Shown: positions 1-64,000 of the stretch, piece by piece
Numbering within the stretch: position 1 is the first letter of the stretch
How the letters are laid out: each line of letters opens with the position of its first letter
DNA from: Myxococcota bacterium
GTDB lineage: Bacteria > Myxococcota > B64-G9
NCBI GenBank assembly: GCA_022710975.1
Contig: JAKLGA010000012.1
Coordinates: 186,001-250,000, forward strand
Reading direction: 5' to 3'
DNA length: 64,000 nt
The notes under the pieces: generated by a model
What the model saw: the letters and a program-made list of their open reading frames with translations, nothing else
The model's database searches: none
What the model was told of the DNA's origin: nothing
Made by a program: the position numbers and the translations under genes

Positions 1-1137
1 GAGCTCCAGCCGCCCGAGCAAGCCGGCCGGCAGGAGCCCGCCCGCGTGGAGGCCTCCAGCCTGGCCCTGCTGGACGCGGGGGCCAGATCCGGCGCCTTCA
101 CCCCCGACGTCATCCCCACGGATCTGCGCGGCACCGAGGTGCTGGTGCCGCTGCGCACCGAGGGGCGGCTGGTGGGCCTGCTGACCCTGGGGCCCAAGTC
201 CTCCGGGCTGGCCTACACCGACGAGGAGCGCGGCTTCGTCAACGCCGTGGGGGCGCAGACGGCTGTGGCCTTCGACCGCGCCCGCGCGCTCCAGCAGCTC
301 CAGGAGGTGAACCTCCACCTGGAGCAGCTGGTCTTCGAGCGCACCCAGCAGCTCGCCCAGGCCAACGACCGGCTGGCCGAGCAGTGCTGCCGGCTGCAGC
401 AGCTCGACGCCATGAAGGAGTCCCTGACCCGGATGGTGGTGCACGATCTGAAGAACCCGGTGGCCACCATCCTGCTCGGCCTGGAGATCCTCGACCGCGG
501 CACCCTGGAGGGTGTGCCTCCGCACGTGGCCAGCACGCTGGAGATCATCTCCACCACGATGCGCGACATCCAGGATCTGGTGGCCAACCTGCTGGACGTG
601 CACCGCATGGAGGCGGGGGAGCTGACCCTGGAGGCCGGACCCGTCGGCCTGGCGGAGCTGCTGTCCGAGTGCGCGCGCCGCGTGGAGGTGATCGCCCGCT
701 ACCGCCAGGTGCGCGTGGTGATCCAGGCCGAGGCGCAGGGCGAGCTCCGGGCGGATCGGGCCCTGCTGGTGCGGCTGCTGGTGAACCTCTTGACCAACGC
801 CGTCAAGTACGCCACCCGCGCCAGCGAGGTGGAGCTCGTGGCCGCCCCCGGCCCGGACGGCGGCGCCTGGCTGTCGGTCACCAACCGGGGCACGGTCATC
901 CCGCCCGAGCTGCACGGGCGCATCTTCGAGAAGTTCTTCCAGGTCGACGGCCGCAGCAGCGGTCCCTTCGCCAGCACCGGCCTGGGGCTGACCTTCTGCA
1001 AGCTTGTGGCCGAGGCCCACGGGGGCCGCATCCAGGTGGAGTCGCCGCCCGCGGGCCGCGGCGACGGGGCGCGCTTCGCGCTCTGGCTGCCGGGTCTGAG
1101 CGCCGCCGCCGGCCCACCGGGCGGGGGAGGGGCCTGA
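1..1137 (+). CDS. Sensor histidine kinase (GAF-HisKA-HATPase_c), 5' partial
   Basis: The frame is open from base 1, so the start lies upstream; 378 residues are visible. Roughly residues 30-90 resemble the end of a GAF sensor domain, followed by a helical linker, then a HisKA dimerisation helix with the phospho-acceptor in VVHDLKNP (about His148). The HATPase_c domain shows the N box (LLVNLLTNAVKYA, about 258-270) and the G2 box (GLGLTF, about 328). The G1 box reads TNRGTVIP, where the family has DxGxGIP, so the adenine-binding Asp is Asn. No membrane segment is visible, so this part is cytoplasmic. The stop overlaps the start of the NtrC-type regulator (TGATG), which is very likely the cognate response regulator. 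The kinase family is certain; signal and any N-terminal domains are unknown. Confidence 0.93.
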   Translation, partial: ELQPPEQAGRQEPARVEASSLALLDAGARSGAFTPDVIPTDLRGTEVLVPLRTEGRLVGLLTLGPKSSGLAYTDEERGFVNAVGAQTAVAFDRARALQQLQEVNLHLEQLVFERTQQLAQANDRLAEQCCRLQQLDAMKESLTRMVVHDLKNPVATILLGLEILDRGTLEGVPPHVASTLEIISTTMRDIQDLVANLLDVHRMEAGELTLEAGPVGLAELLSECARRVEVIARYRQVRVVIQAEAQGELRADRALLVRLLVNLLTNAVKYATRASEVELVAAPGPDGGAWLSVTNRGTVIPPELHGRIFEKFFQVDGRSSGPFASTGLGLTFCKLVAEAHGGRIQVESPPAGRGDGARFALWLPGLSAAAGPPGGGGA

Positions 1138-2489
1138 TGGCCAGGCCGCCCCACGGGCTGGTGCTGATCGTGGAGGACGATCCGCGCCTGGGGCCCCTGC
1201 TGCAGAGCTGGCTGAGCGAGCGCGGTCTCGAGGCGCTGCTTGCCAGCGGGGGCGAGCAGGCCCTGGAGCTGTTCGGCCGCCAGGCGCCGGACGTGGTGCT
1301 GACCGATCTCGTCATGCCGGGCATGTCGGGCCTCGACCTGTGCCGGCGCCTGCGGGAGCTCGATCGCACGCTGCCGGTGCTGCTGCTGACCTCCTTCGGC
1401 TCGATCCCCTCGGCGGTGGACGCCATGCGGTCCGGGGCGACCGACTACCTGTGCAAGCCCATCCAGCCCGACGAGCTGCTGGTGGCCCTGGAGCGGGCGC
1501 TCGAGTCCCGCGCGCTCCTGCGCGAGGTGGCCCGCCTGCGCTCGGCGCTCGACGAGCGCTACTCCTTCGACACCCTGGTGGCCCGCTCGCCGGCCATGGC
1601 GGCGCTGGTCGCGGAGGCCCGCCGGTTGGCGTCCCGCGAGGTGACCGTGCTGATCTGCGGCGAGAGCGGCAGCGGCAAGGAGCACCTGGCGCGGGCCATC
1701 CACCTGGCCAGCCCGCGCCGCGACCAGGCCTTGGTCGCCGTGGACTGTGGCGGGTTGACCGAGTCGCTGCTCGAGTCGGAGCTCTTCGGCCACGAGCGGG
1801 GCGCCTTCAGCGGCGCGGTCTGCGCCCGCCCCGGCCTGTTCGTGGAGGCCGACGGCGGCAGCCTGCTGCTCGACGAGGTGGCCAACATGTCGGCCGGGCT
1901 CCAAGTCAAGCTGCTGCGCGCGCTCCAGGAGCGTGCGGTGCGCGCCGTGGGGGCCAACCGCGACCGGCCGGTGGACGTGCGCCTGCTGGCCTGCACCCAG
2001 GCGGATCTCCAGGGCGAGATCGCCGCGGGGCGCTTCCGCGCCGACCTGTACTACCGGCTGGCCGTGGTGTGCCTGCGGCTGCCTCCGCTGCGCGAGCGGC
2101 CGGAGGACCTGCCCGAGCTGGCCGCGCGCTGCCTGGCGCAGCGGACCGGGAGCGGCGGCGCGCGGCGGCTGTCGAAGGCCGCCTCGGCGCGCCTGCTCGG
2201 CCACGCCTGGCCGGGCAACGTGCGCGAGCTCGAGCACACGCTGGCGCGGGCGGCGCTGCTGTGCGAGGGTGAGGTGATCCAGCCCGAGCACCTGGGCTTG
2301 GGGCCGGACCCGGCCGGCGTCCCGCTGCGCGAGCTGACCCGCGAGAGCCGTCAGCGGATCACGCGCCAGGCCATGCTGGACGCGCTGCGACGCACGAACG
2401 GCAACCGCAGCCAGGCAGCCCAGCGCCTGGGCATCAGCCGCACCCGCTTCTACCAGCTGGTGCGCGAACTGGAGTTGGACAAGCCATGA
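1137..2489 (+). CDS. Sigma-54-dependent response regulator (NtrC family)
   Basis: 450 aa. Receiver domain (about 1-125) with acidic pocket EDD at 13-15, phospho-acceptor Asp57 in LTDLVMPG and a Lys in LCKP near 106. The AAA+ sigma-54 activation domain follows (about 145-375): Walker A GESGSGKE near 175, a GAFTGA-loop variant GAFSGA near 222, and Walker B GGSLLLDEV. The C-terminus is a Fis-type helix-turn-helix (NRSQAAQRLGISRTRFY). The ATG lies inside the kinase stop codon (TGATG), so the pair is translationally coupled. The protein should activate sigma-54 promoters after phosphorylation by the upstream kinase. Targets are unknown; the lipoprotein gene that overlaps its 3' end is in the same operon. 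The Thr-to-Ser change in the sigma-54 contact loop is conservative. Confidence 0.95.
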   Translation: MARPPHGLVLIVEDDPRLGPLLQSWLSERGLEALLASGGEQALELFGRQAPDVVLTDLVMPGMSGLDLCRRLRELDRTLPVLLLTSFGSIPSAVDAMRSGATDYLCKPIQPDELLVALERALESRALLREVARLRSALDERYSFDTLVARSPAMAALVAEARRLASREVTVLICGESGSGKEHLARAIHLASPRRDQALVAVDCGGLTESLLESELFGHERGAFSGAVCARPGLFVEADGGSLLLDEVANMSAGLQVKLLRALQERAVRAVGANRDRPVDVRLLACTQADLQGEIAAGRFRADLYYRLAVVCLRLPPLRERPEDLPELAARCLAQRTGSGGARRLSKAASARLLGHAWPGNVRELEHTLARAALLCEGEVIQPEHLGLGPDPAGVPLRELTRESRQRITRQAMLDALRRTNGNRSQAAQRLGISRTRFYQLVRELELDKP

Positions 2490-3655
2490 AGCGACCCATG
2501 GGCCCGCTCCTGGCCGCCGGGGTGCTGCTGCTGGGCGCCGGCCTGGGACTCGGCGCCTGCGCCCACGGCTCGGGGGGCGAGATCGACGTGGACGAGGTGC
2601 AGGGTCAGGCCAACCAGATCGAGCGGCAGCTCCGGGCGATGCGCACGGCGCTGAAGGAGCGCGACGTCCCCCGCGCCGCGCAGGCCTTCCACCAGGCCGA
2701 GCTCGATCTCCAGGAGCACGGCGAGACGCTGGCCGCCTACCCGGAGCTCGGCGAGCTCAAGCGGGCGGTGAAGGAGTCCGCCGAGCGGCTGTGCTACGGC
2801 ACGGTGGACATCTCGCTCGAGAGCTGCTTCCAGGCGGTGCGAGCCAAGGACCTGCCCGCCGCCCGCGAGCGGCTGGCCGCGGCCCTCGCGGAGCACGAGC
2901 GCTGCAAGACCCAGATCGCCGGGCGCGAGGACTACACGCCGCTGAAGCTGAACCTGGACTCGGCCCCCCAGGCCCTGGCCGCGCTCGAGCGGGAGCTGGC
3001 CCTGCCCGGGCTCCAGGCGCGCGTCGGGGAGCGCCTGGGGGCGCTGCGCGAGCGGCTGGCCGCCCTGGACGAGAAGCTCAAGGCCCTGGAGGCGGACCCC
3101 CTGAGACGCGAGCTGGCGGCCGGGCTCGACGGCGAGCTCGCCGCGCTGCAGAAGGACCTGGGCGAGCCGTGGGCGCTGTCGGCCGAGCCCGAGTGGATCG
3201 CGCCGGCGGCCGCGCTGCGGGGGGAGCTGGACGCCCGCGGCAAGCGGCTCGCGGAGGCTGTGCGGCGCGGCAAGCTGCGCTGGCTCGTCGAGCGCGATCT
3301 GCCGGCCGCGCGCGAGGCGGCCGGGGCCGGCCAGGACGCGCTGAAGGCCATGGGCAAGGCCAAGCCCAAGGATCCGGCCCGCGAGCAGGCCAAGCAGACG
3401 GCCCGGGAGAAGCTCGGCGCGGCCCGCGAGCTCTACCAGGCCTGCCAGCAGACGCTGGCCGCGGTGCTCAAGGAGGAGCCGGGGCTGGGGAAGACCACCT
3501 GGGCCCTGGCCGGCAAGCCGCGCAGCCCGGGTCAGCTCCAGGCCACCTGCAAGGCCGAGGCGGCCCGGCTCGAGGCCGTGCTGAAGCGCCTCGAGCGCCC
3601 GCCGCCCCCGCCGCCCAAGCCCAAGAAGACCGGCCGCCGCATCCAGCGCTGGTGA
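2486..3655 (+). CDS. Predicted lipoprotein, Ala/Lys-rich helical
   Basis: 389 aa, beginning within the regulator's stop codon (ATGA). An N-terminal hydrophobic stretch ends in a lipobox-like LGAC at about residues 22-25, so a lipid-anchored protein is predicted; the residue after Cys is Ala, which is compatible with outer-membrane sorting. The rest is charged and helical with many Glu/Lys/Ala heptads and no recognisable enzyme motif, ending in a Pro-rich, Lys/Arg-rich tail (PPPPPPKPKKTGRR). I do not recognise a family. Its position as third gene of a kinase-regulator operon suggests an envelope component of the same response. It converges with the FHA gene with one base between the stop codons. 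Confidence 0.8.
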   Translation: MKRPMGPLLAAGVLLLGAGLGLGACAHGSGGEIDVDEVQGQANQIERQLRAMRTALKERDVPRAAQAFHQAELDLQEHGETLAAYPELGELKRAVKESAERLCYGTVDISLESCFQAVRAKDLPAARERLAAALAEHERCKTQIAGREDYTPLKLNLDSAPQALAALERELALPGLQARVGERLGALRERLAALDEKLKALEADPLRRELAAGLDGELAALQKDLGEPWALSAEPEWIAPAAALRGELDARGKRLAEAVRRGKLRWLVERDLPAAREAAGAGQDALKAMGKAKPKDPAREQAKQTAREKLGAARELYQACQQTLAAVLKEEPGLGKTTWALAGKPRSPGQLQATCKAEAARLEAVLKRLERPPPPPPKPKKTGRRIQRW

Positions 3656-3656
3656 G

Positions 3657-4967
3657 TCAGGCGTCGGTGCGCTCGGCGGCCAGGTCCTGCACCAGCTTGT
3701 ACCTCGAGCGGCCGATGACCAGCTCGTCGCCGGCTCGCAGCAGGGCGGTCCTGACCGTCTTGCCGTTCACCTGCGCCTCGGCGTGGCCCAGGCAGGTGAG
3801 GCGGTAACCCTCGCCCTCGCGCTTCAGGCGCGCGTGGACCGGCTTCACCCAGAAGCCCTTGGCGCGCACGTCCACGCCCTGCGTCTTGCCCAGGGTGATC
3901 TCCCCGCCGAGCGGCAGGGACAGATCCTCGCCCACCAGCTGCAGCTCGGAGGACTGGCAGGCCTGGGCCTGGGCGCCCAGCAGCAGGGTCGGCTCGGGGT
4001 GCTTCACGTCCAGCGGCTCGACCAGCTGCAGGACGAACTTGCCCACGCCCACCCGGTCCTGGGGGCCGACCAGCTGCTCCTGGACCCGGGTGCCGTTGAG
4101 CGTGGTGCCGTTGGAGGAGCCCAGGTCCTCCACCACGAACCGGCCGCGGCGCCAGGAGAGCCGGGCGTGCTGGCGGCTCACGCTCAGGTTGTCCAGGATG
4201 ATGTCGCAGCTGCGCTCCCGGCCGATCAGCATGGCCGGGGCCATGAAGGGCCGCTGGGCCACCGGCCGGCCGCCCATGGTGATCTGCACGTTGGTCGGGG
4301 GGGGCGGCTTGGCCTCCTGGGCCAGGACGGCCAGGCTCTTGCCCGCGTCCGGATCGGGCTCGATGGACAGGCGCTTGAAGACATCCAGCCGGCCGATGGG
4401 CGAGTTGGGCTGGAAGGCGAACAGCAGCAGCCGATCGGCGATGCCGCCCTCGCCGGGGTCGACCACGCCCTGGCCGAAGTACAGCCTGGCGGGTTGGCCC
4501 TGCTGCAGGAAGGCCAGCGTGCGGATTCCGTCCCGCTCGAGCGCCAGCGCGGCGTTCTGCCCCTCGCGCGCCAGCACCTCGAGCACGTGGGCCAGGTCGA
4601 CCAGGTCCGTGGTGGCCTGCAGCGAGGGGCGCTGCCGGAAGTGGACCGCGAGCAGCAGCACCCGCACCGCGTCCGCGCGCAGCAGCCGCCAGCGGGCCCG
4701 CTCGAGCTGCGCGGCCCGCAGCGGCAGGTTCGCCAGCGGCACCCAGGAGAAGCCGGCGGGCTCCACCAGCCCGGCCAGGTGGGTGCGCGACTGGTGCACC
4801 AGGCACACCAGGCGCGTCTCCTCGGTGTCTATCTCCAGCCAGCCGTCGGGGCACGCCCCGCGGGCCAGGTGCGCGTCCACCGCGGCCCAGGTGGCCTCGG
4901 AGAACTCCGCGCCCTCGGCGACCAGGCCGTCGTTGGGGAAGAGGGTCAGCGCCATGGCGGCGATCAT
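3657..4967 (-). CDS. FHA-domain protein
   Basis: 436 aa from the ATG at 4967; a TTG at 4991 (444 aa) or an ATG at 4955 are alternatives, and none has a convincing ribosome-binding site. The N-terminal ~200 residues (AEFSEATWAAVDAH onward) match no family I know. Around residues 225-300 a canonical FHA phosphothreonine-binding domain is visible: IGRERSCDI, SVSRQHARL, SSNGTTLNGTRV. A second FHA-like fold ends the protein (TLGKTQGVDV, HARLKREG, QVNGKTVRT, LVIGRSRYKL), lacking the SxxH and NG signatures. FHA domains read Ser/Thr kinase output; no Ser/Thr kinase gene is in the window, but two phosphatases are (22457-23245 and 25099-25941). Divergent from the E2-like cluster. Confidence 0.88.
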   Translation of the reverse strand: MIAAMALTLFPNDGLVAEGAEFSEATWAAVDAHLARGACPDGWLEIDTEETRLVCLVHQSRTHLAGLVEPAGFSWVPLANLPLRAAQLERARWRLLRADAVRVLLLAVHFRQRPSLQATTDLVDLAHVLEVLAREGQNAALALERDGIRTLAFLQQGQPARLYFGQGVVDPGEGGIADRLLLFAFQPNSPIGRLDVFKRLSIEPDPDAGKSLAVLAQEAKPPPPTNVQITMGGRPVAQRPFMAPAMLIGRERSCDIILDNLSVSRQHARLSWRRGRFVVEDLGSSNGTTLNGTRVQEQLVGPQDRVGVGKFVLQLVEPLDVKHPEPTLLLGAQAQACQSSELQLVGEDLSLPLGGEITLGKTQGVDVRAKGFWVKPVHARLKREGEGYRLTCLGHAEAQVNGKTVRTALLRAGDELVIGRSRYKLVQDLAAERTDA

Positions 4968-5040
4968 GGTCCAGCCGGGCGCGAGATGCAACTGCCGCCC
5001 GCGCCGCGGCGCCGCGCGGCCCGGCCACCGCGGGGAGTGC

Positions 5041-5070
5041 TTGACCGTCCGTCGGGGCGGCGGCTACCAT
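5041..5070 (+). promoter_or_regulatory. Predicted sigma-70-like promoter of the E2-like cluster
   Basis: TTGACC at 5041-5046, 18-nt spacer, TACCAT at 5065-5070. The -10 box overlaps the ATG at 5069, so transcripts would begin near 5076-5078 and could be leaderless, starting at the in-frame GTG at 5078. Confidence 0.5.
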
Positions 5071-5872
5071 GCCTCGCGTGAGCTTCGACGCCGCCGAGCA
5101 CCTCGTGCGCTACCGCGACCAGGTCGCGCGCCACCGCTTCGTGAACTGGACCCTCTCGGTCCACACCCGGCTGGACATCGACCTGACCGCGGCCGATCGC
5201 TACCTGGCCGAGCGGGCGCGCGCCGGCCGCACGCCACCGCTCACCCGCGAGCACCTGTGGCTGTGCGCCGCGGCGCGGGTGATCCGCGAACGCCCCCTGT
5301 TCAACGCCGCGTACGACGGCTTCCGCAAGCTCGAGCCGCGCGAGGACATCCACCTGCGGGTGACCGTCGAGCGCCCCCAGGGGATGGGGCGGGGGCTCAT
5401 CCCGCACGCCGATCGGCTGGACCCCGCCGGCATGGCCCGGGCGCTGGAGGAGGCCCGCGCGCGGGCCGCGGAGCCCTGGCAGGTGGAGGCGCCGCCGCGG
5501 CGGCGCCCCGGGCGGCTGGGGCGGCTGCGAGACGAGCTGGCCGAGGTGGTGAACGACTACGCCCCGCACCTGGAGCCCAGGCTGGGCGCCGCCTCCGGCC
5601 ACGACGCGGGCACCTTCGACGTGGTGAACGCGGGCGCCTACGGGGCGGAGGATCTGCACCTGGTGGTGCTGCGCCCGGCCGTGGCCGCGCTGGTGGTGAT
5701 GGCGCCCCGGGAGGACGTGGTGCCAGGCCCCGAGGTGCGGGTGCGTGTGCCCATGGCGGTACCCTTCTGCCACAAGGTGATGGACACGGACTCGGCGGGC
5801 TACTTCCTGCTCCACATGCAGCAGCTGCTGGACGATCCCGGGGCCAGCCTGGGCGGGGAGGGCGGGGCATGA
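5069..5872 (+). CDS. Lipoyl-less E2-like acyltransferase, paralogue A (His-x3-Asp retained)
   Basis: 267 aa (264 if translation starts at GTG 5078). The whole protein corresponds to the C-terminal catalytic domain of 2-oxoacid dehydrogenase E2, the chloramphenicol-acetyltransferase fold: a strand like LDIDLTAADRY, a helix LTREHLWLCAAARVI leading to PLFNAAYDG, a central TFDVVNAGAYG (compare E2 TFTITNLGMFG) and a final VPFCHKVMDTDSAG (compare the E2 signature DHRVIDGAEA). His235 and Asp239 fill the catalytic HxxxD positions; the following Gly is Thr. There is no lipoyl domain, no peripheral-subunit-binding domain, and no E1 or E3 gene nearby. It is the first of five consecutive divergent paralogues with overlapping starts and stops. 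Acyl donor and acceptor are unknown. Fold assignment is strong; activity is inference. Confidence 0.85.
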   Translation: MPRVSFDAAEHLVRYRDQVARHRFVNWTLSVHTRLDIDLTAADRYLAERARAGRTPPLTREHLWLCAAARVIRERPLFNAAYDGFRKLEPREDIHLRVTVERPQGMGRGLIPHADRLDPAGMARALEEARARAAEPWQVEAPPRRRPGRLGRLRDELAEVVNDYAPHLEPRLGAASGHDAGTFDVVNAGAYGAEDLHLVVLRPAVAALVVMAPREDVVPGPEVRVRVPMAVPFCHKVMDTDSAGYFLLHMQQLLDDPGASLGGEGGA

Positions 5873-6747
5873 GCCGGGTGGAGGGCGGACTCGAAGGCGC
5901 CGACGGCGCCGTCCTGACCCGGGACGACCTGCCGCTGGCGGAGCGGCTGGACGCGCGCCTGGATCAGGTGGCCGGGCTGCGCTACCAGCACTTGTGCCCG
6001 GCGGCCAACCTGCACATGGGGGCCGCGCTGGCGGCGCTCGAGCGCTTCCGCGCGGAGCGCGAGGCGCGCACCGGCGTGCGCCTCGGCCTGACCGCGCCGC
6101 TCGTGCGCGCCGCGGCCCTGGCGCTGGAGGAGGCCCCGCTGCTGGCCTGCCTGTTCGACGGCCGCGACCGGCTGGTCCCGGCCGAGCACCCGGCGCTCGG
6201 GGTGAGCGTGGACACGGGCGACGCGGCCCGATGCCTGGTGCTCGAGCGGGCCCGCGGGCTCGGGCTCGAGGAGCTGGCCGTGCGCATCCGCGAGGCCGCC
6301 GCGCGTTTCCGGGCCGAGGCCGCTCCGGCCTTCCGCCGGGCCGCGCCGGGCGCGGCGCCCGCCGGGGCCAGGCGGCGCCGGCTGGCGCACCTGCTCGCCC
6401 GGGAGGTCCGCGAGCGCTTCGCCTACCTGCTGCCCGGAGAGGTCGAGCGGCGTTTCGCGGGGCACGCCGCCCGGCAGGGGCACTTCACCGTCCACAACCT
6501 GGGCGCGCTCGGGGTGGACGAGTTCAAGGGCTTCCTGCGCCGGCCGGCGCTGGCCGCCCTGTGGGCGCTCACGGCCCAGCGCCGCGTGGTGCGCGGCCCG
6601 GACGGCCGCTACGCCGGGGAGCGCCGCCTGCCGCTCGTGCTGATCTTCAGCCAGGATCTGGTGCCGCTGGACCAGGCCTGCGCCTTCCTGCGGGGCATCG
6701 TGCGGCGGATCGAGCAGCCCGTCAGCCTCCTGGAGGGCGCGCCGTGA
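5869..6747 (+). CDS. Lipoyl-less E2-like acyltransferase, paralogue B (catalytic His lost)
   Basis: 292 aa. The ATG at 5869 overlaps the previous stop (ATGA). E2 catalytic-domain landmarks are visible: LTAPLVRAAALALEEAPLLACLFDG, HFTVHNLGALGVDEF and the terminal LIFSQDLVPLDQACAFL. In the last motif the catalytic His of DHRVIDG is Leu264 while the Asp (268) is kept and Gly is Gln. A long middle insert (RFRAEAAPAFRRAAPG onward) separates the two halves. No lipoyl or E1/E3-binding part is present. Because E2 domains form trimers with active sites at subunit interfaces, a His-less subunit could still be structural or contribute half-sites in a hetero-oligomer with paralogue A; this is inference. 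The longer upstream open frame is only an antisense shadow of the FHA gene. Confidence 0.82.
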   Translation: MSRVEGGLEGADGAVLTRDDLPLAERLDARLDQVAGLRYQHLCPAANLHMGAALAALERFRAEREARTGVRLGLTAPLVRAAALALEEAPLLACLFDGRDRLVPAEHPALGVSVDTGDAARCLVLERARGLGLEELAVRIREAAARFRAEAAPAFRRAAPGAAPAGARRRRLAHLLAREVRERFAYLLPGEVERRFAGHAARQGHFTVHNLGALGVDEFKGFLRRPALAALWALTAQRRVVRGPDGRYAGERRLPLVLIFSQDLVPLDQACAFLRGIVRRIEQPVSLLEGAP

Positions 6748-7652
6748 GCCCCCGCCGCGAGGTGCCGCCGGGCCTCACGCGTGGCCAGCTCGATGGCTGG
6801 ATCCGGCGGCGGACCGCGTACATCAACCGCTTCCACGTGGCCCACTGGTACCCGAGCTGCTGCGTCCAGGCGCGCGTCGACCTGACGGCCGCGGACGCGC
6901 TCCGCAAGCGGCTGAACGCCGAGGACGACCAGCCCGGCAGCCGGGTGACCATCAACCACATGATCAACAAGGCCGCGGCGAACGCGCTGCGCAACCACAT
7001 CCTGTTCAACGGCAAGTACACCCGGCGCGACTCGGCCATGATCTACCAGCGCGTCCACGCGGCCAACGTGGTGGACACCGGCGGCATGGCCACCCGCATC
7101 GTCATCCGCGACGCGGATCGGCTCAGCCTGCGGGAGCTGGCCGCCGAGACCCACCGCCTGGTGTCCGCGCGCCGGCTCACCCTGGGCGAGAAGCTCGACC
7201 GGTACTCCGAGCTCCAGGAGAAGGTCCGCCTGGTGGAGGCGATGTTCTGGTTCCTGCCCTACTCCAGCAGGCTGGAGCGCGAGCTGTCCCACGAACGCGC
7301 CCTGGACTTCCTGGTGGAGAACCCCTCCACGGTGGTGATCACCAACCCGGGCACCCTGGGTGTGCAGGACTGCAAGGCCATGCTGTTCTTCGGCAACCTG
7401 CTCACCTGCCTGCGGGCGATGGCCATCGAGGAGGAGGCGGTGCTCGAGGACGGCCAGCTCCGCTTCCGCAGGGTGCTGCCGGTGGGCCTGGACTACGACC
7501 AGCGGCTGTGCGACGCCGGGCCGGCCGTCCGGCTGCTGAACGAGATCCGCCGCAACCTCGAGGTCCCCGAGCCCTACCTGGTGGGGCCGGCGGTCGAGGA
7601 TCCGCGGGCGCCGCTCGCCTGGCCGGCCGGGCGCGGCGGGGAGGAGGGCTGA
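6744..7652 (+). CDS. Lipoyl-less E2-like acyltransferase, paralogue C (His replaced by Gln)
   Basis: 302 aa starting at a GTG that overlaps the preceding stop (GTGA). This is the paralogue that looks most like ordinary E2 at its N-terminus: ARVDLTAADALRKRLNA, then VTINHMINKAAANALRNH and ILFNGKY. Later come STVVITNPGTLGVQDCKAM and the C-terminal VGLDYDQRLCDAGPA, where the E2 HxxxDG is Gln253-x3-Asp257-Ala. It lacks the lipoyl and subunit-binding domains. It shares an N-terminal feature with paralogue A (RYRDQVARHRFVNW there, RRTAYINRFHVAHW here), which supports common ancestry. Loss of the catalytic His argues against independent acyltransfer; substrate binding, regulation or a shell function remain possible. 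Confidence 0.84.
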   Translation: MSPRREVPPGLTRGQLDGWIRRRTAYINRFHVAHWYPSCCVQARVDLTAADALRKRLNAEDDQPGSRVTINHMINKAAANALRNHILFNGKYTRRDSAMIYQRVHAANVVDTGGMATRIVIRDADRLSLRELAAETHRLVSARRLTLGEKLDRYSELQEKVRLVEAMFWFLPYSSRLERELSHERALDFLVENPSTVVITNPGTLGVQDCKAMLFFGNLLTCLRAMAIEEEAVLEDGQLRFRRVLPVGLDYDQRLCDAGPAVRLLNEIRRNLEVPEPYLVGPAVEDPRAPLAWPAGRGGEEG

Positions 7653-8263
7653 TGGACCTCGTCGAGCGTGTGCGCGCGCGGGCCGAGCTGCTGCGCGGTG
7701 CCCGCGGTCGGGCCGCGCCCACGGCCAGCCTGCAGATCCTGGTGCGGGCCGGCGCCTGGTCGGACCCATCCGCCGGCGAGCGCCTGGCGCGGCTGTGCCT
7801 GGCCGCCGCCGAGGCCCTGGGGGCCGATCCGCTGTTCGCCGCCCGGCGCACCGCCCGGCTGCGGGTGCAGGCCCCGGCCGAACCGGTCCTGTGGGTCGGA
7901 CCGGACGGAGGCCGGACCTGGCTGCGCCTGGGCCGCGCCGAGCTCGGCGCGGGCTGCCAGGCGCTGGCAGCCAGGCTCTCGGCTGGCGACCCGCGCGCGG
8001 AGGCGACGGCGCCCGCAGGCCTGGAGATCCTGGACCTCTCGACCCTCGGCGCCCTCGAGTGGCGCGGGGCGCTGCTGGGCGGCGCGCAAGGCCGGCTGTG
8101 CCTGCTGGCGGCCCGGCCGGCGCCCTCCGGCGCGCAGGAGGCCTTCGGGCTGGCGCTGGACTTCGACGCCGCCTGGTGCGAGGCCGGCCGGGCGGCCCGC
8201 TTCCTGGCGGCGGTGGCCACGGCCCTGGGCGCGGAGCGGGTGGGATGCGGGCCGCGGAGCTGA
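7652..8263 (+). CDS. Short E2-like paralogue D, degenerate
   Basis: 203 aa, the shortest of the five. Its ATG shares one base with the previous stop (TGATG). The E2-like helix (RLARLCLAAAEALGADPLFAARR), the central strand (GLEILDLSTLGALEW) and the C-terminal motif LALDFDAAWCEAGRAARFL can still be aligned, but the catalytic His is Ala173 and the Asp is Glu177. The N-terminal strand and the middle loops are shortened. On its own it would be hard to assign; position and alignment with neighbours make the family call. It overlaps the next gene by 19 nt. Probably a non-catalytic subunit or a decaying copy; the intact frame and coupling favour the former. Confidence 0.72.
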   Translation: MDLVERVRARAELLRGARGRAAPTASLQILVRAGAWSDPSAGERLARLCLAAAEALGADPLFAARRTARLRVQAPAEPVLWVGPDGGRTWLRLGRAELGAGCQALAARLSAGDPRAEATAPAGLEILDLSTLGALEWRGALLGGAQGRLCLLAARPAPSGAQEAFGLALDFDAAWCEAGRAARFLAAVATALGAERVGCGPRS

Positions 8264-9036
8264 TCGCCGAGCGGCGCGGGGCGCTGCGCGACGCGGCCCC
8301 GGCGCGGGTGACGCCGGCGCACCAGGTGTGGCTGGAGGCGCCGCTCGCCCCCGCCCAGGCCATGCTGGACCGGCTCCACGCCGAGGGTGGCCTGCCGCCC
8401 GGGTTGCGGGCCGAGGTGCGCCACCTGCTGCTGCGGGCCGCGGCGCGGGCCCTGGAGCGGCACCCCTGGTTCAACGACTTCCTGCTGCTCTCGGGCGGGG
8501 TGCAGCACAACGAGCTGGTGTCGGTGCGGGTGAGCCTGGACGCCGAGGGCCGGCCGGGCCACTGCAGCGTGCCCGACCCCGGCCGCCGGCCGCTCGTCGA
8601 GGTGCTGGCCGAGGCGGCCGCGCGCGAGGTGGAGGAGGGCGTCGAGGCGGTGCGCAGGGCGGTCAAGCTGGCCCGCGTGCGGCGCTCGCGGCCGGTGTTC
8701 TCCCGGCTGGTCAGCGAGGGGGTGCTGGAGCCGCTGCACTGGCTGCGGGATCGCCTGCCGGCGCTCGAGCGGCGCCTGCGCCGCGACGTCCGGCGCCACG
8801 GCAGCCTCGGCCTGCTCGACGTGGGCCCGCTCGGGGCGACCGGGGTGGCCGGGGTGCTGCTGGCCTGCCACTCCGCCCTGCTCCTGCTGGCCGCGCCCCG
8901 CCCGGGGCGGGAGGCCGGGCCGCGCCTGCCCGTGGGGCTCGCGTTCGACGCCCGGCTGTTCGAGGCGCACGAGGCCGTGGCCTTCCTGCGCGAGGTGACC
9001 GAGCTGCTGGCCGAGCCGGAGGCCCGGCTGGCCTGA
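8245..9036 (+). CDS. E2-like paralogue E, catalytically degenerate
   Basis: 263 aa; the ATG at 8245 lies 19 nt inside paralogue D in another frame. Landmarks: an N-terminal strand HQVWLEAPLAPAQAML, a helix LLLRAAARALERHPWFNDF (matching the E2 helix before HPLLNA), a central GSLGLLDVGPLGATGV, and the C-terminal VGLAFDARLFEAHEAVAFL where the E2 His-x3-Asp is Ala236-x3-Glu240. No lipoyl domain. Last of the five E2-like genes; a well-placed ribosome-binding site follows for the SRPBCC gene 10 nt downstream, so all six genes look like one transcript. Functional role unknown. Confidence 0.76.
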   Translation: MRAAELIAERRGALRDAAPARVTPAHQVWLEAPLAPAQAMLDRLHAEGGLPPGLRAEVRHLLLRAAARALERHPWFNDFLLLSGGVQHNELVSVRVSLDAEGRPGHCSVPDPGRRPLVEVLAEAAAREVEEGVEAVRRAVKLARVRRSRPVFSRLVSEGVLEPLHWLRDRLPALERRLRRDVRRHGSLGLLDVGPLGATGVAGVLLACHSALLLLAAPRPGREAGPRLPVGLAFDARLFEAHEAVAFLREVTELLAEPEARLA

Positions 9037-9046
9037 AGGGGAGCCC

Positions 9047-9562
9047 ATGCACTTCCAGGTGGAGCACACCATCCGCATCCCGTTCGAGCGCTACTACGAC
9101 GTGGTGCTCTCGGATGACTTCCTGCGCTGGGCCGGCAAGAAGATGAAGGTCGCCGAGCGGAGCCTGGTGCGCAACGAGGAGTCGGGCGGGCTGCTCTACC
9201 GCACGGTGCGCACCGCCTGGGACGTGTCGGAGCGCGCCCAGCGCTTCCTCAAGGCCCCGCGCTTCGAGCTTGAGGAGCGCCTGGTGCTCGATCGCGCCCG
9301 GCACACCTACACCTGGGAGTACGCCCCCAGCGTGTGGGCCAACCGCTTCTCGGCCCGCGGCAGCGGCCGCCTGGAGCAGGCCGGCGCCCACGTGAAGCGG
9401 GTGGTGGAGGGGGAGATCACGGTGCGCGTCTTCCTGCTCGGCGGCCGCTTCGAGCGCAAGGTGGCGGAGCGCATGCGCGCCTTCGTCACCCGCCAGGGCG
9501 ACAGCGTGGAGGAGTACTACCGCACCCAGCTCGCGCCGCAGGGCGCGCCCGCACAGGGCTGA
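9047..9562 (+). CDS. SRPBCC/DUF2505-like protein
   Basis: 171 aa. The ATG follows a good ribosome-binding site (AGGGGAG). The pattern is a START/SRPBCC hydrophobic-cavity fold as in DUF2505: an N-terminal FQVEHTIRIPFERYYDVV (strand and helix), strands through RTVRTAW and ELEERLVL, and a long C-terminal helix (KVAERMRAFVTRQGDSVEEYY). These proteins bind lipids or other hydrophobic ligands in general, but DUF2505 members have no established activity that I know of. Its place at the end of the E2-like operon makes it a candidate carrier or binder of the acyl substrate of that system, which is inference from context only. No signal peptide. Confidence 0.78.
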   Translation: MHFQVEHTIRIPFERYYDVVLSDDFLRWAGKKMKVAERSLVRNEESGGLLYRTVRTAWDVSERAQRFLKAPRFELEERLVLDRARHTYTWEYAPSVWANRFSARGSGRLEQAGAHVKRVVEGEITVRVFLLGGRFERKVAERMRAFVTRQGDSVEEYYRTQLAPQGAPAQG

Positions 9563-9567
9563 GCCCC

Positions 9568-10398
9568 TCAGCGACCGCCCTGGGCGGTCAGGCTGGCCTC
9601 CAGCTCCCGGATGGCCCGCTCCACGTCGCGTTCCAGCGTGGCCCGCGTGCGGTTGACGTAGCGCAGCTCCTCGCTCAGGCTCTCGATGGTCTCGGGCGGC
9701 GCCGTCTGCACGTCTCTCAGCAGCTCGGCGATGCGCTGGTCGATCTCGCGCGCCAGCTCGCGCAGCTCCTCGAGCTTGGCGAGCAAGCCCTGGAAACGGT
9801 GGCGGTTGCCTTGCAGCCGGTCGAGATCCACGACGGTCACCTGGACGGCCGCCTCCCGACGGTTGCCGGCCGGATCCAGCGCGGCGACCGCGATCCGCTG
9901 CGGCCCGGCAGGCAGGTCGAGCTCGCCGGTGAACACACCGGCGGCCTCCTCGCCGAGCAGCACGCCACCGGCCGAGACCCGCGCTGCGGGCTCGGAGCGG
10001 ACCCGCACGACCACGGGCCGCCGGGTGAGGAAGGCGCGCGCCGCGGGCTCGAGGATGAGCAGCGGCGGCGGCTCGGTGTCTGCCGGCGCGCCGGGGGGCT
10101 CCGGGATGGGCGTGGGCCGGGGCCTCGGCGCGACGGGATCCCGGGCCAGGGCCACGTCCCGCGGGTTGATCCGCGGCGGCGCGCGGACGGGGTCCGGCGC
10201 GGGGGTGTCCGCCGGCGGCGCCGGGGGCGGTGCAGGCGCGGGGGGCGGGGCCGGCGCGGGGGGCGGGGCCACGCCAGGCCGCGGCGGGGGCGGCGCGGGC
10301 GGACCCAGCCGCTGGACCGCCCACAGCGCGCCGAAGGTGGCCACGGCCACCCCCAGCACGCCGGTCAGGAGCCAGCCTTTCCCGCCTGCACGCGCCAT
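9568..10398 (-). CDS. Membrane-anchored Pro-rich protein with Ig-like and coiled-coil segments
   Basis: 276 aa. A short basic N-terminus is followed by one membrane segment (about 10-28), then about 85 residues rich in Pro/Ala. Residues about 110-190 read as a small beta domain (RPVVVRVRSEPAARV, VFTGELDLPAGPQRIAVAALDPAGN), like a bacterial Ig-type or PEGA-like domain. The C-terminal ~80 residues are a coiled coil (LLAKLEELRELAREIDQRI). A Pro-rich periplasmic spacer carrying a small beta domain is a typical envelope-spanning layout; the function is unknown. The start is supported by an upstream promoter on the minus strand. It converges with the SRPBCC gene, 5 nt between stops. Confidence 0.75.
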   Translation of the reverse strand: MARAGGKGWLLTGVLGVAVATFGALWAVQRLGPPAPPPPRPGVAPPPAPAPPPAPAPPPAPPADTPAPDPVRAPPRINPRDVALARDPVAPRPRPTPIPEPPGAPADTEPPPLLILEPAARAFLTRRPVVVRVRSEPAARVSAGGVLLGEEAAGVFTGELDLPAGPQRIAVAALDPAGNRREAAVQVTVVDLDRLQGNRHRFQGLLAKLEELRELAREIDQRIAELLRDVQTAPPETIESLSEELRYVNRTRATLERDVERAIRELEASLTAQGGR

Positions 10399-10417
10399 GC
10401 TCTGCCTCGTCCGGAGC

Positions 10418-10447
10418 AGTGTACCCGAGGCCCTCGGCCGCTGCCAA
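10418..10447 (-). promoter_or_regulatory. Predicted promoter for the Pro-rich membrane protein
   Basis: On the minus strand TTGGCA (10442-10447), 18-nt spacer, TACACT (10418-10423), about 20 nt before the ATG at 10398. It is divergent from the promoter at 10466. Confidence 0.5.
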
Positions 10448-10465
10448 CTTTCGGAGGGGCGGGGG

Positions 10466-10494
10466 TGGACAAGCGCGCCTGGCTGGGCTAGACC
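10466..10494 (+). promoter_or_regulatory. Predicted promoter for the PhnP-like hydrolase
   Basis: TGGACA (10466-10471), 17-nt spacer, TAGACC (10489-10494), then a GAGGAGG-type ribosome-binding site before the ATG at 10512. Confidence 0.5.
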
Positions 10495-10511
10495 GCGGGT
10501 GAGGAGGCTGG

Positions 10512-11321
10512 ATGCGCGTCACCATCCTGGGCTCGGGCACCTCCAGCGGGGTGCCGGTCATCGGCTGCGAGTGCCGGGTGTGCACCTCGCCCGATCCGCG
10601 CGATCGGCGCACCCGGGCCTCGGCCGTGGTGGCCTTGCCGGGGGGCAACCTGCTGCTGGACACGGCCACGGACCTGCGCGCCCAGGCGCTGCGGGAGGGG
10701 CTCGTGCGTGTGGACGCGGTGCTCTTCACGCACGCCCACGCCGATCACCTGCACGGCATCGACGAGCTGCGGCTGTTCAACCTGCGCCGCCAGGGGGCCA
10801 TCCCGTGCTTCGGCAACCGCGACACGCTCGAGCGGCTGCGGGCCTACCTGCGCTACATCTTCGACGCCGAGCAGGGCGAGAGCTGGCGGCCCGCCCTGAC
10901 GCTCACGGAGGTGACCGGGCCCTTCGAGCTGCTCGGCGCGCGGGTGGTGCCGATCCCCCTGTGGCACGGCCGGACACCGGTGCTCGGCTACCGGCTCGGC
11001 GGCTTCGCCTACCTGACCGACGCGAACCGCATCCCGGACGAATCCTGGGGCCTGCTGGAGGGGCTCGAGGTGCTGGTGCTCGACGCGCTGCGTGAGAAGC
11101 CGCACCCCACCCACTTCAGCCTGGGCGAGGCCCTCGAGGTGGTCGCCCGGCTCCGCCCCGGCCGCACCGTCCTCACCCACCTGGCGCACACGGTCGCGCA
11201 CGCCGAGGTGAGCGCCCGGCTGCCGGCCGGGGTGGAGCTGGCCCAGGACGGGCTGGTGCTCGCGCTGGAGGACCGCCCGGAGACCGCTCCCGCGAGCCCC
11301 CGGGGAGGAGCCCTGGAATAG
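10512..11321 (+). CDS. MBL-fold metal-dependent hydrolase, PhnP-like
   Basis: 269 aa. The protein opens with LGSGTSSGVPVIGC and a Cys cluster CECRVC typical of PhnP-type phosphodiesterases, then the metallo-beta-lactamase metal motif THAHADHLHGID (about 74-85), a later LWHG and a C-terminal LTHLAHT. These supply the ligands for a two-metal hydrolase site; the Cys cluster probably binds an extra structural zinc. In E. coli PhnP is a cyclic phosphodiesterase, but the family is widespread outside phosphonate operons, and no phn genes are present here, so the substrate cannot be named. Start at ATG 10512 has a good ribosome-binding site and a promoter. Cytoplasmic. Confidence 0.88.
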   Translation: MRVTILGSGTSSGVPVIGCECRVCTSPDPRDRRTRASAVVALPGGNLLLDTATDLRAQALREGLVRVDAVLFTHAHADHLHGIDELRLFNLRRQGAIPCFGNRDTLERLRAYLRYIFDAEQGESWRPALTLTEVTGPFELLGARVVPIPLWHGRTPVLGYRLGGFAYLTDANRIPDESWGLLEGLEVLVLDALREKPHPTHFSLGEALEVVARLRPGRTVLTHLAHTVAHAEVSARLPAGVELAQDGLVLALEDRPETAPASPRGGALE

Positions 11322-11389
11322 GTCCGCCCGCGGGCGGGTTGCACAGCCGGAGCGCGGGCCAGGCCGCCGCGCAGGAGAGGTTCAACGCC

Positions 11390-12046
11390 TTGTGGTTCCA
11401 GTGGAAAAAGGGGAAGCGTGAGACGTTCGAGGAGCAGGCCCTCGAGCACCTCGACACCCTCTACGGCACGGCCCTGAGGCTGACCGGTCGCGCCGCGGAC
11501 GCCGAGGATCTGGTGCACGACACCTACGTGCGGGCCGTCCGCTTCAGGCACCGGTTCGAGCCCGGCACGAACCTCAAGGCCTGGATGTTCAAGATGATGT
11601 TCAACCTGTTCGTGAACCGCTACCGCCGCGACCGGCGCGGCCGCGAGATCCGCGAGGGGCACGAGCGGGACGATCTGGTCGCGCGGACCACGCCAGGCGG
11701 TGAGCTGGCCTCGACCCTCAAGCCCGAGGAGTTCTTCTTCGAGAAGCTGTTCTCGGACGACGTGGTCCGGGCCCTCGACGAGGTGCCAGCCGATTTCCGC
11801 ATGGTCGTCATCCTGGCGGACGTGAACGGATTCAGCTACCGCCAGATCTCCGAGATCCTGGGGATTCCCGTGGGGACCGTGATGTCCCGGCTGCACCGGG
11901 GCCGCCGCCTGCTGCGGGAGAGCCTGCGCGAGTTCGCGGTCCAGGAAGGCTACATCAAGCCCGGAGACGGCGCGGTGGAGCAGGGCGAGGTGGCGGATCT
12001 GGAGTCCTACCGGCGTCAACGGAACTCCGGGGGGAGCGTGCACTGA
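11390..12046 (+). CDS. ECF-family RNA polymerase sigma factor
   Basis: 218 aa from the TTG at 11390, which follows AGGAGAGG (11373-11380). The frame extends to another TTG at 11339 (235 aa) without a ribosome-binding site, so the shorter form is preferred. Region 2 is clear (ALRLTGRAADAEDLVHDTY, then NLKAWMFKMMFNLFVNRYRR) and region 4 carries the helix-turn-helix (SYRQISEILGIPVGTVMSRL). A short C-terminal tail follows region 4. The next gene overlaps by one base (TGATG) and encodes a zinc-type membrane anti-sigma factor, so this is an envelope-signal sigma factor held inactive at the membrane. Its targets are unknown; no matching ECF promoter was identified by eye. Confidence 0.93.
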   Translation: MWFQWKKGKRETFEEQALEHLDTLYGTALRLTGRAADAEDLVHDTYVRAVRFRHRFEPGTNLKAWMFKMMFNLFVNRYRRDRRGREIREGHERDDLVARTTPGGELASTLKPEEFFFEKLFSDDVVRALDEVPADFRMVVILADVNGFSYRQISEILGIPVGTVMSRLHRGRRLLRESLREFAVQEGYIKPGDGAVEQGEVADLESYRRQRNSGGSVH

Positions 12047-12807
12047 TGGAATGCTCGGAGGCCAGCAAGTACCTCCAGGTCTACCTGGACGGCGAGTTCG
12101 ACGAGGCCGAGCGCCGCGACATGGAGGCCCACCTGGCGGCCTGCCCGGCCTGCCAGCGGCAGGCCGAGCTCGAGCGGCGCTTCCGCGAGAGCGTGCGCTC
12201 GCGGCTGGCCGCCCCCGCGGCGCCCGAGGGGCTGCGCGAGCGGGTGCGGGCCGCCATGGCCGCCGAGCCCGAGGCCCGGCGCATCCCGCGCTCTCTCCTG
12301 TGGGGCTCCCTGCCGGCCGCGGCGGCCCTGCTGCTCGTGCTGTCGTTCACCTGGACCGTCACCAGCGGCTTCTCGCCCCTGCTGCGCGAGGCGGTGGAGC
12401 GGCACACCAGCGAGCCTCCGGTGGAGGTGAAGAGCTCCGACGCCGACGAGGTGGAGAGCTGGTTCCAGCGCAAGGTGGCCTTCCGCGTGGCCCTGCCGCG
12501 CTTCGTGCGGACCGACCTGGACCTGGTCGGCGCCCGCCTGAGCCACCTGGCCGCGCGGCAGGCGGCCCTGGTCCGCTACCAGCATGGCCGGCAGAGCTTC
12601 AGCCTGTTCGTGCTGGCCGATCCCGGCCCGGGCGAGGACATCGGCAGCAAGCGCTGCCAGCGGCTGCGCAAGCGGGAGGTGTGCTTCTCCGAGCTCCAGG
12701 GTTACACCGTGGTCGCCTGGCGGACCCACGGCCTGCTCTACTCCCTGGTCGGAGATGCCCCACCCGCCCACATGCTCCAGGTCCTCACCGGCGCCGGAGA
12801 CGAGTGA
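12046..12807 (+). CDS. Zinc-binding transmembrane anti-sigma factor
   Basis: 253 aa. The N-terminal cytoplasmic domain has the ZAS zinc motif HLAACPAC (His-x3-Cys-x2-Cys, about residues 28-36). A membrane segment follows near residues 84-105 (LLWGSLPAAAALLLVLSF). The extracytoplasmic part (about 105-253) contains VAFRVALPRFVRTDLDLVGA and a later RQSFSLFVLADPG; this arrangement occurs in other anti-sigma factors. It should bind and sequester the ECF sigma factor encoded just upstream, releasing it on an envelope or redox signal. Translational coupling (TGATG) keeps the two in ratio. Confidence 0.9.
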   Translation: MECSEASKYLQVYLDGEFDEAERRDMEAHLAACPACQRQAELERRFRESVRSRLAAPAAPEGLRERVRAAMAAEPEARRIPRSLLWGSLPAAAALLLVLSFTWTVTSGFSPLLREAVERHTSEPPVEVKSSDADEVESWFQRKVAFRVALPRFVRTDLDLVGARLSHLAARQAALVRYQHGRQSFSLFVLADPGPGEDIGSKRCQRLRKREVCFSELQGYTVVAWRTHGLLYSLVGDAPPAHMLQVLTGAGDE

Positions 12808-12823
12808 GCCGAGCTCTCGTCCG

Positions 12824-12848
12824 CAGCCTGCTCCGGGCTGGTTTTGTT
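12824..12848 (+). terminator. Possible intrinsic terminator after the anti-sigma gene
   Basis: CAGCC, 7-nt loop, GGCTG, then GTTTTGTT. The stem is only 5 bp and the T-run abuts the next -35 box, so this is a weak call. Confidence 0.4.
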
Positions 12849-12876
12849 GACACCCCGCGCTCCGCTCGCATACACT
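12847..12876 (+). promoter_or_regulatory. Predicted promoter for the FrzS-like protein
   Basis: TTGACA (12847-12852), 18-nt spacer, TACACT (12871-12876). It lies in the 124-nt gap before 12932, so the FrzS-like gene probably has its own transcript rather than belonging only to the sigma operon. Confidence 0.6.
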
Positions 12877-12931
12877 TCCACCGCGGAATCTCTGTTTTTT
12901 CAACTCCTCGGCCCGCGAGGTCAGGCAACCG

Positions 12932-15124
12932 ATGTCCGAGAAACGAATCCTGGTCGTCGAGAGCGAGAAGCCGGTGGCGCAGGCCATCACCGAGGCGCTG
13001 GCGCGGTTCGACGTCAAGGTTGCGGTGGTGGATGACGGCAAGAAGGTGCTGGCGGCCGCCAAGTCCCCGCTGGCCTCGCTCATCATCCTGCGCGTCGAGC
13101 TGCCGGGCCAGAGCGGCTACTCCATCTGCATGAAGCTCCGCAAGGAGAAGGAGCTCAAGGACATCCCGCTGATCCTGACCTCGTCCGAAGCCAACGAGGA
13201 CACCTTCGAATCGCACCGCAAGCTCAAGGTGCGGGCAGACGAGTACATGATCCTCCGGAGCCCCTTCCCGGCCGACGAGCTGGCGAGCAAGGTGACCTCC
13301 CTGGTGCCGCTGGCGGAGGTCGCCTCCGCCGAGGAGGCCGAGATCATCACCCTGGACGAGGAGGAGGCCGTCACCCTGGATGACGACGAGGCCTTCTCCA
13401 CGGACGAGCTGGTGGATCTGGGCGCGGTGGATGGGGGGACGGGCGACTCGACGGTCGTCATGGAGACCCCGACCACCGACGGCGCCGACGAGGAGCTCCC
13501 CTCGCTGGACGACGTGCTGGACAACCTGGACATCGGCAGCGACAGCAGCCCGCCGGCCGCCGAGCGCGTGGTCTCGGAGTCGCCTCCCGAGGGGACCGAT
13601 CTGACCAGCCTCGACGACGTGCTCGAGTCCCTGGACGACGCGGCCGAAGCGGAGGTCGAACGACCCGCGAGCGCTGCCTCCGACGACCTGGACATGTCGC
13701 TGCTCGACGATCTCGACGTGAAGGGCAGGGACGGCGCGCCCGGGCCTGCGGAGGCAGCCGCGGCCCCGGCGGAGGGGCCGCCGGAAGAGGATCTGCTCGC
13801 CGGGCTGGACATGGACGAACCCGCCGCGGACAAGGACGGCGCCGAGGCCGGCGGCGCGGCGGAGGCGGATCTGGACCTCGACGCCATCGTGAAGGCAGCC
13901 GAGGATGCGGCGCCCGAGGCGGGGGCCGGCGCGGGCGACGAGGCGGACGACCTCCTGGCCGGCCTCGAGTCCGACATGGCCGCGGCCGCGGTCGAGCCGG
14001 AACCGGAGCCCAAGCCCGAGCCCAAGCCCGAGCCCAAACCGGAGCCCAAGCCCGAGCCCAAGCCGGAGCCCAAGCCCGAGCCCAAGCCCGAGCCCAAGCC
14101 CGAGCCCAAGCCCGAGCCCAAGCCCACCGGGCCGGTCAAGGCCGATCCGGTGCTGATCACCAAGCTGGCGAACGCGGAGCAGGACAACAACCTGCTGCGC
14201 GAGAAGGTGCAGAAGCTCGAGGCGCGCATCGAGGAGATGCATCAGTCCTTCGAGAAACGCGAATCCGAGCTGGGCAACCTGCGAAGCAAGACGGCCTCCA
14301 AGGACAAGGACTTCCTGGCGCTGAAGGCCACCATCAACCAGAAGGACCGCGAGATCCTGGAGCTCAAGGAGGAGATCAACCGCAAGGACTCCGAGATCCT
14401 CGAGGCCCAGGAGAAGGTGGCCGACGCCGGGCAAGAGGCCGCCCGCCAGCAGGAGAAGCTCGCCTCCCGAGATCGCGAGTCCAGGGAGCAGGCCGCCAAG
14501 TACGACACCCTGCTCCAGCAGAAGCACGAGCTCGATCAGGAGCACCAGGCCAGGATGGCCGAGTGGCAGGAGCGCTACACGCGCGAGACCACCGACCTGG
14601 AGGCCCGGCTGCGCAGCGAGACCGAGGAGCGCACGCGCCTCGGCGCGGCGGCCGCGCAGGAGCGCGAGGCCCTGGAGGGCCGGCTGCGGAACGTGCAGAC
14701 CGAGTACGACGAGGCCAAGCAGCGGCACGCGGACGAGGTGTTCGGGCTGCGCGCCCGCTTCAAGGGTCAGCTCGAGGGCCTGGAGGGCAAGATCTCCGGG
14801 CTGAGCAAGGAGCTGGCCGAGTCCCAGAAGGGCCTGGCCGCCGAGCAGGCCGCCCACGCCGAGACCCGCGAGGAGGCGAGCCGCATCCCCGGCCTGGAGG
14901 CCGAGCTCGAGGCTGCCCGCAAGGAGATCGGCGAGCTGGAGAGCAAGGTGGCGGACCTGCGCACCGAGGTGGCCGAGCGCGAGGAGCGGGTGCTGCGGGC
15001 CTACGAGCGCATCAAGGCCGACGAGAAGGTCAAGCAGAAGGCCCGCCAGGCCGTGGAGATCGCCTTCAGCCTGCTGGCCGACCAGGTCGAGGAGAGCGAG
15101 GGCGAGGAGGCGAAGCCGGGCTGA
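12932..15124 (+). CDS. FrzS-like pseudo-receiver/coiled-coil protein
   Basis: 730 aa. Residues 1-125 are a response-regulator fold resembling Myxococcus FrzS (ILVVESEK, GYSICMKLRKEKELKDIPLI, SHRKLKVRADEYM). The phospho-acceptor Asp is Glu56 (RVELPG), and the conserved Lys of the KPF motif is missing (LRSPF), so it is probably a pseudo-receiver. An acidic linker (130-355) holds repeated LDDVLDNLD / LDDVLESLD and LLAGLDMD-type motifs. A (PEPK)n stretch (about 356-398) leads into a long coiled coil (about 405-720). FrzS is a polarity protein of A. fragilis-unrelated Myxococcus type IV pilus motility; the linker motifs and Pro repeat are not part of the FrzS I know, so a related but distinct role is likely. 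Own promoter at 12847. Confidence 0.82.
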   Translation: MSEKRILVVESEKPVAQAITEALARFDVKVAVVDDGKKVLAAAKSPLASLIILRVELPGQSGYSICMKLRKEKELKDIPLILTSSEANEDTFESHRKLKVRADEYMILRSPFPADELASKVTSLVPLAEVASAEEAEIITLDEEEAVTLDDDEAFSTDELVDLGAVDGGTGDSTVVMETPTTDGADEELPSLDDVLDNLDIGSDSSPPAAERVVSESPPEGTDLTSLDDVLESLDDAAEAEVERPASAASDDLDMSLLDDLDVKGRDGAPGPAEAAAAPAEGPPEEDLLAGLDMDEPAADKDGAEAGGAAEADLDLDAIVKAAEDAAPEAGAGAGDEADDLLAGLESDMAAAAVEPEPEPKPEPKPEPKPEPKPEPKPEPKPEPKPEPKPEPKPEPKPTGPVKADPVLITKLANAEQDNNLLREKVQKLEARIEEMHQSFEKRESELGNLRSKTASKDKDFLALKATINQKDREILELKEEINRKDSEILEAQEKVADAGQEAARQQEKLASRDRESREQAAKYDTLLQQKHELDQEHQARMAEWQERYTRETTDLEARLRSETEERTRLGAAAAQEREALEGRLRNVQTEYDEAKQRHADEVFGLRARFKGQLEGLEGKISGLSKELAESQKGLAAEQAAHAETREEASRIPGLEAELEAARKEIGELESKVADLRTEVAEREERVLRAYERIKADEKVKQKARQAVEIAFSLLADQVEESEGEEAKPG
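13997..14126 (+). repeat. 12-bp tandem repeat encoding (PEPK)n
   Basis: About ten copies of a 12-bp unit (CCCGAGCCCAAG, with CCGGAG variants) encode alternating Pro-Glu-Pro-Lys, a stiff spacer between the acidic linker and the coiled coil. In-frame copy number may vary between strains. Confidence 0.9.
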
Positions 15125-15136
15125 GCCGCCCGCCGC

Positions 15137-15697
15137 CTACCTGGCCACGGCCTCGCGCAGCTTCTTGCGATCCGCCTCGAAGGGCAGCTCCTCGTACACC
15201 TGGAAGAAGTTCTCCGGATCCACCAGCCTGGGGTGGAGGGCCTTGGCGGCCTCCACCTTGCCATCGGCGAAGGAGAAGTGCCCCATCACCTGCTTGACCT
15301 GCTCCACCGAGAAGCGGTTGGTGCTGGCCGCCTCGCGGACCACCTGGAGCTTGGCCTCGTCGAAGTTGTTGCCCTCCATGGCCTTCCGCAGGGCCTCGAA
15401 GCGGTCCGGTGCCATGGGCGGCTCCTGGGCCACGGCCGGTGCGTCCGCGCGCGCCCCGTCGAGCGCGTCCTCGACCCGGTCGAGCAGCCGGCGCAGCTCG
15501 TCCACCCTGCGCACCATCTCCCGGCGCGTCATGTAGTCCGGATGCGCCGCGCTCAGGCCGCGCAGCTCGCTGAGCTCCTCGCGCGCCTCGCGCAGATCTC
15601 GCAGCAGGTCCCGGGCGTCCACGCAGGTCTTCTCCGGCGCCGCCGGAGCGGCCACGGCCACCAGCACGAACCAGCATGAGAGCAGCACCTGGGTCAT
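15137..15697 (-). CDS. Secreted DUF4476-domain protein
   Basis: 186 aa. The ATG at 15697 follows GAGGAG at good spacing; the longer frame to 15985 is a shadow. A signal peptide (MTQVLLSCWFVLVAVAAPAA) is followed by a helical segment (ARDLLRDLREAREELSELR, then RRVDELRRLLDRVEDAL). The C-terminal ~90 residues match the DUF4476 pattern: FEALRKAMEGNNFDEAKLQV, VEQVKQVMGHFSFADGKVEA, then NFFQVYEELPFEADRKKL. DUF4476 has no known biochemical function. Exported, probably periplasmic. It lies 12 nt from the stop of the convergent FrzS-like gene and downstream of the helical-repeat gene on the same strand. Confidence 0.82.
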   Translation of the reverse strand: MTQVLLSCWFVLVAVAAPAAPEKTCVDARDLLRDLREAREELSELRGLSAAHPDYMTRREMVRRVDELRRLLDRVEDALDGARADAPAVAQEPPMAPDRFEALRKAMEGNNFDEAKLQVVREAASTNRFSVEQVKQVMGHFSFADGKVEAAKALHPRLVDPENFFQVYEELPFEADRKKLREAVAR

Positions 15698-15754
15698 CGT
15701 AGCTCCTCGCGTTGTCGGGCCGCGCGGATCGACGCGCCCCCGCGTGTCCGGATT

Positions 15755-15772
15755 CACCTGGCGCGTCAGGTG
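15755..15772. repeat. Short inverted repeat at the end of the helical-repeat gene
   Basis: CACCTG, 6 nt, CAGGTG, spanning the stop codon at 15766. It could be a weak hairpin between the two minus-strand genes; no T-run follows, so it is not called a terminator. Confidence 0.3.
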
Positions 15773-16869
15773 CGCGGCTTGATCATGTTCTTGGCGGTCT
15801 GGGCCAGGGTGCTGGAGACGTTCTTGTTCATCGACAGGGCCTTGAGGTCGGCGTGCCGCAGGTGGGTGAGGAACTTCATGGCGATGGCCAGCGGGGTCTT
15901 GGGGTTGTTGATGAGCGCCACCTTGACCGTGTAGGCGCGCGTCCACTCGTTGTTCTGGGCGATGATGCGGATGACGTCGTCGCACACCGCGCGGTTGCCG
16001 GCGATCATCATCGCCTCCTGGGCGTTGATGCCGGGGTTCTTGATGGCCGCGCTCGCGATCACGCGGTTCGAGTCCTTGACCAGGATCATGCGGGCCGTCT
16101 TGTTGCCCTTCTGGGCCAGGGCCACCTTCTGCCCCGAGGTGAGCTTGGCCAGCATCTGCACGAAGGTCTCCTTCTTCTTCTCCTCCTCGGCGGCCTCCTC
16201 GGCGGTGCGGGGCTCGCTGCGCTCGTCCTCCTTGAGCAGCTCCTGGGGCAGCGACTGGACGATGACCTCCTGGAGGCGCTTCTCCTCGGCCTCGTCCACC
16301 GGCCGGGCCTTGATGCGATCCTGGGCCTCCGTGTAGGCGGCCACGCCCTTGAACTGCTCGTCCATGCCGGTGCGGACCGCGAAGTCCATGACGCGATCCA
16401 CGTCGGCCTTGCTGACCGCCGGGTTCTGCACCAGCGCGATGAGGATGGGCGGGTGGCGGAGCTGGCGGACCTGGTTCTCGACGATGATGCTCAGCGCCTG
16501 GCCCGTGAGCCGCTCGGCCAGGAAGGCGAAGGTCTCGTCGGGCGTGTCCTGGTTGATCAGGATGGCTTCCAGGAAGGAGCTCTTGTCATGGAAGGTGCGG
16601 GCCAGCTGATCCAGGACCAGGGCGTGTAGCTTCTCCCGCAGCGCGCCCTGCACGATCTTCTCGGGCAGCTTGGCCAGGGCGGCCTGGGCGCCGTCGCGGA
16701 TCTTCGGGTCGTCGTCCCCGGCCAGGACGCACATCATGGTGACGGTGTCCTTGGGCGGGGCCGGCACCAGCCCGCGCGCGGCCATCATGCGCACGGGGGG
16801 CGGGCTCTGGGGATCGATGTGCTTACGCAGGGCCTCGGGCAGCGCGGACGCGGGGATGGGGCTCGGCAT
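15766..16869 (-). CDS. Helical-repeat (HEAT-like) protein of unknown function
   Basis: 367 aa, no signal peptide or membrane segment. The sequence is a series of helix pairs: DPKIRDGAQAALAKLPEKIV, then DETFAFLAERLTGQAL, PPILIALVQNPAVSKADVD, TARMILVKDSNRVIASAAIK, and MMIAGNRAVCDDVIRIIA. NP-x-V/I-type turns recur every 35-40 residues, as in HEAT or DUF2336-like proteins. A charged segment near 215-240 (AEEAAEEEKKKE) splits the two halves. Such proteins are usually binding scaffolds. The partner is not known. The start is supported by AAGGAGAG upstream and a predicted promoter at 16900. Confidence 0.8.
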   Translation of the reverse strand: MPSPIPASALPEALRKHIDPQSPPPVRMMAARGLVPAPPKDTVTMMCVLAGDDDPKIRDGAQAALAKLPEKIVQGALREKLHALVLDQLARTFHDKSSFLEAILINQDTPDETFAFLAERLTGQALSIIVENQVRQLRHPPILIALVQNPAVSKADVDRVMDFAVRTGMDEQFKGVAAYTEAQDRIKARPVDEAEEKRLQEVIVQSLPQELLKEDERSEPRTAEEAAEEEKKKETFVQMLAKLTSGQKVALAQKGNKTARMILVKDSNRVIASAAIKNPGINAQEAMMIAGNRAVCDDVIRIIAQNNEWTRAYTVKVALINNPKTPLAIAMKFLTHLRHADLKALSMNKNVSSTLAQTAKNMIKPRT

Positions 16870-16899
16870 GTGGGCTCTCCTTCGCGCGGATCGCCTCCC

Positions 16900-16928
16900 A
16901 TGGTCGGCCAGGAGGCGCGGAATTTCAA
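16900..16928 (-). promoter_or_regulatory. Predicted promoter for the helical-repeat protein
   Basis: Minus strand TTGAAA (16923-16928), 17-nt spacer, GACCAT (16900-16905), about 30 nt before the ATG at 16869. Confidence 0.45.
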
Positions 16929-16977
16929 GTGCGAGCGGGGTGGGGCGGGCGAGGGCGGGGAGGCGGCCCGGACCGGC

Positions 16978-19065
16978 TCAGTCCTCGTCCTCCTCGTCCT
17001 CGCGCTTGAACTGGGCCACGATCTTCTCGGCCACCTGGTGCGGCACTTCCTGGTAGTGGGAGAAGCGCTGGGAGAAGCTGCCGCGTCCGCCGGTGCGCGA
17101 GTCGAGGTCGGACGAGTAGGACAGCACCTCGGCCTGGGGCACCTGGGCCTTGATGATCGAGCGCCGGTTGATCGACTCCATGCCCATCACCCGCCCGCGG
17201 CGGCTGTTGAGGTCGCCCATGATGTCGCCCATGTTGTCCTCGGGCACCACGATCTCCAGCTCCAGGACGGGCTCGAGCAGCACCGAGCCGGCCTTGTCCA
17301 TGGCCGCCTTGAAGCCCTTGATGGCGGCGCGCTTGAAGGCCATCTCGGACGAGTCCACGTCGTGGTACGAGCCGTCGTACACCGCGCACGAGAAGTCGAC
17401 CACCGGGAAGCCGGCCATCCATCCCTTGACCATGGCCTCGCGCACGCCCTTCTCCACGGCGGGGATGAACTGGCCGGGGATGGTGCCGCCCTTGATGCGG
17501 TTCTCGAACACGAACCCCTCGCCGCGGGTCCGCGGGGCCAGCTCCAGCCAGCAGTCGCCGAACTGACCACGGCCGCCGGTCTGGCGCTTGTGCCGGCCCT
17601 GGGCCTGGGACTTGCGGGTGATGGTCTCGCGGTAGGCCACCCGCGGGAGCTCCAGGGTGACCTCGACGCCGAAGCGGCGCTTCATGCGCGCCACGGCCAG
17701 CTCGATGTGCGGCGAGCCCATGCCTGCCAGCAGGTAGTCCTTGGTGTCCTCGTGGCGGCTCAGGCGCAGGGTGGGATCCTCGGTCAGCATGCGCGTCAGG
17801 CTGGAGCCGAGCTTGTCCTCGTCGCTCTTGCTCTTGGCCTTGATGGCGAAGGCGATGTTGGGCTCGGGCACCGGCAGGGCCTCGAAGGTGAACGGGTCCT
17901 TCTTGTCGCACAGCGTGTGGCCGGTGATGACGCTCTTGAGCTTCAGCACGCCCACGATGTCGCCCGCCGGGGCGGCCGAGGTCAGCTCGGTCTTCTTGCC
18001 CATCACCTGGACCATGGAGCCGATGCGCTCGTCGGTGCCGTTGGCCGGGTTGATCACCTGGGACTCGGGCGACAGGGTGCCCGACAGCACCCGGAAGATG
18101 CTGAGCGTGCCTCCCTGGGCGTCGACGGTCTTGAAGCAGAACGCGGACACCGGGCCGTCCTCGGCGCGCTTGCGCTCGGCCGGCTCGCCGGTCGGCGTCT
18201 TGCCCTTGACCGGCGGCAGGTCCAGCGGCGCGGGCAGGTGATCGGCCAGGAAGTCCATCACCAGCTGCACGCCCACGTTCTGCGTGGCGCTGCCGTAGAA
18301 CACGGGGAACAGGGCGCCCTTGTGCACCGCGCGGCTGAAGCCAGCCTGGATCTCCTCCTCGGACAGCACGCCCTTGTCGAGGTACTTCTCCAGCAGCTCG
18401 TCGCTGCTCTCGGCCACCTTCTCCACCAGCGCCTCGCGCGCGGACTTGAGCGCGTCGGCGAGGTCGGCCGGGACCTCGCCGGTGGTGAACTTGCCCGAGC
18501 CGTCCTTCTCGAACACGTGCGCCTTGCCGGTCAGCACGTCGACCACGCCCTTGAACGCGGCCTCCAGGCCGATGGGCAGCTGCACCGGCACGGCGTCCGA
18601 GGACAGCAGGCTGCGGATGCTCGCCAGGGCCTTGTCCGGATCGGCGCGCTCGCGCTCCATCTTGTTGATGAACACCAGGCGCGGCAGGCCCAGCTCGACG
18701 GTCCGGTCCCAGCAGCGCTCGGTGACCACGCCGACCCCGTCCGGGGCGCTGACCACGACCAGGGCGGCGTCCGCGGCGGACAGCGACAGGCGGGTGTCGT
18801 AGTGGAAGTTCCCGTCTCCCGGGGTGTCCAGCAGGTTGATCTTGCGCTTCTTCCACTCGATGGCGCCGACCGCGGTGGCGATGCTCATGCGGCGGTCGAT
18901 CTCTTCGGGTTCGGTGTCGAAGGTGGAGGTCTTGGCGTCGACGGCCCCCAGCCGGGTGGTGGCCTTGGCGTCGAACAGGAAGGCCTCGGCCAGGGAGGTC
19001 TTGCCGTGGCCCTTGTGGCCCACCAGGGCCACGTTGCGGATGTCCTTCGCTTCGTACTTTTTCAT
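16978..19065 (-). CDS. EF-G-like translational GTPase with altered G3 motif
   Basis: 695 aa from the ATG at 19065, which has GGAGG 5 nt upstream; the frame also extends to a GTG at 19077 that overlaps this ribosome-binding site and is rejected. All EF-G domains are present: the G domain (GHKGHGKT at 16-23, DTPGDGNF near 80, NKME near 134), domain II, and domains III-V with RIKGGTIPGQFIPAVEKG and DNMGDIMGDLNSRRGRVMG. The G3 motif DTPGHVDF of true EF-G is DTPGDGNF, so the catalytic His is replaced by Asp, and G4 NKxD is NKME. This suits the EF-G-like paralogue group rather than the housekeeping fusA, which should be elsewhere with the str operon. An acidic C-terminus (EDEEDED) is unusual. Confidence 0.88.
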   Translation of the reverse strand: MKKYEAKDIRNVALVGHKGHGKTSLAEAFLFDAKATTRLGAVDAKTSTFDTEPEEIDRRMSIATAVGAIEWKKRKINLLDTPGDGNFHYDTRLSLSAADAALVVVSAPDGVGVVTERCWDRTVELGLPRLVFINKMERERADPDKALASIRSLLSSDAVPVQLPIGLEAAFKGVVDVLTGKAHVFEKDGSGKFTTGEVPADLADALKSAREALVEKVAESSDELLEKYLDKGVLSEEEIQAGFSRAVHKGALFPVFYGSATQNVGVQLVMDFLADHLPAPLDLPPVKGKTPTGEPAERKRAEDGPVSAFCFKTVDAQGGTLSIFRVLSGTLSPESQVINPANGTDERIGSMVQVMGKKTELTSAAPAGDIVGVLKLKSVITGHTLCDKKDPFTFEALPVPEPNIAFAIKAKSKSDEDKLGSSLTRMLTEDPTLRLSRHEDTKDYLLAGMGSPHIELAVARMKRRFGVEVTLELPRVAYRETITRKSQAQGRHKRQTGGRGQFGDCWLELAPRTRGEGFVFENRIKGGTIPGQFIPAVEKGVREAMVKGWMAGFPVVDFSCAVYDGSYHDVDSSEMAFKRAAIKGFKAAMDKAGSVLLEPVLELEIVVPEDNMGDIMGDLNSRRGRVMGMESINRRSIIKAQVPQAEVLSYSSDLDSRTGGRGSFSQRFSHYQEVPHQVAEKIVAQFKREDEEDED

Positions 19066-19089
19066 CAGGTCCTCCACAAAAGGGACCCC

Positions 19090-19118
19090 AAGCTATTTCA
19101 CGCCCCAGGGCTTGTCAA
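19090..19118 (-). promoter_or_regulatory. Predicted promoter for the EF-G-like gene
   Basis: Minus strand TTGACA (19113-19118), 17-nt spacer, TAGCTT (19090-19095), about 25 nt before the ATG at 19065. Confidence 0.6.
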
Positions 19119-19137
19119 GCGGGCTTTCCGGACCGGC

Positions 19138-19905
19138 TCAGGCGCGGTTGCGCTCGTGCAGGATGCGCAGCCCCCGCAGGGTCAGCATGCCGTCCACTTC
19201 CTGGATGTGCTGCGAGGACGGGGCGATCAGCTTGGCCAGCCCGCCGGTGGCGACCACGCGAACCGCGCCGCCCAGCTCGGACTTCATGCGGGTGATGATC
19301 CCGTCCACCAGGCCGGCGTAGCCGTAGAACAGCCCGGCCTGCATGGAGGTGACCGTGGTGCGGCCGATCACCGCGGGCGGCCGGGCGAAGGGCACCCGCG
19401 GCAGCTTGGAGGCCTCGCGGAACAGCGCCTCCATGGAGATCTGGATGCCCGGGGCGATGGCCCCGCCCAGGTACTCGCCGGCCGCGCTGATCGCGTCGAA
19501 GGTGGTGGCCGTGCCGAAGTCCACCACGATCAGCGGTCCGGGGCCCTGGTCGAGCGCCGCCACCGCGTTGACGATGCGGTCGGCCCCCACCTCCTTGGGG
19601 TTGTCGTAGCGGATGGGCATGCCGGTCTTGATGCCCGGGCCCACCACCAGGCTCTCCACCCCGAAGGTCTCCCGGACCATGTGGACCAGCACCCACTCCA
19701 CGGTGGGCACCACGCACGCCAGGATGCAGGCCTGGATGGCGCGCGGCTCGAGCCCCTCCTGGGCCAGCATCTGGGTCAGCAGCACCCGGTACTCGTCGGC
19801 CGTGCGGTGGGCGGAGGTGCCGATGCGCCAGTGCTGCTTGAGCTGCGCGTCGTCGTACACCCCGAACACCACGTTCGTGTTGCCCACGTCGATGACCAGC
19901 AGCAT
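19138..19905 (-). CDS. coaX: Type III pantothenate kinase
   Basis: 255 aa, the usual length. It phosphorylates pantothenate with ATP in the first step of coenzyme A synthesis. Motifs of the ASKHA-fold CoaX family: an N-terminal phosphate loop IDVGNTN (5-11), [15 protein letters not shown] in the form [16 protein letters not shown] near 103-118, the catalytic stretch [14 protein letters not shown] near 127, then [15 protein letters not shown]. The C-terminal [10 protein letters not shown] completes the nucleotide site. Start at ATG 19905 is preceded by a ribosome-binding site (AAGGAG) and a promoter. No birA/bpl neighbour is seen, unlike many bacteria. Cytoplasmic. Confidence 0.95.
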
Positions 19906-19946
19906 CGGTCCGCTCCTTCCCGGGGCCGGCCGGGCCCGCGCGGAGC

Positions 19947-19975
19947 ATGATGTCCGGCCCTCCGGCCGAGGTCAA
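19947..19975 (-). promoter_or_regulatory. Predicted promoter for coaX
   Basis: Minus strand TTGACC (19970-19975), 17-nt spacer, CATCAT (19947-19952). It is divergent from the promoter at 20011; the two -35 boxes are 35 nt apart. Confidence 0.5.
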
Positions 19976-20010
19976 CCCCCGCCCGGGCGCGCCCTCGCTC
20001 GAACGCGAAC

Positions 20011-20039
20011 TTGCCCGGTCCGGCGGGCTCGGGCATCAT
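20011..20039 (+). promoter_or_regulatory. Predicted promoter for the PleD-like regulator
   Basis: TTGCCC (20011-20016), 17-nt spacer, CATCAT (20034-20039), then an AGAGGAG ribosome-binding site before ATG 20060. Confidence 0.5.
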
Positions 20040-20059
20040 CGTCGCAGAGGAGCCCTCGC

Positions 20060-21013
20060 ATGGCGGAGTCGGTGCACCCGGCCCGGATCCTGGTGGTCGA
20101 CGACGATCCCCAGGTGTGCAGCATGATGCGGCAGGTGCTCGCCCGCGAGGGCTTCGGGGTGCTGGTGGCCGCGGACGGCCCGAGCGCGCTGGAGGTGGTG
20201 GCCCGCGAGCGGCCCGATCTGGTGCTGCTCGATCTGGTCATGCCGGGCATGGACGGCATGGAGGTGCTGCGGACGCTCAAGACCCGCGAATCGTCCGACT
20301 TCCTGCCCATCATCTTGCTGACCGGCCAGGGCGACATGGACACCCGGCTGCGCGGCCTGAAGCTGGGAGCCGACGACTACCTGACCAAGCCGGCCAGCCC
20401 GCGCGAGCTGCTGGCGCGGGTGGACGCGCTGCTGCGCATCAAGCGCATGCAGGAGCAGATCAACTCCAGCCGCAAGCAGTTCGAGGACGCCGCCCTGGTG
20501 GACCCGGTCACCGGCCTGTACAACCAGCGCTACCTGGAGCACCGGGTGCGGGACGAGCACAAGCGGGCCGAGCGCTACAGCGAGCCGCTGTCCTGCATCC
20601 TGCTGCAGGCCGTCGATCTCGAGGTCCTGCGCGCCGAGCACGGCGCCGAGGCCGCCGACGCCTGCCTGCGGGAGCTGGCCCAGGTGGTGCGCCGCGGGGT
20701 GCGCGAGTTCGACGTGGTGGTGCGCCGCGACGAGCGCGCCTTCGCCGTGCTCCTGCCGCGCACCCACTTCGGCGCCGCCACCGCGGTGGTGGGCCGCCTG
20801 TGGCGCCAGGCGCGCGAGCACCCCTTCCAGGTGGCCGGCCGCCAGGTGGCCTTCCGCGTCCGCATGGGGGTCAGCTTCTACCCCGGCCGGGGCGTGAACG
20901 ACGGGCCCTCGCTGCTGGCCCGGGCGCAGGAGGCCCTCGGCCTGGCGCTCGACCAGCCGGGCGAGTCCATCTGCCTGCTGCAGTACACGCCCTACTTCTT
21001 GAGCCCGGATTGA
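20060..21013 (+). CDS. Response regulator with degenerate GGDEF domain
   Basis: 317 aa. The receiver domain (about 1-125) is complete: acidic pocket VDDD, phospho-acceptor in LLDLVMPGMDG (about Asp56), and Lys in LTKPAS. A short helix leads to a diguanylate-cyclase-like domain that begins normally (ALVDPVTGLYNQRYLEHRV), but the active-site loop GGDEF is RRDER (VVVRRDERAFAVLLPR). Metal- and GTP-binding residues are therefore not conserved, so cyclic-di-GMP synthesis is unlikely; it may bind nucleotides or act as a protein partner. No kinase gene is adjacent. The 3' end overlaps the convergent rarA by 22 nt. A longer upstream frame is a shadow of coaX. Confidence 0.88.
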   Translation: MAESVHPARILVVDDDPQVCSMMRQVLAREGFGVLVAADGPSALEVVARERPDLVLLDLVMPGMDGMEVLRTLKTRESSDFLPIILLTGQGDMDTRLRGLKLGADDYLTKPASPRELLARVDALLRIKRMQEQINSSRKQFEDAALVDPVTGLYNQRYLEHRVRDEHKRAERYSEPLSCILLQAVDLEVLRAEHGAEAADACLRELAQVVRRGVREFDVVVRRDERAFAVLLPRTHFGAATAVVGRLWRQAREHPFQVAGRQVAFRVRMGVSFYPGRGVNDGPSLLARAQEALGLALDQPGESICLLQYTPYFLSPD

Positions 21014-22365
21014 TCCTCGTCCGGGTCGGGCGCGTCCGGCCCGGCGCGCAGGCGCTCGAGCCGCGCGCCGATCTCGCGCTCCGCGCCGTTCTCCGAGGGG
21101 GTGTAGTAGCGCCGCCCGGCCAGCTCTTCGGGCAGGTAGTCCTCGGGCACGTAGTGGCCCTCGAAGTCGTGGGGGTAGCGGTAGTCCCGGCCGTAGCCGA
21201 GCTCCTTCATCAGCGCGGTGGGGGCGTTCCGGAGCTTGGCGGGCACCGGCAGCGCGCCCAGCTCGCGCACGTCCTTGCGGGCCCGCACGTAGGCCAGGAG
21301 CGAGGCGTTCGACTTGGGCGCCGCGGCCAGGTAGCAGGCCGCCTGCGACAGGTTGAGCGCGCTCTCGGGCAGGCCCACCAGCTCGTGGGCGGCCAGGGCC
21401 GCCGCGGCCACCTGGATGGCCTGCGGGTCGGCGTTGCCCACGTCCTCGGAGGCGAAGATGAGCATGCGCCGCAGCACGAAGCGGGGATCCTCGCCGGCCT
21501 CCAGCATGCGGGTCATCCAGTACACGGCCGCGTCCGGATCCGAGCCGCGCAGGCTCTTGATGAAGGCTGACACGACGTTGTAGTGCTCCTCGCCGGCCTT
21601 GTCGTACAGCAGCGTGCGGTGCTGGGCCGCCTCCTCGACGGCCTCGCGGGTGATCAGCCCGCCCGCCGGGCCCGCCGCGGCCAGGTGATCGGCCACGGCC
21701 TCGAGCAGGTTGAGCGCCCGGCGGCCGTCACCCCGGGCCGCGGCCACCATGGCCGCCCGTGCGTCCTCGGCGAGCTGGAGCCCGCGCGCGCCCAGGCCGC
21801 GCTCGCGATCGGCCAGCGCCCGCTCGATGAGCGCGGCCAGCTCGGCCTCCCCGAGCGGCTCGAGGGCGAACACCCGCGCGCGCGACAGGAGCGCCGCGTT
21901 CACCTCGAACGAGGGGTTCTCGGTGGTGGCCCCGATGAGCACGAAGGTGCCGCGCTCGACGTGCGGCAGGAGCGCGTCCTGCTGGGCCTTGTTCAGGCGG
22001 TGGATCTCGTCGATGAACAGCACCGTCCGCCCGGCCTGCTGGTCGCGGCGCAGGCCGGCCGCCTGGGCGATCTCACGGATCTCGCGCACCCCGCCCAGCA
22101 CGGCCGAGAAGGGCACGAACTCGGCCCCCGTGGTCGCGGCGATGACCGCGGCCAGGGCCGTCTTGCCGCAGCCGGGCGGGCCCCACAGGATCATGGAGTG
22201 CAGCCGGTCGGACTCGATCGCCCGCCGGAGCCCCTTGCCCTCGCCCAGCAGGTGCGCCTGGCCGACCACCTCGGCCAGGCCGCGCGGGCGCATGCGCTCC
22301 GCCAGCGGCGCGTGCCGCCGCTCGCGCTCCGCCTGGGCCTGGAACATGTCGGGTTGCTTCACCAC
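20992..22365 (-). CDS. rarA: Replication-associated recombination ATPase RarA (MgsA)
   Basis: 457 aa from a GTG at 22365, 6 nt after GGAG; the next GTG (22362) or the ATG at MFQAQ are alternatives. The frame runs to 22467, but that longer version would overlap the divergent phosphatase start. AAA+ clamp-loader-like ATPase: LAERMRPRGLAEVVGQAHLL, Walker A WGPPGCGKT, Walker B VLFIDEIHRLNKAQQDALLP, sensor 1 IGATTENPSFEVN, sensor 2 in GDGRRALNLLE. The C-terminal tetramerisation region is typical (DPDAAVYWMTRMLEAGEDP, FASEDVGNADP, YGRDYRYPHDFEGH). RarA acts at stalled replication forks. The stop lies inside the convergent regulator gene. Confidence 0.95.
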   Translation of the reverse strand: MVKQPDMFQAQAERERRHAPLAERMRPRGLAEVVGQAHLLGEGKGLRRAIESDRLHSMILWGPPGCGKTALAAVIAATTGAEFVPFSAVLGGVREIREIAQAAGLRRDQQAGRTVLFIDEIHRLNKAQQDALLPHVERGTFVLIGATTENPSFEVNAALLSRARVFALEPLGEAELAALIERALADRERGLGARGLQLAEDARAAMVAAARGDGRRALNLLEAVADHLAAAGPAGGLITREAVEEAAQHRTLLYDKAGEEHYNVVSAFIKSLRGSDPDAAVYWMTRMLEAGEDPRFVLRRMLIFASEDVGNADPQAIQVAAAALAAHELVGLPESALNLSQAACYLAAAPKSNASLLAYVRARKDVRELGALPVPAKLRNAPTALMKELGYGRDYRYPHDFEGHYVPEDYLPEELAGRRYYTPSENGAEREIGARLERLRAGPDAPDPDEDQSGLKK

Positions 22366-22419
22366 CAAGCGCTCCGCAGCGGACTCTACCCCAGCTCCGG
22401 GAGGCGCGGAAGGGGCCGC

Positions 22420-22448
22420 TTCCCTGGCGCGCGTCCCCGGTGTACCAT
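22420..22448 (+). promoter_or_regulatory. Predicted promoter for the PPP phosphatase
   Basis: TTCCCT (22420-22425, weak), 17-nt spacer, TACCAT (22443-22448). The ATG at 22457 is only 8 nt past the -10 box, which predicts a leaderless transcript. Confidence 0.4.
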
Positions 22449-22456
22449 GGCCCGCC

Positions 22457-23245
22457 ATGGGGCGCACCTTCGTCGTGGGCGACGTGCACGGGGACCTCGA
22501 GGCGCTCGAGCGGGTGCTGGCCGATCTGCCCGCGCCCGGGGCCGGAGACAGCCTGGTGTTCCTGGGGGACTACGTGGACCGCGGCCCGCAGGTGCGGGAG
22601 ACGGTGACGTTCGTGCGCCGGCTGCAGGCTCGCACCCAGGCCCGGGTGGTGCTGCTGCGCGGCAACCACGAGGACTCCTGGCTGCGGGTGGCCCAGGGCG
22701 AGATGGGAGAGTTCGTGTTCCCGCGCCCCAACGGCTGCCTGGAGAGCCTGCGCTCCTACCGCGGGGAGCCCACGCCGGCCCGGGACGAGGAGCCGCGCAC
22801 GGAGGAGTGGGCCCAGCTGCGCTGCGCGAGCTTCTTCCCCCGGGACGTGCTGGCCTGGATGGACACGCTGCCCTTCTTCCACGAGGACGAGCACGCCCTC
22901 TACGTGCACGGCGGCCTGCCGCGCGTCGGCGGCCGCTTCCCGCACCCGTCCGAGATCGATCCGCCGCGCACCCTGCTGTGGGTGCGTACCCGGGACTTCT
23001 TCCTCAACTACCGGGGCAAGTACGTGGTGTTCGGGCACACGCGCTGCGCCACCCTGCCGCAGGAGCTGTCGGCCTACACGCCCGACGATCCCACCGACGT
23101 GTTCGCGGGGCCCTGCGTGGCCGGCATCGACACCGGCGCCGGCAAGGGCGGCTTCCTGACCGTGCTCGAGCTCCCCAGCCGCCGGGTGTACGAGTCCCGC
23201 CGGACCGATCCGGCCAAGGCGCCGGCCCGAGCCGACGGCCGGTGA
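22457..23245 (+). CDS. PPP-family metallophosphatase (bis(5'-nucleosyl)-tetraphosphatase/Ser-Thr phosphatase type)
   Basis: 262 aa. Metal-site motifs of the PPP family are complete: GDVHGD (7-12), GDYVDRG near 36, RGNHE near 71, then VHGGLPR and FGHTRC for the C-terminal ligands. These occur in bacterial protein Ser/Thr phosphatases and in symmetric Ap4A hydrolases; the sequence alone does not separate the two. No ribosome-binding site stands before the ATG, consistent with the promoter so close upstream. Divergent from rarA. Together with the PP2C gene at 25099 and the FHA protein it could belong to a Ser/Thr phosphorylation network. Confidence 0.88.
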   Translation: MGRTFVVGDVHGDLEALERVLADLPAPGAGDSLVFLGDYVDRGPQVRETVTFVRRLQARTQARVVLLRGNHEDSWLRVAQGEMGEFVFPRPNGCLESLRSYRGEPTPARDEEPRTEEWAQLRCASFFPRDVLAWMDTLPFFHEDEHALYVHGGLPRVGGRFPHPSEIDPPRTLLWVRTRDFFLNYRGKYVVFGHTRCATLPQELSAYTPDDPTDVFAGPCVAGIDTGAGKGGFLTVLELPSRRVYESRRTDPAKAPARADGR

Positions 23246-23319
23246 CCCGCGCCGCCTCGGCCTTGCCGGCGCACCCGAGGCGTGCTAACCCTGCCGACCG
23301 GCTCTTCTCAGGAGTGCGC

Positions 23320-25032
23320 GTGCTCACCTACCTCGGCATCCGCGACCTGGCCATCGTCGACCGGCTCGAGCTCGAGCTCGAGCCGGGCTTCAACGTGGTC
23401 ACCGGCGAGACCGGGGCCGGCAAGAGCATCCTGGTCAACGCGCTGCACCTGCTGCTGGGCGGGCGGGCCAGCGAGGAGCTCATCCGGGCCGGCTGCGAGA
23501 GCGCCGAGGTGGAGGGCGTGTTCGAGCTCCCGGAGGGGAGCCCGCTCGGCCCGCGCCTGGAGGAGCTCGGGCTGGCCGACGGCGCCCGTCTGGCCGTGCG
23601 CCGGGTGCTCTCCCGGGGCGGGCGCGGACGGGTGTTCGTCAACGACCGGGGCGTGGCGCTGGCCACGCTGACCGGGCTGGCCGGGGAGCTGGTGGACATC
23701 TCCGGCCAGCACGAGCACGTGCGCCTGACCGACGAGTCCACCCACCGCGCCATCCTGGACGCCTTCGGCGGGCTGGAGGGGCGGGTGGCCGAGGTAGCCG
23801 CGGCGGTCGGCGCGCTGCGCGCGCTCGAGGCGGAGCAGCGCGCCCTCGAGGAGGCCGAGCGCAAGCGGGCCGAGCGCGAGGAGTACCTGCGTTTCAGCCT
23901 GGGGCGCATCGACGAGGTCGGGCCCCGGCCGGGGGAGCTGGACGAGCTGGAGCGCGAGCGCTCGCGGCTGCGGCACGCCGAGAAGCTGCGCGCCGGGCTG
24001 GCCGAGGCGCACGCCTGGCTGCACGAGCAGGAGGGCTCCGCGCTCGAGCTGGCGGGCCGGGCGCAGAAGCAGCTCGCGAACCTGGCGCGTTTCGACCCCG
24101 GGCTGGAGGCGCTGCGCGCTCCGCTCGAGGCCGCCCAGGCGGGGCTGCAGGAGGTGGCGCGCGCCGTGGAGGCCGCCGCCGCGGGGCTGGAGGACGACCC
24201 CGCCCGGCTGGACGAGGTGGAGGGCCGGCTCGGGCGGCTGCGCTCGCTGCTGCGCACGCACGGGCCGGGCCTCGAGGAGCTGCTCCAGGCCCGCGCCCGG
24301 ATGGCCGAGGAGCTGGCCGGGCTGGAGCGACTGGAGGGCCGCAAGGCGGCGCTGGCGCCCGAGCTCGAGCGCGCGCGGGGGGGCGCCCTGGAGCGCGCCG
24401 GGGCCCTGTCCGCCGCCCGCGCTCAGGCCGCGGGCCGGCTGGCCAGGCGCCTGGAGGAGGAGCTCGGCGCGCTGGCGATGCCCGGGGCCAGGGTGGCGGT
24501 GGAGGTGGTCGGCGGCGGGCCCGAGCGGCTGGAGGAGCACGGCCTGGACGAGGTGCGCTTCGTCTTCTCGGCCAACCCCGGCGAGCCGGTGCGGGCGCTC
24601 GCCCGGGTGGCCTCGGGCGGCGAGCTGTCCCGCGTGCTGCTGGCGCTCAAGGCCGTGCTGGCCGAGGTCGATCCGGTCAGCACCTACGTGTTCGACGAGG
24701 TGGACGCCGGGGTGGGCGGGGCGGTGGCCGAGGTGCTGGGCGACCGGCTGGCGGCGGTCTCGGCCTCCCACCAGGTGGTGTGCATCACCCACCTGCCCCA
24801 GATCGCGGTCCACGCCGGGACCCACTTCATCGTGCAGAAGCGCGTCCAGGCGGGCCGCACCCTGTCCGAGGTGCTGCGCCTGGCCGGCGACCCCGAGCGG
24901 ATCGAGGAGCTGGCCCGCATGGCCGGCGGCCGCCAGGTGACCGAGTCCGCCCGCGGTCACGCCCGCGAGATGCTGACGCTGGCCCGCGCCCCCGCCCCGC
25001 GCGCCCGCCGGCGGCCCAAGGCGAAGGCATGA
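23320..25032 (+). CDS. recN: DNA repair protein RecN
   Basis: 570 aa, normal length. The GTG at 23320 follows AGGAG (23310-23314). SMC-like ATPase of double-strand-break repair: N-terminal LGIRDLAIVDRLELEL, Walker A GETGAGKS (29-36), the RecN signature ISGQHEH near 127, long coiled-coil arms (about 160-360), then the ABC signature ASGGELSRVLLALK and Walker B YVFDEVDAGVGG, ending ITHLPQIAVHA. Everything expected is present. A basic C-terminal tail (RARRRPKAKA) follows. No SOS box was recognised upstream. Confidence 0.96.
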   Translation: MLTYLGIRDLAIVDRLELELEPGFNVVTGETGAGKSILVNALHLLLGGRASEELIRAGCESAEVEGVFELPEGSPLGPRLEELGLADGARLAVRRVLSRGGRGRVFVNDRGVALATLTGLAGELVDISGQHEHVRLTDESTHRAILDAFGGLEGRVAEVAAAVGALRALEAEQRALEEAERKRAEREEYLRFSLGRIDEVGPRPGELDELERERSRLRHAEKLRAGLAEAHAWLHEQEGSALELAGRAQKQLANLARFDPGLEALRAPLEAAQAGLQEVARAVEAAAAGLEDDPARLDEVEGRLGRLRSLLRTHGPGLEELLQARARMAEELAGLERLEGRKAALAPELERARGGALERAGALSAARAQAAGRLARRLEEELGALAMPGARVAVEVVGGGPERLEEHGLDEVRFVFSANPGEPVRALARVASGGELSRVLLALKAVLAEVDPVSTYVFDEVDAGVGGAVAEVLGDRLAAVSASHQVVCITHLPQIAVHAGTHFIVQKRVQAGRTLSEVLRLAGDPERIEELARMAGGRQVTESARGHAREMLTLARAPAPRARRRPKAKA

Positions 25033-25059
25033 ACCAGCCCGGCCGCCAGGAACGAAATT

Positions 25060-25089
25060 TTGCTTTCCCGGTGTGCGGCGTGCTATCGG
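25060..25089 (+). promoter_or_regulatory. Predicted promoter for the PP2C phosphatase
   Basis: TTGCTT (25060-25065), 18-nt spacer, TATCGG (25084-25089). The ATG at 25099 lies about 10 nt past the -10 box, so a very short or absent leader is predicted. Confidence 0.4.
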
Positions 25090-25098
25090 TGGTCCATC

Positions 25099-25941
25099 AT
25101 GCGTAGCCGTCCCGGCAAGCGGCGCTGCGGTTCTGTGCGCCCCCGCGTGGGGGGAATGGTGTCCTCCTGGGCGCGCTCCAACGTCGGCCGGCGCCGGGAG
25201 AAGAACGAAGACTCCTACCTGGCCGATCCCAGCCTGATGCTGTACCTGGTGGCCGACGGGATGGGCGGGCACGCGGGCGGCGAGACCGCCTCGCGCATGG
25301 CCGTGGACATCGTGCACCGCTCGGTGGCTGCCCGGCGGACGGACGTCGGCCTGTTCCCCGCGAGCGCGTCCCGCACCGAGCAGCCCGCCATCCTGGTCGC
25401 CCTGGGCGAGGCCATCCGGGAGGCCTCCCAGGCCATCTTCGAGGCCTCCTCCCTGAACCTCGAGCTGGCCGGCATGGGCACCACCGCCACCGTGGCGCTG
25501 TTCTTCGGGCCGCGCATCTACGTGGCCCACGTCGGGGACAGCCGGCTGTACCGCATGCGGGCTGGCCGGCTGGAGCAGCTGACCGAGGACCACTCCCTGG
25601 TGGCGGAGCAGGTGAAGGCCGGCTTCATCACCGCCGAGGAGGCCCAGTTCTCCCGCTTCCGCAACATCATCACCCGCTCGGTGGGCTTCGAGAGCAACGT
25701 GGCCGCGGACACCTTCTCCGTGGCCGTCCGGCCCGGAGACCTCTTCCTGCTGTGCTCGGACGGCCTGACGGGCATGGTCAGCGACGAGGAGATCGGCAAC
25801 GCGCTTCGCCGCAAGGGGCCCGCCAAGGCGTGCGACGAGCTGGTGGAGATCGCCAACCGGCACGGCGGCGAGGACAACATCACCTTGATCGTGCTGCGTT
25901 TCAAGGGTCCCCCGGGCGGGGCGAGGGCGGCGCGGGGCTAG
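25099..25941 (+). CDS. PP2C-type protein phosphatase
   Basis: 280 aa from the ATG at 25099; a second ATG at 25156 (261 aa) starts just before the domain. PPM/PP2C metal-binding motifs: NEDSYLADP, LVADGMGGHAGGE, MGTTATVALF, AHVGDSRLYRMR, LTEDHSL, LLCSDGLTGMVSDEEI and GGEDNITLIVLR. These provide the Asp ligands of the Mn/Mg site, so activity is expected. Bacterial members dephosphorylate Hanks-type Ser/Thr kinases and their substrates. No kinase gene is in view; the FHA protein at 3657 and the PPP phosphatase at 22457 fit the same network. The stop codon lies in the first copy of a tandem palindrome. Confidence 0.92.
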   Translation: MRSRPGKRRCGSVRPRVGGMVSSWARSNVGRRREKNEDSYLADPSLMLYLVADGMGGHAGGETASRMAVDIVHRSVAARRTDVGLFPASASRTEQPAILVALGEAIREASQAIFEASSLNLELAGMGTTATVALFFGPRIYVAHVGDSRLYRMRAGRLEQLTEDHSLVAEQVKAGFITAEEAQFSRFRNIITRSVGFESNVAADTFSVAVRPGDLFLLCSDGLTGMVSDEEIGNALRRKGPAKACDELVEIANRHGGEDNITLIVLRFKGPPGGARAARG

Positions 25942-25970
25942 CCCGGGGCTAGCCCGGGGCTAGCCCGGGG
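25934..25970. repeat. Three tandem copies of an 11-bp palindromic unit
   Basis: GGGGCTAGCCC is repeated exactly three times (25934-25944, 25945-25955, 25956-25966), followed by GGGG. Each copy holds the perfect 10-bp palindrome GGGCTAGCCC. The first copy contains the TAG stop of the PP2C gene; the array sits 30 nt before the M23 peptidase promoter. Confidence 0.85.
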
Positions 25971-25999
25971 GAATCCCTCGGGGCCGTTCAAAGTTTCTG

Positions 26000-26029
26000 T
26001 TGACAGCCCCTTCGGGGCTTTGCCATGAT
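26000..26029 (+). promoter_or_regulatory. Predicted promoter for the M23 peptidase
   Basis: TTGACA (26000-26005), 18-nt spacer, CATGAT (26024-26029). The spacer contains GCCCC-TTC-GGGGC followed by TTTG, a short hairpin that could also end transcription from the PP2C gene. Confidence 0.5.
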
Positions 26030-26080
26030 GAGCGGCGCTACGGAGAGTTAGGTCTCGCACGCGTTCTCCTGCAGGTGCTC

Positions 26081-27016
26081 ATGAGCAAGCGCTTCACCGT
26101 GATGATCGTGCCGGATCGCACCTCGACGGTGCGGCGCTTCCGCGTGGCGAGCAGCTGGTTGTGGATGGTGGCCGGGTTCTTCTGCCTGCTCTTCACCGCC
26201 GTCGGCCTGGCGGCCTGGCACTACGCGCGGATCATCCACCAGGTCAGCGAAAACGACGAGTTGCGCCAGAAGAACGTCGAGCTGCGCAGCGAGCTCCTGG
26301 TGCTGCACGAGAAGGTTTCCTCCGTCCAGTCCATCCTGGACCGGGTCCAGCGTTTCGACACCAAGCTGCGCGCCATCACCCACCTCCAGGACCCCAAGCG
26401 GCACCTGGCCCTGGGCCCGGTCGACTCCGTCCGGACCGAGGGCGGCGAGGGGGTGGACCCGGGCGTGATCGACCCGCTCATCCTGTCCATCGGCGAGCAG
26501 CCGCACGTGGCCATCGGCCTCCTGGGGCAGCGGCTGGACAGCCTGGTGGCGGAGGCCGAGCGCCGCGAGGGCTCCATCCGCGAGCTGGAGACCTACCTGC
26601 GCGAGCAGAAGGCCCGCCTGTCGTCGACGCCCTCCGTGTGGCCCACGCGCGGCTGGATGACCTCGGGTTTCGGCATGCGCCAGGATCCCTACACTGGCAA
26701 GTCCACCATGCATCACGGCATCGACATTTCGAACCAGCTGGGCGTGCCCGTGGTGGCGCCGGCCTCGGGCGTGGTGACCTTCGCCGGCATCTCCGGCGGC
26801 TACGGCAAGGTGATCGTGGTGGATCACGGTTTCGGCATCCGCACCCGCTTCGCCCACCTGGAGGAGATGGAGGTGGCGGTCGGTGATCGGGTGGATCGCG
26901 GGGACAAGATCGGCGGCGTCGGCAACTCCGGCCGCTCCACCGGCCCCCACCTGCACTACGAGGTGGAGCTGAATGGGGTGACCGAGAACCCGATGAACTA
27001 CATCCTCGAGGAGTAG
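26081..27016 (+). CDS. Membrane-anchored M23 peptidase (LytM-type)
   Basis: 311 aa from the ATG at 26081 (AGGTG upstream). Basic N-terminus, one membrane segment (about 27-48), a coiled coil (VSENDELRQKNVELRSELLV, about 55-95), a linker, then a C-terminal M23/LytM domain from about residue 190: GFGMRQDPYTGK, MHHGIDIS (first metal His and Asp), then HLHYEVELNG (final His pair). All zinc ligands are present, so endopeptidase activity on peptidoglycan cross-bridges is expected. It faces the periplasm. The architecture resembles peptidases partnered with cell-shape or division proteins. Ends at a strong terminator. Confidence 0.93.
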   Translation: MSKRFTVMIVPDRTSTVRRFRVASSWLWMVAGFFCLLFTAVGLAAWHYARIIHQVSENDELRQKNVELRSELLVLHEKVSSVQSILDRVQRFDTKLRAITHLQDPKRHLALGPVDSVRTEGGEGVDPGVIDPLILSIGEQPHVAIGLLGQRLDSLVAEAERREGSIRELETYLREQKARLSSTPSVWPTRGWMTSGFGMRQDPYTGKSTMHHGIDISNQLGVPVVAPASGVVTFAGISGGYGKVIVVDHGFGIRTRFAHLEEMEVAVGDRVDRGDKIGGVGNSGRSTGPHLHYEVELNGVTENPMNYILEE

Positions 27017-27066
27017 CGGGCCCGCCCGGGCCGCCTCCCGAGGTGCTCTCGATCCTGGGATGGACG

Positions 27067-27090
27067 AACCGGCCGCTGGCCGGTTCTTTC
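27067..27090 (+). terminator. Intrinsic terminator after the M23 peptidase
   Basis: AACCGGCC, GCT loop, GGCCGGTT, then CTTTCGT. A perfect 8-bp GC-rich stem 50 nt after the stop, also in line with the end of the convergent GAPDH-PGK gene. Confidence 0.8.
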
Positions 27091-27145
27091 GTATCTGGGG
27101 CTCAGCGGCTGGGTGGTGGCGATCGGCGGGCGGGCGGGGACGGAG

Positions 27146-29542
<2,397 letters not shown>

Positions 29543-29569
29543 CTAGCGCGGCTGGAAAAGGGAATTACG

Positions 29570-29598
29570 TTGTGCCACCTGGGGCAGGGTGCTAGACT
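29570..29598 (+). promoter_or_regulatory. Predicted promoter for secA
   Basis: TTGTGC (29570-29575), 17-nt spacer, TAGACT (29593-29598), then GGAAGGAGG (29611-29619) before GTG 29631. Confidence 0.6.
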
Positions 29599-29630
29599 GC
29601 GCCACCGATCGGAAGGAGGTCGGACCGGCC

Positions 29631-32375
<2,745 letters not shown>

Positions 32376-32450
32376 CCCTGCCTCGACCGAACCCCAAGAA
32401 ACTTCTCGATGCCTACGGAACCCACGAACGGCATCCACCGTAGGCGGAGT

Positions 32451-32513
32451 GGTCCTCCGCCGGCGAGGGCGCCTTGGCAGTTTGCCCTCAGGCGCCCTCG
32501 ACGGAGGAGGACC
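32451..32513 (+). ncRNA. Candidate structured RNA or secA 3' hairpin
   Basis: Two 23-nt arms pair over 21 of 23 positions, with G-T type changes that still allow G-U pairing in RNA, around a 17-nt loop. Another stem (32411-32445) stands directly upstream. No T-run follows, so an ordinary intrinsic terminator is not clear. I do not recognise the RNA; 6S RNA, a terminator with poor tail or an unknown sRNA are possible. Confidence 0.35.
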
Positions 32514-32584
32514 CCGAAGCGAGGGCAGTGCGTGGGCAGACCGGACGTAGATTCTCTGGTGGCGTTGCGGTTTCCAAGTTTTCC

Positions 32585-32613
32585 TTGCCAAATCAGGGAC
32601 CCTGTGTTAGCAA
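32585..32613 (+). promoter_or_regulatory. Predicted promoter for rpsB-tsf
   Basis: TTGCCA (32585-32590), 17-nt spacer, TAGCAA (32608-32613). Leaves a leader of about 150 nt before rpsB, long enough for the S2 autoregulation known in other bacteria (inference). Confidence 0.55.
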
Positions 32614-32770
32614 TCCCGCTCCGTGGTGCCCCCGGGCGCCCAGGAGTTGAGCGATTCCGGGGAGTTGAATTACGCACACCGGCCGGACCCGCCCCGGGTG
32701 CTCCGCGCGCCGCGCGGGGTTGGGCGGGACGATCCCCGGCCGGTGGAGGCACAACCCGAAGGAGACGGTC

Positions 32771-33634
32771 ATGGGCGTGATCTCGATGAAGGCGATGCTG
32801 GAAGCGGGCGTGCACTTCGGCCACCAGACGAGCCGCTGGAACCCGAAGATGAAGCCGTTCATCTTCGGCGCGCGCAACGGCATCCACGTGATCGACCTGC
32901 AGAAGACCTCCCGGCTGTTCGACGAGGCCTTCGAGGCCATCCGGGACACCGTGGCGCACGGCGAGCGGGTGCTGTTCGTGGGCACCAAGAAGCAGGCGCA
33001 GAACGTGGTGGCCGAGGAGGCCAAGCGCAGCAACATGTTCTGGGTCAACAACCGCTGGCTGGGCGGCACGCTCACCAACTTCCGCACCGTGCGCCAGAGC
33101 ATCGAGCGGCTCAAGACCCTGGAGAAGATGGAGCAGGACGGCTCCATGGAGAAGCTGACCAAGAAGGAAGTGCTCCGGCTGCGGCGCGAGGCGGCCAAGC
33201 TCGAGCGCAACCTGCCCGGCCTGAAGGAGATGCAGAAGCTGCCCGGCATCATCTTCGTGGTCGACCCCAAGAAGGAGCACATCGCGGTGTGCGAGGCCCG
33301 CCGGCTGAAGATCCCCGTGGTGGGCCTGACCGACACCAACTGCGATCCGGACGACGTGGACTACGTCATCCCGGGCAACGACGACGCCATCCGTTCCATC
33401 AAGCTGTTCACCACCCGCGTGGCGGACGCCTGCGTCGAGGGCGAGCAGGTGCTGCAGGAGAACCTGACCTCCCGCCCCCAGACCAAGGCCCCCGAGAAGA
33501 CCGAGCGGCCGCGTGAGCGGGTGCAGGCCGAGCAGCGCCCGGGCGGCCCGAAGGTCGAGGTGGTGGGCAAGCGCCGTGAGGGCGAGGCCGAGGGCGGCGC
33601 CCCCGAGGGCGGCGCGGACCAGGGCAGCGCCTGA
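32771..33634 (+). CDS. rpsB: 30S ribosomal protein S2
   Basis: 287 aa. The ATG at 32771 follows AAGGAG. S2 signatures are clear: [54 protein letters not shown], and [24 protein letters not shown]. The core is normal; the C-terminus is extended by about 45 residues rich in charged amino acids, Pro and Gly ([19 protein letters not shown]), which is common in high-GC relatives. First gene of a translation/lipid operon with tsf 45 nt downstream. Its leader may bind S2 for feedback. Confidence 0.97.
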
Positions 33635-33679
33635 CGGGCGCGGGACGGCCCAGGGCGACACAACAGAGAGGGTGAGCAC

Positions 33680-34600
33680 ATGGCGATCACGGCACAGCTG
33701 GTGAACGAGCTCCGCCAGAAGACCGGCGTGGGCATGATGGACTGCAAGCGGGCCCTGACCGAGACCGGCGGCGACCTGGACAAGGCCGTCACCTGGCTGC
33801 GGGAGAAGGGCATCGCCTCGGCCGGCAAGCGCGCGGCCAAGGTCGCGACCGAGGGCCGGGTGGAGGTGGCCACCCTCGACCACGGGCGCGTGGGCCTGAT
33901 GGTGGACGTGAACTGCGAGACGGACTTCGTGGCCCGCTCCCCCGACTTCCTGGCCTTCTGCAAGCTGGCGGCCGACAAGGTGGCCCAGGCGCCCAAGCTC
34001 GACGGCCTGGCGGACCAGCTCGAGGAGGCCCGCAAGGCCGTGGTGGCCAAGGTCGGCGAGAACGTGGTGCTGCGGCGCTTCGAACGCTTCAGCCTGCCGG
34101 CCGGCGTGGCCGGGCGGGTCGAGATCTACCTGCACCTGGGCGGCAAGATCGGCGCCATGGTCGAGCTGCACGCCGAGTCCGCCGCCGTGGGCGAGAACCC
34201 CGCCTTCGTGGAGCTGTGCCACGACGTGGCCATGCAGGTGGCCGCCTCCGCCCCCACCTACCTCGATCGCAGCCAGGTGCCCGAGGACATGATCAAGGCC
34301 GAGAAGGACATCTACCTCAAGCAGGGCCTCGAGGAAGGCAAGCCCCAGGCCGTGGTGGAGAAGATGGTCATCGGGCGCGTCAACAAGTGGTTCAAGGACG
34401 TCTGCCTGGTCGATCAGCTCTTCATCAAGGAGCAGAAGCAGTCGATCAGCGACGTGATCAAGGACGTCAGCGCCAAGGCCGGTGGCGCGATCAGCGTCAA
34501 GCGCTTCGCGCGCTTCCAGCTCGGCGAGGGCATCGAGAAGAAGAAGACCGACCTGGCGGCCGAGGTCGCGGCCCAGATCGCGGCGACCGGGCAGAAGTAA
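33680..34600 (+). CDS. tsf: Elongation factor Ts
   Basis: 306 aa. Nucleotide-exchange factor for EF-Tu. Typical N-terminal UBA-like domain (VNELRQKTGVGMMDCKRAL, GGDLDKAVTWLREKG), the EF-Tu contact TDFVAR in NCETDFVARSPDF, and the C-terminal core ending with VSAKAGGAISVKRFARFQLG. Two core subdomains are present as in the longer E. coli-type protein. Ribosome-binding site GAGAGG before ATG 33680. Cotranscribed with rpsB, as in most bacteria. Confidence 0.97.
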   Translation: MAITAQLVNELRQKTGVGMMDCKRALTETGGDLDKAVTWLREKGIASAGKRAAKVATEGRVEVATLDHGRVGLMVDVNCETDFVARSPDFLAFCKLAADKVAQAPKLDGLADQLEEARKAVVAKVGENVVLRRFERFSLPAGVAGRVEIYLHLGGKIGAMVELHAESAAVGENPAFVELCHDVAMQVAASAPTYLDRSQVPEDMIKAEKDIYLKQGLEEGKPQAVVEKMVIGRVNKWFKDVCLVDQLFIKEQKQSISDVIKDVSAKAGGAISVKRFARFQLGEGIEKKKTDLAAEVAAQIAATGQK

Positions 34601-34621
34601 GGGCCGCCGCCGGAGCCGAGC

Positions 34622-35356
34622 GTGGGAGCCAAGTTCAAGCGGGTGCTGCTCAAGCTGTCGGGCGAGGCGCTGCGGGGCGAGCCGCCGTCCACGGAGGCCA
34701 CCCTGCAGCCGGCCGTCCTGCAGTCCATCGCCGCCGAGCTCAAGGAGATCCACGAGCTGGGTGTGGAGCTGGCGGTGGTGGTGGGCGGCGGCAACATGGT
34801 CCGCGGGCTCCGCGCGGCCGAGGCCGGCATCGATCGCACCACCGGCGACTACATGGGCATGCTGGCGACGCTCATCAACTGCCTGGCCCTGCAGGAGGTG
34901 CTCGAGCGCACCGGGCTGGTCACGCGGGTCATGTCCGCCCTGGGGGCGCAGGAGGTGGCCGAGCCCTACATCCGCCGGCGCGGCATCCGCCACCTGGAGA
35001 AGGGCCGCGTGGTGCTGCTGGCGGCCGGGACCGGCAACCCCTACTTCACCACCGACACGGCGGCGGCGCTCCGGGCCATCGAGCTCAAGTGCCAGGTGGT
35101 GATGAAGGCCACCCGTGTGGACGGGGTGTACGACGCCGATCCGCTCAAGGATCCCAACGCCCGTCTGTTCAAGCGCCTGACGTACGTGGACGTGCTGAAA
35201 CGGGATCTCAAGGTCATGGACACCACCGCGGTGTCCCTGTGCATGGACAACCAAATCCCGCTGCTGGTGTTCAAGCTCATGCAGGCGGGCAACATGCGCC
35301 GGGCCGTGATGGGGGAGGACGTAGGAACCCTGGTCGGCAACCTGCCGGCCGGCTGA
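34622..35356 (+). CDS. pyrH: UMP kinase
   Basis: 244 aa, GTG start 21 nt after tsf. It converts UMP to UDP with ATP and belongs to the amino-acid-kinase fold. Motifs: KRVLLKLSGEAL at the N-terminus, VVVGGGNMVRG for phosphate binding, GIDRTTGDYMGMLATLINCLAL, then AAGTGNPYFTTDTAAALRA and TRVDGVYDADP. Ends with MGEDVGTLVG as usual. The order rpsB-tsf-pyrH-frr is the standard one, so cotranscription is expected. Cytoplasmic hexamer, usually GTP-activated and UTP-inhibited. Confidence 0.97.
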   Translation: MGAKFKRVLLKLSGEALRGEPPSTEATLQPAVLQSIAAELKEIHELGVELAVVVGGGNMVRGLRAAEAGIDRTTGDYMGMLATLINCLALQEVLERTGLVTRVMSALGAQEVAEPYIRRRGIRHLEKGRVVLLAAGTGNPYFTTDTAAALRAIELKCQVVMKATRVDGVYDADPLKDPNARLFKRLTYVDVLKRDLKVMDTTAVSLCMDNQIPLLVFKLMQAGNMRRAVMGEDVGTLVGNLPAG

Positions 35357-35384
35357 GGCCCGCCCGCGCTCGGGGAGGTGACCC

Positions 35385-35942
35385 GTGGTCGAAGACGTGG
35401 TCCAGGATCTGAAGGAAAACACCGGCAAGGCCCTCGACTCGCTGAAGAAGGATCTCTCCCGGGTGCGCACCGGCCGGGCCAACATGGCCGTGCTGGAGCC
35501 CGTGCGGGTGGACTACTACGGCACCAAGGCGCCGCTCAACCAGGTGGCCGCCATCAGCGTGCCGGACGCCCGGCTGATCGTCATCAAGCCCTGGGAGAAG
35601 TCGATGGTGCAGGCCATCGAGAAGGCCATCCACGTGGCCGAGATCGGGCTCACCCCGCAGAGCGACGGCGAGGTGGTGCGGCTGCCCATCCCGCCGCTGA
35701 CCGAGGAGCGGCGCAAGGACCTGGTCAAGCAGGTGCGCAAGATGGCCGAGGAGGCCCGCGTGCGCGACCGCAACCACCGCCGCGACGCCAACGAGATGCT
35801 CAAGGACCTCGAGAAGGACGGGGACATCTCCGAGGACGACCGCAAGAAGGGCCTCGAGCGCGTGCAGAAGGAGACCGACGAGGCCATCAAGGCCATCGAC
35901 GCGGTGGTGGCCGCCAAAGAGAAAGAGATCATGGAGGTCTGA
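35385..35942 (+). CDS. frr: Ribosome recycling factor
   Basis: 185 aa, the standard length. The GTG at 35385 follows GGGGAGGTG. RRF splits post-termination ribosomes with EF-G. Signature stretches: LDSLKKDLSRVRTGRANMAVL, VDYYGTKAPLNQVAAISVPD, then GEVVRLPIPPLTEERRKDLVKQV and the C-terminal helix with DDRKKGLERVQKETDEAI. All domains are intact. Fourth gene of the rpsB operon. A hairpin-rich 116-nt gap separates it from uppS. Confidence 0.97.
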   Translation: MVEDVVQDLKENTGKALDSLKKDLSRVRTGRANMAVLEPVRVDYYGTKAPLNQVAAISVPDARLIVIKPWEKSMVQAIEKAIHVAEIGLTPQSDGEVVRLPIPPLTEERRKDLVKQVRKMAEEARVRDRNHRRDANEMLKDLEKDGDISEDDRKKGLERVQKETDEAIKAIDAVVAAKEKEIMEV

Positions 35943-35967
35943 GCACCTCCGCTCCCTCCTCGCTCCC

Positions 35968-36054
35968 ATGACCTGGACCCGCCTCGATCGCCTGACCGGC
36001 TTCGCGCCGGGTCTCCTGGCGGCCGGCGCCGCGCCGGCCGCCGGGGAGGGTTGA
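35968..36054 (+). CDS. Possible 28-aa leader ORF before uppS
   Basis: An ATG at 35968 opens a 28-codon frame (MTWTRLDRLTGFAPGLLAAG then AAPAAGEG) that ends at 36054, 4 nt before uppS. It crosses a strong 12-bp hairpin. No clear ribosome-binding site and no family. It may be chance; a coupling or attenuation leader is the alternative. Confidence 0.2.
   Translation: MTWTRLDRLTGFAPGLLAAGAAPAAGEG
36018..36042 (+). other. Perfect 12-bp inverted repeat before uppS
   Basis: Arms 36018-36029 and 36031-36042 are exact reverse complements, one base apart. They immediately precede the uppS ribosome-binding site (GGGGAGGG), so the hairpin could hinder or modulate its translation. No T-run, so not a standard terminator. 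Confidence 0.6.
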
Positions 36055-36058
36055 GCCG

Positions 36059-36832
36059 ATGGCCCGCCGCAGCCGCCCGCGCGTGGATCTCGCCCGCCTG
36101 CCCGCCCACGTCGGGGTGATCATGGACGGCAACGGCCGCTGGGCCAAGGCGCGCGGCCGCGAGCGCACCTACGGCCACCGGGTCGGGGCCAGGGCCGTGC
36201 GCCGGGTGGTGCGCGCCTGCCGGCGGATGGGCGTCCAGACCCTGACGCTGTTCGCCTTCTCGGCCCAGAACTGGGGCCGGCCCGAGGATGAGGTGCGTCT
36301 GCTGATGGAGCTCCTGTACGAGTTCATCGTCCAGGAGTGGCGCGAGATCATGGACCGCGACATCCGCGTGGTGCACCTGGGCGAGCTCAGGCGGGTGCCG
36401 GCCGAGGTGCGCGACAAGCTGCGCGCGCTGGTGCAGGCCTCGCGCCACAACCGCTCGATGACGCTCGCGCTGGCGCTGTCCTACGGCGGCCGGGAGGAGA
36501 TCGTGCGGGCCGCGCGGCGCCTGGCCGGGCGCGCCGCCCTGGGCCGGCTGCGGGCCCAGGCCGTGGACGAGGCGTGCGTGGGCGCCGCCATGTACACCCG
36601 CGGCCTGCCCGACCTGGACCTGCTCATCCGCACCGGCGGCGAGCGGCGCATCTCGAACTTCCTGCTGTGGCAGAGCGCCTACGCGGAGCTCTTCTTCACC
36701 GACGTGCTGTGGCCCGACTTCAAGGTGGCCGATCTGCGCGCGGCCATCGCCGACTTCCAGGAGCGGCGCCGCCGCTTCGGCCTGACCGACGAGCAGCTGG
36801 ACGCGCGGCGCGCGGGGAGGGCCTGGTCATGA
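36059..36832 (+). CDS. uppS: Undecaprenyl diphosphate synthase (cis-prenyltransferase)
   Basis: 257 aa. It makes the C55 lipid carrier precursor for peptidoglycan and O-antigen. Motifs: HVGVIMDGNGRWAKARG with catalytic Asp, then YGHRVGARAVRRVVRAC, LFAFSAQNWGRP, and the diphosphate-binding LIRTGGERRISNFLLWQSAY with LFFTDVLWPDF. Length and motifs are standard. Four genes in a row (uppS, cdsA, dxr, TlpA-like) overlap by ATGA or GTGA, so they are strongly coupled. GGGGAGGG precedes the ATG. Confidence 0.97.
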   Translation: MARRSRPRVDLARLPAHVGVIMDGNGRWAKARGRERTYGHRVGARAVRRVVRACRRMGVQTLTLFAFSAQNWGRPEDEVRLLMELLYEFIVQEWREIMDRDIRVVHLGELRRVPAEVRDKLRALVQASRHNRSMTLALALSYGGREEIVRAARRLAGRAALGRLRAQAVDEACVGAAMYTRGLPDLDLLIRTGGERRISNFLLWQSAYAELFFTDVLWPDFKVADLRAAIADFQERRRRFGLTDEQLDARRAGRAWS

Positions 36833-37704
36833 GCCAAGCGGCGCCCGAGAAGCGGGGTCTGAGCAACCTCACGCAGCGCGTGCTGACCGCCCTGGTGGTG
36901 GCCCCGGCGGTGATCGCGCTGCTGTGGTTGGGCGGCTGGTGGTGGACGGGCTTCGTGCTGCTGGCCTCCCTGCTGGCCATGCACGAGTGGCTGGGCATGA
37001 GCACCAGCGCGCGCGCCGACGGCGGCCCCCCGGACCGGCTGCACCCCGTGCCCCGCGTCGCGGCCACCCTGCTCGGGGTGGGGCTGTGCTTCGCCTCCAC
37101 CCAGGCCTGGTTCGGCGCCCACGCCGCCCTGCTGCTCACGGGCGGCATGCTGCTGGTGCTCGTCTGCCACCTGCTCTTCCCCGGGCCGATGCCCGGCTCC
37201 TTCGCGCGCGTGGCGCTGGCCCTGGTGGGCGTGCTGTATTGCGGGCTGCTCCCGGCCAGCCTGCTGCAGCTCCGCGCGCTGGCGCACGGCTTCGAGCTGG
37301 TGCTGCTGTGCATGCTGCTGGCCTTCCTGTCGGACACCTTCGCCTACTTCTCCGGGCGCTTCCTGGGGCGCCACAAGCTCTACCCCGCGGTCAGCCCCGG
37401 CAAGACCTGGGAGGGCGCCATGGGCGGCCTGCTGGGCGCGCTGGCCACCAGCCTGGTGGCCAGCCTGACCTTCCTGCCCGCGCTGCCCTGGCAGCACGCG
37501 CTGGCGCTGGCGCTGCCGGCCGGGGTGCTGGCCCAGCTGGGCGACCTGGTCGAGTCCATGCTCAAGCGCAGCGTGGGGGTCAAGGACTCCGGGCGCCTGT
37601 TCCCCGGCCACGGCGGCATGCTCGACCGCATCGACGCGTTGCTGTTCGCCGCGCCGGCCATGCTGGCCTACCTGGTGCTGGTGCTCGGCTGGGGGGCCGC
37701 GTGA
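36829..37704 (+). CDS. cdsA: Phosphatidate cytidylyltransferase
   Basis: 291 aa. It forms CDP-diacylglycerol from phosphatidic acid and CTP, the branch point of phospholipid synthesis. Seven to eight membrane segments are visible. Signature motifs: SPGKTWEGAMGG and, near the C-terminus, LVESMLKRSVGVKDSG followed by PGHGGMLDRIDALL. The ATG overlaps the uppS stop (ATGA). Inner membrane. A basic, polar N-terminus (SQAAPEKRGLSNLTQRV) precedes the first helix. Confidence 0.95.
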   Translation: MSQAAPEKRGLSNLTQRVLTALVVAPAVIALLWLGGWWWTGFVLLASLLAMHEWLGMSTSARADGGPPDRLHPVPRVAATLLGVGLCFASTQAWFGAHAALLLTGGMLLVLVCHLLFPGPMPGSFARVALALVGVLYCGLLPASLLQLRALAHGFELVLLCMLLAFLSDTFAYFSGRFLGRHKLYPAVSPGKTWEGAMGGLLGALATSLVASLTFLPALPWQHALALALPAGVLAQLGDLVESMLKRSVGVKDSGRLFPGHGGMLDRIDALLFAAPAMLAYLVLVLGWGAA

Positions 37705-38891
37705 GCCCGCCGGTGGGCGTGGCCGTGCTTGGCTCGACCGGCTCGATCGGCCGGCAGGCCCTGGACGTGGTGCGCGCCTACCCCGAGCGCTTCCGCGCCG
37801 TGGCCCTGGTGGCCGGCGCGGGTGATGGGCGCCTGCTGGAGCAGGTCCGCGAGCACCGCCCGGCGGTCTTCGGCCTGGCCGATCCCGGGGCCAGCGCGTG
37901 CCTGCGGGCGCGGCTCGGGCCCGAGGAGCTGCCCGGGCTGCTGCCGCCCGGCGAGGACTGCGCGTCGATCGCGGCCGCCCTGCCCGAGGTGGAGCTGGTC
38001 GTGGCCGCGGTGGTGGGACGGGCCGGCCTGCCCGGGGTGCTGGCCGCGGCGCGGGCCGGCAAGCGCCTGGCGCTGGCCAACAAGGAAGCGCTGGTGATGA
38101 GCGGCGAGCTGGTGATGGGCGAGGCCCGCCGCACGGGCGCCCTGGTGGTCCCGGTCGACAGCGAGCACGCCGCGCTCGCCCAGCTGCTCGAGGGGCTGCC
38201 CCGGGAGCAGCTCCACAAGCTCACCCTGACCGCCTCGGGCGGTCCCTTCCTGCGGCTGACGCCCGCGGAGCTCGCGCGCGTTGCGGCCGAGGACGCGCTG
38301 GCCCACCCCACCTGGAGCATGGGCGCCAAGATCTCGGTCGACAGCGCCAGCATGATGAACAAGGGCTTCGAGGTGCTGGAGGCCCACTGGCTGTTCGAGC
38401 TGCCGCTCGAGCGCATCGAGGTGCTGGTGCACCCGGAGAGCCTGGTGCACGGGCTCCTGCAGCTCAAGGACGGCGCCTGGCTGGCCCACCTGTGCCAGCC
38501 CGACATGCGCCAGCCCATCGCCTGGGCCATGGCCCGGCCCGCGCGCCTGGCGCTCGGGGAGCGGCTGCCGGGCTTCGCGCCCCTCGACCTGGCCGCGGCC
38601 GGGCGGCTCACCTTCGAGCCGCTCGACGACCGCCGCTTCCCGGCCGTGGGGCTGTGCCGCGCGGCCCAGGCCTCCGGGGGCGGCGCGCCCGCGGCCCTGT
38701 CGGTGGCCGACGAGGTGGCGGTGCAGGCCTTCCTGGCCGGGCGCATCCCCTTCCCGCGCATCGCCGAGGTGCTGGCCGAGGTGCTGCTCCGCTTCCAGAC
38801 CCGGCCGCTCGGCTCGCTGGAGGACGTCCTGGCCGCGGGGGAGGAGGGCGCCCGCCTGGCGCGCGAGGCCCTCGCGGGGAGCCCGGCGTGA
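37701..38891 (+). CDS. dxr: 1-deoxy-D-xylulose-5-phosphate reductoisomerase
   Basis: 396 aa, normal length, GTG start overlapping the cdsA stop (GTGA). It catalyses the committed step of the MEP isoprenoid pathway, NADPH-dependent, metal-requiring. Motifs: VLGSTGSIGRQALDV, LANKEALVMSGEL, VPVDSEHAALAQ, SGGPF, then HPTWSMGAKISVDSASMMNK and HPESLVHGLLQL. The product feeds the undecaprenyl chain made by UppS, which fits the operon. The usual rseP/rasP protease gene that often follows dxr is absent; a thioredoxin-like gene takes its place. Confidence 0.97.
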   Translation: MSPPVGVAVLGSTGSIGRQALDVVRAYPERFRAVALVAGAGDGRLLEQVREHRPAVFGLADPGASACLRARLGPEELPGLLPPGEDCASIAAALPEVELVVAAVVGRAGLPGVLAAARAGKRLALANKEALVMSGELVMGEARRTGALVVPVDSEHAALAQLLEGLPREQLHKLTLTASGGPFLRLTPAELARVAAEDALAHPTWSMGAKISVDSASMMNKGFEVLEAHWLFELPLERIEVLVHPESLVHGLLQLKDGAWLAHLCQPDMRQPIAWAMARPARLALGERLPGFAPLDLAAAGRLTFEPLDDRRFPAVGLCRAAQASGGGAPAALSVADEVAVQAFLAGRIPFPRIAEVLAEVLLRFQTRPLGSLEDVLAAGEEGARLAREALAGSPA

Positions 38892-39520
38892 ACCGCGCGC
38901 TGACCGGGTTGTTCCTGGCCCTGGGGCTCGGCCTGCTGGTCGCGGCCGTGGCGACCCGGCTGGGCGAGGATCCGGGCGCCGAGGCGCCGTCCGGGCTCGC
39001 GCTGCTCGAGCCGGAGCCGGCCGAAGGCGCTCTGCCGGCGCTCCGCCTGGCGCGGGCCGGCGGCGGAGAGCTGGCCCTGGAGGAGCTGCGCGGCCGCTGG
39101 CTGCTGCTCAACTTCTGGGCCACCTGGTGCGAGCCCTGCCTGCAGGAGCTGCCCCACCTGGCGGTGCTGGCCGGCGCCCTCGCGGACCTGCCGGTCCGCC
39201 TGGTGCTCGTCAGCGTGGACGAGCGCTGGGAGGAGGTGAGCGGGCTGGCGGCCGAGCTCGAGCGGGCCGCGGGCATGGATCCGCAGGGCGGGCGCGCGAT
39301 GCAGGTGGCCGCCGGGTTGCTCCAGGGCAAGCTCCCGGCCGTCCTGCTGCTGCACGATCCCGAGGAGCGCGCCTCGCACGCGCTCGGCACCTTCAAGTAC
39401 CCCGAGACCTGGCTGGTGGATCCCCAGGGCCGGCTGCGCCTGCGCTTCGTGGGCGCCAAGGCCTGGGGCGCGCAGGAGGCGATCGCCTACCTGCGCGCCG
39501 AGCTCGGCGGGCCGCGCTGA
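38888..39520 (+). CDS. TlpA-like membrane-anchored thioredoxin
   Basis: 210 aa. The GTG overlaps the dxr stop (GTGA). One N-terminal membrane segment (about 7-25), a Pro/Glu-rich linker, then a TlpA/ResA-type domain: RWLLLNFWATWCEPCLQELP with the redox CxxC (CEPC), then KYPETWLVDPQGRLRLRF with the cis-Pro region. It faces the periplasm, where such proteins reduce disulfides, often for cytochrome c maturation. A 35-residue insertion (DERWEEVSGLAAELERAAG onward) sits between CxxC and the cis-Pro. Partner unknown. Confidence 0.88.
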   Translation: MNRALTGLFLALGLGLLVAAVATRLGEDPGAEAPSGLALLEPEPAEGALPALRLARAGGGELALEELRGRWLLLNFWATWCEPCLQELPHLAVLAGALADLPVRLVLVSVDERWEEVSGLAAELERAAGMDPQGGRAMQVAAGLLQGKLPAVLLLHDPEERASHALGTFKYPETWLVDPQGRLRLRFVGAKAWGAQEAIAYLRAELGGPR

Positions 39521-39547
39521 CGGCCCGCCCCGGTTTCTTGCTACAAT
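39518..39547 (+). promoter_or_regulatory. Predicted promoter for the MYXO-CTERM-like protein
   Basis: TACAAT (39542-39547) preceded by TGC (extended -10) and a weak TGACGG (39518-39523) at 18 nt. One of the best -10 boxes in the window. Confidence 0.5.
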
Positions 39548-39580
39548 CGGGTCGACGCTCCGACCGCAGGGAGGTGTCCG

Positions 39581-41119
39581 ATGCGGCGCGGTCTGCCCTG
39601 GCTGCTCGGGTCGCTGCTGGCCCCGGCCGTCGTCCTGGGCGCGGAGGTGCAGGTGTTCGACGATCCGCTGGACCTGTCCACCGCGGGGGTCCAGGAGGGC
39701 GGCACCTTCCTGCCCGAGGGCGGCTGGCAGGCCGAGGCCGGCGGGGTGCGCATCACCTACGACCTGGGTGACGCCTACGCCGAGGGGCGCTTCGAGGTGG
39801 ACGTGCGCAACTTCCTGCCGTGCGTCCAGCCCAACAACGACAAGTGCCACATCCTGAGCATGTGGCAGACGGAGAACCAGTACCGCGACGCCTCCTACAA
39901 CGCCGGCGAGGCGCACTGGATCTTCCGCACCGGCATCGGCTACTTCGGGCCGCCCTGCCACTACAAGCTGCTCAGCCACGGCGAGGAGGTGGCCGGCGGC
40001 TACGAGGCCCGCATCGACCAGGACTTCCCCTGGGACGCGGGCGCGACCTACCACTACACGGTGACCTGGACCCGGGACGGCCGCATCACGCTGCGCAAGC
40101 GCCACCCCGGCGGCGAGGACACGCTCTACGACACCACCCACCCGGCGCCGCTGCGGTTGCGCTACCTGCTGCTCGGGCGCGACCGGGAGGGGAAGCCCAA
40201 CTACGGCGAGCAGCCGGGCGCGGTCTACTCGAACCTCCAGCTATGGGTGGAGGACACCTCGGGCTCGGGCAGCCAGCCGGACGGCGGCGTCGAGGACGGC
40301 GGCCAGGACGGGGGCGGCGGGGACTCGGACGTCCAGGTGCTGCGGCTGGAGCCGCTGGACGACACCTTCGCCCACCCGCTGGAGCCAGCCCTGCCCCACG
40401 GGGACCTGGACAACCTCCAGGTGGGCGGGGACGGCTCCGGCGGCGAGGGGCGCACCCTCTACCTCAAGTTCGACCTGGGCGGGCTGGCCGGCCGGGTGCG
40501 GGCCGCCCGCATCCACGCGCGCGCTTCGAACGCGGGCGGGGGCGGTGGAGCTCACGCGGTGGCGGCCAACGACTGGCTGGAGGAGACCCTGACCTGGGAG
40601 AACCGGCCCGGCCCGGAGGCCGCCGCGCTCGAGCAGCTCGGCCGGGTGGAGATCGACGGCTGGTACTCCTGGGACGTGACCGCAGGCCTGACGCCTGGCG
40701 GGCTGCGCTCGTTCGCCATCACCTCGCTCGACGGGGACGGCTCCGCCTTCGGCAGCAAGGAGCACGCCGACACCGCCTGGCGGCCCTACCTGGAGGTGGT
40801 GCTCGAGCCGGGCTCGGTGGAGGACGGCGGGCAGGACGCCGGTGAGGATGCCGGTGAGGACGCTGGTGAGGATGCCGGTGAGGACGCTGGTGAGGATGCC
40901 GGTGAGGATGCAGCCGCGGATGCTGGCGAGGATGCCGGGGAAGATGCCGGGGAAGATGCCGGAAACGATCCAGGCGGAGATGCAGGCGGAGACGCCGGGG
41001 CCGATCAGGACGACATCGGCGGGGGCTGCGACTGCGGCGCGGGCGCCCCGGGCGCGGGCGGTCTGCTCGCGCTCCTGGCGTTCGGCCTGGCCGTCCGCCG
41101 GAGCGGGAGGGCGCCGTGA
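39581..41119 (+). CDS. Secreted surface protein with DNRLRE-type domain and MYXO-CTERM-like tail
   Basis: 512 aa. Start ATG 39581 follows AGGGAGG. Signal peptide (about 1-20, ending VLGA), then a beta-rich N-terminal domain to about 220 (FEVDVRNFLP, TYHYTVTWTRDGRITLRKR, LQLWVED) resembling LamG/concanavalin folds. A Gly/Ser/Asp linker leads to a DNRLRE/CBM96-like domain (about 245-410: DDTFAHP, LYLKFDLGGLAGRVRAARIHA, WENRPGPEA, WDVTAGL). Then (GEDA)n acidic repeats and a tail CDCGAGAPGAGGLLALLAF, ending in RRSGR: Cys motif, membrane segment, Arg cluster, as in MYXO-CTERM proteins. Probably surface-anchored; DNRLRE domains suggest carbohydrate binding. Confidence 0.85.
   Translation: MRRGLPWLLGSLLAPAVVLGAEVQVFDDPLDLSTAGVQEGGTFLPEGGWQAEAGGVRITYDLGDAYAEGRFEVDVRNFLPCVQPNNDKCHILSMWQTENQYRDASYNAGEAHWIFRTGIGYFGPPCHYKLLSHGEEVAGGYEARIDQDFPWDAGATYHYTVTWTRDGRITLRKRHPGGEDTLYDTTHPAPLRLRYLLLGRDREGKPNYGEQPGAVYSNLQLWVEDTSGSGSQPDGGVEDGGQDGGGGDSDVQVLRLEPLDDTFAHPLEPALPHGDLDNLQVGGDGSGGEGRTLYLKFDLGGLAGRVRAARIHARASNAGGGGGAHAVAANDWLEETLTWENRPGPEAAALEQLGRVEIDGWYSWDVTAGLTPGGLRSFAITSLDGDGSAFGSKEHADTAWRPYLEVVLEPGSVEDGGQDAGEDAGEDAGEDAGEDAGEDAGEDAAADAGEDAGEDAGEDAGNDPGGDAGGDAGADQDDIGGGCDCGAGAPGAGGLLALLAFGLAVRRSGRAP
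40831..41003 (+). repeat. 12-bp tandem repeat encoding (GEDA)n
   Basis: Imperfect 12-bp units (GGTGAGGATGCC and variants such as GGGGAAGATGCC) encode Gly-Glu-Asp-Ala about ten times, then Gly-Asp-Ala variants, forming an acidic stalk before the C-terminal anchor. Calcium binding is conceivable but unproven. Confidence 0.9.
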
Positions 41120-41535
41120 AGGTCGAGCTCTCGCTCGTGGAGGGGATGAAGTTCGCCGGGCGGACCGAGTCCGGGCACCAGATCACGCTGGACGCCTCGC
41201 GCGAGCACGGCGGGGAGGACGCGGGCGCCCGGCCCACGGAGCTGCTGCTGCTGGCGCTGGCCGGCTGCACCGCCATGGACGTGATCTCCATCCTGCGGAA
41301 GAAGAAGCAGGCGGTGAGCTCCTTCGCCGTCGAGGTGGACGGCACCCGGGCCGAGGAGCACCCGAAGCGCTTCACCCGCATCGAGCTCACCTTCGTGGTG
41401 CGCGGGCGGGGCCTCGATCCGGCCGCGGTCGCGCGGGCCGTGTCCCTGTCCTACGACAGGTACTGCTCGGTGCGGGCCACCCTGCAGGGCAACCCGGAGA
41501 TCGTCACCTCCCAGCGCGTCGAGGAGATCGGGTAG
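41116..41535 (+). CDS. OsmC/Ohr-family protein
   Basis: 139 aa, GTG start overlapping the preceding stop (GTGA). OsmC fold: LLLLALAGCTAMDVISILRKK with the first reactive Cys, and SLSYDRYCSVRATL with the second Cys, as in OsmC/YhfA-type proteins. The Cys pair reduces organic peroxides in OsmC and Ohr; members of the YhfA branch have no settled activity. Length is at the short end of the family. Cytoplasmic. Coupling to the surface protein gene is probably incidental. Confidence 0.88.
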   Translation: MKVELSLVEGMKFAGRTESGHQITLDASREHGGEDAGARPTELLLLALAGCTAMDVISILRKKKQAVSSFAVEVDGTRAEEHPKRFTRIELTFVVRGRGLDPAAVARAVSLSYDRYCSVRATLQGNPEIVTSQRVEEIG

Positions 41536-41549
41536 AACCCGCGGCGCGG

Positions 41550-41578
41550 TTGACAGGCCGCGGACCGTCGTGTACGCA
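41550..41578 (+). promoter_or_regulatory. Predicted promoter for prfB
   Basis: TTGACA (41550-41555), 17-nt spacer, TACGCA (41573-41578). Leader of about 35 nt with AGGAGG (41606-41611) before ATG 41622. Confidence 0.55.
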
Positions 41579-41621
41579 TGGCAGCCTGGATCGTTGCCCC
41601 TAACCAGGAGGACCGAGCGCC

Positions 41622-42726
41622 ATGTCCAAGGAGCTCAGGGAGCGCATCGCGGGCCTGCAGGCCAGGCTCGAAGCGCTCAGGGGGCCTCTTTGAGGTCCGC
41701 CAGAAGTCGTTGCGCGTCGAGGAGCTAGACCGGGAGATGGAGAACCCGGCCTTCTGGGAGAAGCCGCAGCGGGCGGCCGAGCTGCAGAAGGAGCGGGCGG
41801 GGATGCTGGAGGTCGTGCAGCGCTTCCAGGCGGCCGAGAAGCGCCTGCGGGAGGCAGACGAGCTGCTGGAGCTCTCCGCCGCCGAGGGCGACGCCTCCGT
41901 GCTGGAGGGCATCGGCGCGGATCTCGACGGGGCCGCGAAGGACCTGCGCTCCATGGAGCTCGGGCGCATGCTGAACGGGCCGACCGACAGCCACAACGCC
42001 TTCCTGAGCATCAACGCCGGGGCCGGCGGGACCGAGTCGTGCGACTGGGCCGAGATGCTGCTGCGCATGTACCTGCGCTTCTGCGAGCGGCGGGGCTGGT
42101 CGACCAGCGTGACGGACTACCTGGCGGGCGAGGGCGCGGGGCTGAAGTCCGCCACCGTGTCCATCGAGGGCCCGATGGCCTTCGGCTACCTGCGGGCCGA
42201 GGTGGGCGTGCACCGCCTGGTGCGCATCTCGCCCTTCGACGCCAACAAGCGTCGCCAGACGTCGTTCGCCAGCGTGTTCGTTTACCCCGAGGTGGACGAC
42301 AGCATCGAGATCGTGGTGCGCGACGAGGACCTGCGTGTGGACACCTACCGCTCCTCGGGCGCCGGCGGCCAGAAGGTCAACAAGACCGACTCGGCCGTGC
42401 GCCTGACCCACTACCCCTCGGGCATCGTGGTGGCCTGCCAGAACGAGCGCAGCCAGCACAGCAACAAGGCCACCGCCATGAAGATCCTGCGCGCCCGGCT
42501 GTACGAGCGGGAGATGCAGAAGCGTCGCGAGGCCCAGGACGCCATCAACGCCCAGAAGATGGACATCTCCTTCGGCTCCCAGATCCGCTCCTACGTCCTG
42601 CACCCCTACAAGATGGTCAAGGACCACCGCACCGAGGTGGAGTCTCCCCAGCCCGAGAAGATCCTGGACGGGGACCTCGACGACTTCATCGAGGCCTACC
42701 TCCTCCAGGCCACCGCCTCGGCGTAG
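41622..42726 (+). CDS. prfB: Peptide chain release factor 2, with programmed +1 frameshift
   Basis: 367 aa after a +1 shift. Translation starts at ATG 41622 (AGGAGG upstream) and meets an in-frame TGA at 41691-41693 after 23 codons. The site is the classic RF2 one: AGGGGG (41679-41684), 3 nt, CTT, TGA. Slipping one base gives CTT-GAG and the long frame to 42726. It reads UGA/UAA stops. Motifs: the stop-recognition SPF in RISPFDANKRRQTSF and the catalytic GGQ in SSGAGGQKVNKTDSAV. Low RF2 lets the ribosome pause at UGA and shift, so the protein controls its own level. The longer frame beginning at 41578 without a shift is an artefact. Confidence 0.97.
41679..41693 (+). promoter_or_regulatory. 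RF2 programmed +1 frameshift site
   Basis: AGGGGG (internal Shine-Dalgarno, 41679-41684), CCT, CTT (41688-41690), TGA (41691-41693). Spacing of 3 nt matches the E. coli site; the base after TGA is G rather than C. Confidence 0.95.
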
Positions 42727-42775
42727 GGCGCGCCCTGGAATGCCCGGCGGGTGAGGGCGGTTGCAGCCCGGAACT

Positions 42776-42798
42776 CCCGGTTCCGTCGACGGGTTTTT
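42776..42798 (+). terminator. Possible intrinsic terminator after prfB
   Basis: CCCG (42776-42779) can pair with CGGG (42790-42793), followed by TTTTT. Short stem, so moderate to low confidence; it abuts the lysS promoter. Confidence 0.4.
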
Positions 42799-42800
42799 GC

Positions 42801-42829
42801 TTGACCGGGCGGGCCCGATGGGCTATCGT
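42801..42829 (+). promoter_or_regulatory. Predicted promoter for lysS and the envelope operon
   Basis: TTGACC (42801-42806), 17-nt spacer, TATCGT (42824-42829), about 70 nt before ATG 42900. The next seven genes have gaps of at most 76 nt and may share it. Confidence 0.6.
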
Positions 42830-42899
42830 GCGTTGTCTTCGTGTCGAAAAAGTCTTTGAACTTCGAAGGGTTACGTTTTCCCGAGGTCGTGTTCTCCCC

Positions 42900-44375
42900 A
42901 TGGACGAGCAATCCAGGCAGCGCAGGCTCAAGCTCGACGCGCTCCGCGAGCGCAACCTTCCGCTCTACCCCAACGACTTCCGGCCCGAGCACCACACCGC
43001 GGACGTGCAGGCGGCGCACGGCGAGGCCCCGGCCGAGGCCCTGGCGGAGTCGACCGCCCGGTACAGCCTGGCCGGCCGGGTGATGGCGCTGCGGTCCTTC
43101 GGCAAGGCCGCCTTCCTGAAACTCCGCGATCGAACCGGGGATCTGCAGATCTTCGCCAGCCGGGACGGCCTGGGCGAGGACAGCTTCCAGCTCTTCCGCG
43201 CCACCGTCGAGGTGGGTGACATCGTCGGGGTGAGCGGCAAGCCCATGCGCACCAAGACGGGCGAGCTGAGCGTCCAGGCCGACGGCCTGCGCCTGCTGAC
43301 CAAGAGCCTGCAGCCCCTGCCCGAGAAGTGGCACGGGCTGACCGACGTGGAGATCCGCTACCGGCGCCGCTACCTCGACCTGATCGTCAACCCGGACGTG
43401 CGCAAGGTGTTCGAGGCCCGGGCCCGCATCGTGCGCCACGTGCGCGCCTTCCTGGACGCGCGCGGCTTCCTCGAGGTCGAGACCCCGATGATGCACGCGC
43501 TGGCCGGCGGCGCCACGGCCCGGCCCTTCGCCACCCACCACAACGCGCTCGACATGCCGCTGTACCTGCGCGTGGCGCCCGAGCTGCACCTCAAGCGCCT
43601 GCTGGTGGGCGGCCTGGAGCGGGTGTACGAGCTGAACCGCTGCTTCCGCAACGAGGGGGTGTCGACCCAGCACAACCCCGAGTTCACCATGCTGGAGTTC
43701 TACCAGGCCTACGCCACCTACGAAGACCTCATGAGGCTGACCGAGGAGCTGCTGGCGGGCCTGGCGCGCGAGGTGTGCGGCTCGACCACCGTCCCGTACC
43801 AGGGGCAGGCCATCGAGCTCGGCGGGCCCTACCGGCGGCTGAGCGCGCACGGGGCGGTGGCCGAGGCGCTCGGGGTGGGCGAGGAGGTCCTGGCCCGGCC
43901 CGAGGAGCTCGCCCGGCTGGCCAGGGCGAACGGGCTCCAGCCGGACGGCGAGGCCGGCAAGACCGTCATGGCGCTGTTCGAGCTGCTGGTCGAGCCGAAG
44001 CTCATCCAGCCCACCTTCGTGTGCGACTTCCCCCTGGCCGTCTCCCCCCTGGCCCGCAAGAAGGCCGGGCGACCGGAGCTGGTCGATCGCTTCGAGCTCT
44101 ACGTCGCCGGGCGTGAGATGGCCAACGCCTTCTCGGAGCTGAACGATCCCGAGGACCAGCGCGAGCGGTTCGCCGAGCAGATGCGGGCCAAGGCCAAGGG
44201 CGACGAGGAGGCCATGCCCTTCGACGAGGACTACGTATTGGCCCTCGAGTACGGCATGCCGCCCGCGGGTGGGCAGGGCATCGGCATCGATCGGCTGGTC
44301 ATGCTGCTTTGCGACGCGGCCTCGATCCGCGACGTGATCCTCTTCCCGTTGCTCCGGCCCGAGCGGCCGGCCTGA
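42900..44375 (+). CDS. lysS: Lysyl-tRNA synthetase, class II
   Basis: 491 aa, normal length. It charges tRNA-Lys. N-terminal OB-fold anticodon-binding domain ([20 protein letters not shown] onward), then the class II core: motif 1 (FLEVETPMM), motif 2 ([19 protein letters not shown]) and motif 3 ([11 protein letters not shown]). Start ATG 42900 has a GAGG 12-16 nt upstream, a loose spacing. It lies directly upstream of LolC/E, a neighbourhood that recurs in Deltaproteobacteria-like genomes. Confidence 0.97.
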
Positions 44376-44398
44376 GTCGAGCCCTTCCCGGAGGCCTG

Positions 44399-46312
44399 TT
44401 GGAGCGGCAGCGCACATTCCTCTCGTTCCTGTTCTGCTGTGTGGTGGGCGTGGCGCTCACCGCCCTGCTGCTGTACGGGGGCGAGCTGCTGCTCGCGGCC
44501 TACTGGCCCGAGCAGGCCAGCCCCGATCACGTGCTGCCCTACCTGCTGGTGGGCCTGAACGGGCTGGTGGTGGGCGCCGTGTTGACCTACCTGTCCAGCC
44601 TGCGCCTGGGCTTCGACCTGCGCCTGCTCCGCCTGCGGATCGAGGGCTTCTCGCGGGAGAGCTACTTCCCGGGGCTGGACGGCTTCCTGGCCTCCCTGCT
44701 GGTCGTGCTCGTCCAGCTCGCGCGCGATGGCTGGCAGGTCAACCTGGACAGCGCCGTGGCGCTGCTGCTGCGCTTCGAGGCCCACTACGGCCTGCTGTGC
44801 TTCACCGCCTTCGGCGTGTTCCTGGCCCGCGGCGGCGGCCTGTTCTACCCGATGTTCGTCGGCCTGCGCTACCTGCGCTTCAAGATGATCACCGGCATCA
44901 CGGTGATCGGCGTGGCCCTGGGCGTGGCCGGCCTGGCGGTCGTGCTCAGCGTGATGAGCGGCTTCGAGAGCGACCTCAAGGGCAAGATCCTCGGCACCAA
45001 CGCCCACGCCATCATCCAGAAGCGCGGCCTGGACTTCACCGAGTACCGCACGATCGAGGAGAAGGTGGCCCGGGTGCCGGGGGTCGTGGCCTCCTCGCCG
45101 TTCGTCTACAACGAGGTCATGGTCACCTCGGAGTACAACCTGGCCGGCGTGTTCATCAAGGGCATCGATCCGGCCAGCGGCCCCAGGGTGCAGCAGCTCA
45201 CCCTGGACGAGGGCAGCCTGGAGCTGCTGGCCCACCCGGAGCGGCTGGACGCCTACCTCGAGCAGCAGCTGCTCAAGAGCCTCCCCCCGGAGGCCCGGGG
45301 GCAGGCGGCGCCACCCCCGCCCGCGCCGGCCCCGGCCGACGGGGGCGCCCACGCGCCGGCCGGCGCCGATCAGGGCGGCTCGGATCGGCCCGCGGCCGGC
45401 CCCGGCGAGGGCGGCGAGGCCCGCCCGGCACTGGCGCCCCCGCCCCCGGACGACGCGGACTCCGACGAGGTGCCCATGCCGCCCGCGCTGTTCGGCGGCG
45501 CGGCGCCCGTCAAGGCCCTGCCGGGCATCCTGATCGGCAAGGAGCTGAAGAAGATCCTCAAGGTGCACCTGGGCGAGCGGGTGAACGTGGTCTCGCCGCT
45601 GTCCGAGGAGCTGGGCCCCTCGGGGCCGGTGCCCAAGGCGCGCGCGTTCCGCGTGGCCGGGGTGTTCTACACCGGCATGTACGAGTACGACGCCAAGTCG
45701 GTGTACGTGACCCTGCCGGAGTCCCAGCGCTTCTTCGGCCTGGGCGACGCGGTCACCGGCATCGCGCTGAAGCTGGTGGACATCGACCGGGCCGGGGACA
45801 TCTGCAAGGACATCGTGGCCGCGCTGGACGGCTACCCCTACTTCACCCGCACCTGGTACCAGATGAACAAGAACCTCTTCTCCGCGCTGAAGCTGGAGAA
45901 GGTGGGCATGTTCATCGTGCTGATCATCGTCATCCTGGTGTCCGCCTTCGGCATCATCTCCACCCTGATCATGCTGGTCTGGGAGAAGATCAAGGAGATC
46001 GCCATCCTCAAGTCCATGGGCGCGACCGGGGACGGGGTGATGAAGATCTTCATGGTGGAGGGCATGGCCATCGGCGTGGTGGGCACGCTCCTGGGGGTCC
46101 TGCTCGGCCTGGGCGCCTGCCTGGCGCTCAGCCAGTACGGCCTGGAGCTGGACCCGGAGGTGTACTACATCGAGGCCCTGCCGGTGAACATGGACCCGCT
46201 GGAGTTCGTGCTGATCTCCGGCATCGCGCTGCACATCAGCTTGCTGGCGACCGTCTACCCCTCCCGGCGCGCATCCCGCTTGCGGCCGGTGGAGGGGTTG
46301 CGGTACGACTGA
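44399..46312 (+). CDS. Lipoprotein-releasing system permease (LolC/LolE family) with extra N-terminal membrane domain
   Basis: 637 aa; canonical LolC/E proteins have about 400. TTG start at 44399, 4 nt after GGAGG. Residues 1-150 add three or four membrane helices ([37 protein letters not shown] and others) absent from ordinary LolC/E. The FtsX-like permease then begins ([20 protein letters not shown], then [18 protein letters not shown]). Its periplasmic domain is split by about 70 residues rich in Pro/Ala/Gly (about 300-370). C-terminal helices carry [21 protein letters not shown]. With LolD next door it should extract lipoproteins from the inner membrane. Only one permease gene is present, so a homodimer is likely. 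Confidence 0.9.
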
Positions 46313-46320
46313 GGCCGGCG

Positions 46321-47030
<710 letters not shown>

Positions 47031-47034
<4 letters not shown>

Positions 47035-49652
47035 ACCCGAGGCGCCGCACGCCCGCGCTTCGCCACCTCCGCACCTGGGTGCTCGCCCTGGCCCTGCTGG
47101 GGCTGGCCCCGGCCCCGGCCGGCGCCGACGATCCGGGCGAGCCCCTGGCGGCGGTCGTGGTGCGCGGCAACAAGCGCGTGGAGAACGACGCCATCCGGGT
47201 CGTGCTCCAGTCCCAGCCCGGCGAGCCGCTCTCCCGCACCCAGCTCGCCGCGGACCTCAAGGCCATCTACGGCCTGGGCTACTTCGCCGACGTGCGGGCC
47301 GAGCTGGAGGACTCAGACGAGGGGCCCAAGCTCGTGTTCGTGGTCACCGAGAAGCCCTCGATCGCCTCGGTGGACTACCGCGGCAACGAGGAGGTCGACA
47401 ACGAGAAGCTCAAGGAGGTCGTGGACATCCAGCCCCTGAGCGTGCTCGACGTGGCCAAGATCCGGGCCAACGAGGTGAAGATCCGCGATCTGTACGTGGA
47501 GAAGGGCTTCTTCCTGGCCGAGGTGACCCACGAGCTGAAGCCGGCCCCGGACAACAGCGTGGCGCTGACCTTCGTGGTGCACGAGCGGGCCAAGATCCAG
47601 GTGAAACGCATCACCTTCATCGGCAACCTGAAGGTCGCGGAGGACGAGCTGGAGTCCGGCATCGAGACCCGCGAGGGCAGCTTCTGGTCCTGGCTGACCT
47701 CCTCCGGCACCTACAAGGAGGAGGGGCTCAAGCGCGACGTGATGCGCATCCAGGACTACTACTACAACCACGGCTACCTGAACGTGAAGGTGTCCGAGCC
47801 GCTGGTGGAGATCAGCCGCGACCGGCAGTACCTGTACGTGACCATCCCGATCGAAGAGGGCGAGATGTACCGCTTCGGCCAGATGGCCTTCTCGGGCGAT
47901 CTGCTGGTGCGGGACGAGGACCTCCGGGGGGCCATCCGGGACGCCATCGACGACGGCGCCCAGGGGCTGGTGCTGTCCGAGGCGCTCGAGCGCCGCCTGC
48001 TGGAGAAGCTGTCCGCGGCCGAGGTGCGCGCGCTCATGCTGGAGGTGCTGGGCGGCCTGCTGGCCGAGGTCGAGGCGCGCCTGGACGCCGGGGTGTGGGA
48101 GGAGGACGCGCCGCCGCGGACCCCGGGCGAGGAGCTGTACGAGCTCTTGCGCGCGGAGATCGAGACGGCGCTCAAGACCCGCATCCTGTCGGCGCTGCTG
48201 GCGGTGCAGCCGGGCGAGATCTTCAACCGCGCGCTGCTCGGCCAGAGCCTGTTCAAGGTCCAGGACATCTACAAGGACCGCGGCTACGCCTACGTGGACG
48301 TGGTCCCGGGCACCAAGATCGACGCCGAGAGCCGCATCATCGATCTCGACTTCAACGTGCAGAAGGGCCAGAAGGTCTTCATCGAGCGCATCGAGGTCAA
48401 GGGCAACACCAAGACCCGCGACAAGGTCGTCCGCCGCATGATGCGGGTGTACGAGGGCGAGTACTACTCCGGCAGCGGCCTGGAGCGCTCGCGCCGGCTG
48501 GTCAACAGCCTGGGCTTCTTCGAGAAGGTGGACATCACCGAGCGGCGCGGCAGCGCCCCGGATCGCATCGTCATCACCGTCGAGGTCAAGGAGCGCCAGA
48601 CCGGCACCTTCCAGGTGGGCGCGGGCTTCTCCTCGGTGGAGAACTTCATCGCCACGGCCCAGGTCTCCCAGCAGAACCTGTTCGGCCGCGGCCAGACCCT
48701 GGCCCTCATGGCCCAGCTCTCCAGCCTGCGCCAGTTCTTCTCCCTGCAGTTCGTCGAGCCGAACATGTTCGACACCGACATCCTGTTCAGCGCGCGGGTG
48801 TACAACACCCAGCTCGACTACATCAACTTCGTGCGCAAGGCCACCGGCGGCTCGCTCACCCTGGGCTACCGCTTCTTCGACTTCTGGCGGGCGAACTTCA
48901 CCTACAAGATCGAGGACGTGGACGCGGACGGTGACCTGCTGGTCGGCAATCTGTTCCAGGACGGGCTGACCTCCAGCGTGGAGGGCATGGTGGCCTGGGA
49001 CACCCGCGACAATCAGCTCTTCCCCTCGGACGGCTGGCTGCTGCAGGCCTCGATCGAGTGGGCCACCCCCTTCCTGGGCAGCGAAAACGACTTCATGCGC
49101 ATGGAGGGCATCGCCCGCTACTACTACCCGATCATCTGGGGCATCGTGTTCAAGGCCAACCTGAGCCTGGGCTACGTGACCTCCTTCGCCGACGAGGGCG
49201 TGCCCATCTTCGAGCGGTACTTCGTGGGCGGCATCTACACCGTGCGCGGCTTCGAGCCGCGCTCGATCGGCCCGCGCGAGCCGGTGGGCGCCGTGGACGA
49301 TCCGGCGGCCACCACCATGCCGTTCAACGTGGGCGGCACCAAGCAGTTCCTGGCCAACGTCGAGATCGAGTTCCCCATCATCCCGCAGGTCAACATCCGC
49401 GGGGTGGTGTTCGTGGACGCCGGCAACGCCTTCGGCGAGACCGAGGCCATGTTCGACGACCGCTACGACAAGACCACGACCCTGGGCCAGAGCCGCAAGG
49501 AGACCGTGGGCGGCCTGTACTGGTCCACGGGCTTCGGCTTCCGCTGGTTCTCGCCCATCGGGCCGCTGCGCTTCGAGTGGGGCATCCCGCTCACCCGGCG
49601 GCCGTCGGACAAGGACATCCTGTTCGAGTTCACCATCGGCAACTTCTTCTGA
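47031..49652 (+). CDS. bamA: Outer membrane assembly factor BamA with insertion in POTRA4
   Basis: 873 aa. ATG overlaps the lolD stop. Signal peptide (about 1-32), five POTRA domains, then the Omp85 beta-barrel. Barrel landmarks: the [11 protein letters not shown] motif of the conserved loop 6 and a C-terminal ITIGNFF-like beta-signal ending in Phe. POTRA1-3 and 5 look normal. POTRA4 ([10 protein letters not shown] ... [12 protein letters not shown]) is interrupted by about 90 residues (roughly 302-390) that are helical ([40 protein letters not shown]). BamA folds and inserts outer-membrane proteins; POTRA5 and 4 contact lipoprotein partners, so the insert may be a docking element. Next genes encode the chaperone Skp and LpxD/LpxA. 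Confidence 0.96.
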
Positions 49653-49728
49653 CTGCCCGCGCCCGGCGGCTTGAATCGCCGCCCGGCGCGCGCCGTCGAA
49701 ACCGCAGGTCGATACGGAGGACATGGAC

Positions 49729-50268
49729 ATGAAGACGACAACCTGGCTGGGCCTCGGCGTGGCCCTGGCGGCGCTGCTGGCCGGCTCGGACGCGCTCGCC
49801 CAGGGCAAGATCGGCTACGTCAACCTGAACTCGGTGCTCGAGGGCACCGAGGAGGGCAAGGCGATCGTCGGCAAGCTGCAGAAGGAGTTCGAGGCCAAGC
49901 AGAAGGAGCTGCAGGCCAAGATGAAGGACTTCGAGGAGCGCGCCAAGCAGTTCCAGAGCCAGGCCAAGATGCTCAAGGACGACGTGCGCGCCGAGCGCAT
50001 GAAGGCCCTGGCCCAGGAGGAGCAGCAGCTCCAGGGGCTGCTCATGCAGTACCAGACCGACATCAACAAGAAGAAGGGCGAGGCCCTGGGGCAGTTCGAG
50101 GTCAAGCTGCGCGCGATCATCGAGACCGTGGCGCAGAAGGAGGGCCTGGACTACATCCTGCGGCACGAGGTGCTGCTGTTCGGGCCGCCCAAGATGGACA
50201 TGACCAACGACGTGATCCGCGAGTACGACAAGAAGTTCCCCAAGAAGGCCGCCGCGCCGGCCAAGTGA
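49729..50268 (+). CDS. skp: Periplasmic chaperone OmpH/Skp
   Basis: 179 aa from the ATG at 49729, 8 nt after GGAGG; the ATG at 49723 is only 2 nt away from it and is rejected. Signal peptide (MKTTTWLGLGVALAALLAG to ALA), then the Skp pattern: IGYVNLNSVLEGTEEGKAI, a long charged coiled-coil tentacle (about 45-135), and a return strand (LRAIIETVAQKEGLDYILRH). It shields unfolded outer-membrane proteins on the way to BamA, which is encoded just upstream. A Lys/Ala C-terminal tail follows. Confidence 0.93.
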   Translation: MKTTTWLGLGVALAALLAGSDALAQGKIGYVNLNSVLEGTEEGKAIVGKLQKEFEAKQKELQAKMKDFEERAKQFQSQAKMLKDDVRAERMKALAQEEQQLQGLLMQYQTDINKKKGEALGQFEVKLRAIIETVAQKEGLDYILRHEVLLFGPPKMDMTNDVIREYDKKFPKKAAAPAK

Positions 50269-50293
50269 GCCCGCGGACGACCCGGCTGCCGCC

Positions 50294-51304
50294 TTGACGC
50301 TCACGCTCAGCGACCTGGCCACCGCCCTGGGGGCCGAGCTCCGGGGACCGGACCGGCCCGTGACCGGGGTCGAGCCCCTGGAGACCGCCGGCCCGGACAG
50401 CCTCAGCCTGTGCCTCGAGCGCCGCCACGTGGGCGGGCTCGCGGCCTGCCGGGCCGCGGGCGTGCTGCTGCCCCGGGCGCTGCTCGGGCTGGCCGGGGAC
50501 GCACCCTGCGCGCTGCTCGTGGTAGAGGACGGCCGGCTGGCCCTGGCCCGCGCGCTCGGCCTGCTGCACCCCGCCGCGCGGCCCGAGCCGGGCCTGGCCC
50601 CCGGCGCGCTGGTGGACGCCGGGGCGCGGCTCGGGCCGGGCACGCGCGTGGAGCCCGGGGCCCGCGTGGAGGCCGGCGCCGAGTTGGGTCCGGGCTGCTG
50701 GGTGCAGGCCGGGGCGGTGATCGGCGCCGGGGCGGTGCTGGGGGCCGGCTGCCGGATCGGCCCGCGCGCGGTGGTGGACGGCTGCTGCCGGCTCGGCGCG
50801 CGGGTGCGCGTGGGCGCCGGGGCGGTGCTGGGCGGGGAGGGGTTCGGCCTGGCCCGGGACGGCGCCCGGTGGCTGCGCATCCCCCAGGTGGGCCGGGTGG
50901 TGCTCGAGGACGACGTGGAGCTCGGGCCGCTGTGCAACGTGGACCGGGCCACCCTGGGCGAGACCCGCATCGGGGCGGGCAGCCAGCTCGACGCCATGGT
51001 GCACGTGGGGCACAACGCCCGCGTCGGCCGCGGCGTGTGCATCGCCGCCCAGTGCGGGCTCGCGGGCAGCGTGGTGATCGAGGACGGGGCGGCGCTGGGT
51101 GGGCAGGTGGGGGTGGCCGATCACGTCACCATCGGGGCCGGGGCGCAGGTGGGGGCCAAGTCGGGCGTGGGCTCCCGCGTGCCCGCGGGCGCCCGCGTGG
51201 CGGGCTACCCGGCCTGGCCCGTGCAGCACTGGCTGGGGAGCCTGCGCGCCCTGCGCCGGCTGGTGCCCCGGCGGCGGGGCGCGCTGACGCGGGAGGAGCC
51301 GTGA
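50294..51304 (+). CDS. lpxD: UDP-3-O-acylglucosamine N-acyltransferase
   Basis: 336 aa with a TTG start at 50294. It adds the N-linked acyl chain in lipid A synthesis. An N-terminal uridine-binding domain (LSDLATALGAELRGP) precedes a left-handed beta-helix of hexapeptide repeats (GALVDAGARLGPGTRVEPGA onward). The catalytic His sits in MVHVGHNARVG, followed by IAAQCGLAGSVVIEDGA. The C-terminal helix (SLRALRRLVPRR) closes the trimer. The stop overlaps the lpxA GTG. The usual fabZ gene between lpxD and lpxA is missing here. Confidence 0.95.
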   Translation: MTLTLSDLATALGAELRGPDRPVTGVEPLETAGPDSLSLCLERRHVGGLAACRAAGVLLPRALLGLAGDAPCALLVVEDGRLALARALGLLHPAARPEPGLAPGALVDAGARLGPGTRVEPGARVEAGAELGPGCWVQAGAVIGAGAVLGAGCRIGPRAVVDGCCRLGARVRVGAGAVLGGEGFGLARDGARWLRIPQVGRVVLEDDVELGPLCNVDRATLGETRIGAGSQLDAMVHVGHNARVGRGVCIAAQCGLAGSVVIEDGAALGGQVGVADHVTIGAGAQVGAKSGVGSRVPAGARVAGYPAWPVQHWLGSLRALRRLVPRRRGALTREEP

Positions 51305-52080
51305 TCCAGGTGCACGCGAGCGCGGTGGTGGAGCGGGGCGCGGAGCTCGGCGAGGACGTGCAGGTCGGCCCGGGCGCGGTCATCGGCCCCCACGTCAGCG
51401 TGGGCCCGCGCACCTGGATCGGCCCCTACGTGATCCTGGACGGCCACACCCGGCTGGGCGCCGACTGCCGCGTGTACCCCCACGCCGTGCTGGGCACCCC
51501 GCCGCAGGACGTGAAGTACCACGAGGAGCCCACCCGGCTCGAGATCGGCGACCGCAACCTGATCCGCGAGTTCGTCACCATCCACCGCGGCACGCCCCAG
51601 GGCCGCGGCCTGACCCGCATCGGCTCGGACGTCTTCCTGATGGCCTACTGCCACGTGGCCCACGACAACCTGGTCGAGGACCACGTGATCGTGGCCAACA
51701 ACGCCCAGCTCGCCGGCCACGTCCACCTGGGGGCGCACGCCATCATCGGCGGCACCAGCGCCGTCCACCAGTTCGTGCGGGTGGGCGCGCAGGCCTTCGT
51801 GGGCGGCGGCAGCGCGGTGGCCATGGACGTGGCGCCCTTCTGCCGGGCGGCCGGCAACCGGGCGCGGGTGCGCGGCTTGAACCACGTGGGCCTGCGGCGC
51901 CGCGGCTTCGACGAGGCCGACATGCGCGCGCTCCGGAAGGCCTACCGGCTCACCTTCCACACGAACCTCCTGCTGCTGGAGGCCGCCCAGCGCATCGACG
52001 ACGAGCTCGTCCCGCAGTGCCCCGCCCTCAGGGAGTTCACCGACTTCCTGCGCTCGTCCGAGCGCGGGCTGACCAGGTGA
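51301..52080 (+). CDS. lpxA: UDP-N-acetylglucosamine acyltransferase
   Basis: 259 aa, standard length; GTG start overlapping the lpxD stop (GTGA). First step of lipid A synthesis: O-acylation of UDP-GlcNAc from acyl-ACP. Hexapeptide-repeat beta-helix (VQVGPGAVIGPHVSVGPRTW), catalytic His in MAYCHVAHDNLVEDHVIVAN, and GGGSAVAMDVAPFCRAAGNRA before the C-terminal helical bundle (RALRKAYRLTFHTNLLL). Everything expected is present. Together with lpxD it shows that the organism makes lipid A. Last gene of the lysS-lol-bam-lpx run. Confidence 0.97.
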   Translation: MIQVHASAVVERGAELGEDVQVGPGAVIGPHVSVGPRTWIGPYVILDGHTRLGADCRVYPHAVLGTPPQDVKYHEEPTRLEIGDRNLIREFVTIHRGTPQGRGLTRIGSDVFLMAYCHVAHDNLVEDHVIVANNAQLAGHVHLGAHAIIGGTSAVHQFVRVGAQAFVGGGSAVAMDVAPFCRAAGNRARVRGLNHVGLRRRGFDEADMRALRKAYRLTFHTNLLLLEAAQRIDDELVPQCPALREFTDFLRSSERGLTR

Positions 52081-52081
52081 G

Positions 52082-52681
52082 TCAGGGCGCGGGGCGGCAA
52101 TCGAACACGAGCTGGAGCGCGGTGTGGCCGCTGCCTCCCAGGGCGAAGGCCAGGCCGGTGGCGTCCCACGAGGCCGAGTAGATGGGCATGTGGTCCTCGT
52201 CGCAGAGCTGCAGCAGGCCGGGCGTGGTGACCTTGAACTGGCCGCCGTCGGGGCACTCGATGCCCACGTCGTAGCCCTTGCCGAACATGCGGTAGAGGCC
52301 GAGCGTGGTCTCCAGGACCCACAGCCTCGTGTCCGGCCTGCGGAAGCTCACGCACGGGTCGCCGTCGCGGCGCAGGCTGAAGTCCCAGTCGAAGCTGGTC
52401 AGGTCCGCCTGGAGGTCGACCGGGTTGGTGAACACGATCTCCACCCCGTCGGCGTAGCTGCAGGAGGTGCCATCCGCGCTGAGCATGCCGTGCGTGCCCG
52501 CGGCCGGCGTGCAGGCCGCGGCCGCCTCCAGGCTCAGCTTCCAGCAGTTGTCGACCTGCTCGAACCACAGGCAGTCGATCTCCTCGCCCGGCAGCTCGTC
52601 CTGGCCGCCGTCGCAGCCCGCCGCCAGCAGGCCGAGCGCCGTGCAGATCGCGATCCGCAGCGTGTGGAAACCCGTGGGCAT
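52082..52681 (-). CDS. Predicted lipoprotein, Cys-rich
   Basis: 199 aa. Signal peptide with lipobox LLAAGC (Cys at about 23); the next residue is Asp, which in Enterobacteria keeps lipoproteins in the inner membrane, though the rule may differ here. The mature part holds seven further Cys (IDCLWFEQVDNCW, AACTP, TSCSYADG, DPCVSFRR, GIECPDG, FDCRP), so disulfide bonds are likely. Beta-rich and of unknown family. The ATG at 52681 follows GGAGGAGG. It converges with lpxA with one base between stops. Confidence 0.75.
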   Translation of the reverse strand: MPTGFHTLRIAICTALGLLAAGCDGGQDELPGEEIDCLWFEQVDNCWKLSLEAAAACTPAAGTHGMLSADGTSCSYADGVEIVFTNPVDLQADLTSFDWDFSLRRDGDPCVSFRRPDTRLWVLETTLGLYRMFGKGYDVGIECPDGGQFKVTTPGLLQLCDEDHMPIYSASWDATGLAFALGGSGHTALQLVFDCRPAP

Positions 52682-52709
52682 GCAGTCACCTCCTCCACCC
52701 CGGCTCCGC

Positions 52710-52738
52710 AGCCTAGCACGTCCGCCGCCGGCGGGGCA
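52710..52738 (-). promoter_or_regulatory. Predicted promoter for the Cys-rich lipoprotein
   Basis: Minus strand TGCCCC (52733-52738, weak), 17-nt spacer, TAGGCT (52710-52715), about 30 nt before ATG 52681. Confidence 0.35.
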
Positions 52739-52748
52739 GCCCGCCTCG

Positions 52749-52777
52749 TTGACAAGCCGGCCTGTTTTTGGGACACA
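52749..52777 (+). promoter_or_regulatory. Predicted promoter for ygeY-ygeW
   Basis: TTGACA (52749-52754), 17-nt spacer, GACACA (52772-52777). Strong -35, weak -10; GGGGAGGGAG follows before ATG 52831. Confidence 0.45.
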
Positions 52778-52830
52778 AGCAGCAGGGAATCACCCCGGGA
52801 ACCCCGCCGCGGCGCGGGGAGGGAGCCGAC

Positions 52831-54036
52831 ATGCCGAAGGAAAACGCCATCCTCGCCCAGGCCCGCAAGTACGAGAGACAGATGGTCCGCTTCATGCGCG
52901 AGCTGATCGCCATCCCGGGCGAGAGCTGCCAGGAGCGCGCCGTGGTCCAGCGCATCAAGGCCGAAATGCACAAGGTCGGTTTCGAGCGGGTCACCATCGA
53001 CAAGATGGGCAACATCCTCGGGCGCGTCGGCCGGGGCAAGCAGGTGATCGCCATGGACGCCCACGTGGACACCGTGGGCGTCGGCTCTCGCAAGGAGTGG
53101 AAGTGGGATCCCTACAAGGGCAAGCTGGCCAAGGGGGTGATCTACGGGCGGGGGGCCTCGGATCAGCGCGGCGGCATGGTCGGCATGGTCTGGGGCGTCA
53201 AGGTGATGAAGGACCTCGGGCTGCTCGAGGGGGCCACCGTCTACGTGGTGGGCAGCGTCCAGGAGGAGGACTGCGACGGGCTGTGCTGGCAGTACATCGC
53301 CAACGAGGACAAGCTCCGGCCCGACTGCGTGGTGATCACCGAGCCCACCAACCTGAACATCTACCGCGGGCACCGCGGGCGGATGGAGATCGGGGTCACC
53401 ACCCGCGGCGTCTCCTGCCACGGCTCGGCGCCCGAGCGCGGCAAGAACGCGGTCTACATGATGGCGCGGGTGGTGCGCGAGATCGAGCGGCTGAACGAAC
53501 GCCTGCGCGACGACGCCTTCCTGGGCAAGGGCAGCGTGACCGTCTCCTACATCGACTGCAAGACCCCGTCCCTGTGCGCCGTGCCGGACGCGGCCTACAT
53601 CCACCTGGACCGGCGCCTGACGCGGGGCGAGACCAAGGCCATCGCCGTGGCCGAGGTCAAGGAGGCCGTGCGCCGGGCCGGGGTGAAGGCCGAGGTCGAG
53701 GTGCTGCGCTACGACACCCCGAGCTACACCGGGCTCAGCTACCCGACCGAGAAGTACTACCCGACCTGGGTGCTCGAGGAGCGCCACCCGGTCTGCAGGG
53801 CCGCCGTGGCCGCCTACCGCGAGGCGCTGGGCGGGAAGCCGAAGGTCGACAAGTGGACCTTCTCGACCAACGGCGTGGCCACCATGGGCATGTCCAGGAT
53901 CCCCACGGTCGGGTTCGGGCCCGCGAACGAGGTCTACGCGCACTCCGTCGACGACCAGGTGCCCGTGGAGCACCTGGTCAAGGCCGCGGCCTTCTACGCC
54001 GCGTTCCCCAGGCAGTTCGTGAAGCAGGCCCGCTAG
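52831..54036 (+). CDS. ygeY: YgeY-family M20 metallohydrolase
   Basis: 401 aa; ATG 52831 has GGGGAGGGAG upstream, so the frame extension to 52768 is not used. M20 zinc-peptidase fold: MDAHVDTVGVG with the first His-x-Asp, GRGASDQRGGM, VGSVQEEDCDG with the catalytic Glu, and late AHSVDDQVPVEHL with the last His. Details (the KEWKWDPYKGKL and FSTNGVATMGMSRIPTVGFG stretches) match the YgeY group found in the ygeW-ygeX-ygeY cluster rather than DapE or ArgE. In anaerobic purine-degradation work YgeY is placed as an amidohydrolase of ureido compounds. Followed at 19 nt by ygeW, as in that cluster, but ygeX, ssnA and xdh genes are absent here. Confidence 0.88.
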   Translation: MPKENAILAQARKYERQMVRFMRELIAIPGESCQERAVVQRIKAEMHKVGFERVTIDKMGNILGRVGRGKQVIAMDAHVDTVGVGSRKEWKWDPYKGKLAKGVIYGRGASDQRGGMVGMVWGVKVMKDLGLLEGATVYVVGSVQEEDCDGLCWQYIANEDKLRPDCVVITEPTNLNIYRGHRGRMEIGVTTRGVSCHGSAPERGKNAVYMMARVVREIERLNERLRDDAFLGKGSVTVSYIDCKTPSLCAVPDAAYIHLDRRLTRGETKAIAVAEVKEAVRRAGVKAEVEVLRYDTPSYTGLSYPTEKYYPTWVLEERHPVCRAAVAAYREALGGKPKVDKWTFSTNGVATMGMSRIPTVGFGPANEVYAHSVDDQVPVEHLVKAAAFYAAFPRQFVKQAR

Positions 54037-54055
54037 CGGGCCCGGGAGGGTCGTC

Positions 54056-55252
54056 ATGCATTCCATCGCCTCGAAGATCGCCGCCCTCGGCCGGCTGGAG
54101 CACCGCCTGTTCGGCAAGGACTTCCTGCTGACCTTCGAGAAGAGCCCCGACGAGCTGAAGGCCGTGGTGGAGATCGCCGAGCTGCTGAAGGCCATGCACG
54201 CGGGGAACATCGACGCGCGCTTCTTCTCCACCGGCCTGGCCATCTCCATCTTCCGCGACCAGTCCACGCGCACGCGCTTCTCCTTCGCCTCGGCCGCCAA
54301 CCTGCTCGGCCTGGCGCTGCAGGAGTTCGACGAGAAGAAGAGCCAGGTGGCCCACGGCGAGACGCTGCGCGAGACGGCCAACATGATCTCGTTCCTGAGC
54401 GAGGTGATCGGCATCCGCGACGACATGTTCATCGGCAAGGGGCACACCTACATGCAGGCGGTGGGCGCCGCGCTGGACGACGGCTTCGCGCACGGCGTGC
54501 TGCCCCAGCGCCCGGCCATCGTGAACCTCCAGTGCGACATCGACCACCCCACCCAGTCCATGGCGGATCTGTGCCACCTCAAGCAGCACTTCGGCGGCGA
54601 CTACGAGGCGCTCAGGGGCAAGAAGATCGCCATGACCTGGGCCTACTCGCCCTCCTACGGCAAGCCACTCAGCGTGCCCCAGGGCATCATCACCCTGATG
54701 ACCCGCTTCGGCATGGACGTGACGCTGGCCCACCCCGAGGGCTACGACCTGCTGCCCGAGACCCTCCAGGTGGCGGAGAAGAACGCGGCCGAGAGCGGCG
54801 GGCGCTTCAGGGTCGTCAACTCCATGGCCAAGGCCTTCGAGGGCGCCCACGTGGTCTACCCGAAGAGCTGGGCGCCGTTCCGGGTGATGCAGGAGCGCAC
54901 CCGGCTGTACGAGCAGAACGACCAGAAGGGCATCGCCGAGCTGGAGAAGGACGCGCTCGCCAACAACGCCAGGTTCAAGAAGTGGGAGTGCACCCCGGCG
55001 CTGATGGAGAAGACCAAGGGCGGCCAGGCGCTGTACATGCACTGCCTGCCGGCCGACATCTCGGGCGTCTCCTGCCAGGAGGGCGAGGTGGCCGCGGAGG
55101 TGTTCGAGAAGTACCGGCTGGACACCTACCGCGAGGCCAGCTACAAGCCCTTCGTGATCGCCGCCATGATCGTCTCCAGCCGCTTCCGCGATCCGGCCGC
55201 GCTGCTCGACCACCTGGCCCGCAAGGGCGCCCGGCACCTGGGTGCCCTCTAG
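54056..55252 (+). CDS. ygeW: Knotted carbamoyltransferase YgeW
   Basis: 398 aa. ATG follows GGGAGG. Member of the aspartate/ornithine transcarbamylase superfamily: carbamoyl-phosphate loop DQSTRTRFSFASAANLLG, QCDIDHPTQSMADL with the conserved His, and HCLPADISG near residue 325. The YgeW hallmarks are EFDEKKSQVAHGETLRETA and the length near 396; OTC and ATC are about 310. YgeW does not use ornithine or aspartate; in the bacterial purine-degradation cluster it handles a diureidopropionate-type substrate to release carbamoyl phosphate. Cotranscribed with ygeY. After it, 127 nt hold nothing recognisable. Confidence 0.93.
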   Translation: MHSIASKIAALGRLEHRLFGKDFLLTFEKSPDELKAVVEIAELLKAMHAGNIDARFFSTGLAISIFRDQSTRTRFSFASAANLLGLALQEFDEKKSQVAHGETLRETANMISFLSEVIGIRDDMFIGKGHTYMQAVGAALDDGFAHGVLPQRPAIVNLQCDIDHPTQSMADLCHLKQHFGGDYEALRGKKIAMTWAYSPSYGKPLSVPQGIITLMTRFGMDVTLAHPEGYDLLPETLQVAEKNAAESGGRFRVVNSMAKAFEGAHVVYPKSWAPFRVMQERTRLYEQNDQKGIAELEKDALANNARFKKWECTPALMEKTKGGQALYMHCLPADISGVSCQEGEVAAEVFEKYRLDTYREASYKPFVIAAMIVSSRFRDPAALLDHLARKGARHLGAL

Positions 55253-55379
55253 AACCCCGGCAGGAGACTGCTTCCTCGAGGTGCCGTGGACGGATCGAGC
55301 CCACGGCCTCCGGCGCGCAAGTGCTGCGGTATGACCGTCCAGCCGCGAGAGGAGTGAAGGGCGGGATAGAGTGAAGGGG

Positions 55380-55616
55380 CTAGAGCTCGATCACGTTGCA
55401 GGTCACGGTGCGGATCACGCCCTCGATCATCTGGATCTGGGAGTAGGAGATCTTGCTGAGGGCCACCTCGCTCTCGCCCTCCACCAGGGCCACCAGATCG
55501 AAGTGCCCGGTCACCGCCATGCAGGACTGCACGCCCTGGATGCGGTTGATGCGCCTCTGGATGGCGGGGATGGTCCCCGCGGCGCCCTCGATGAACACAT
55601 ACGCCTTGGCCGACAT
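55380..55616 (-). CDS. Standalone Lrp/AsnC ligand-binding (RAM) protein 1
   Basis: 78 aa from the ATG at 55616; no DNA-binding helix-turn-helix. It is only the RAM domain of Lrp/AsnC regulators: AYVFIEGAAGTIPAIQRRIN, then GVQSCMAVTGHFDLVALVEG and the strand VIRTVTCNVIEL. RAM domains bind amino acids and form oligomers. Standalone forms exist in many bacteria, with roles in modulating full Lrp proteins or enzymes. It is closely similar to the next gene upstream, so they are tandem duplicates. Converges with ygeW across 127 nt. Confidence 0.87.
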   Translation of the reverse strand: MSAKAYVFIEGAAGTIPAIQRRINRIQGVQSCMAVTGHFDLVALVEGESEVALSKISYSQIQMIEGVIRTVTCNVIEL

Positions 55617-55700
55617 GCTCACTCTCCCGTACCCCCTGGGTTCCTGCTCCAGCCCTCCCAAGGCCGTCCGGGCCGACGCAGCCCGCGTCGCCGCCGGGGG

Positions 55701-55940
55701 CTACTCCAGATCGATCACGTTGCAGGTGATCGTCCGGATCACGCCCTCGATCATCTGGATCTTCGAGTACGACACCTTGCCCACGGCGTTGATGTCGTCG
55801 GCCTCGACCAGCGCGATGATGTCGAACTGGCCGGTGACCGCGTGCGCCGTCCTGACGCCCTCGATGGTCCCCAGCCGCTTGAGGATGTTGGGCACCGTGC
55901 CGGCCGCCCCCTCGATCAGAATGTAGGCTTTCGCGGACAT
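55701..55940 (-). CDS. Standalone Lrp/AsnC ligand-binding (RAM) protein 2
   Basis: 79 aa from the ATG at 55940, with AGGAGTG upstream. RAM domain only: AYILIEGAAGTVPNILKRLG, then GVRTAHAVTGQFDIIALVEA and VIRTITCNVIDLE. About two thirds of positions match the neighbouring copy at 55380, so this is a recent tandem duplication with differences in the ligand-facing middle part (SCMAVTGHFD against AHAVTGQFD). A promoter lies upstream at 55992; the second copy, 84 nt downstream, is probably on the same mRNA. Ligand unknown, likely an amino acid. Confidence 0.87.
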   Translation of the reverse strand: MSAKAYILIEGAAGTVPNILKRLGTIEGVRTAHAVTGQFDIIALVEADDINAVGKVSYSKIQMIEGVIRTITCNVIDLE

Positions 55941-55991
55941 GCTCTCACTCCTGTGGTAGGTGAGGCGCGCGCCTCGCGCCGACGCAGGCTC

Positions 55992-56020
55992 ATCGTAGTC
56001 CACGGCAGGCGGGCAGGCAA
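55992..56020 (-). promoter_or_regulatory. Predicted promoter for the RAM gene pair
   Basis: Minus strand TTGCCT (56015-56020), 17-nt spacer, TACGAT (55992-55997), about 50 nt before ATG 55940. Confidence 0.55.
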
Positions 56021-56027
56021 GGGGTTT

Positions 56028-56051
56028 TCGTCAGGGCATCTCGTCAGGGCA
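56028..56051. repeat. Short direct repeat at the 3' end of the large TPR gene
   Basis: TCGTCAGGGCA occurs at 56028-56038 and 56041-56051, the second copy covering the stop codon. It looks like a small duplication of the gene's end. Confidence 0.5.
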
Positions 56052-59000
56052 GGCGCACGATCAGGGCGGCGGTGTCGGCCGCATCGACCTGCCGGCAGAA
56101 CTCGGCGAAGGCGGGGTGGTCGGCCGGGGCCACCCGGCCCGGGCGCACCAGCAGGCTCTTCGAGAGCAGCACGCGATCGCCGGTCTGGCTCAGGCGCTGG
56201 TGGAATTCGCCCATCGGACCGAGGAGATCCACGGCGGCCTGCGGCTCCAGGCGCGCCCCGAGCGGCAGCTTCAGGCGGACCTCGGTGCGCGTCATGGTGG
56301 CGTCGTCGAGCGCCAGGGGGGTCTGGCGCGGCCCGGGGATGATCAGGTTCTGCACGAGCTGGTAGGGGTAGAAGCCGCCGCGCAGCGCCAGGCGGCCGTC
56401 CCTGGCCCGGGCGTGGTGCGGCACCCGGAAGCGGTAGCGGATGGCCAGCGGGACCTCCGCGTCCTGGAGCGCGCCGAACTCGAAGGACTCCAGGCGCGCC
56501 CCGGGGAAGAACGCGCCCAGGCCGGTCTCCAGCACCTGGCGCTGCTGGGCCTGGCTCAGGCCGGCCAGGAGCTCGCGGTACTGCACGGCCTGGGCCGTGG
56601 CGATCACCTCCCGGCCCTCCCCGCTCAGCCCGCCGTCCGCGCCGAGCTCGAGCTCGAGCGCGATGCGCTTCTCCAGGCTCTCCGGGGGCACGGCCGGCAA
56701 CCGGGTCCGCCCCGGGGCGGCCGGCCGGGCGGGCGTGCCCAGGTCGAGCGCCGGCATGCCTCCCAGGTAGGGGTAGAGCCGGTCGAAGGCGTGGAAGCGC
56801 TCGCCGGGATCGAGCCACACGGGCGCCCCGCCGCCCTCGGGCACCACCTGGACCAGCCCGGAGCCGAAGGCGCCGGGCAGCGGCAGGGCGTAGTCCACCT
56901 GGGCCTGCCCGGCCGTGCGGGCCAGCAGCACCCGCGGCTCCAGGCCCAGCGCGCGCAGCGCGGCCACGAGCAGCACCAGCCGGTTGCCCTGCCGGGCGGC
57001 CAGCACGCTGGTGGCCGGCAGCTCGAAGGACGAGGCCGGCTCGGTCTGGCGCACCTCCTCGAGCAGCCTGCGGAACAGCCGGCGCAGGCGCTCGCGCCCG
57101 CCCGCGTCCGGCGGTCCGGCGGCCGCGCGCGCCCAGCGGGCGAGCTCGTCGCTCGGCCGGGTGGCCTCCAGCAGCTCCTCCCGCCACAGCGCGCGGTGAT
57201 CCTCCCAGCCCTGGCCGAAGCCGAGCTGGACGAAGGGCACCCACTCGTGGGCCGGGGCGGCGTGCGGCTCGGGCTTGAGGGCCGGCGCCCGGCGGGTCTC
57301 GAAGACCAGCACCTCGAGGCCGTCCTGGAACTCGCGCCGCGGGGCCGGCGCGCCGTGGTGGGCGTCCACCACCACGGGCGTGCCGGGCGGGACCGCCAGG
57401 CTCTGGCGCGACCACCACAGCGGCGCGTTGGCCGCGCCGAACAGGAAGGGCAGGCTCTGGTACGCCCGGCCGAAGGGGGTGCGGCCGGACAGGCCCTGGA
57501 CGTAGGCCAGCTCGACGAAGTCGCCCACCTTGAGCCCGGGCAGCGACACGCTGTCCTTGCCGGGGATGACCTCGGCCTCGTGGCTGCTCCCGTCGGCGCC
57601 GAGCGTGCGCAGCCGCTCCACGTGGGCCCCCGCGGGGATGTGGCTGATCTCGCCCCACTGGTCCACCGACTCGGGCGAGCGCAGCTGGACCAGGGTGTGC
57701 ACCCGCTCGAGCGCGGTGCCGTCCGCGGCCACCTCCGCCGCGGCGAAGTCGAGCACCACCACCGTGCCGCCCTCCAGCGGCGCGTCCGCCAGGTACTCGG
57801 CGATCACCTGGTGGGCGTCCAGGCGCAGATCGCCCACCAGGCGCACGCCGTCGAGCCCGTCCTGGGCGGCCAGCGCGCGGCGCAGCCCCAGGTCGGAGGG
57901 GTGGGCGCGGCTGAGCGCCCGGCGCAGGGCCAGGGCCTCGGCCGGGCGCCCGCGCCGATCGGCCAGCTCCGCCCGGCGCAGGCTGAGCTCGTCCGCCGCC
58001 GGGCTGGCGGGGCCCAGGGCGGCCTCGGCCTCGGCCAGGGCGGCCTCGGCGGCCTCCAGCTCCCCCCGCGCGAGCAGCCCGTCCAGCCAGGTCAGGTGCA
58101 GCCCGGGCCGGGTCGGATCGCGGGCCAGGCTCCGCGCGCGCCAGGCCTCCGCCCGGGCCCGCTCGCCCCGCTGGAGCCACAGCTCCGCCACCTCGGGCCC
58201 GGCCAGCCCGAGGGAGTCGAGCCGCTCGGCCAGGGCGGCCGCCGGCGCCAGGGCGTTCGAGTGCGTCAGGCGCTCGAACAGGGCGCCCAGCGCCTCCGCG
58301 TCGTCGGGCAGGCGCGCCAGGGCCTGGCGCTCCGCGGCCTCGGCCTCCGCCCCCCAGCCGAGCTTGTCCAGGATGCGGGCCCGGGCGAGCGGCCACAGGC
58401 GCGCGGAGGGGTGGCGCGCGTCCAGCGCCGCCAGCGCCTCGAGCGCCCGCTCCGGCTCGCCGTGCTCTCCGTCCAGGAGCGCCAGGTGGAAGCGGGCCAT
58501 GTCGAGCTCCGGGCTCTGGCCGAGCGCGGCCTGCAGGCGCTCCCGGGCGCGCACCGCGTCGATGCCGGTGGGCATCTCCGGGTCCGCGAACAGGGCCAGC
58601 GCGTCCGCGTAGACGGCCAGGGGGAAGCGTCCGGCGCGCGCCTCGGCCTGGTGCAGCCAGGCCCGGGCGCCCTTGAGGTCGCCTCGCCGCCAGGCCGCCA
58701 GCCCCGCCAGCCAGGGGCCGAGCGCGTCGTTCGGCCGGGCGGCGGCGCCCGCCTCGAGCGAGGACCAGGGCTCGGGATCTGCGGGCAGCGGCCGCGACGG
58801 AGCGGTCCGGGGCGGCGGCGCCTCGCGCGCCGACCACCAGGCGAGCCCCGCCGGGCGGCCATCCAGCCGGCCCACCTCGACGGTGAAGCGCGCGCGGCCC
58901 TGGCGCAGGGGGGCCTTGAGCAGCAGCCGGTGCCAGCCGGCCTGGGCCTCGAGCGCGGCGCAGCCCTCGCGCGGCCCGTAGGCGCGGTGGGCCAGGCGCG

Positions 59001-59862
59001 CGAGCGTGGCGCGGCCGTCCACGGACAGCAGGTACGAGCCCGGGCTCCCGGCGCACACCGCCAGCCCGGCCGGGGCCTCGAGGCGGAAGTAGGCCTCGGC
59101 GAACAGGACGCCCGCCTCGTCCACCTCGACGAACAGATCTCCGTCCTCTGTCGCGGCCGGGTACAGGTCGAGCCCGGTGGCCGCGGCCGGCGGGCCCTGC
59201 TCGGGAGGGAAGGGCCGCTCGAGGTCCAGGATGCCGTGCCGGCCGTAGGGCAGCGCCAGGCGCCAGATCGGCACCCGCCCCAGGGCCGCGCTCGCCGCGG
59301 CGGCCTCCCGCGCGCGGCCGTGCCGGCGGGCGAGCTGGAGCAGGCACGCGCCGAGCTCCCGCGCCAGCCCGCCGGGCGCGCGCTCGAGCAGCCGGCCGGC
59401 GCGCGGCGCCACGAGCTCCCAGCCGCCCGGCAGCTCTCCGGCCGCGTCGCCGAGCAGCCGCGCCGCCAGGGCCGCCTCGGGCGCCCCGGGCGCGGCCTCG
59501 ACCGCGCGCAGCAGCGCCTCGCTGGCCTCGGCCAGGCGCGCCCGGCCGGTCTCGGCCAGGGCCGCCGCCAGCCAGGCCCGGGCGGCCTCCGGGCCCGCGG
59601 GCAGCGTCTCGGCCGCCCGGGCGAGGTCGTCCAGCGCGGCGCCGAGCTCCGCCCCGTGCACCAGCCGGGCCAGGCCGCGCTCGCGGCTCGCCTCGGGCGT
59701 CCCGGCCGGGGCGGCCAGCAGCTCCGCCACCCGGGCGGGCCGGAGATCGGGTCCGGGCCCGGGCCGCAGCGCCGCGGGCGGCGGGCAGCCGGCGGCCCCC
59801 AGGGCCAGGCCCAGCAGGCAGATCCAGGCCGGGCGGCCGGGCTCAGCGCGCCTGGAGCGCAT
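56044..59862 (-). CDS. Giant lipoprotein: TPR array plus inactive transglutaminase-like domain (DUF3857 type)
   Basis: 1272 aa. Signal peptide with lipobox LGAAGC (Cys near 26). Residues about 40-700 are Ala/Leu/Arg-rich TPR-type helix pairs with a beta segment near 230-350 (DGDLFVEVDEAGVLFAEAYF). About 740-860 matches DUF3857 (HTLVQLRSPESVDQWGEISHI, GKDSVSLPGLKVGDFVELAYV), followed by a transglutaminase-like fold. Its catalytic Cys position, GDC in the paralogue, is GNR (Arg961), and the His segment FNHAI is FGSGL, so two of three catalytic residues are gone. A C-terminal beta domain ends the protein. It overlaps its upstream paralogue by 20 nt, so both are coexpressed. Probably an envelope scaffold; substrate unknown. 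Confidence 0.85.
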   Translation of the reverse strand: MRSRRAEPGRPAWICLLGLALGAAGCPPPAALRPGPGPDLRPARVAELLAAPAGTPEASRERGLARLVHGAELGAALDDLARAAETLPAGPEAARAWLAAALAETGRARLAEASEALLRAVEAAPGAPEAALAARLLGDAAGELPGGWELVAPRAGRLLERAPGGLARELGACLLQLARRHGRAREAAAASAALGRVPIWRLALPYGRHGILDLERPFPPEQGPPAAATGLDLYPAATEDGDLFVEVDEAGVLFAEAYFRLEAPAGLAVCAGSPGSYLLSVDGRATLARLAHRAYGPREGCAALEAQAGWHRLLLKAPLRQGRARFTVEVGRLDGRPAGLAWWSAREAPPPRTAPSRPLPADPEPWSSLEAGAAARPNDALGPWLAGLAAWRRGDLKGARAWLHQAEARAGRFPLAVYADALALFADPEMPTGIDAVRARERLQAALGQSPELDMARFHLALLDGEHGEPERALEALAALDARHPSARLWPLARARILDKLGWGAEAEAAERQALARLPDDAEALGALFERLTHSNALAPAAALAERLDSLGLAGPEVAELWLQRGERARAEAWRARSLARDPTRPGLHLTWLDGLLARGELEAAEAALAEAEAALGPASPAADELSLRRAELADRRGRPAEALALRRALSRAHPSDLGLRRALAAQDGLDGVRLVGDLRLDAHQVIAEYLADAPLEGGTVVVLDFAAAEVAADGTALERVHTLVQLRSPESVDQWGEISHIPAGAHVERLRTLGADGSSHEAEVIPGKDSVSLPGLKVGDFVELAYVQGLSGRTPFGRAYQSLPFLFGAANAPLWWSRQSLAVPPGTPVVVDAHHGAPAPRREFQDGLEVLVFETRRAPALKPEPHAAPAHEWVPFVQLGFGQGWEDHRALWREELLEATRPSDELARWARAAAGPPDAGGRERLRRLFRRLLEEVRQTEPASSFELPATSVLAARQGNRLVLLVAALRALGLEPRVLLARTAGQAQVDYALPLPGAFGSGLVQVVPEGGGAPVWLDPGERFHAFDRLYPYLGGMPALDLGTPARPAAPGRTRLPAVPPESLEKRIALELELGADGGLSGEGREVIATAQAVQYRELLAGLSQAQQRQVLETGLGAFFPGARLESFEFGALQDAEVPLAIRYRFRVPHHARARDGRLALRGGFYPYQLVQNLIIPGPRQTPLALDDATMTRTEVRLKLPLGARLEPQAAVDLLGPMGEFHQRLSQTGDRVLLSKSLLVRPGRVAPADHPAFAEFCRQVDAADTAALIVRLP

Positions 59863-62800
59863 GGGCGCCTCCCTTCGGCTCGAGGCGCACCCGGCGCCCG
59901 AGCAGCTGGTCGGCCTCCTCCAGGAACGCGCGGAAGTCCGCGTAGCCCGCGGCCGGGACCCGCGGCACGGACAGCTCGAACACGGCCTCGGTGCGCAGCC
60001 CGGTGCCCTCGGGGCGGGAGCTGAAACGGACCTGGCCGAAGGGGCCCTGCAGCGCCCCCTCCCCCGGCGGCGCGCCCAGCGCGAAGCCGAGCGGCGGCTC
60101 GAGCTTCACGCTCCAGCGGATGCGCCAGGCCGGTCCCAGCAGCAGGTCGTGCCGCCGCTGCTCGAGGCCGGCGAACATGCTCTGGTAGCGGGTCTCGCGC
60201 GCCAGCGCGGGCAGCTCCAGGCCGCCCGCCTCCCGCGCGGCCAGGGCGGGCAAGCGCAGGCGGGCGCGCAGGCCGAGCGGGCGCTCCGGCTCGAGCAGCC
60301 CGTCCAGCGCGAGCTCCTCGACCTGCACCCCGGGGAACACCTCGCGCAGCATGCGTCCGAAGGTCTCGGCCCGCGCCTCGGCGCCCAGCAGCGGCAGGCG
60401 CATCTCGGGCGCCAGCACCCCGGACACCCGCATGTCCATGGTCAGCTCGGCGCCGCCGTCCTCGGCCAGCGCCACCAGCAGCTCGAGCTCGGTCCAGTTG
60501 CGGTCCGGCCCGGTCACCGGGGTCAGGCGCAGGGCGGCCCCGTCCGGCTCCACCACCAGCGCCTGGACGCCCTGATCCTGGGCGGGCAGATCCAGGGCGT
60601 CGTACAGCGTGGCGGTGCCGTCCAGCCACACGTCCTGTCCGGGCAGGTAGCAGATGGCGTGGTTGAAGGCCGCCAGCGAGGCCGGCTGATCGGGCAGCCG
60701 CCCGAGCCGGGCCATGCGCACCAGCGCCAGGCGGGCGGGGATGCCCACCGACTCGAACAGCGCCACCAGCAGGGCCGACTTGTCCTTGCAGTCGCCGAAC
60801 TTGCGCTGCAGCACCTGGTCGCACTGGTACGGCACGTAGGAGTGGATGCCGAACTCCAGCCCCACGTAGCGCGTGCCGTCGGCCACGAAGCGGTAGATGG
60901 CCCGCACCCGGTCGAGGGGCTCCGTCAGGCCCGCCACCAGCTCGCTCGCCAGCGCGCGCACCTCGGGCCCCGGCACCAGGGCGTCGGCGATCTGGCCGTG
61001 GTACCAGCGGGACAGCTCGGGCCAGCGCGGCAGGCTGGAGAGGTGCAGGCTGGCGTGCTCCTCGGCCAGGCCCGGCATGCCCGGCTCCTCCACCACCCCG
61101 GGCAGCGCGCCCGAGGTCCACACCAGCGCGCGCGAGCCGTCCGGGGCGGGCCGGACCTCGTGGCGCAGGCGCGCATCGGCGCTGGCCTCCACCTCCCGGC
61201 CGGGCGGCACCAGCAGCACGTAGCTCGCGCGCCGCACCGGCTCCTCGAACTGGAGCTGCACCAGATCGCCGAAGTAGTCCGACAGCAGCGCCTCGCCGCC
61301 CAGGTCGTCGACCAGGGTCGAGAGCTCGACCAGATCGCCCGGGCGCAGCTCGGGGAAGGTCACCTGGCGCACGTGCACGTCGTAGTACATGTTGAACCAG
61401 GGCTCCGACACCGACTGGTCCTGGACCAGCACGCCGTCGTCGAAGCCGCCGTCCGCGTGCCGCAGGCGGTGGGAGAGGATGCGCACCTCCTGGCGGCCGG
61501 GGGCGTAGTCCACCTGGAAGGTGCGCAGGCGCTCCGCGGCCCGGGCGTCCAGCACCCGCACGATCTGCTGGCGGAAGCGGGCGGCCATGCCGTTGGGGTG
61601 CAGGCGCACCACGTGCAGCTCGAGCAGCCGCTCGGCCCCGGCCGCCAGGGCCTCCGGGCCGGGGCCGGGCCGCAGCAACTCTTGAGGATCGGCCCGGTAG
61701 CCCTCGTAGAACGGCGGCGCCGCGGGCTCGAGGGCGGCGATGCGCCGGCGGAGCGCGGCGTCCTGGGGCGCCAGGGCGAGCGCCGCGCGCAGCAGCTCCA
61801 CGGCCACGTCGGCCTGGCCCAGGCGCAGGCGGGCGTCGGCCTGGTCCTGGAGCGGCTGGGGATCGGCCGGGCAGATGCGGCCCGCCTCGCGGAAGGCAGC
61901 CAGGGCCTCGTCCGCCCGCCCGTTGGCCTGCAGCAGCGCCCCGCGCTCCTGCCACCAGGCCGTCCGCAGCGGGTCCAGCCGCTGCAGGCGGTCCAGCCAG
62001 CCGAGCGCCGCGGGCAGATCGCCCCGGGCGAGTGCCAGCTCGTGCAGCGCGCGCAGCGCCAGGCCGTGGTCCGCCCGCTGGGCGGCCAGGCGCTCGAACA
62101 GCGCCCTGGCCCGCTCGAGATCGCCCTGCTGGCGGGCCTGCTGGCCGGCGGCGGCCAGCACGTCGGGCACCTCGGGGTGGGCCGCGACCAGGGCCTCGAG
62201 CTCCCGGGCCGCGAGCCCGGGCAGGCGTAGATCGGCCAGCGCCTCGGCCCGGCCGATCTGGCTGGGCAGGTGGCCGGGCGCCAGCGCCAGGGCCTGGCGG
62301 TAGCGCCGCAGCGCCTCGTCCGCGTCCCCGCGCACCTGGCGCAGCAGCCCCAGCCGGTGCGGCGGGCGTGGGTCGCGCGGGGCGAGCCGGGCCGCCTCCT
62401 CGAGCGCGACCCGGACCGGGTCCTCGTCCTCGCCGAGCAGCGCGGCCCACAGCATGCCGGCCAGCGCCTCGGGCGGCGCCGCGGCCCCGGGCTCGCTGGG
62501 CCGCCAGGCCGCGAGCGCGTCCTTGAGGTGCTGCTCGGCCCGCCGCGCGCGCTGGTCGCCGCTCCCCAGGTGGTAGAGCGCCAGGGCGGCCTCGGCCAGG
62601 CGCCGGGCCCGCGTCGGCCCGTCGGCCGCCTGGGCCTGGGCCTCGAACCACGCGGCCAGGCCCTCCACGGCCTCGGGGGAGAGCTCCGGCGGCGCGGCCC
62701 GCGGGGCCAGCGCGCGACGCAGGGCCGCCTCGTCCGCGGCCTCCTCCAGGCCGGCCAGGGGCTGGCCGCGCTCGTCGGTCAGCGCCAGCGCGAAGCCCAT

Positions 62801-63583
62801 GGCGCTCTCGTCCTGGGCCACCTTGACCAGCAGGCTGTGGTCGCCCGCCGCGAGCCGGACCCGCCGCACGTGCTGGTCGAGCCGCAGCGGGTGGCTGCCC
62901 GGATCGGCCACCAGCTCCACGCCGTCCAGCCACAGCTTGCAGCCGTCGTCGCAGCCCAGGTGCAAGAGCGCCCGGGCCGGGCGCCGCAGGCGCACGCCCG
63001 CCAGGGCGTAGGCGGTCACCGCGCCGCGCGGCAAGAGCAGCGGGTGGAGGTGCACCCGCCCGTCCGCGGGCGGGTGGGGCAGGGGGCGCCAGGCCAGCGC
63101 GCCGTGCTTGGAGGACACCGGCCGGTCGAGGTCCAGGCCCTGCTCGGGGCCGTCCGCCCGCTGGAAGCCGGCCCGGCCGTCGTTGTCGAACGGCCCCACC
63201 ACCCAGAAGCTCCTGAGGAGCCCCAGGCGCGTCCAGGCCGCGCGGGCCTCGTCGTCCCGGCCGGCCGCGCGCAGGCGCTGGGCGCGCAGATCCTGGGCCA
63301 GCCGGCGGACCGCCAACGGGGCGCGCCCGTCCTCGGCCACGCGGACGATGGCCGCGAGCGCGCGGCGCCGCCCGGTCGCGTCCGCCTGCCCCTCGGCCTC
63401 GTCGAGGGACCACAGCCCGAGCGCCGCGCGCGGGCTCCGCCGGTGGCGCTCGAGGTAGCCCAGGCGCTCCTCGAGCGTGCCGAGCAGCGGCAGCAGCGAG
63501 TCCGGGTCGGGCCGCTCCCCGGCCGGGAGGGGCAGGGGAGCGCCCAGGATGGAGAGGAGGGCGAGAAGCGAAGAGAGCCGCAT
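59843..63583 (-). CDS. Giant secreted TPR/DUF3857 transglutaminase-like protein (catalytic triad intact)
   Basis: 1246 aa from the ATG at 63583; the frame reaches 63649 but the signal peptide starts at 63583 (MRLSSLLALLSILGAPLPLP). N-terminal helical region, a beta domain near 150-270 (PFDNDGRAGF, LHLGCDDGCKLWLDGVELV, like a PA14/jelly-roll sensor), then TPRs (about 350-660; ALAPGHLPSQIGRAEALADL). DUF3857 about 680-880 (LHVVRLHPNGMAARFRQQIV) leads to a transglutaminase core with Cys932 in FGDCKDKSALLVALF, His in AFNHAICYLPG and Asp in VWLDGTATLYD. The triad is complete, so crosslinking or hydrolysis of peptide amides is possible in the periplasm. Paralogue of the downstream gene, which lost the triad. 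Confidence 0.88.
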   Translation of the reverse strand: MRLSSLLALLSILGAPLPLPAGERPDPDSLLPLLGTLEERLGYLERHRRSPRAALGLWSLDEAEGQADATGRRRALAAIVRVAEDGRAPLAVRRLAQDLRAQRLRAAGRDDEARAAWTRLGLLRSFWVVGPFDNDGRAGFQRADGPEQGLDLDRPVSSKHGALAWRPLPHPPADGRVHLHPLLLPRGAVTAYALAGVRLRRPARALLHLGCDDGCKLWLDGVELVADPGSHPLRLDQHVRRVRLAAGDHSLLVKVAQDESAMGFALALTDERGQPLAGLEEAADEAALRRALAPRAAPPELSPEAVEGLAAWFEAQAQAADGPTRARRLAEAALALYHLGSGDQRARRAEQHLKDALAAWRPSEPGAAAPPEALAGMLWAALLGEDEDPVRVALEEAARLAPRDPRPPHRLGLLRQVRGDADEALRRYRQALALAPGHLPSQIGRAEALADLRLPGLAARELEALVAAHPEVPDVLAAAGQQARQQGDLERARALFERLAAQRADHGLALRALHELALARGDLPAALGWLDRLQRLDPLRTAWWQERGALLQANGRADEALAAFREAGRICPADPQPLQDQADARLRLGQADVAVELLRAALALAPQDAALRRRIAALEPAAPPFYEGYRADPQELLRPGPGPEALAAGAERLLELHVVRLHPNGMAARFRQQIVRVLDARAAERLRTFQVDYAPGRQEVRILSHRLRHADGGFDDGVLVQDQSVSEPWFNMYYDVHVRQVTFPELRPGDLVELSTLVDDLGGEALLSDYFGDLVQLQFEEPVRRASYVLLVPPGREVEASADARLRHEVRPAPDGSRALVWTSGALPGVVEEPGMPGLAEEHASLHLSSLPRWPELSRWYHGQIADALVPGPEVRALASELVAGLTEPLDRVRAIYRFVADGTRYVGLEFGIHSYVPYQCDQVLQRKFGDCKDKSALLVALFESVGIPARLALVRMARLGRLPDQPASLAAFNHAICYLPGQDVWLDGTATLYDALDLPAQDQGVQALVVEPDGAALRLTPVTGPDRNWTELELLVALAEDGGAELTMDMRVSGVLAPEMRLPLLGAEARAETFGRMLREVFPGVQVEELALDGLLEPERPLGLRARLRLPALAAREAGGLELPALARETRYQSMFAGLEQRRHDLLLGPAWRIRWSVKLEPPLGFALGAPPGEGALQGPFGQVRFSSRPEGTGLRTEAVFELSVPRVPAAGYADFRAFLEEADQLLGRRVRLEPKGGAHALQAR

Positions 63584-63612
63584 GGGTGTCTTCTCCGGGG
63601 CCGTCGCCCCCC

Positions 63613-63641
63613 TGTCTAGCAGGATGCCCGGCGTTTGGAAA
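63613..63641 (-). promoter_or_regulatory. Predicted promoter for the giant TPR gene pair
   Basis: Minus strand TTTCCA (63636-63641), 17-nt spacer, TAGACA (63613-63618), 30 nt before ATG 63583. Divergent from the hypA promoter. Confidence 0.5.
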
Positions 63642-63660
63642 GTGGCCACCGGCCCGTGGC

Positions 63661-63689
63661 TTGCCTTGGGGGGCAGGGAAAAGTAGAGT
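63661..63689 (+). promoter_or_regulatory. Predicted promoter for hypA
   Basis: TTGCCT (63661-63666), 17-nt spacer, TAGAGT (63684-63689), then GGGAGG (63699-63704) before GTG 63712. Confidence 0.6.
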
Positions 63690-63711
63690 GCACCGGCCGG
63701 GAGGCGAGCGC

Positions 63712-64000
63712 GTGCACGAGGCGGCCATCGCGGACGAGCTTTTGCAGATCATCGAGGCCCAGGCCTGGGAGCACGGGCTCACCCGGGTCGAGCGCGTCGC
63801 GCTGCGGGTGGGCGCCATGCGAATGATCGTGCCGGAGCTCCTGAAGGCGGCCTTCGAGGTGATGGCCGTGGACACGGTGGCGGCCGGGGCGGCGCTGGAG
63901 ATCGAGAGCGTGCCGCTGGTCGCGCGCTGCGGGCCCTGCGCGCGCGAGGTGGCCGTCGTGGACCACGTGTTCCTGTGCCCGACCTGCGGCTCGGCCCTGC
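63712..64000 (+). CDS. hypA: Hydrogenase/urease nickel incorporation protein HypA, 3' partial
   Basis: The first 96 residues are visible; the window ends inside the gene. GTG start 7 nt after GGGAGG. HypA delivers nickel to [NiFe]-hydrogenase. The N-terminal nickel ligand Met-His-Glu is present (MHEAAIADELLQIIEAQAWE), then the usual VALRVGAMRMIVPELL and the structural zinc site, two CxxC pairs: RCGPC and LCPTCG. His2 and all four Cys are kept, so the protein should be functional. It implies hydrogenase (or urease) maturation genes beyond the right edge. It is oriented away from the TPR giants, with its own promoter. Confidence 0.93.
   Translation, partial: MHEAAIADELLQIIEAQAWEHGLTRVERVALRVGAMRMIVPELLKAAFEVMAVDTVAAGAALEIESVPLVARCGPCAREVAVVDHVFLCPTCGSAL

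Follow-up and report, generated by a model that had tools for sequence, protein, structure and literature searches.

What is the function of five consecutive genes that each encode little more than the catalytic domain of a 2-oxoacid dehydrogenase E2 component? The question is raised by a locus in the window, a stretch of 64,000 nucleotides from the genome of a Myxococcota bacterium (G000). The five predicted frames, g1 to g5, lie head to tail on the plus strand and overlap by 4, 4, 1, and 19 nt (Table 1). All five exist as first described, and the original prediction of an operon of five overlapping genes stands to that extent, but it has to be amended at both ends: a sixth gene, encoding a DUF2505 protein and beginning 10 nt downstream of g5, belongs to it, and the likeliest start of g1 is GTG 5078 rather than ATG 5069, because 5070 is the last base of the -10-like hexamer of a promoter-like site and the alignment of the orthologues begins at the GTG. 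The site, of which 0.0 occurrences were expected in shuffles, takes the form TTGACC-17/18-TACCAT in G006 and G007 and TTGACC-18-TATCCT in G004, the other genomes with the quintet. Together, the overlapping frames and the common promoter-like site suggest that expression of the quintet genes is coupled. The hexamer ends 7 nt ahead of GTG 5078, and the window g1 mRNA may be leaderless; the g1 leaders of the orthologues are longer.

Table 1. Features of the quintet locus (window coordinates) and GH3 genes of two-gene relatives (locus coordinates)
Feature	Coordinates	Strand	Basis or context
Putative lipoprotein, VDEVQG motif	2486..3655	+	No Pfam match; adjoins FHA gene in G006 and G007
Divergent FHA-domain protein	3657..4967	-	Beside quintet in G006 and G007, further away in G004
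Promoter-like TTGACC-18-TACCAT	5041..5070	+	Precedes g1 in 4/4 quintet genomes
g1, E2-like CAT-fold protein	5078..5872	+	Pfam, AlphaFold model, alignment
g2, E2-like CAT-domain protein	5869..6747	+	Pfam, alignment
g3, E2-like CAT-domain protein, best-conserved member	6744..7652	+	Pfam, alignment
g4, shortened CAT-fold paralogue without inter-lobe insertion	7652..8263	+	hhalign, AlphaFold and Foldseek
g5, E2-like CAT-domain protein	8245..9036	+	Pfam, alignment
DUF2505 (SRPBCC, AhfA-like lipid-binding) protein, sixth operon gene	9047..9562	+	Pfam DUF2505
GH3 acyl-activating gene	L042:3182-4894		Directly upstream of DUF2505 and pair
GH3 acyl-activating gene	L044:969-2681		Directly upstream of DUF2505 and pair

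Pfam searches placed the 2-oxoacid_dh domain (PF00198) above cut-off in g1 (45 bits), g2 (51 bits), g3 (88 bits), and g5 (25 bits), with no match of g1 to g5 to the CAT family proper, and g4 alone gave no Pfam match. The profile of four g4 orthologues aligned with the family profile at an hhalign probability of 98.2 (E 4e-14), against 0.1 for a DUF2505 control, and the AlphaFold model of g4 (pLDDT 88.6) has E2 cores as its best Foldseek matches (E 9e-11); the two together rule out g4 as an unrelated protein. The model of g1 (pLDDT 86.1) likewise finds E2 catalytic cores as its best matches (E 2.5e-16), and both modelled members thus have the CAT fold, the assignment of the others being by sequence. 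Pfam detected neither a lipoyl domain nor a subunit-binding domain in g1 to g5, and no E1 or E3 among the neighbors scanned, the rest of the window having been read by eye as predicted ORFs, and no lipoyl domain was found anywhere on contig C4, which contains the window. The locus is therefore as the original prediction had it in these respects: catalytic CAT-fold domains only, with no E1, E3, or lipoate-type machinery nearby.

The order g1-g2-g3-g4-g5-DUF2505 is identical in the window genome and in the metagenome-assembled genomes G006, G007, and G004 (loci L039, L040, and L041, respectively; public records JAFCZJ01, JAFGRB01, and JALVPF01). These represent four genera of one Myxococcota family, to which the quintet is limited, and four of the nine genomes examined from the window's class, itself a single family; Myxococcus and its kin share the phylum. 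Identity to the window g3 is 73% in G006, 70% in G007, and 53% in G004; for the fast-diverging g4 and g5, identities are 34-48%. Between G006 and G007, dN/dS lies at 0.13-0.37 for the quintet genes, with the strongest constraint on g3 (0.13), although dS is near saturation and these rough values are indications only. The FHA and lipoprotein genes are also kept beside the quintet in these two genomes. When 84,980 species were scanned for the family pattern, the quintet or its two-gene version appeared only in the seven other genomes already known here, and almost all other matches were single, longer proteins with a canonical DHRxxDG motif. Because order and frames have been kept across four genera at such rough dN/dS values, the conservation of the quintet is not due to chance. 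The locus is real, and its synteny is stronger than the original prediction could show; the random decayed array that would have spoken against it was not seen.

A tree of 38 proteins agrees with the description of the five as distinct paralogues. Every quintet position forms its own clade with support of 100/99 or better, and the standalone relatives form a separate one (100/99). Since each position corresponds to one clade, the five paralogues predate the split of the four genera, their order having been retained since. Position g3 groups with member A of the two-gene version (86/83), and deep branching among the groups has moderate support only. This pair is present in G026, G013, G020, and G008, which belong to other families of the phylum, and single lipoyl-less E2-like relatives are widespread in the phylum. 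In three of the four genomes (G026, G013, and G020) the pair adjoins a gene of the same DUF2505 subfamily; in G008 the two lie on different contigs, with DUF2505 at L207:8972-9478. The window gene at 9568-10398 and the gene adjoining DUF2505 in G008 are not homologous (E 0.77), which rules out synteny between them.

The residues of the active site are distributed unevenly among the five proteins. In Escherichia coli E2p, one chain contributes H603' and D607' and the neighboring chain S551 (PMC8421416). When the E2 of the genome itself was aligned with these proteins to locate the catalytic positions, g1 was found to keep His (codon 5771-5773) and Asp (5783-5785) in all four genomes, with Val or Leu at the Ser/Thr position (Val in the window, codon 5624-5626). 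Its motif is CHKxMDT or NHNxMDT (CHKVMDT in the window), not DHRxxDG, and the segment FCHKVMDTDSAGYFL ranks among the best conserved in g1. Conversely, g3 has Thr (codon 7341-7343) in all four genomes and Gln in place of the catalytic His (codon 7500-7502), again in all four. Because the segment around this Gln is one of the two best conserved in g3, loss of the His does not look like decay. Neither catalytic half is present in g2, which has His at the Ser/Thr position throughout. The His of g4 is absent in the window and present only in G006 and G007, with Leu at the Ser/Thr position in all four genomes, and g5 is without catalytic His in all four and has Ser in two. The original prediction that all five are acyltransferases does not survive these observations: the catalytic His is missing from four of the five window proteins and, in g2, g3, and g5, from every quintet genome. 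A better wording would be one acyltransferase assembled from five dissimilar subunits, if indeed it transfers acyl groups at all. The prediction also passed over the DUF2505 gene, the two-gene relatives of other families, and the division of the active site.

His, Asp, and Ser/Thr occur together in none of the 20 quintet proteins, as compared with nine of nine standalone relatives and six of eight pair proteins, among them both proteins of G008; the His is present in seven of the eight pair proteins. With six His-positive and six Ser/Thr-positive proteins among the 20, zero overlap would arise by chance with a probability of about 0.08 if the rows were independent, and they are related. The split is persuasive not because of this bare count but because it is the same in all four genera and has a parallel in the pair of G020, in which A has His and Asn and B has Val and Thr.

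The nature of the substrate is suggested by the sixth gene. Its product matches DUF2505 over residues 5-157 of 171 (49.2 bits; cut-off 26.9), and its matches to PDB sequences were at chance level only. Across 195 genomes of the phylum, a profile of the subfamily, built without G008 and G013, scored at least 179 bits in all eight genomes with a quintet or pair and no more than 75.6 bits in the other 187. For AhfA, a DUF2505 protein that Corynebacterium glutamicum needs to make mycolic acids, a helix-grip fold of the lipid-binding kind is predicted (PMC9671496), and the sixth gene product is, by analogy, a putative lipid-binding, carrier-like protein. The likeness to AhfA lies in the DUF2505 domain and its SRPBCC lipid-binding fold; AhfA acts in mycolate synthesis or transport, and E2-like genes alongside it are not described in the literature examined. 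In G026 and G013 a GH3-family acyl-activating gene stands directly upstream of DUF2505 and the pair. Both of these genomes have a second GH3 copy elsewhere. The co-occurrence of the DUF2505 gene, the link of AhfA to lipids, the upstream GH3 gene, and the absence of canonical E2 from most of these genomes (see below) together suggest that acyl groups are transferred to a hydrophobic molecule or taken from it.

A hetero-oligomer would be the natural reading of five such paralogues and is supported by the division of residues. The explanation we favor, if tentatively and at a probability just short of even, is that g1 to g5 form an obligate hetero-oligomeric CAT-fold acyltransferase whose active sites are split between chains, with the DUF2505 protein as carrier of its hydrophobic acyl substrate. 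The ancestor would have been a two-gene, lipoyl-independent E2-like enzyme from which the quintet arose by duplication. His and Asp would be provided by g1 (and by g4 in some genomes) and Thr or Ser by g3 (and by g5 in some), with g2 contributing neither. In E2 trimers the Ser/Thr of the neighboring chain stabilizes the tetrahedral intermediate; since His and Thr act across the chain interface, contact between g1 and g3 would rebuild the full site, and a complete site would exist only at an interface of this type. The remaining members, g2, g4, and g5, could be structural, gating, or substrate-binding pseudo-subunits. In place of delivery by a lipoyl arm, a thioester or an adenylate-derived donor would supply the acyl group, which would be transferred to or from a hydrophobic substrate brought by the DUF2505 (SRPBCC) carrier. 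In its strictest form the proposal describes a lipoyl-free lipid acyltransferase whose five subunits, all obligate, derive from the splitting of one ancestral E2-type enzyme, with every site heteromeric (His from g1, Thr from g3) and most subunits dead on their own; this is possible, though we consider it somewhat improbable.

Other explanations for the locus have to be weighed against the same observations. The quintet may have lost catalysis altogether and serve as a heteromeric E2-like scaffold or shell in which a hydrophobic ligand is bound or stored, with the g1 His a relic. CAT-fold cores self-assemble, most of the window proteins lack the His, and even g1 may be inactive, its motif departing from DHRxxDG. 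However, retention of His and Asp by g1 in every quintet genome, the conservation of the surrounding segment, and the His of the pair relatives make such a loss unlikely. If g1 were instead a homomeric acyltransferase, alone or with g4 where that protein keeps its His, then g2, g3, and g5 would be loosely bound regulatory or targeting pseudoenzymes. In CAT-type enzymes the Ser/Thr is helpful but not strictly essential, and a g1 homotrimer could therefore keep some activity; moreover, only g1 has His and Asp in all four genomes. We regard this as quite unlikely, given that the Ser/Thr has been lost from g1 throughout and is kept by g3, the member under the strongest, if roughly estimated, constraint.

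The likeness in sequence and fold to E2 cores also raises the possibility of a 2-oxoacid dehydrogenase accessory. E3BP/PDHX pseudo-subunits mix with active E2 in eukaryotic PDH cores (PMC2880790, PMC8146983), so such co-assembly is feasible; E3BP has no known catalytic function and has been modeled in 2:1 heterotrimers with E2 (PMC8146983). Like these proteins, g2, g3, and g5, and g4 of the window, are E2 paralogues without catalytic His. In contrast to E3BP, which has lipoyl and E3-binding domains, g1 to g5 have neither by Pfam, and they are five paralogues with a complete active site in none. Of the eight genomes with a quintet or pair, seven (G004, G006, G007, and the four pair genomes) have no detectable canonical E2, and in these the system does not serve a dehydrogenase complex. 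This result, together with the lack of lipoyl domains on the contig and of E1 and E3 among the scanned neighbors, largely refutes an accessory role, which is very improbable. A decaying array of duplicates without joint function, to which the missing catalytic residues of most copies and the fast divergence of g4 and g5 might point, is scarcely credible, being refuted by the unvarying gene order of the four genera, by the single clade at each position, by intact frames, and by the rough dN/dS values.

Canonical E2 cores are symmetric assemblies with active sites between identical chains. The quintet proteins share with the E2 inner core a fold and a family, and their active sites can be aligned to it position by position. 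They differ from it in the missing domains and partners, in occurring where canonical E2 is undetected, in an insertion of some 35-45 residues between the lobes of g1 to g3 and g5 (not g4), and in the division of the site halves among paralogues, no quintet protein combining DHRxx(D/N)G with Ser/Thr in the same chain. Closer relatives are the standalone Myxococcota E2-like proteins (e.g., G000:C11:26684-27424), which share the phylum, the CAT-domain-only architecture, and the length of the inter-lobe insertion; unlike the quintet, they are encoded by single genes and have intact His/Asp and Thr. The Foldseek matches of g4 include chain 8p5r (OdhA/KGD). OdhA/KGD of Actinobacteria carries an E2 succinyltransferase domain and E1 in one polypeptide (PMC10415282); it is E1-fused and part of a dehydrogenase complex, whereas the quintet consists of free-standing paralogues. 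A literature search for tandem lipoyl-less E2 genes found nothing relevant, and division of both site halves among paralogues is new as far as the literature examined shows. With the halves of an E2 site apparently dealt out to paralogues, the quintet offers a clean, testable case of the passage from homomer to obligate heteromer. If the proposed heteromeric enzyme exists, an E2-type acyltransferase would be working outside 2-oxoacid dehydrogenases, alongside a member of a lipid-carrier family, DUF2505, otherwise known mainly from mycolate-making actinobacteria.

Elsewhere in the window, two tandem small genes on the minus strand (55380-55940) encode proteins of 78 and 79 aa that begin almost identically (MSAKAY..IEGAAGT) and look like Lrp/AsnC ligand-binding domains. 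Two adjacent, very long minus-strand frames of 1272 and 1246 aa (56044-63583) lie where the GC content of the window is highest (up to 0.82).

Follow-up and report, generated by a model that had tools for sequence, protein, structure and literature searches.

The segment studied here occupies the gap between secA and rpsB, two genes of the forward strand, in a window of 64 kb, which term we use for the whole stretch of DNA that was analysed. The elements of the region are the following:

29589–32375, forward strand: secA, the upstream neighbour, with its stop 32 nt ahead of the repeat
32408–32532, forward strand: core of a type A copy of a dispersed repeat
32408–32450, forward strand: 5' module, GATGCCTACGGAACC...CCGTAGGCGGAGT, including an 8-bp stem; the most sequence-conserved part, common to types A and C
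32451–32513, forward strand: long hairpin with arms 32451–32474 and 32490–32513, covarying among the copies; an unrelated hairpin takes its place in type C
32514–32532, forward strand: 3' tail with the consensus GCGGAGCGCAGGCACGGCG, kept in most copies
32585–32612, forward strand: promoter-like motif TTGC-N16-TGTTAGCA, outside the repeat
32771–33634, forward strand: rpsB, the downstream neighbour

The two stems of the core, which a preliminary description had presented as nested-looking, stand instead side by side. The 8-bp perfect stem that it had pointed out is present, GCCTACGG (32411–32418) pairing with CCGTAGGC (32438–32445) in the computed fold as well. The long stem had been described as carrying two changes that keep G-U pairing; the underlying 24-nt inverted repeat is real, with 22 of its 24 positions paired, but both differences are G·A mismatches on the forward strand (32459 with 32505, and 32463 with 32501; C·T in the reverse complement), which positions remain unpaired in the fold. 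That the segment is strongly structured was borne out: the 185 nt from 32376 to 32560 fold at −89.7 kcal/mol (z −3.89), the reverse strand folds too (z −3.25), and on neither strand did any of 200 dinucleotide shuffles reach as low a value. The reported lack of a poly-T tract likewise agrees with our scan, which gave no terminator-like site at the segment, nor does the segment contain a T run. As for known RNAs, of which 6S had been named as one candidate, no Rfam family matched at the gathering score in the whole 64-kb window; at a relaxed threshold, the search of 32376–32770 returned over the repeat only sub-threshold matches, several of them to microRNA or viral families, and these we took as chance.

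An rpsB promoter had been placed 70 nt beyond the segment. A sigma-70 scan found none, and the promoter-like motif listed above begins at 32585, 25 nt after position 32560. Among the rpsB loci gathered from 29 genomes, nine are from family members, the genome of the window included, and in all nine of these a TTGC-N-TGNTAGC motif—a pattern of our own making—precedes rpsB by 168–204 nt. In the four of the eight family relatives in which secA, recognized by its CPCGSG end, was seen adjacent, the distance from the secA stop to that motif is 26, 38, 85, and 89 nt, versus 209 nt here, where the spacer consists of the repeat plus about 80 nt. In a fifth relative the CPCGSG end lies some 1 kb upstream of rpsB and was not counted as adjacent, while in the remaining three that end was not found upstream of rpsB. 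Because those four relatives show shorter spacers without the segment, we infer from the spacing, and for this one locus, that the repeat is an insertion. A second comparison of this kind, at the EPSP-synthase/MurA-like neighbour of the copy on contig C10, gave in six family relatives only matches of 37–41% identity, at which level synteny could not be judged.

Two further observations concern the same gap. In one relative (genome G002, locus L124) the 85-nt spacer between secA and the rpsB motif contains another palindrome, long and AT-rich, GGTTAGCTTTTAGC...GCTAAAAGCTAATAAC, as if this gap took up repeats repeatedly. Downstream, the rpsB leader of the window (32655–32755, forward strand) gave a full-length match to the Rfam family t44 (RF00127) of 29.7 bits (E 1.9e-4 with 395 nt searched), which score is below the gathering value of 44; the locus L124 gave 30.0 bits, and two of 13 loci were matched. 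Since the nine family rpsB leaders have in common the blocks CACRCCG...CGGYGGAGG and GGGTG...ACCC, and some two-sided changes are seen, this stretch is a possible S2 autoregulatory leader in the lineage.

What the preliminary description overlooked is that the segment is multi-copy. In a blastn-type search of its own genome (7.13 Mb in 29 contigs) with 32376–32770 as the query, 15 matches were obtained: the segment itself, the reverse-strand match of its hairpin to itself, and 13 other places with 73–89% identity to the window copy over about 110–144 nt. The closest of these, C28:242584–242727, is 89% identical, the similarity extending over 32402–32545. A covariance model built on the 14 copies that we call type A found 23 places in the genome, 14 of them at 102–129 bits and nine weaker, at 42–62 bits. 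Two of the nine (C5:68091 and C7:139739) keep the module with GATGCC but have another hairpin, and constitute type C; the other seven, designated type B, show a related hairpin but no such module. When a type B copy served as the blastn query, 15 places were found, of which 10 were type B, so that the genome holds at least 26 copies: 14 of type A, two of type C, and 10 of type B. The consensus of type A runs from GATGCCTACGGAACC-N-CCGTAGGCGGAGY through the long hairpin to GCGGAGCGCAGGCACGGCG, with a core of about 110–125 bp, and 14 of the 15 exact genomic matches of GATGCCNACGGANNC fall inside copies of the repeat. With similar copies at several unrelated intergenic places, the segment belongs among the dispersed intergenic repeats in general. 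The copies are fairly diverged, and therefore no recent movement is shown.

A peptide-coding reading of the repeat was discarded: a frame beginning MPTEP is open by eye in several copies, but changes of the loop length by numbers other than multiples of three break it. On contig C17 (locus L079, 3011–3129 and 3954–4072), a type A copy is preceded by about 100 bp that recur as a duplicate 940 bp away; the duplicate takes in the first 15 nt or so of that copy, the rest being absent, and is perhaps a truncated copy. A further intergenic repeat of the genome, GAATGCCCKGAGCGATYCACACACGCAGGRTCTGCCAACG, is unrelated to the one described and measures about 40 bp (loci L148–L177; for example C2:189513, and C12:49489 and 49607). 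For its end, 30 matches with no more than one mismatch were obtained, as against none for a reversed-pattern control; this repeat sometimes forms inverted pairs, which once, on C2, flank a type A copy.

Outside its own genome the repeat is scarcely to be found. Among 97 genomes searched by blastn, its own included, two had a match, the second being a partial one of 54 nt (E 2.5e-4), and among 58 searched with the covariance model, again including its own, matches occurred in that genome only, which figures are to be read with the proviso that near-identical genomes may be missing from the sets. Collections of phages, plasmids, and viral contigs gave no match. A lone Streptomyces match in a pattern scan of 84,980 species, having no second hairpin by eye, was taken as chance. 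The family thus looks lineage-specific as judged from these genome sets. Among the papers listed, judged by title or the opening part of the abstract, there was none on such a repeat in Myxococcota, and the literature search gave none linking a REP-associated tyrosine transposase to Myxococcota or a palindromic intergenic repeat to Myxococcus.

For the placement of the copies we called genes with a codon-usage caller of our own, for which the loci themselves were the training set (180 genes; 86% coding). All 26 copies lie outside called genes, 17 in unidirectional gaps, nine in convergent ones, and none in a divergent one, whereas the copy-free gaps of at least 130 bp in the same loci comprise 21 unidirectional, 14 divergent, and two convergent. 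Divergent gaps make up 3374 of the 14,033 bp of available space, so that the absence of all 26 copies from them has a p of about 0.0008, a value that treats as independent copies which are in part clustered. A called stop codon is found within 100 nt of 20 of the copies. In the 17 unidirectional gaps, three copies (that of the window among them) are in the sense orientation and 14 in the antisense. Fourteen copies form four clusters, on contigs C28, C5, C14, and C1, each with a single orientation, an arrangement that also brought integron attC sites into consideration; and since the type B copies of C5 stand among duplicated genes, some copies may have spread through segmental duplication.

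The comparison of types A and C indicates which parts of the repeat stay fixed. The C5 type C copy, aligned with the type A copy C17:53355, shares 39 of the 43 positions of the 5' module and 17 of the 19 of the tail; the long hairpins, by contrast, agree at only 30 of 63, the shuffled average being 0.47. The corresponding figures for the C7 copy are 35/43, 17/19, and 33/64. The two type C hairpins nevertheless resemble each other (42/50), and both fold. The tail of the window copy has diverged further, and with it the type C tails agree at 13 or 14 of 19 positions, which is near the shuffled maximum of 0.71.

We consider it very probable that the segment is a copy of a dispersed intergenic repeat that forms hairpins and is non-autonomous—a small mobile sequence of the REP/ERIC-like sort—inserted between the secA stop and the rpsB promoter, which reading is favoured because the anatomy, the intergenic location near 3' ends, the occurrence of both orientations, and the syntenic gap all fit it. 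Such a repeat would be moved by an enzyme supplied in trans, which might recognize the conserved 5' module and the tail, the exchangeable long hairpin serving only as structure. As a first guess, and a tentative one, the mobilizer could be a single-strand enzyme of the HUH/Y1 type, because the repeat is rich in hairpins, shows no target duplication, and has no clear terminal inverted repeats. By analogy with REPs, a copy beside a stop codon would probably be transcribed, here within the secA 3' untranslated region, and may there stabilize or shorten the secA message, as has been proposed for them.

Five Y1 transposase genes (PF01797) are present in the genome. The 16,122 bases made up by these genes with 1.5 kb around them contain no covariance-model hit, and no transposase stands beside the repeat at any copy tested; that a single-strand transposase acts in trans is accordingly a guess, since no Y1 gene is near any copy. 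Comparison by blastn of the Y1 surroundings with the copies gave short matches only, the best of which (L005 with L020) involves a GC-rich flank outside the element. Four of the Y1 genes are related to one another (L018–L021, at C4:154010, C1:306895, C5:190227, and C3:17283) and carry an NHFHL or NHFHI motif; three of those loci share about 0.7–1.2 kb at 88–89% identity and thus represent a multi-copy element. A more elaborate proposal, which we regard as rather unlikely, is that of a modular, lineage-specific mobile repeat in which the conserved 5' hairpin and the tail are recognized by an enzyme and bracket a freely swapped folding hairpin, the whole being served by a single-strand recombinase of its own. 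If that were true, the cargo of this small mobile element would be a structure.

An alternative to mobilization as single-stranded DNA is that the repeat is a MITE of the DDE type, with the imperfect terminal inverted repeats TGCCTACG and CGCAGGCA, moved by a resident insertion sequence. The size of about 125 bp suits that proposal, and by eye TGCCTACG at the 5' end matches CGCAGGCA of the tail in inverted orientation with one mismatch; the inverted match is nevertheless short, the IS-like Y1 loci do not have these ends, and 15 of the 16 type A and C copies, the remaining one lacking a right anchor, showed no target-site duplication of 2–9 nt at any tested boundary offset. We therefore hold a DDE-type origin to be improbable.

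The reading as a small mobile repeat must also be weighed against selection on an RNA, for which covariation among the copies is the pertinent evidence. We tested the 28 pairs of both hairpins over the 14 type A copies with 500 shuffles. Standard pairs fill 96.7% of the cells, and two-sided changes occur at 10 of the 28 pairs and in 30 cells, the shuffled means being 5.2 and 10.4. The covariation score was 0.223 versus 0.092 after shuffling, none of the 500 shuffles reaching it, and was at most 0.045 when the 3' partners were slid; the count of further pair types, reached by 114 of the 500 shuffles, was unremarkable. Nearly all this signal is carried by the long hairpin. The short stem contributes one two-sided pair, in two neighbouring C28 copies, which pair is broken in three of the 14 copies, and single-sequence minimum-free-energy folds leave that stem unformed in several copies (both of type C, and the one on C26); the short stem is therefore well conserved as sequence and poorly proven as structure. 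Departures from pairing in the 14 copies comprise seven G·T and three A·C (p = 0.34), which numbers constitute no significant RNA-strand signature. The arms of a DNA palindrome can, moreover, become alike through copying between them, so that the covariation could stem in part from such arm-to-arm copying rather than from selection, and is for that reason no proof of an RNA role.

The preliminary description had attributed the differences between the arms to a selected RNA fold, and compensatory change does keep the structure; that change, however, runs across dispersed copies of one genome and not across orthologous secA–rpsB gaps, and the relatives, in which covariation was to be sought, lack the segment. 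The spread of the covariation over dispersed copies, and the absence of the segment from the relatives, speak more for a mobile hairpin repeat than for an RNA selected at this locus. A broader version takes the copies for structured RNAs of one multi-copy family, acting in trans as small RNAs or serving as elements of 3' UTRs, with selection on the fold and with dispersal as a secondary matter. It draws on the strong covariation and folding, on the nearness of 20 of the 26 copies to a called stop, by which they are probably transcribed, and on the excess of G·T over A·C, which leans the RNA way though not significantly. Yet in the 14 type A copies the upstream sequence loses its similarity within a few bases, which indicates no shared promoter; with 14 of the 17 copies in unidirectional gaps being antisense, the transcripts would mostly be of the complement; and the window has no Rfam match at the gathering score. 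We accordingly give this version little credence. Least credible of all is a factor-independent secA terminator that happens to be amplified: a strong GC hairpin 32 nt past the secA stop, ahead of the rpsB promoter motif and in a family preferring gene 3' ends, would suit one, but the segment has neither a T run nor a terminator-like site, and the relatives do without it at this place.

With the segment taken as a small mobile repeat, its annotation is corrected from a candidate riboregulator of secA or rpsB to a repeat. The family offers a small, clean case in which to ask by what route a hairpin repeat spreads with no partner transposase at hand, and why the central hairpin may be replaced while its flanks do not change. 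A further lesson is that covariation of pairs, when seen among the copies within a genome, is alone no proof of RNA function.

Among known systems, the likeness is first to the REP, BIME, and REPIN sequences, as these are portrayed in the portions available to us of a REP survey (PMC3733652). REPs are placed there in the gaps of unidirectional or convergent gene pairs, near 3' ends, and sometimes in tandem, from which location pattern the survey infers that they are read through; the present copies are likewise intergenic palindromes with compensatory stem variants, in unidirectional (17) and convergent (9) gaps to the exclusion of divergent ones, near 3' ends and sometimes in tandem. A REP unit, however, has 20–40 bp and an unpaired terminal GTAG or CGTC tag, often with RAYT genes nearby (PMC3733652, same portions), whereas the present repeat measures about 125 bp (core about 110–125 bp), has two hairpins and a low copy number, and has no RAYT beside a copy, none of the five Y1 genes being flanked by the repeat. 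GTAG does precede the long hairpin in seven of the 16 type A and C copies, but inside the 8-bp stem. To ERIC and the other IRU sequences of the enterobacteria (RU-1 of 127 bp, RU-2, and RU-3), taken by the description in the accessible part of PMC2759123, the repeat is akin in its roughly 125 bp and in being intergenic, dispersed, and viewed as a MITE-like small mobile sequence; it is set apart from them, by description and not by sequence, through its bipartite structure with an exchangeable hairpin. The nearest parallel to that exchange, again within the portions at hand of PMC3733652, is provided by composites of P. putida and P. fluorescens in which degenerate GTAG-1 units are joined to unrelated stem-loops, and which thus also combine a conserved unit with an unrelated hairpin; those composites are inverted repeats flanking transposase genes, while here the hairpin sits between the 5' module and the tail. 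Because the REP tag, the REP length, a neighbouring RAYT, and the target duplication of a DDE-type MITE are all wanting, our classification goes no further than a REP/ERIC-like dispersed repeat; the kind is familiar, the family of intergenic hairpin repeats new.
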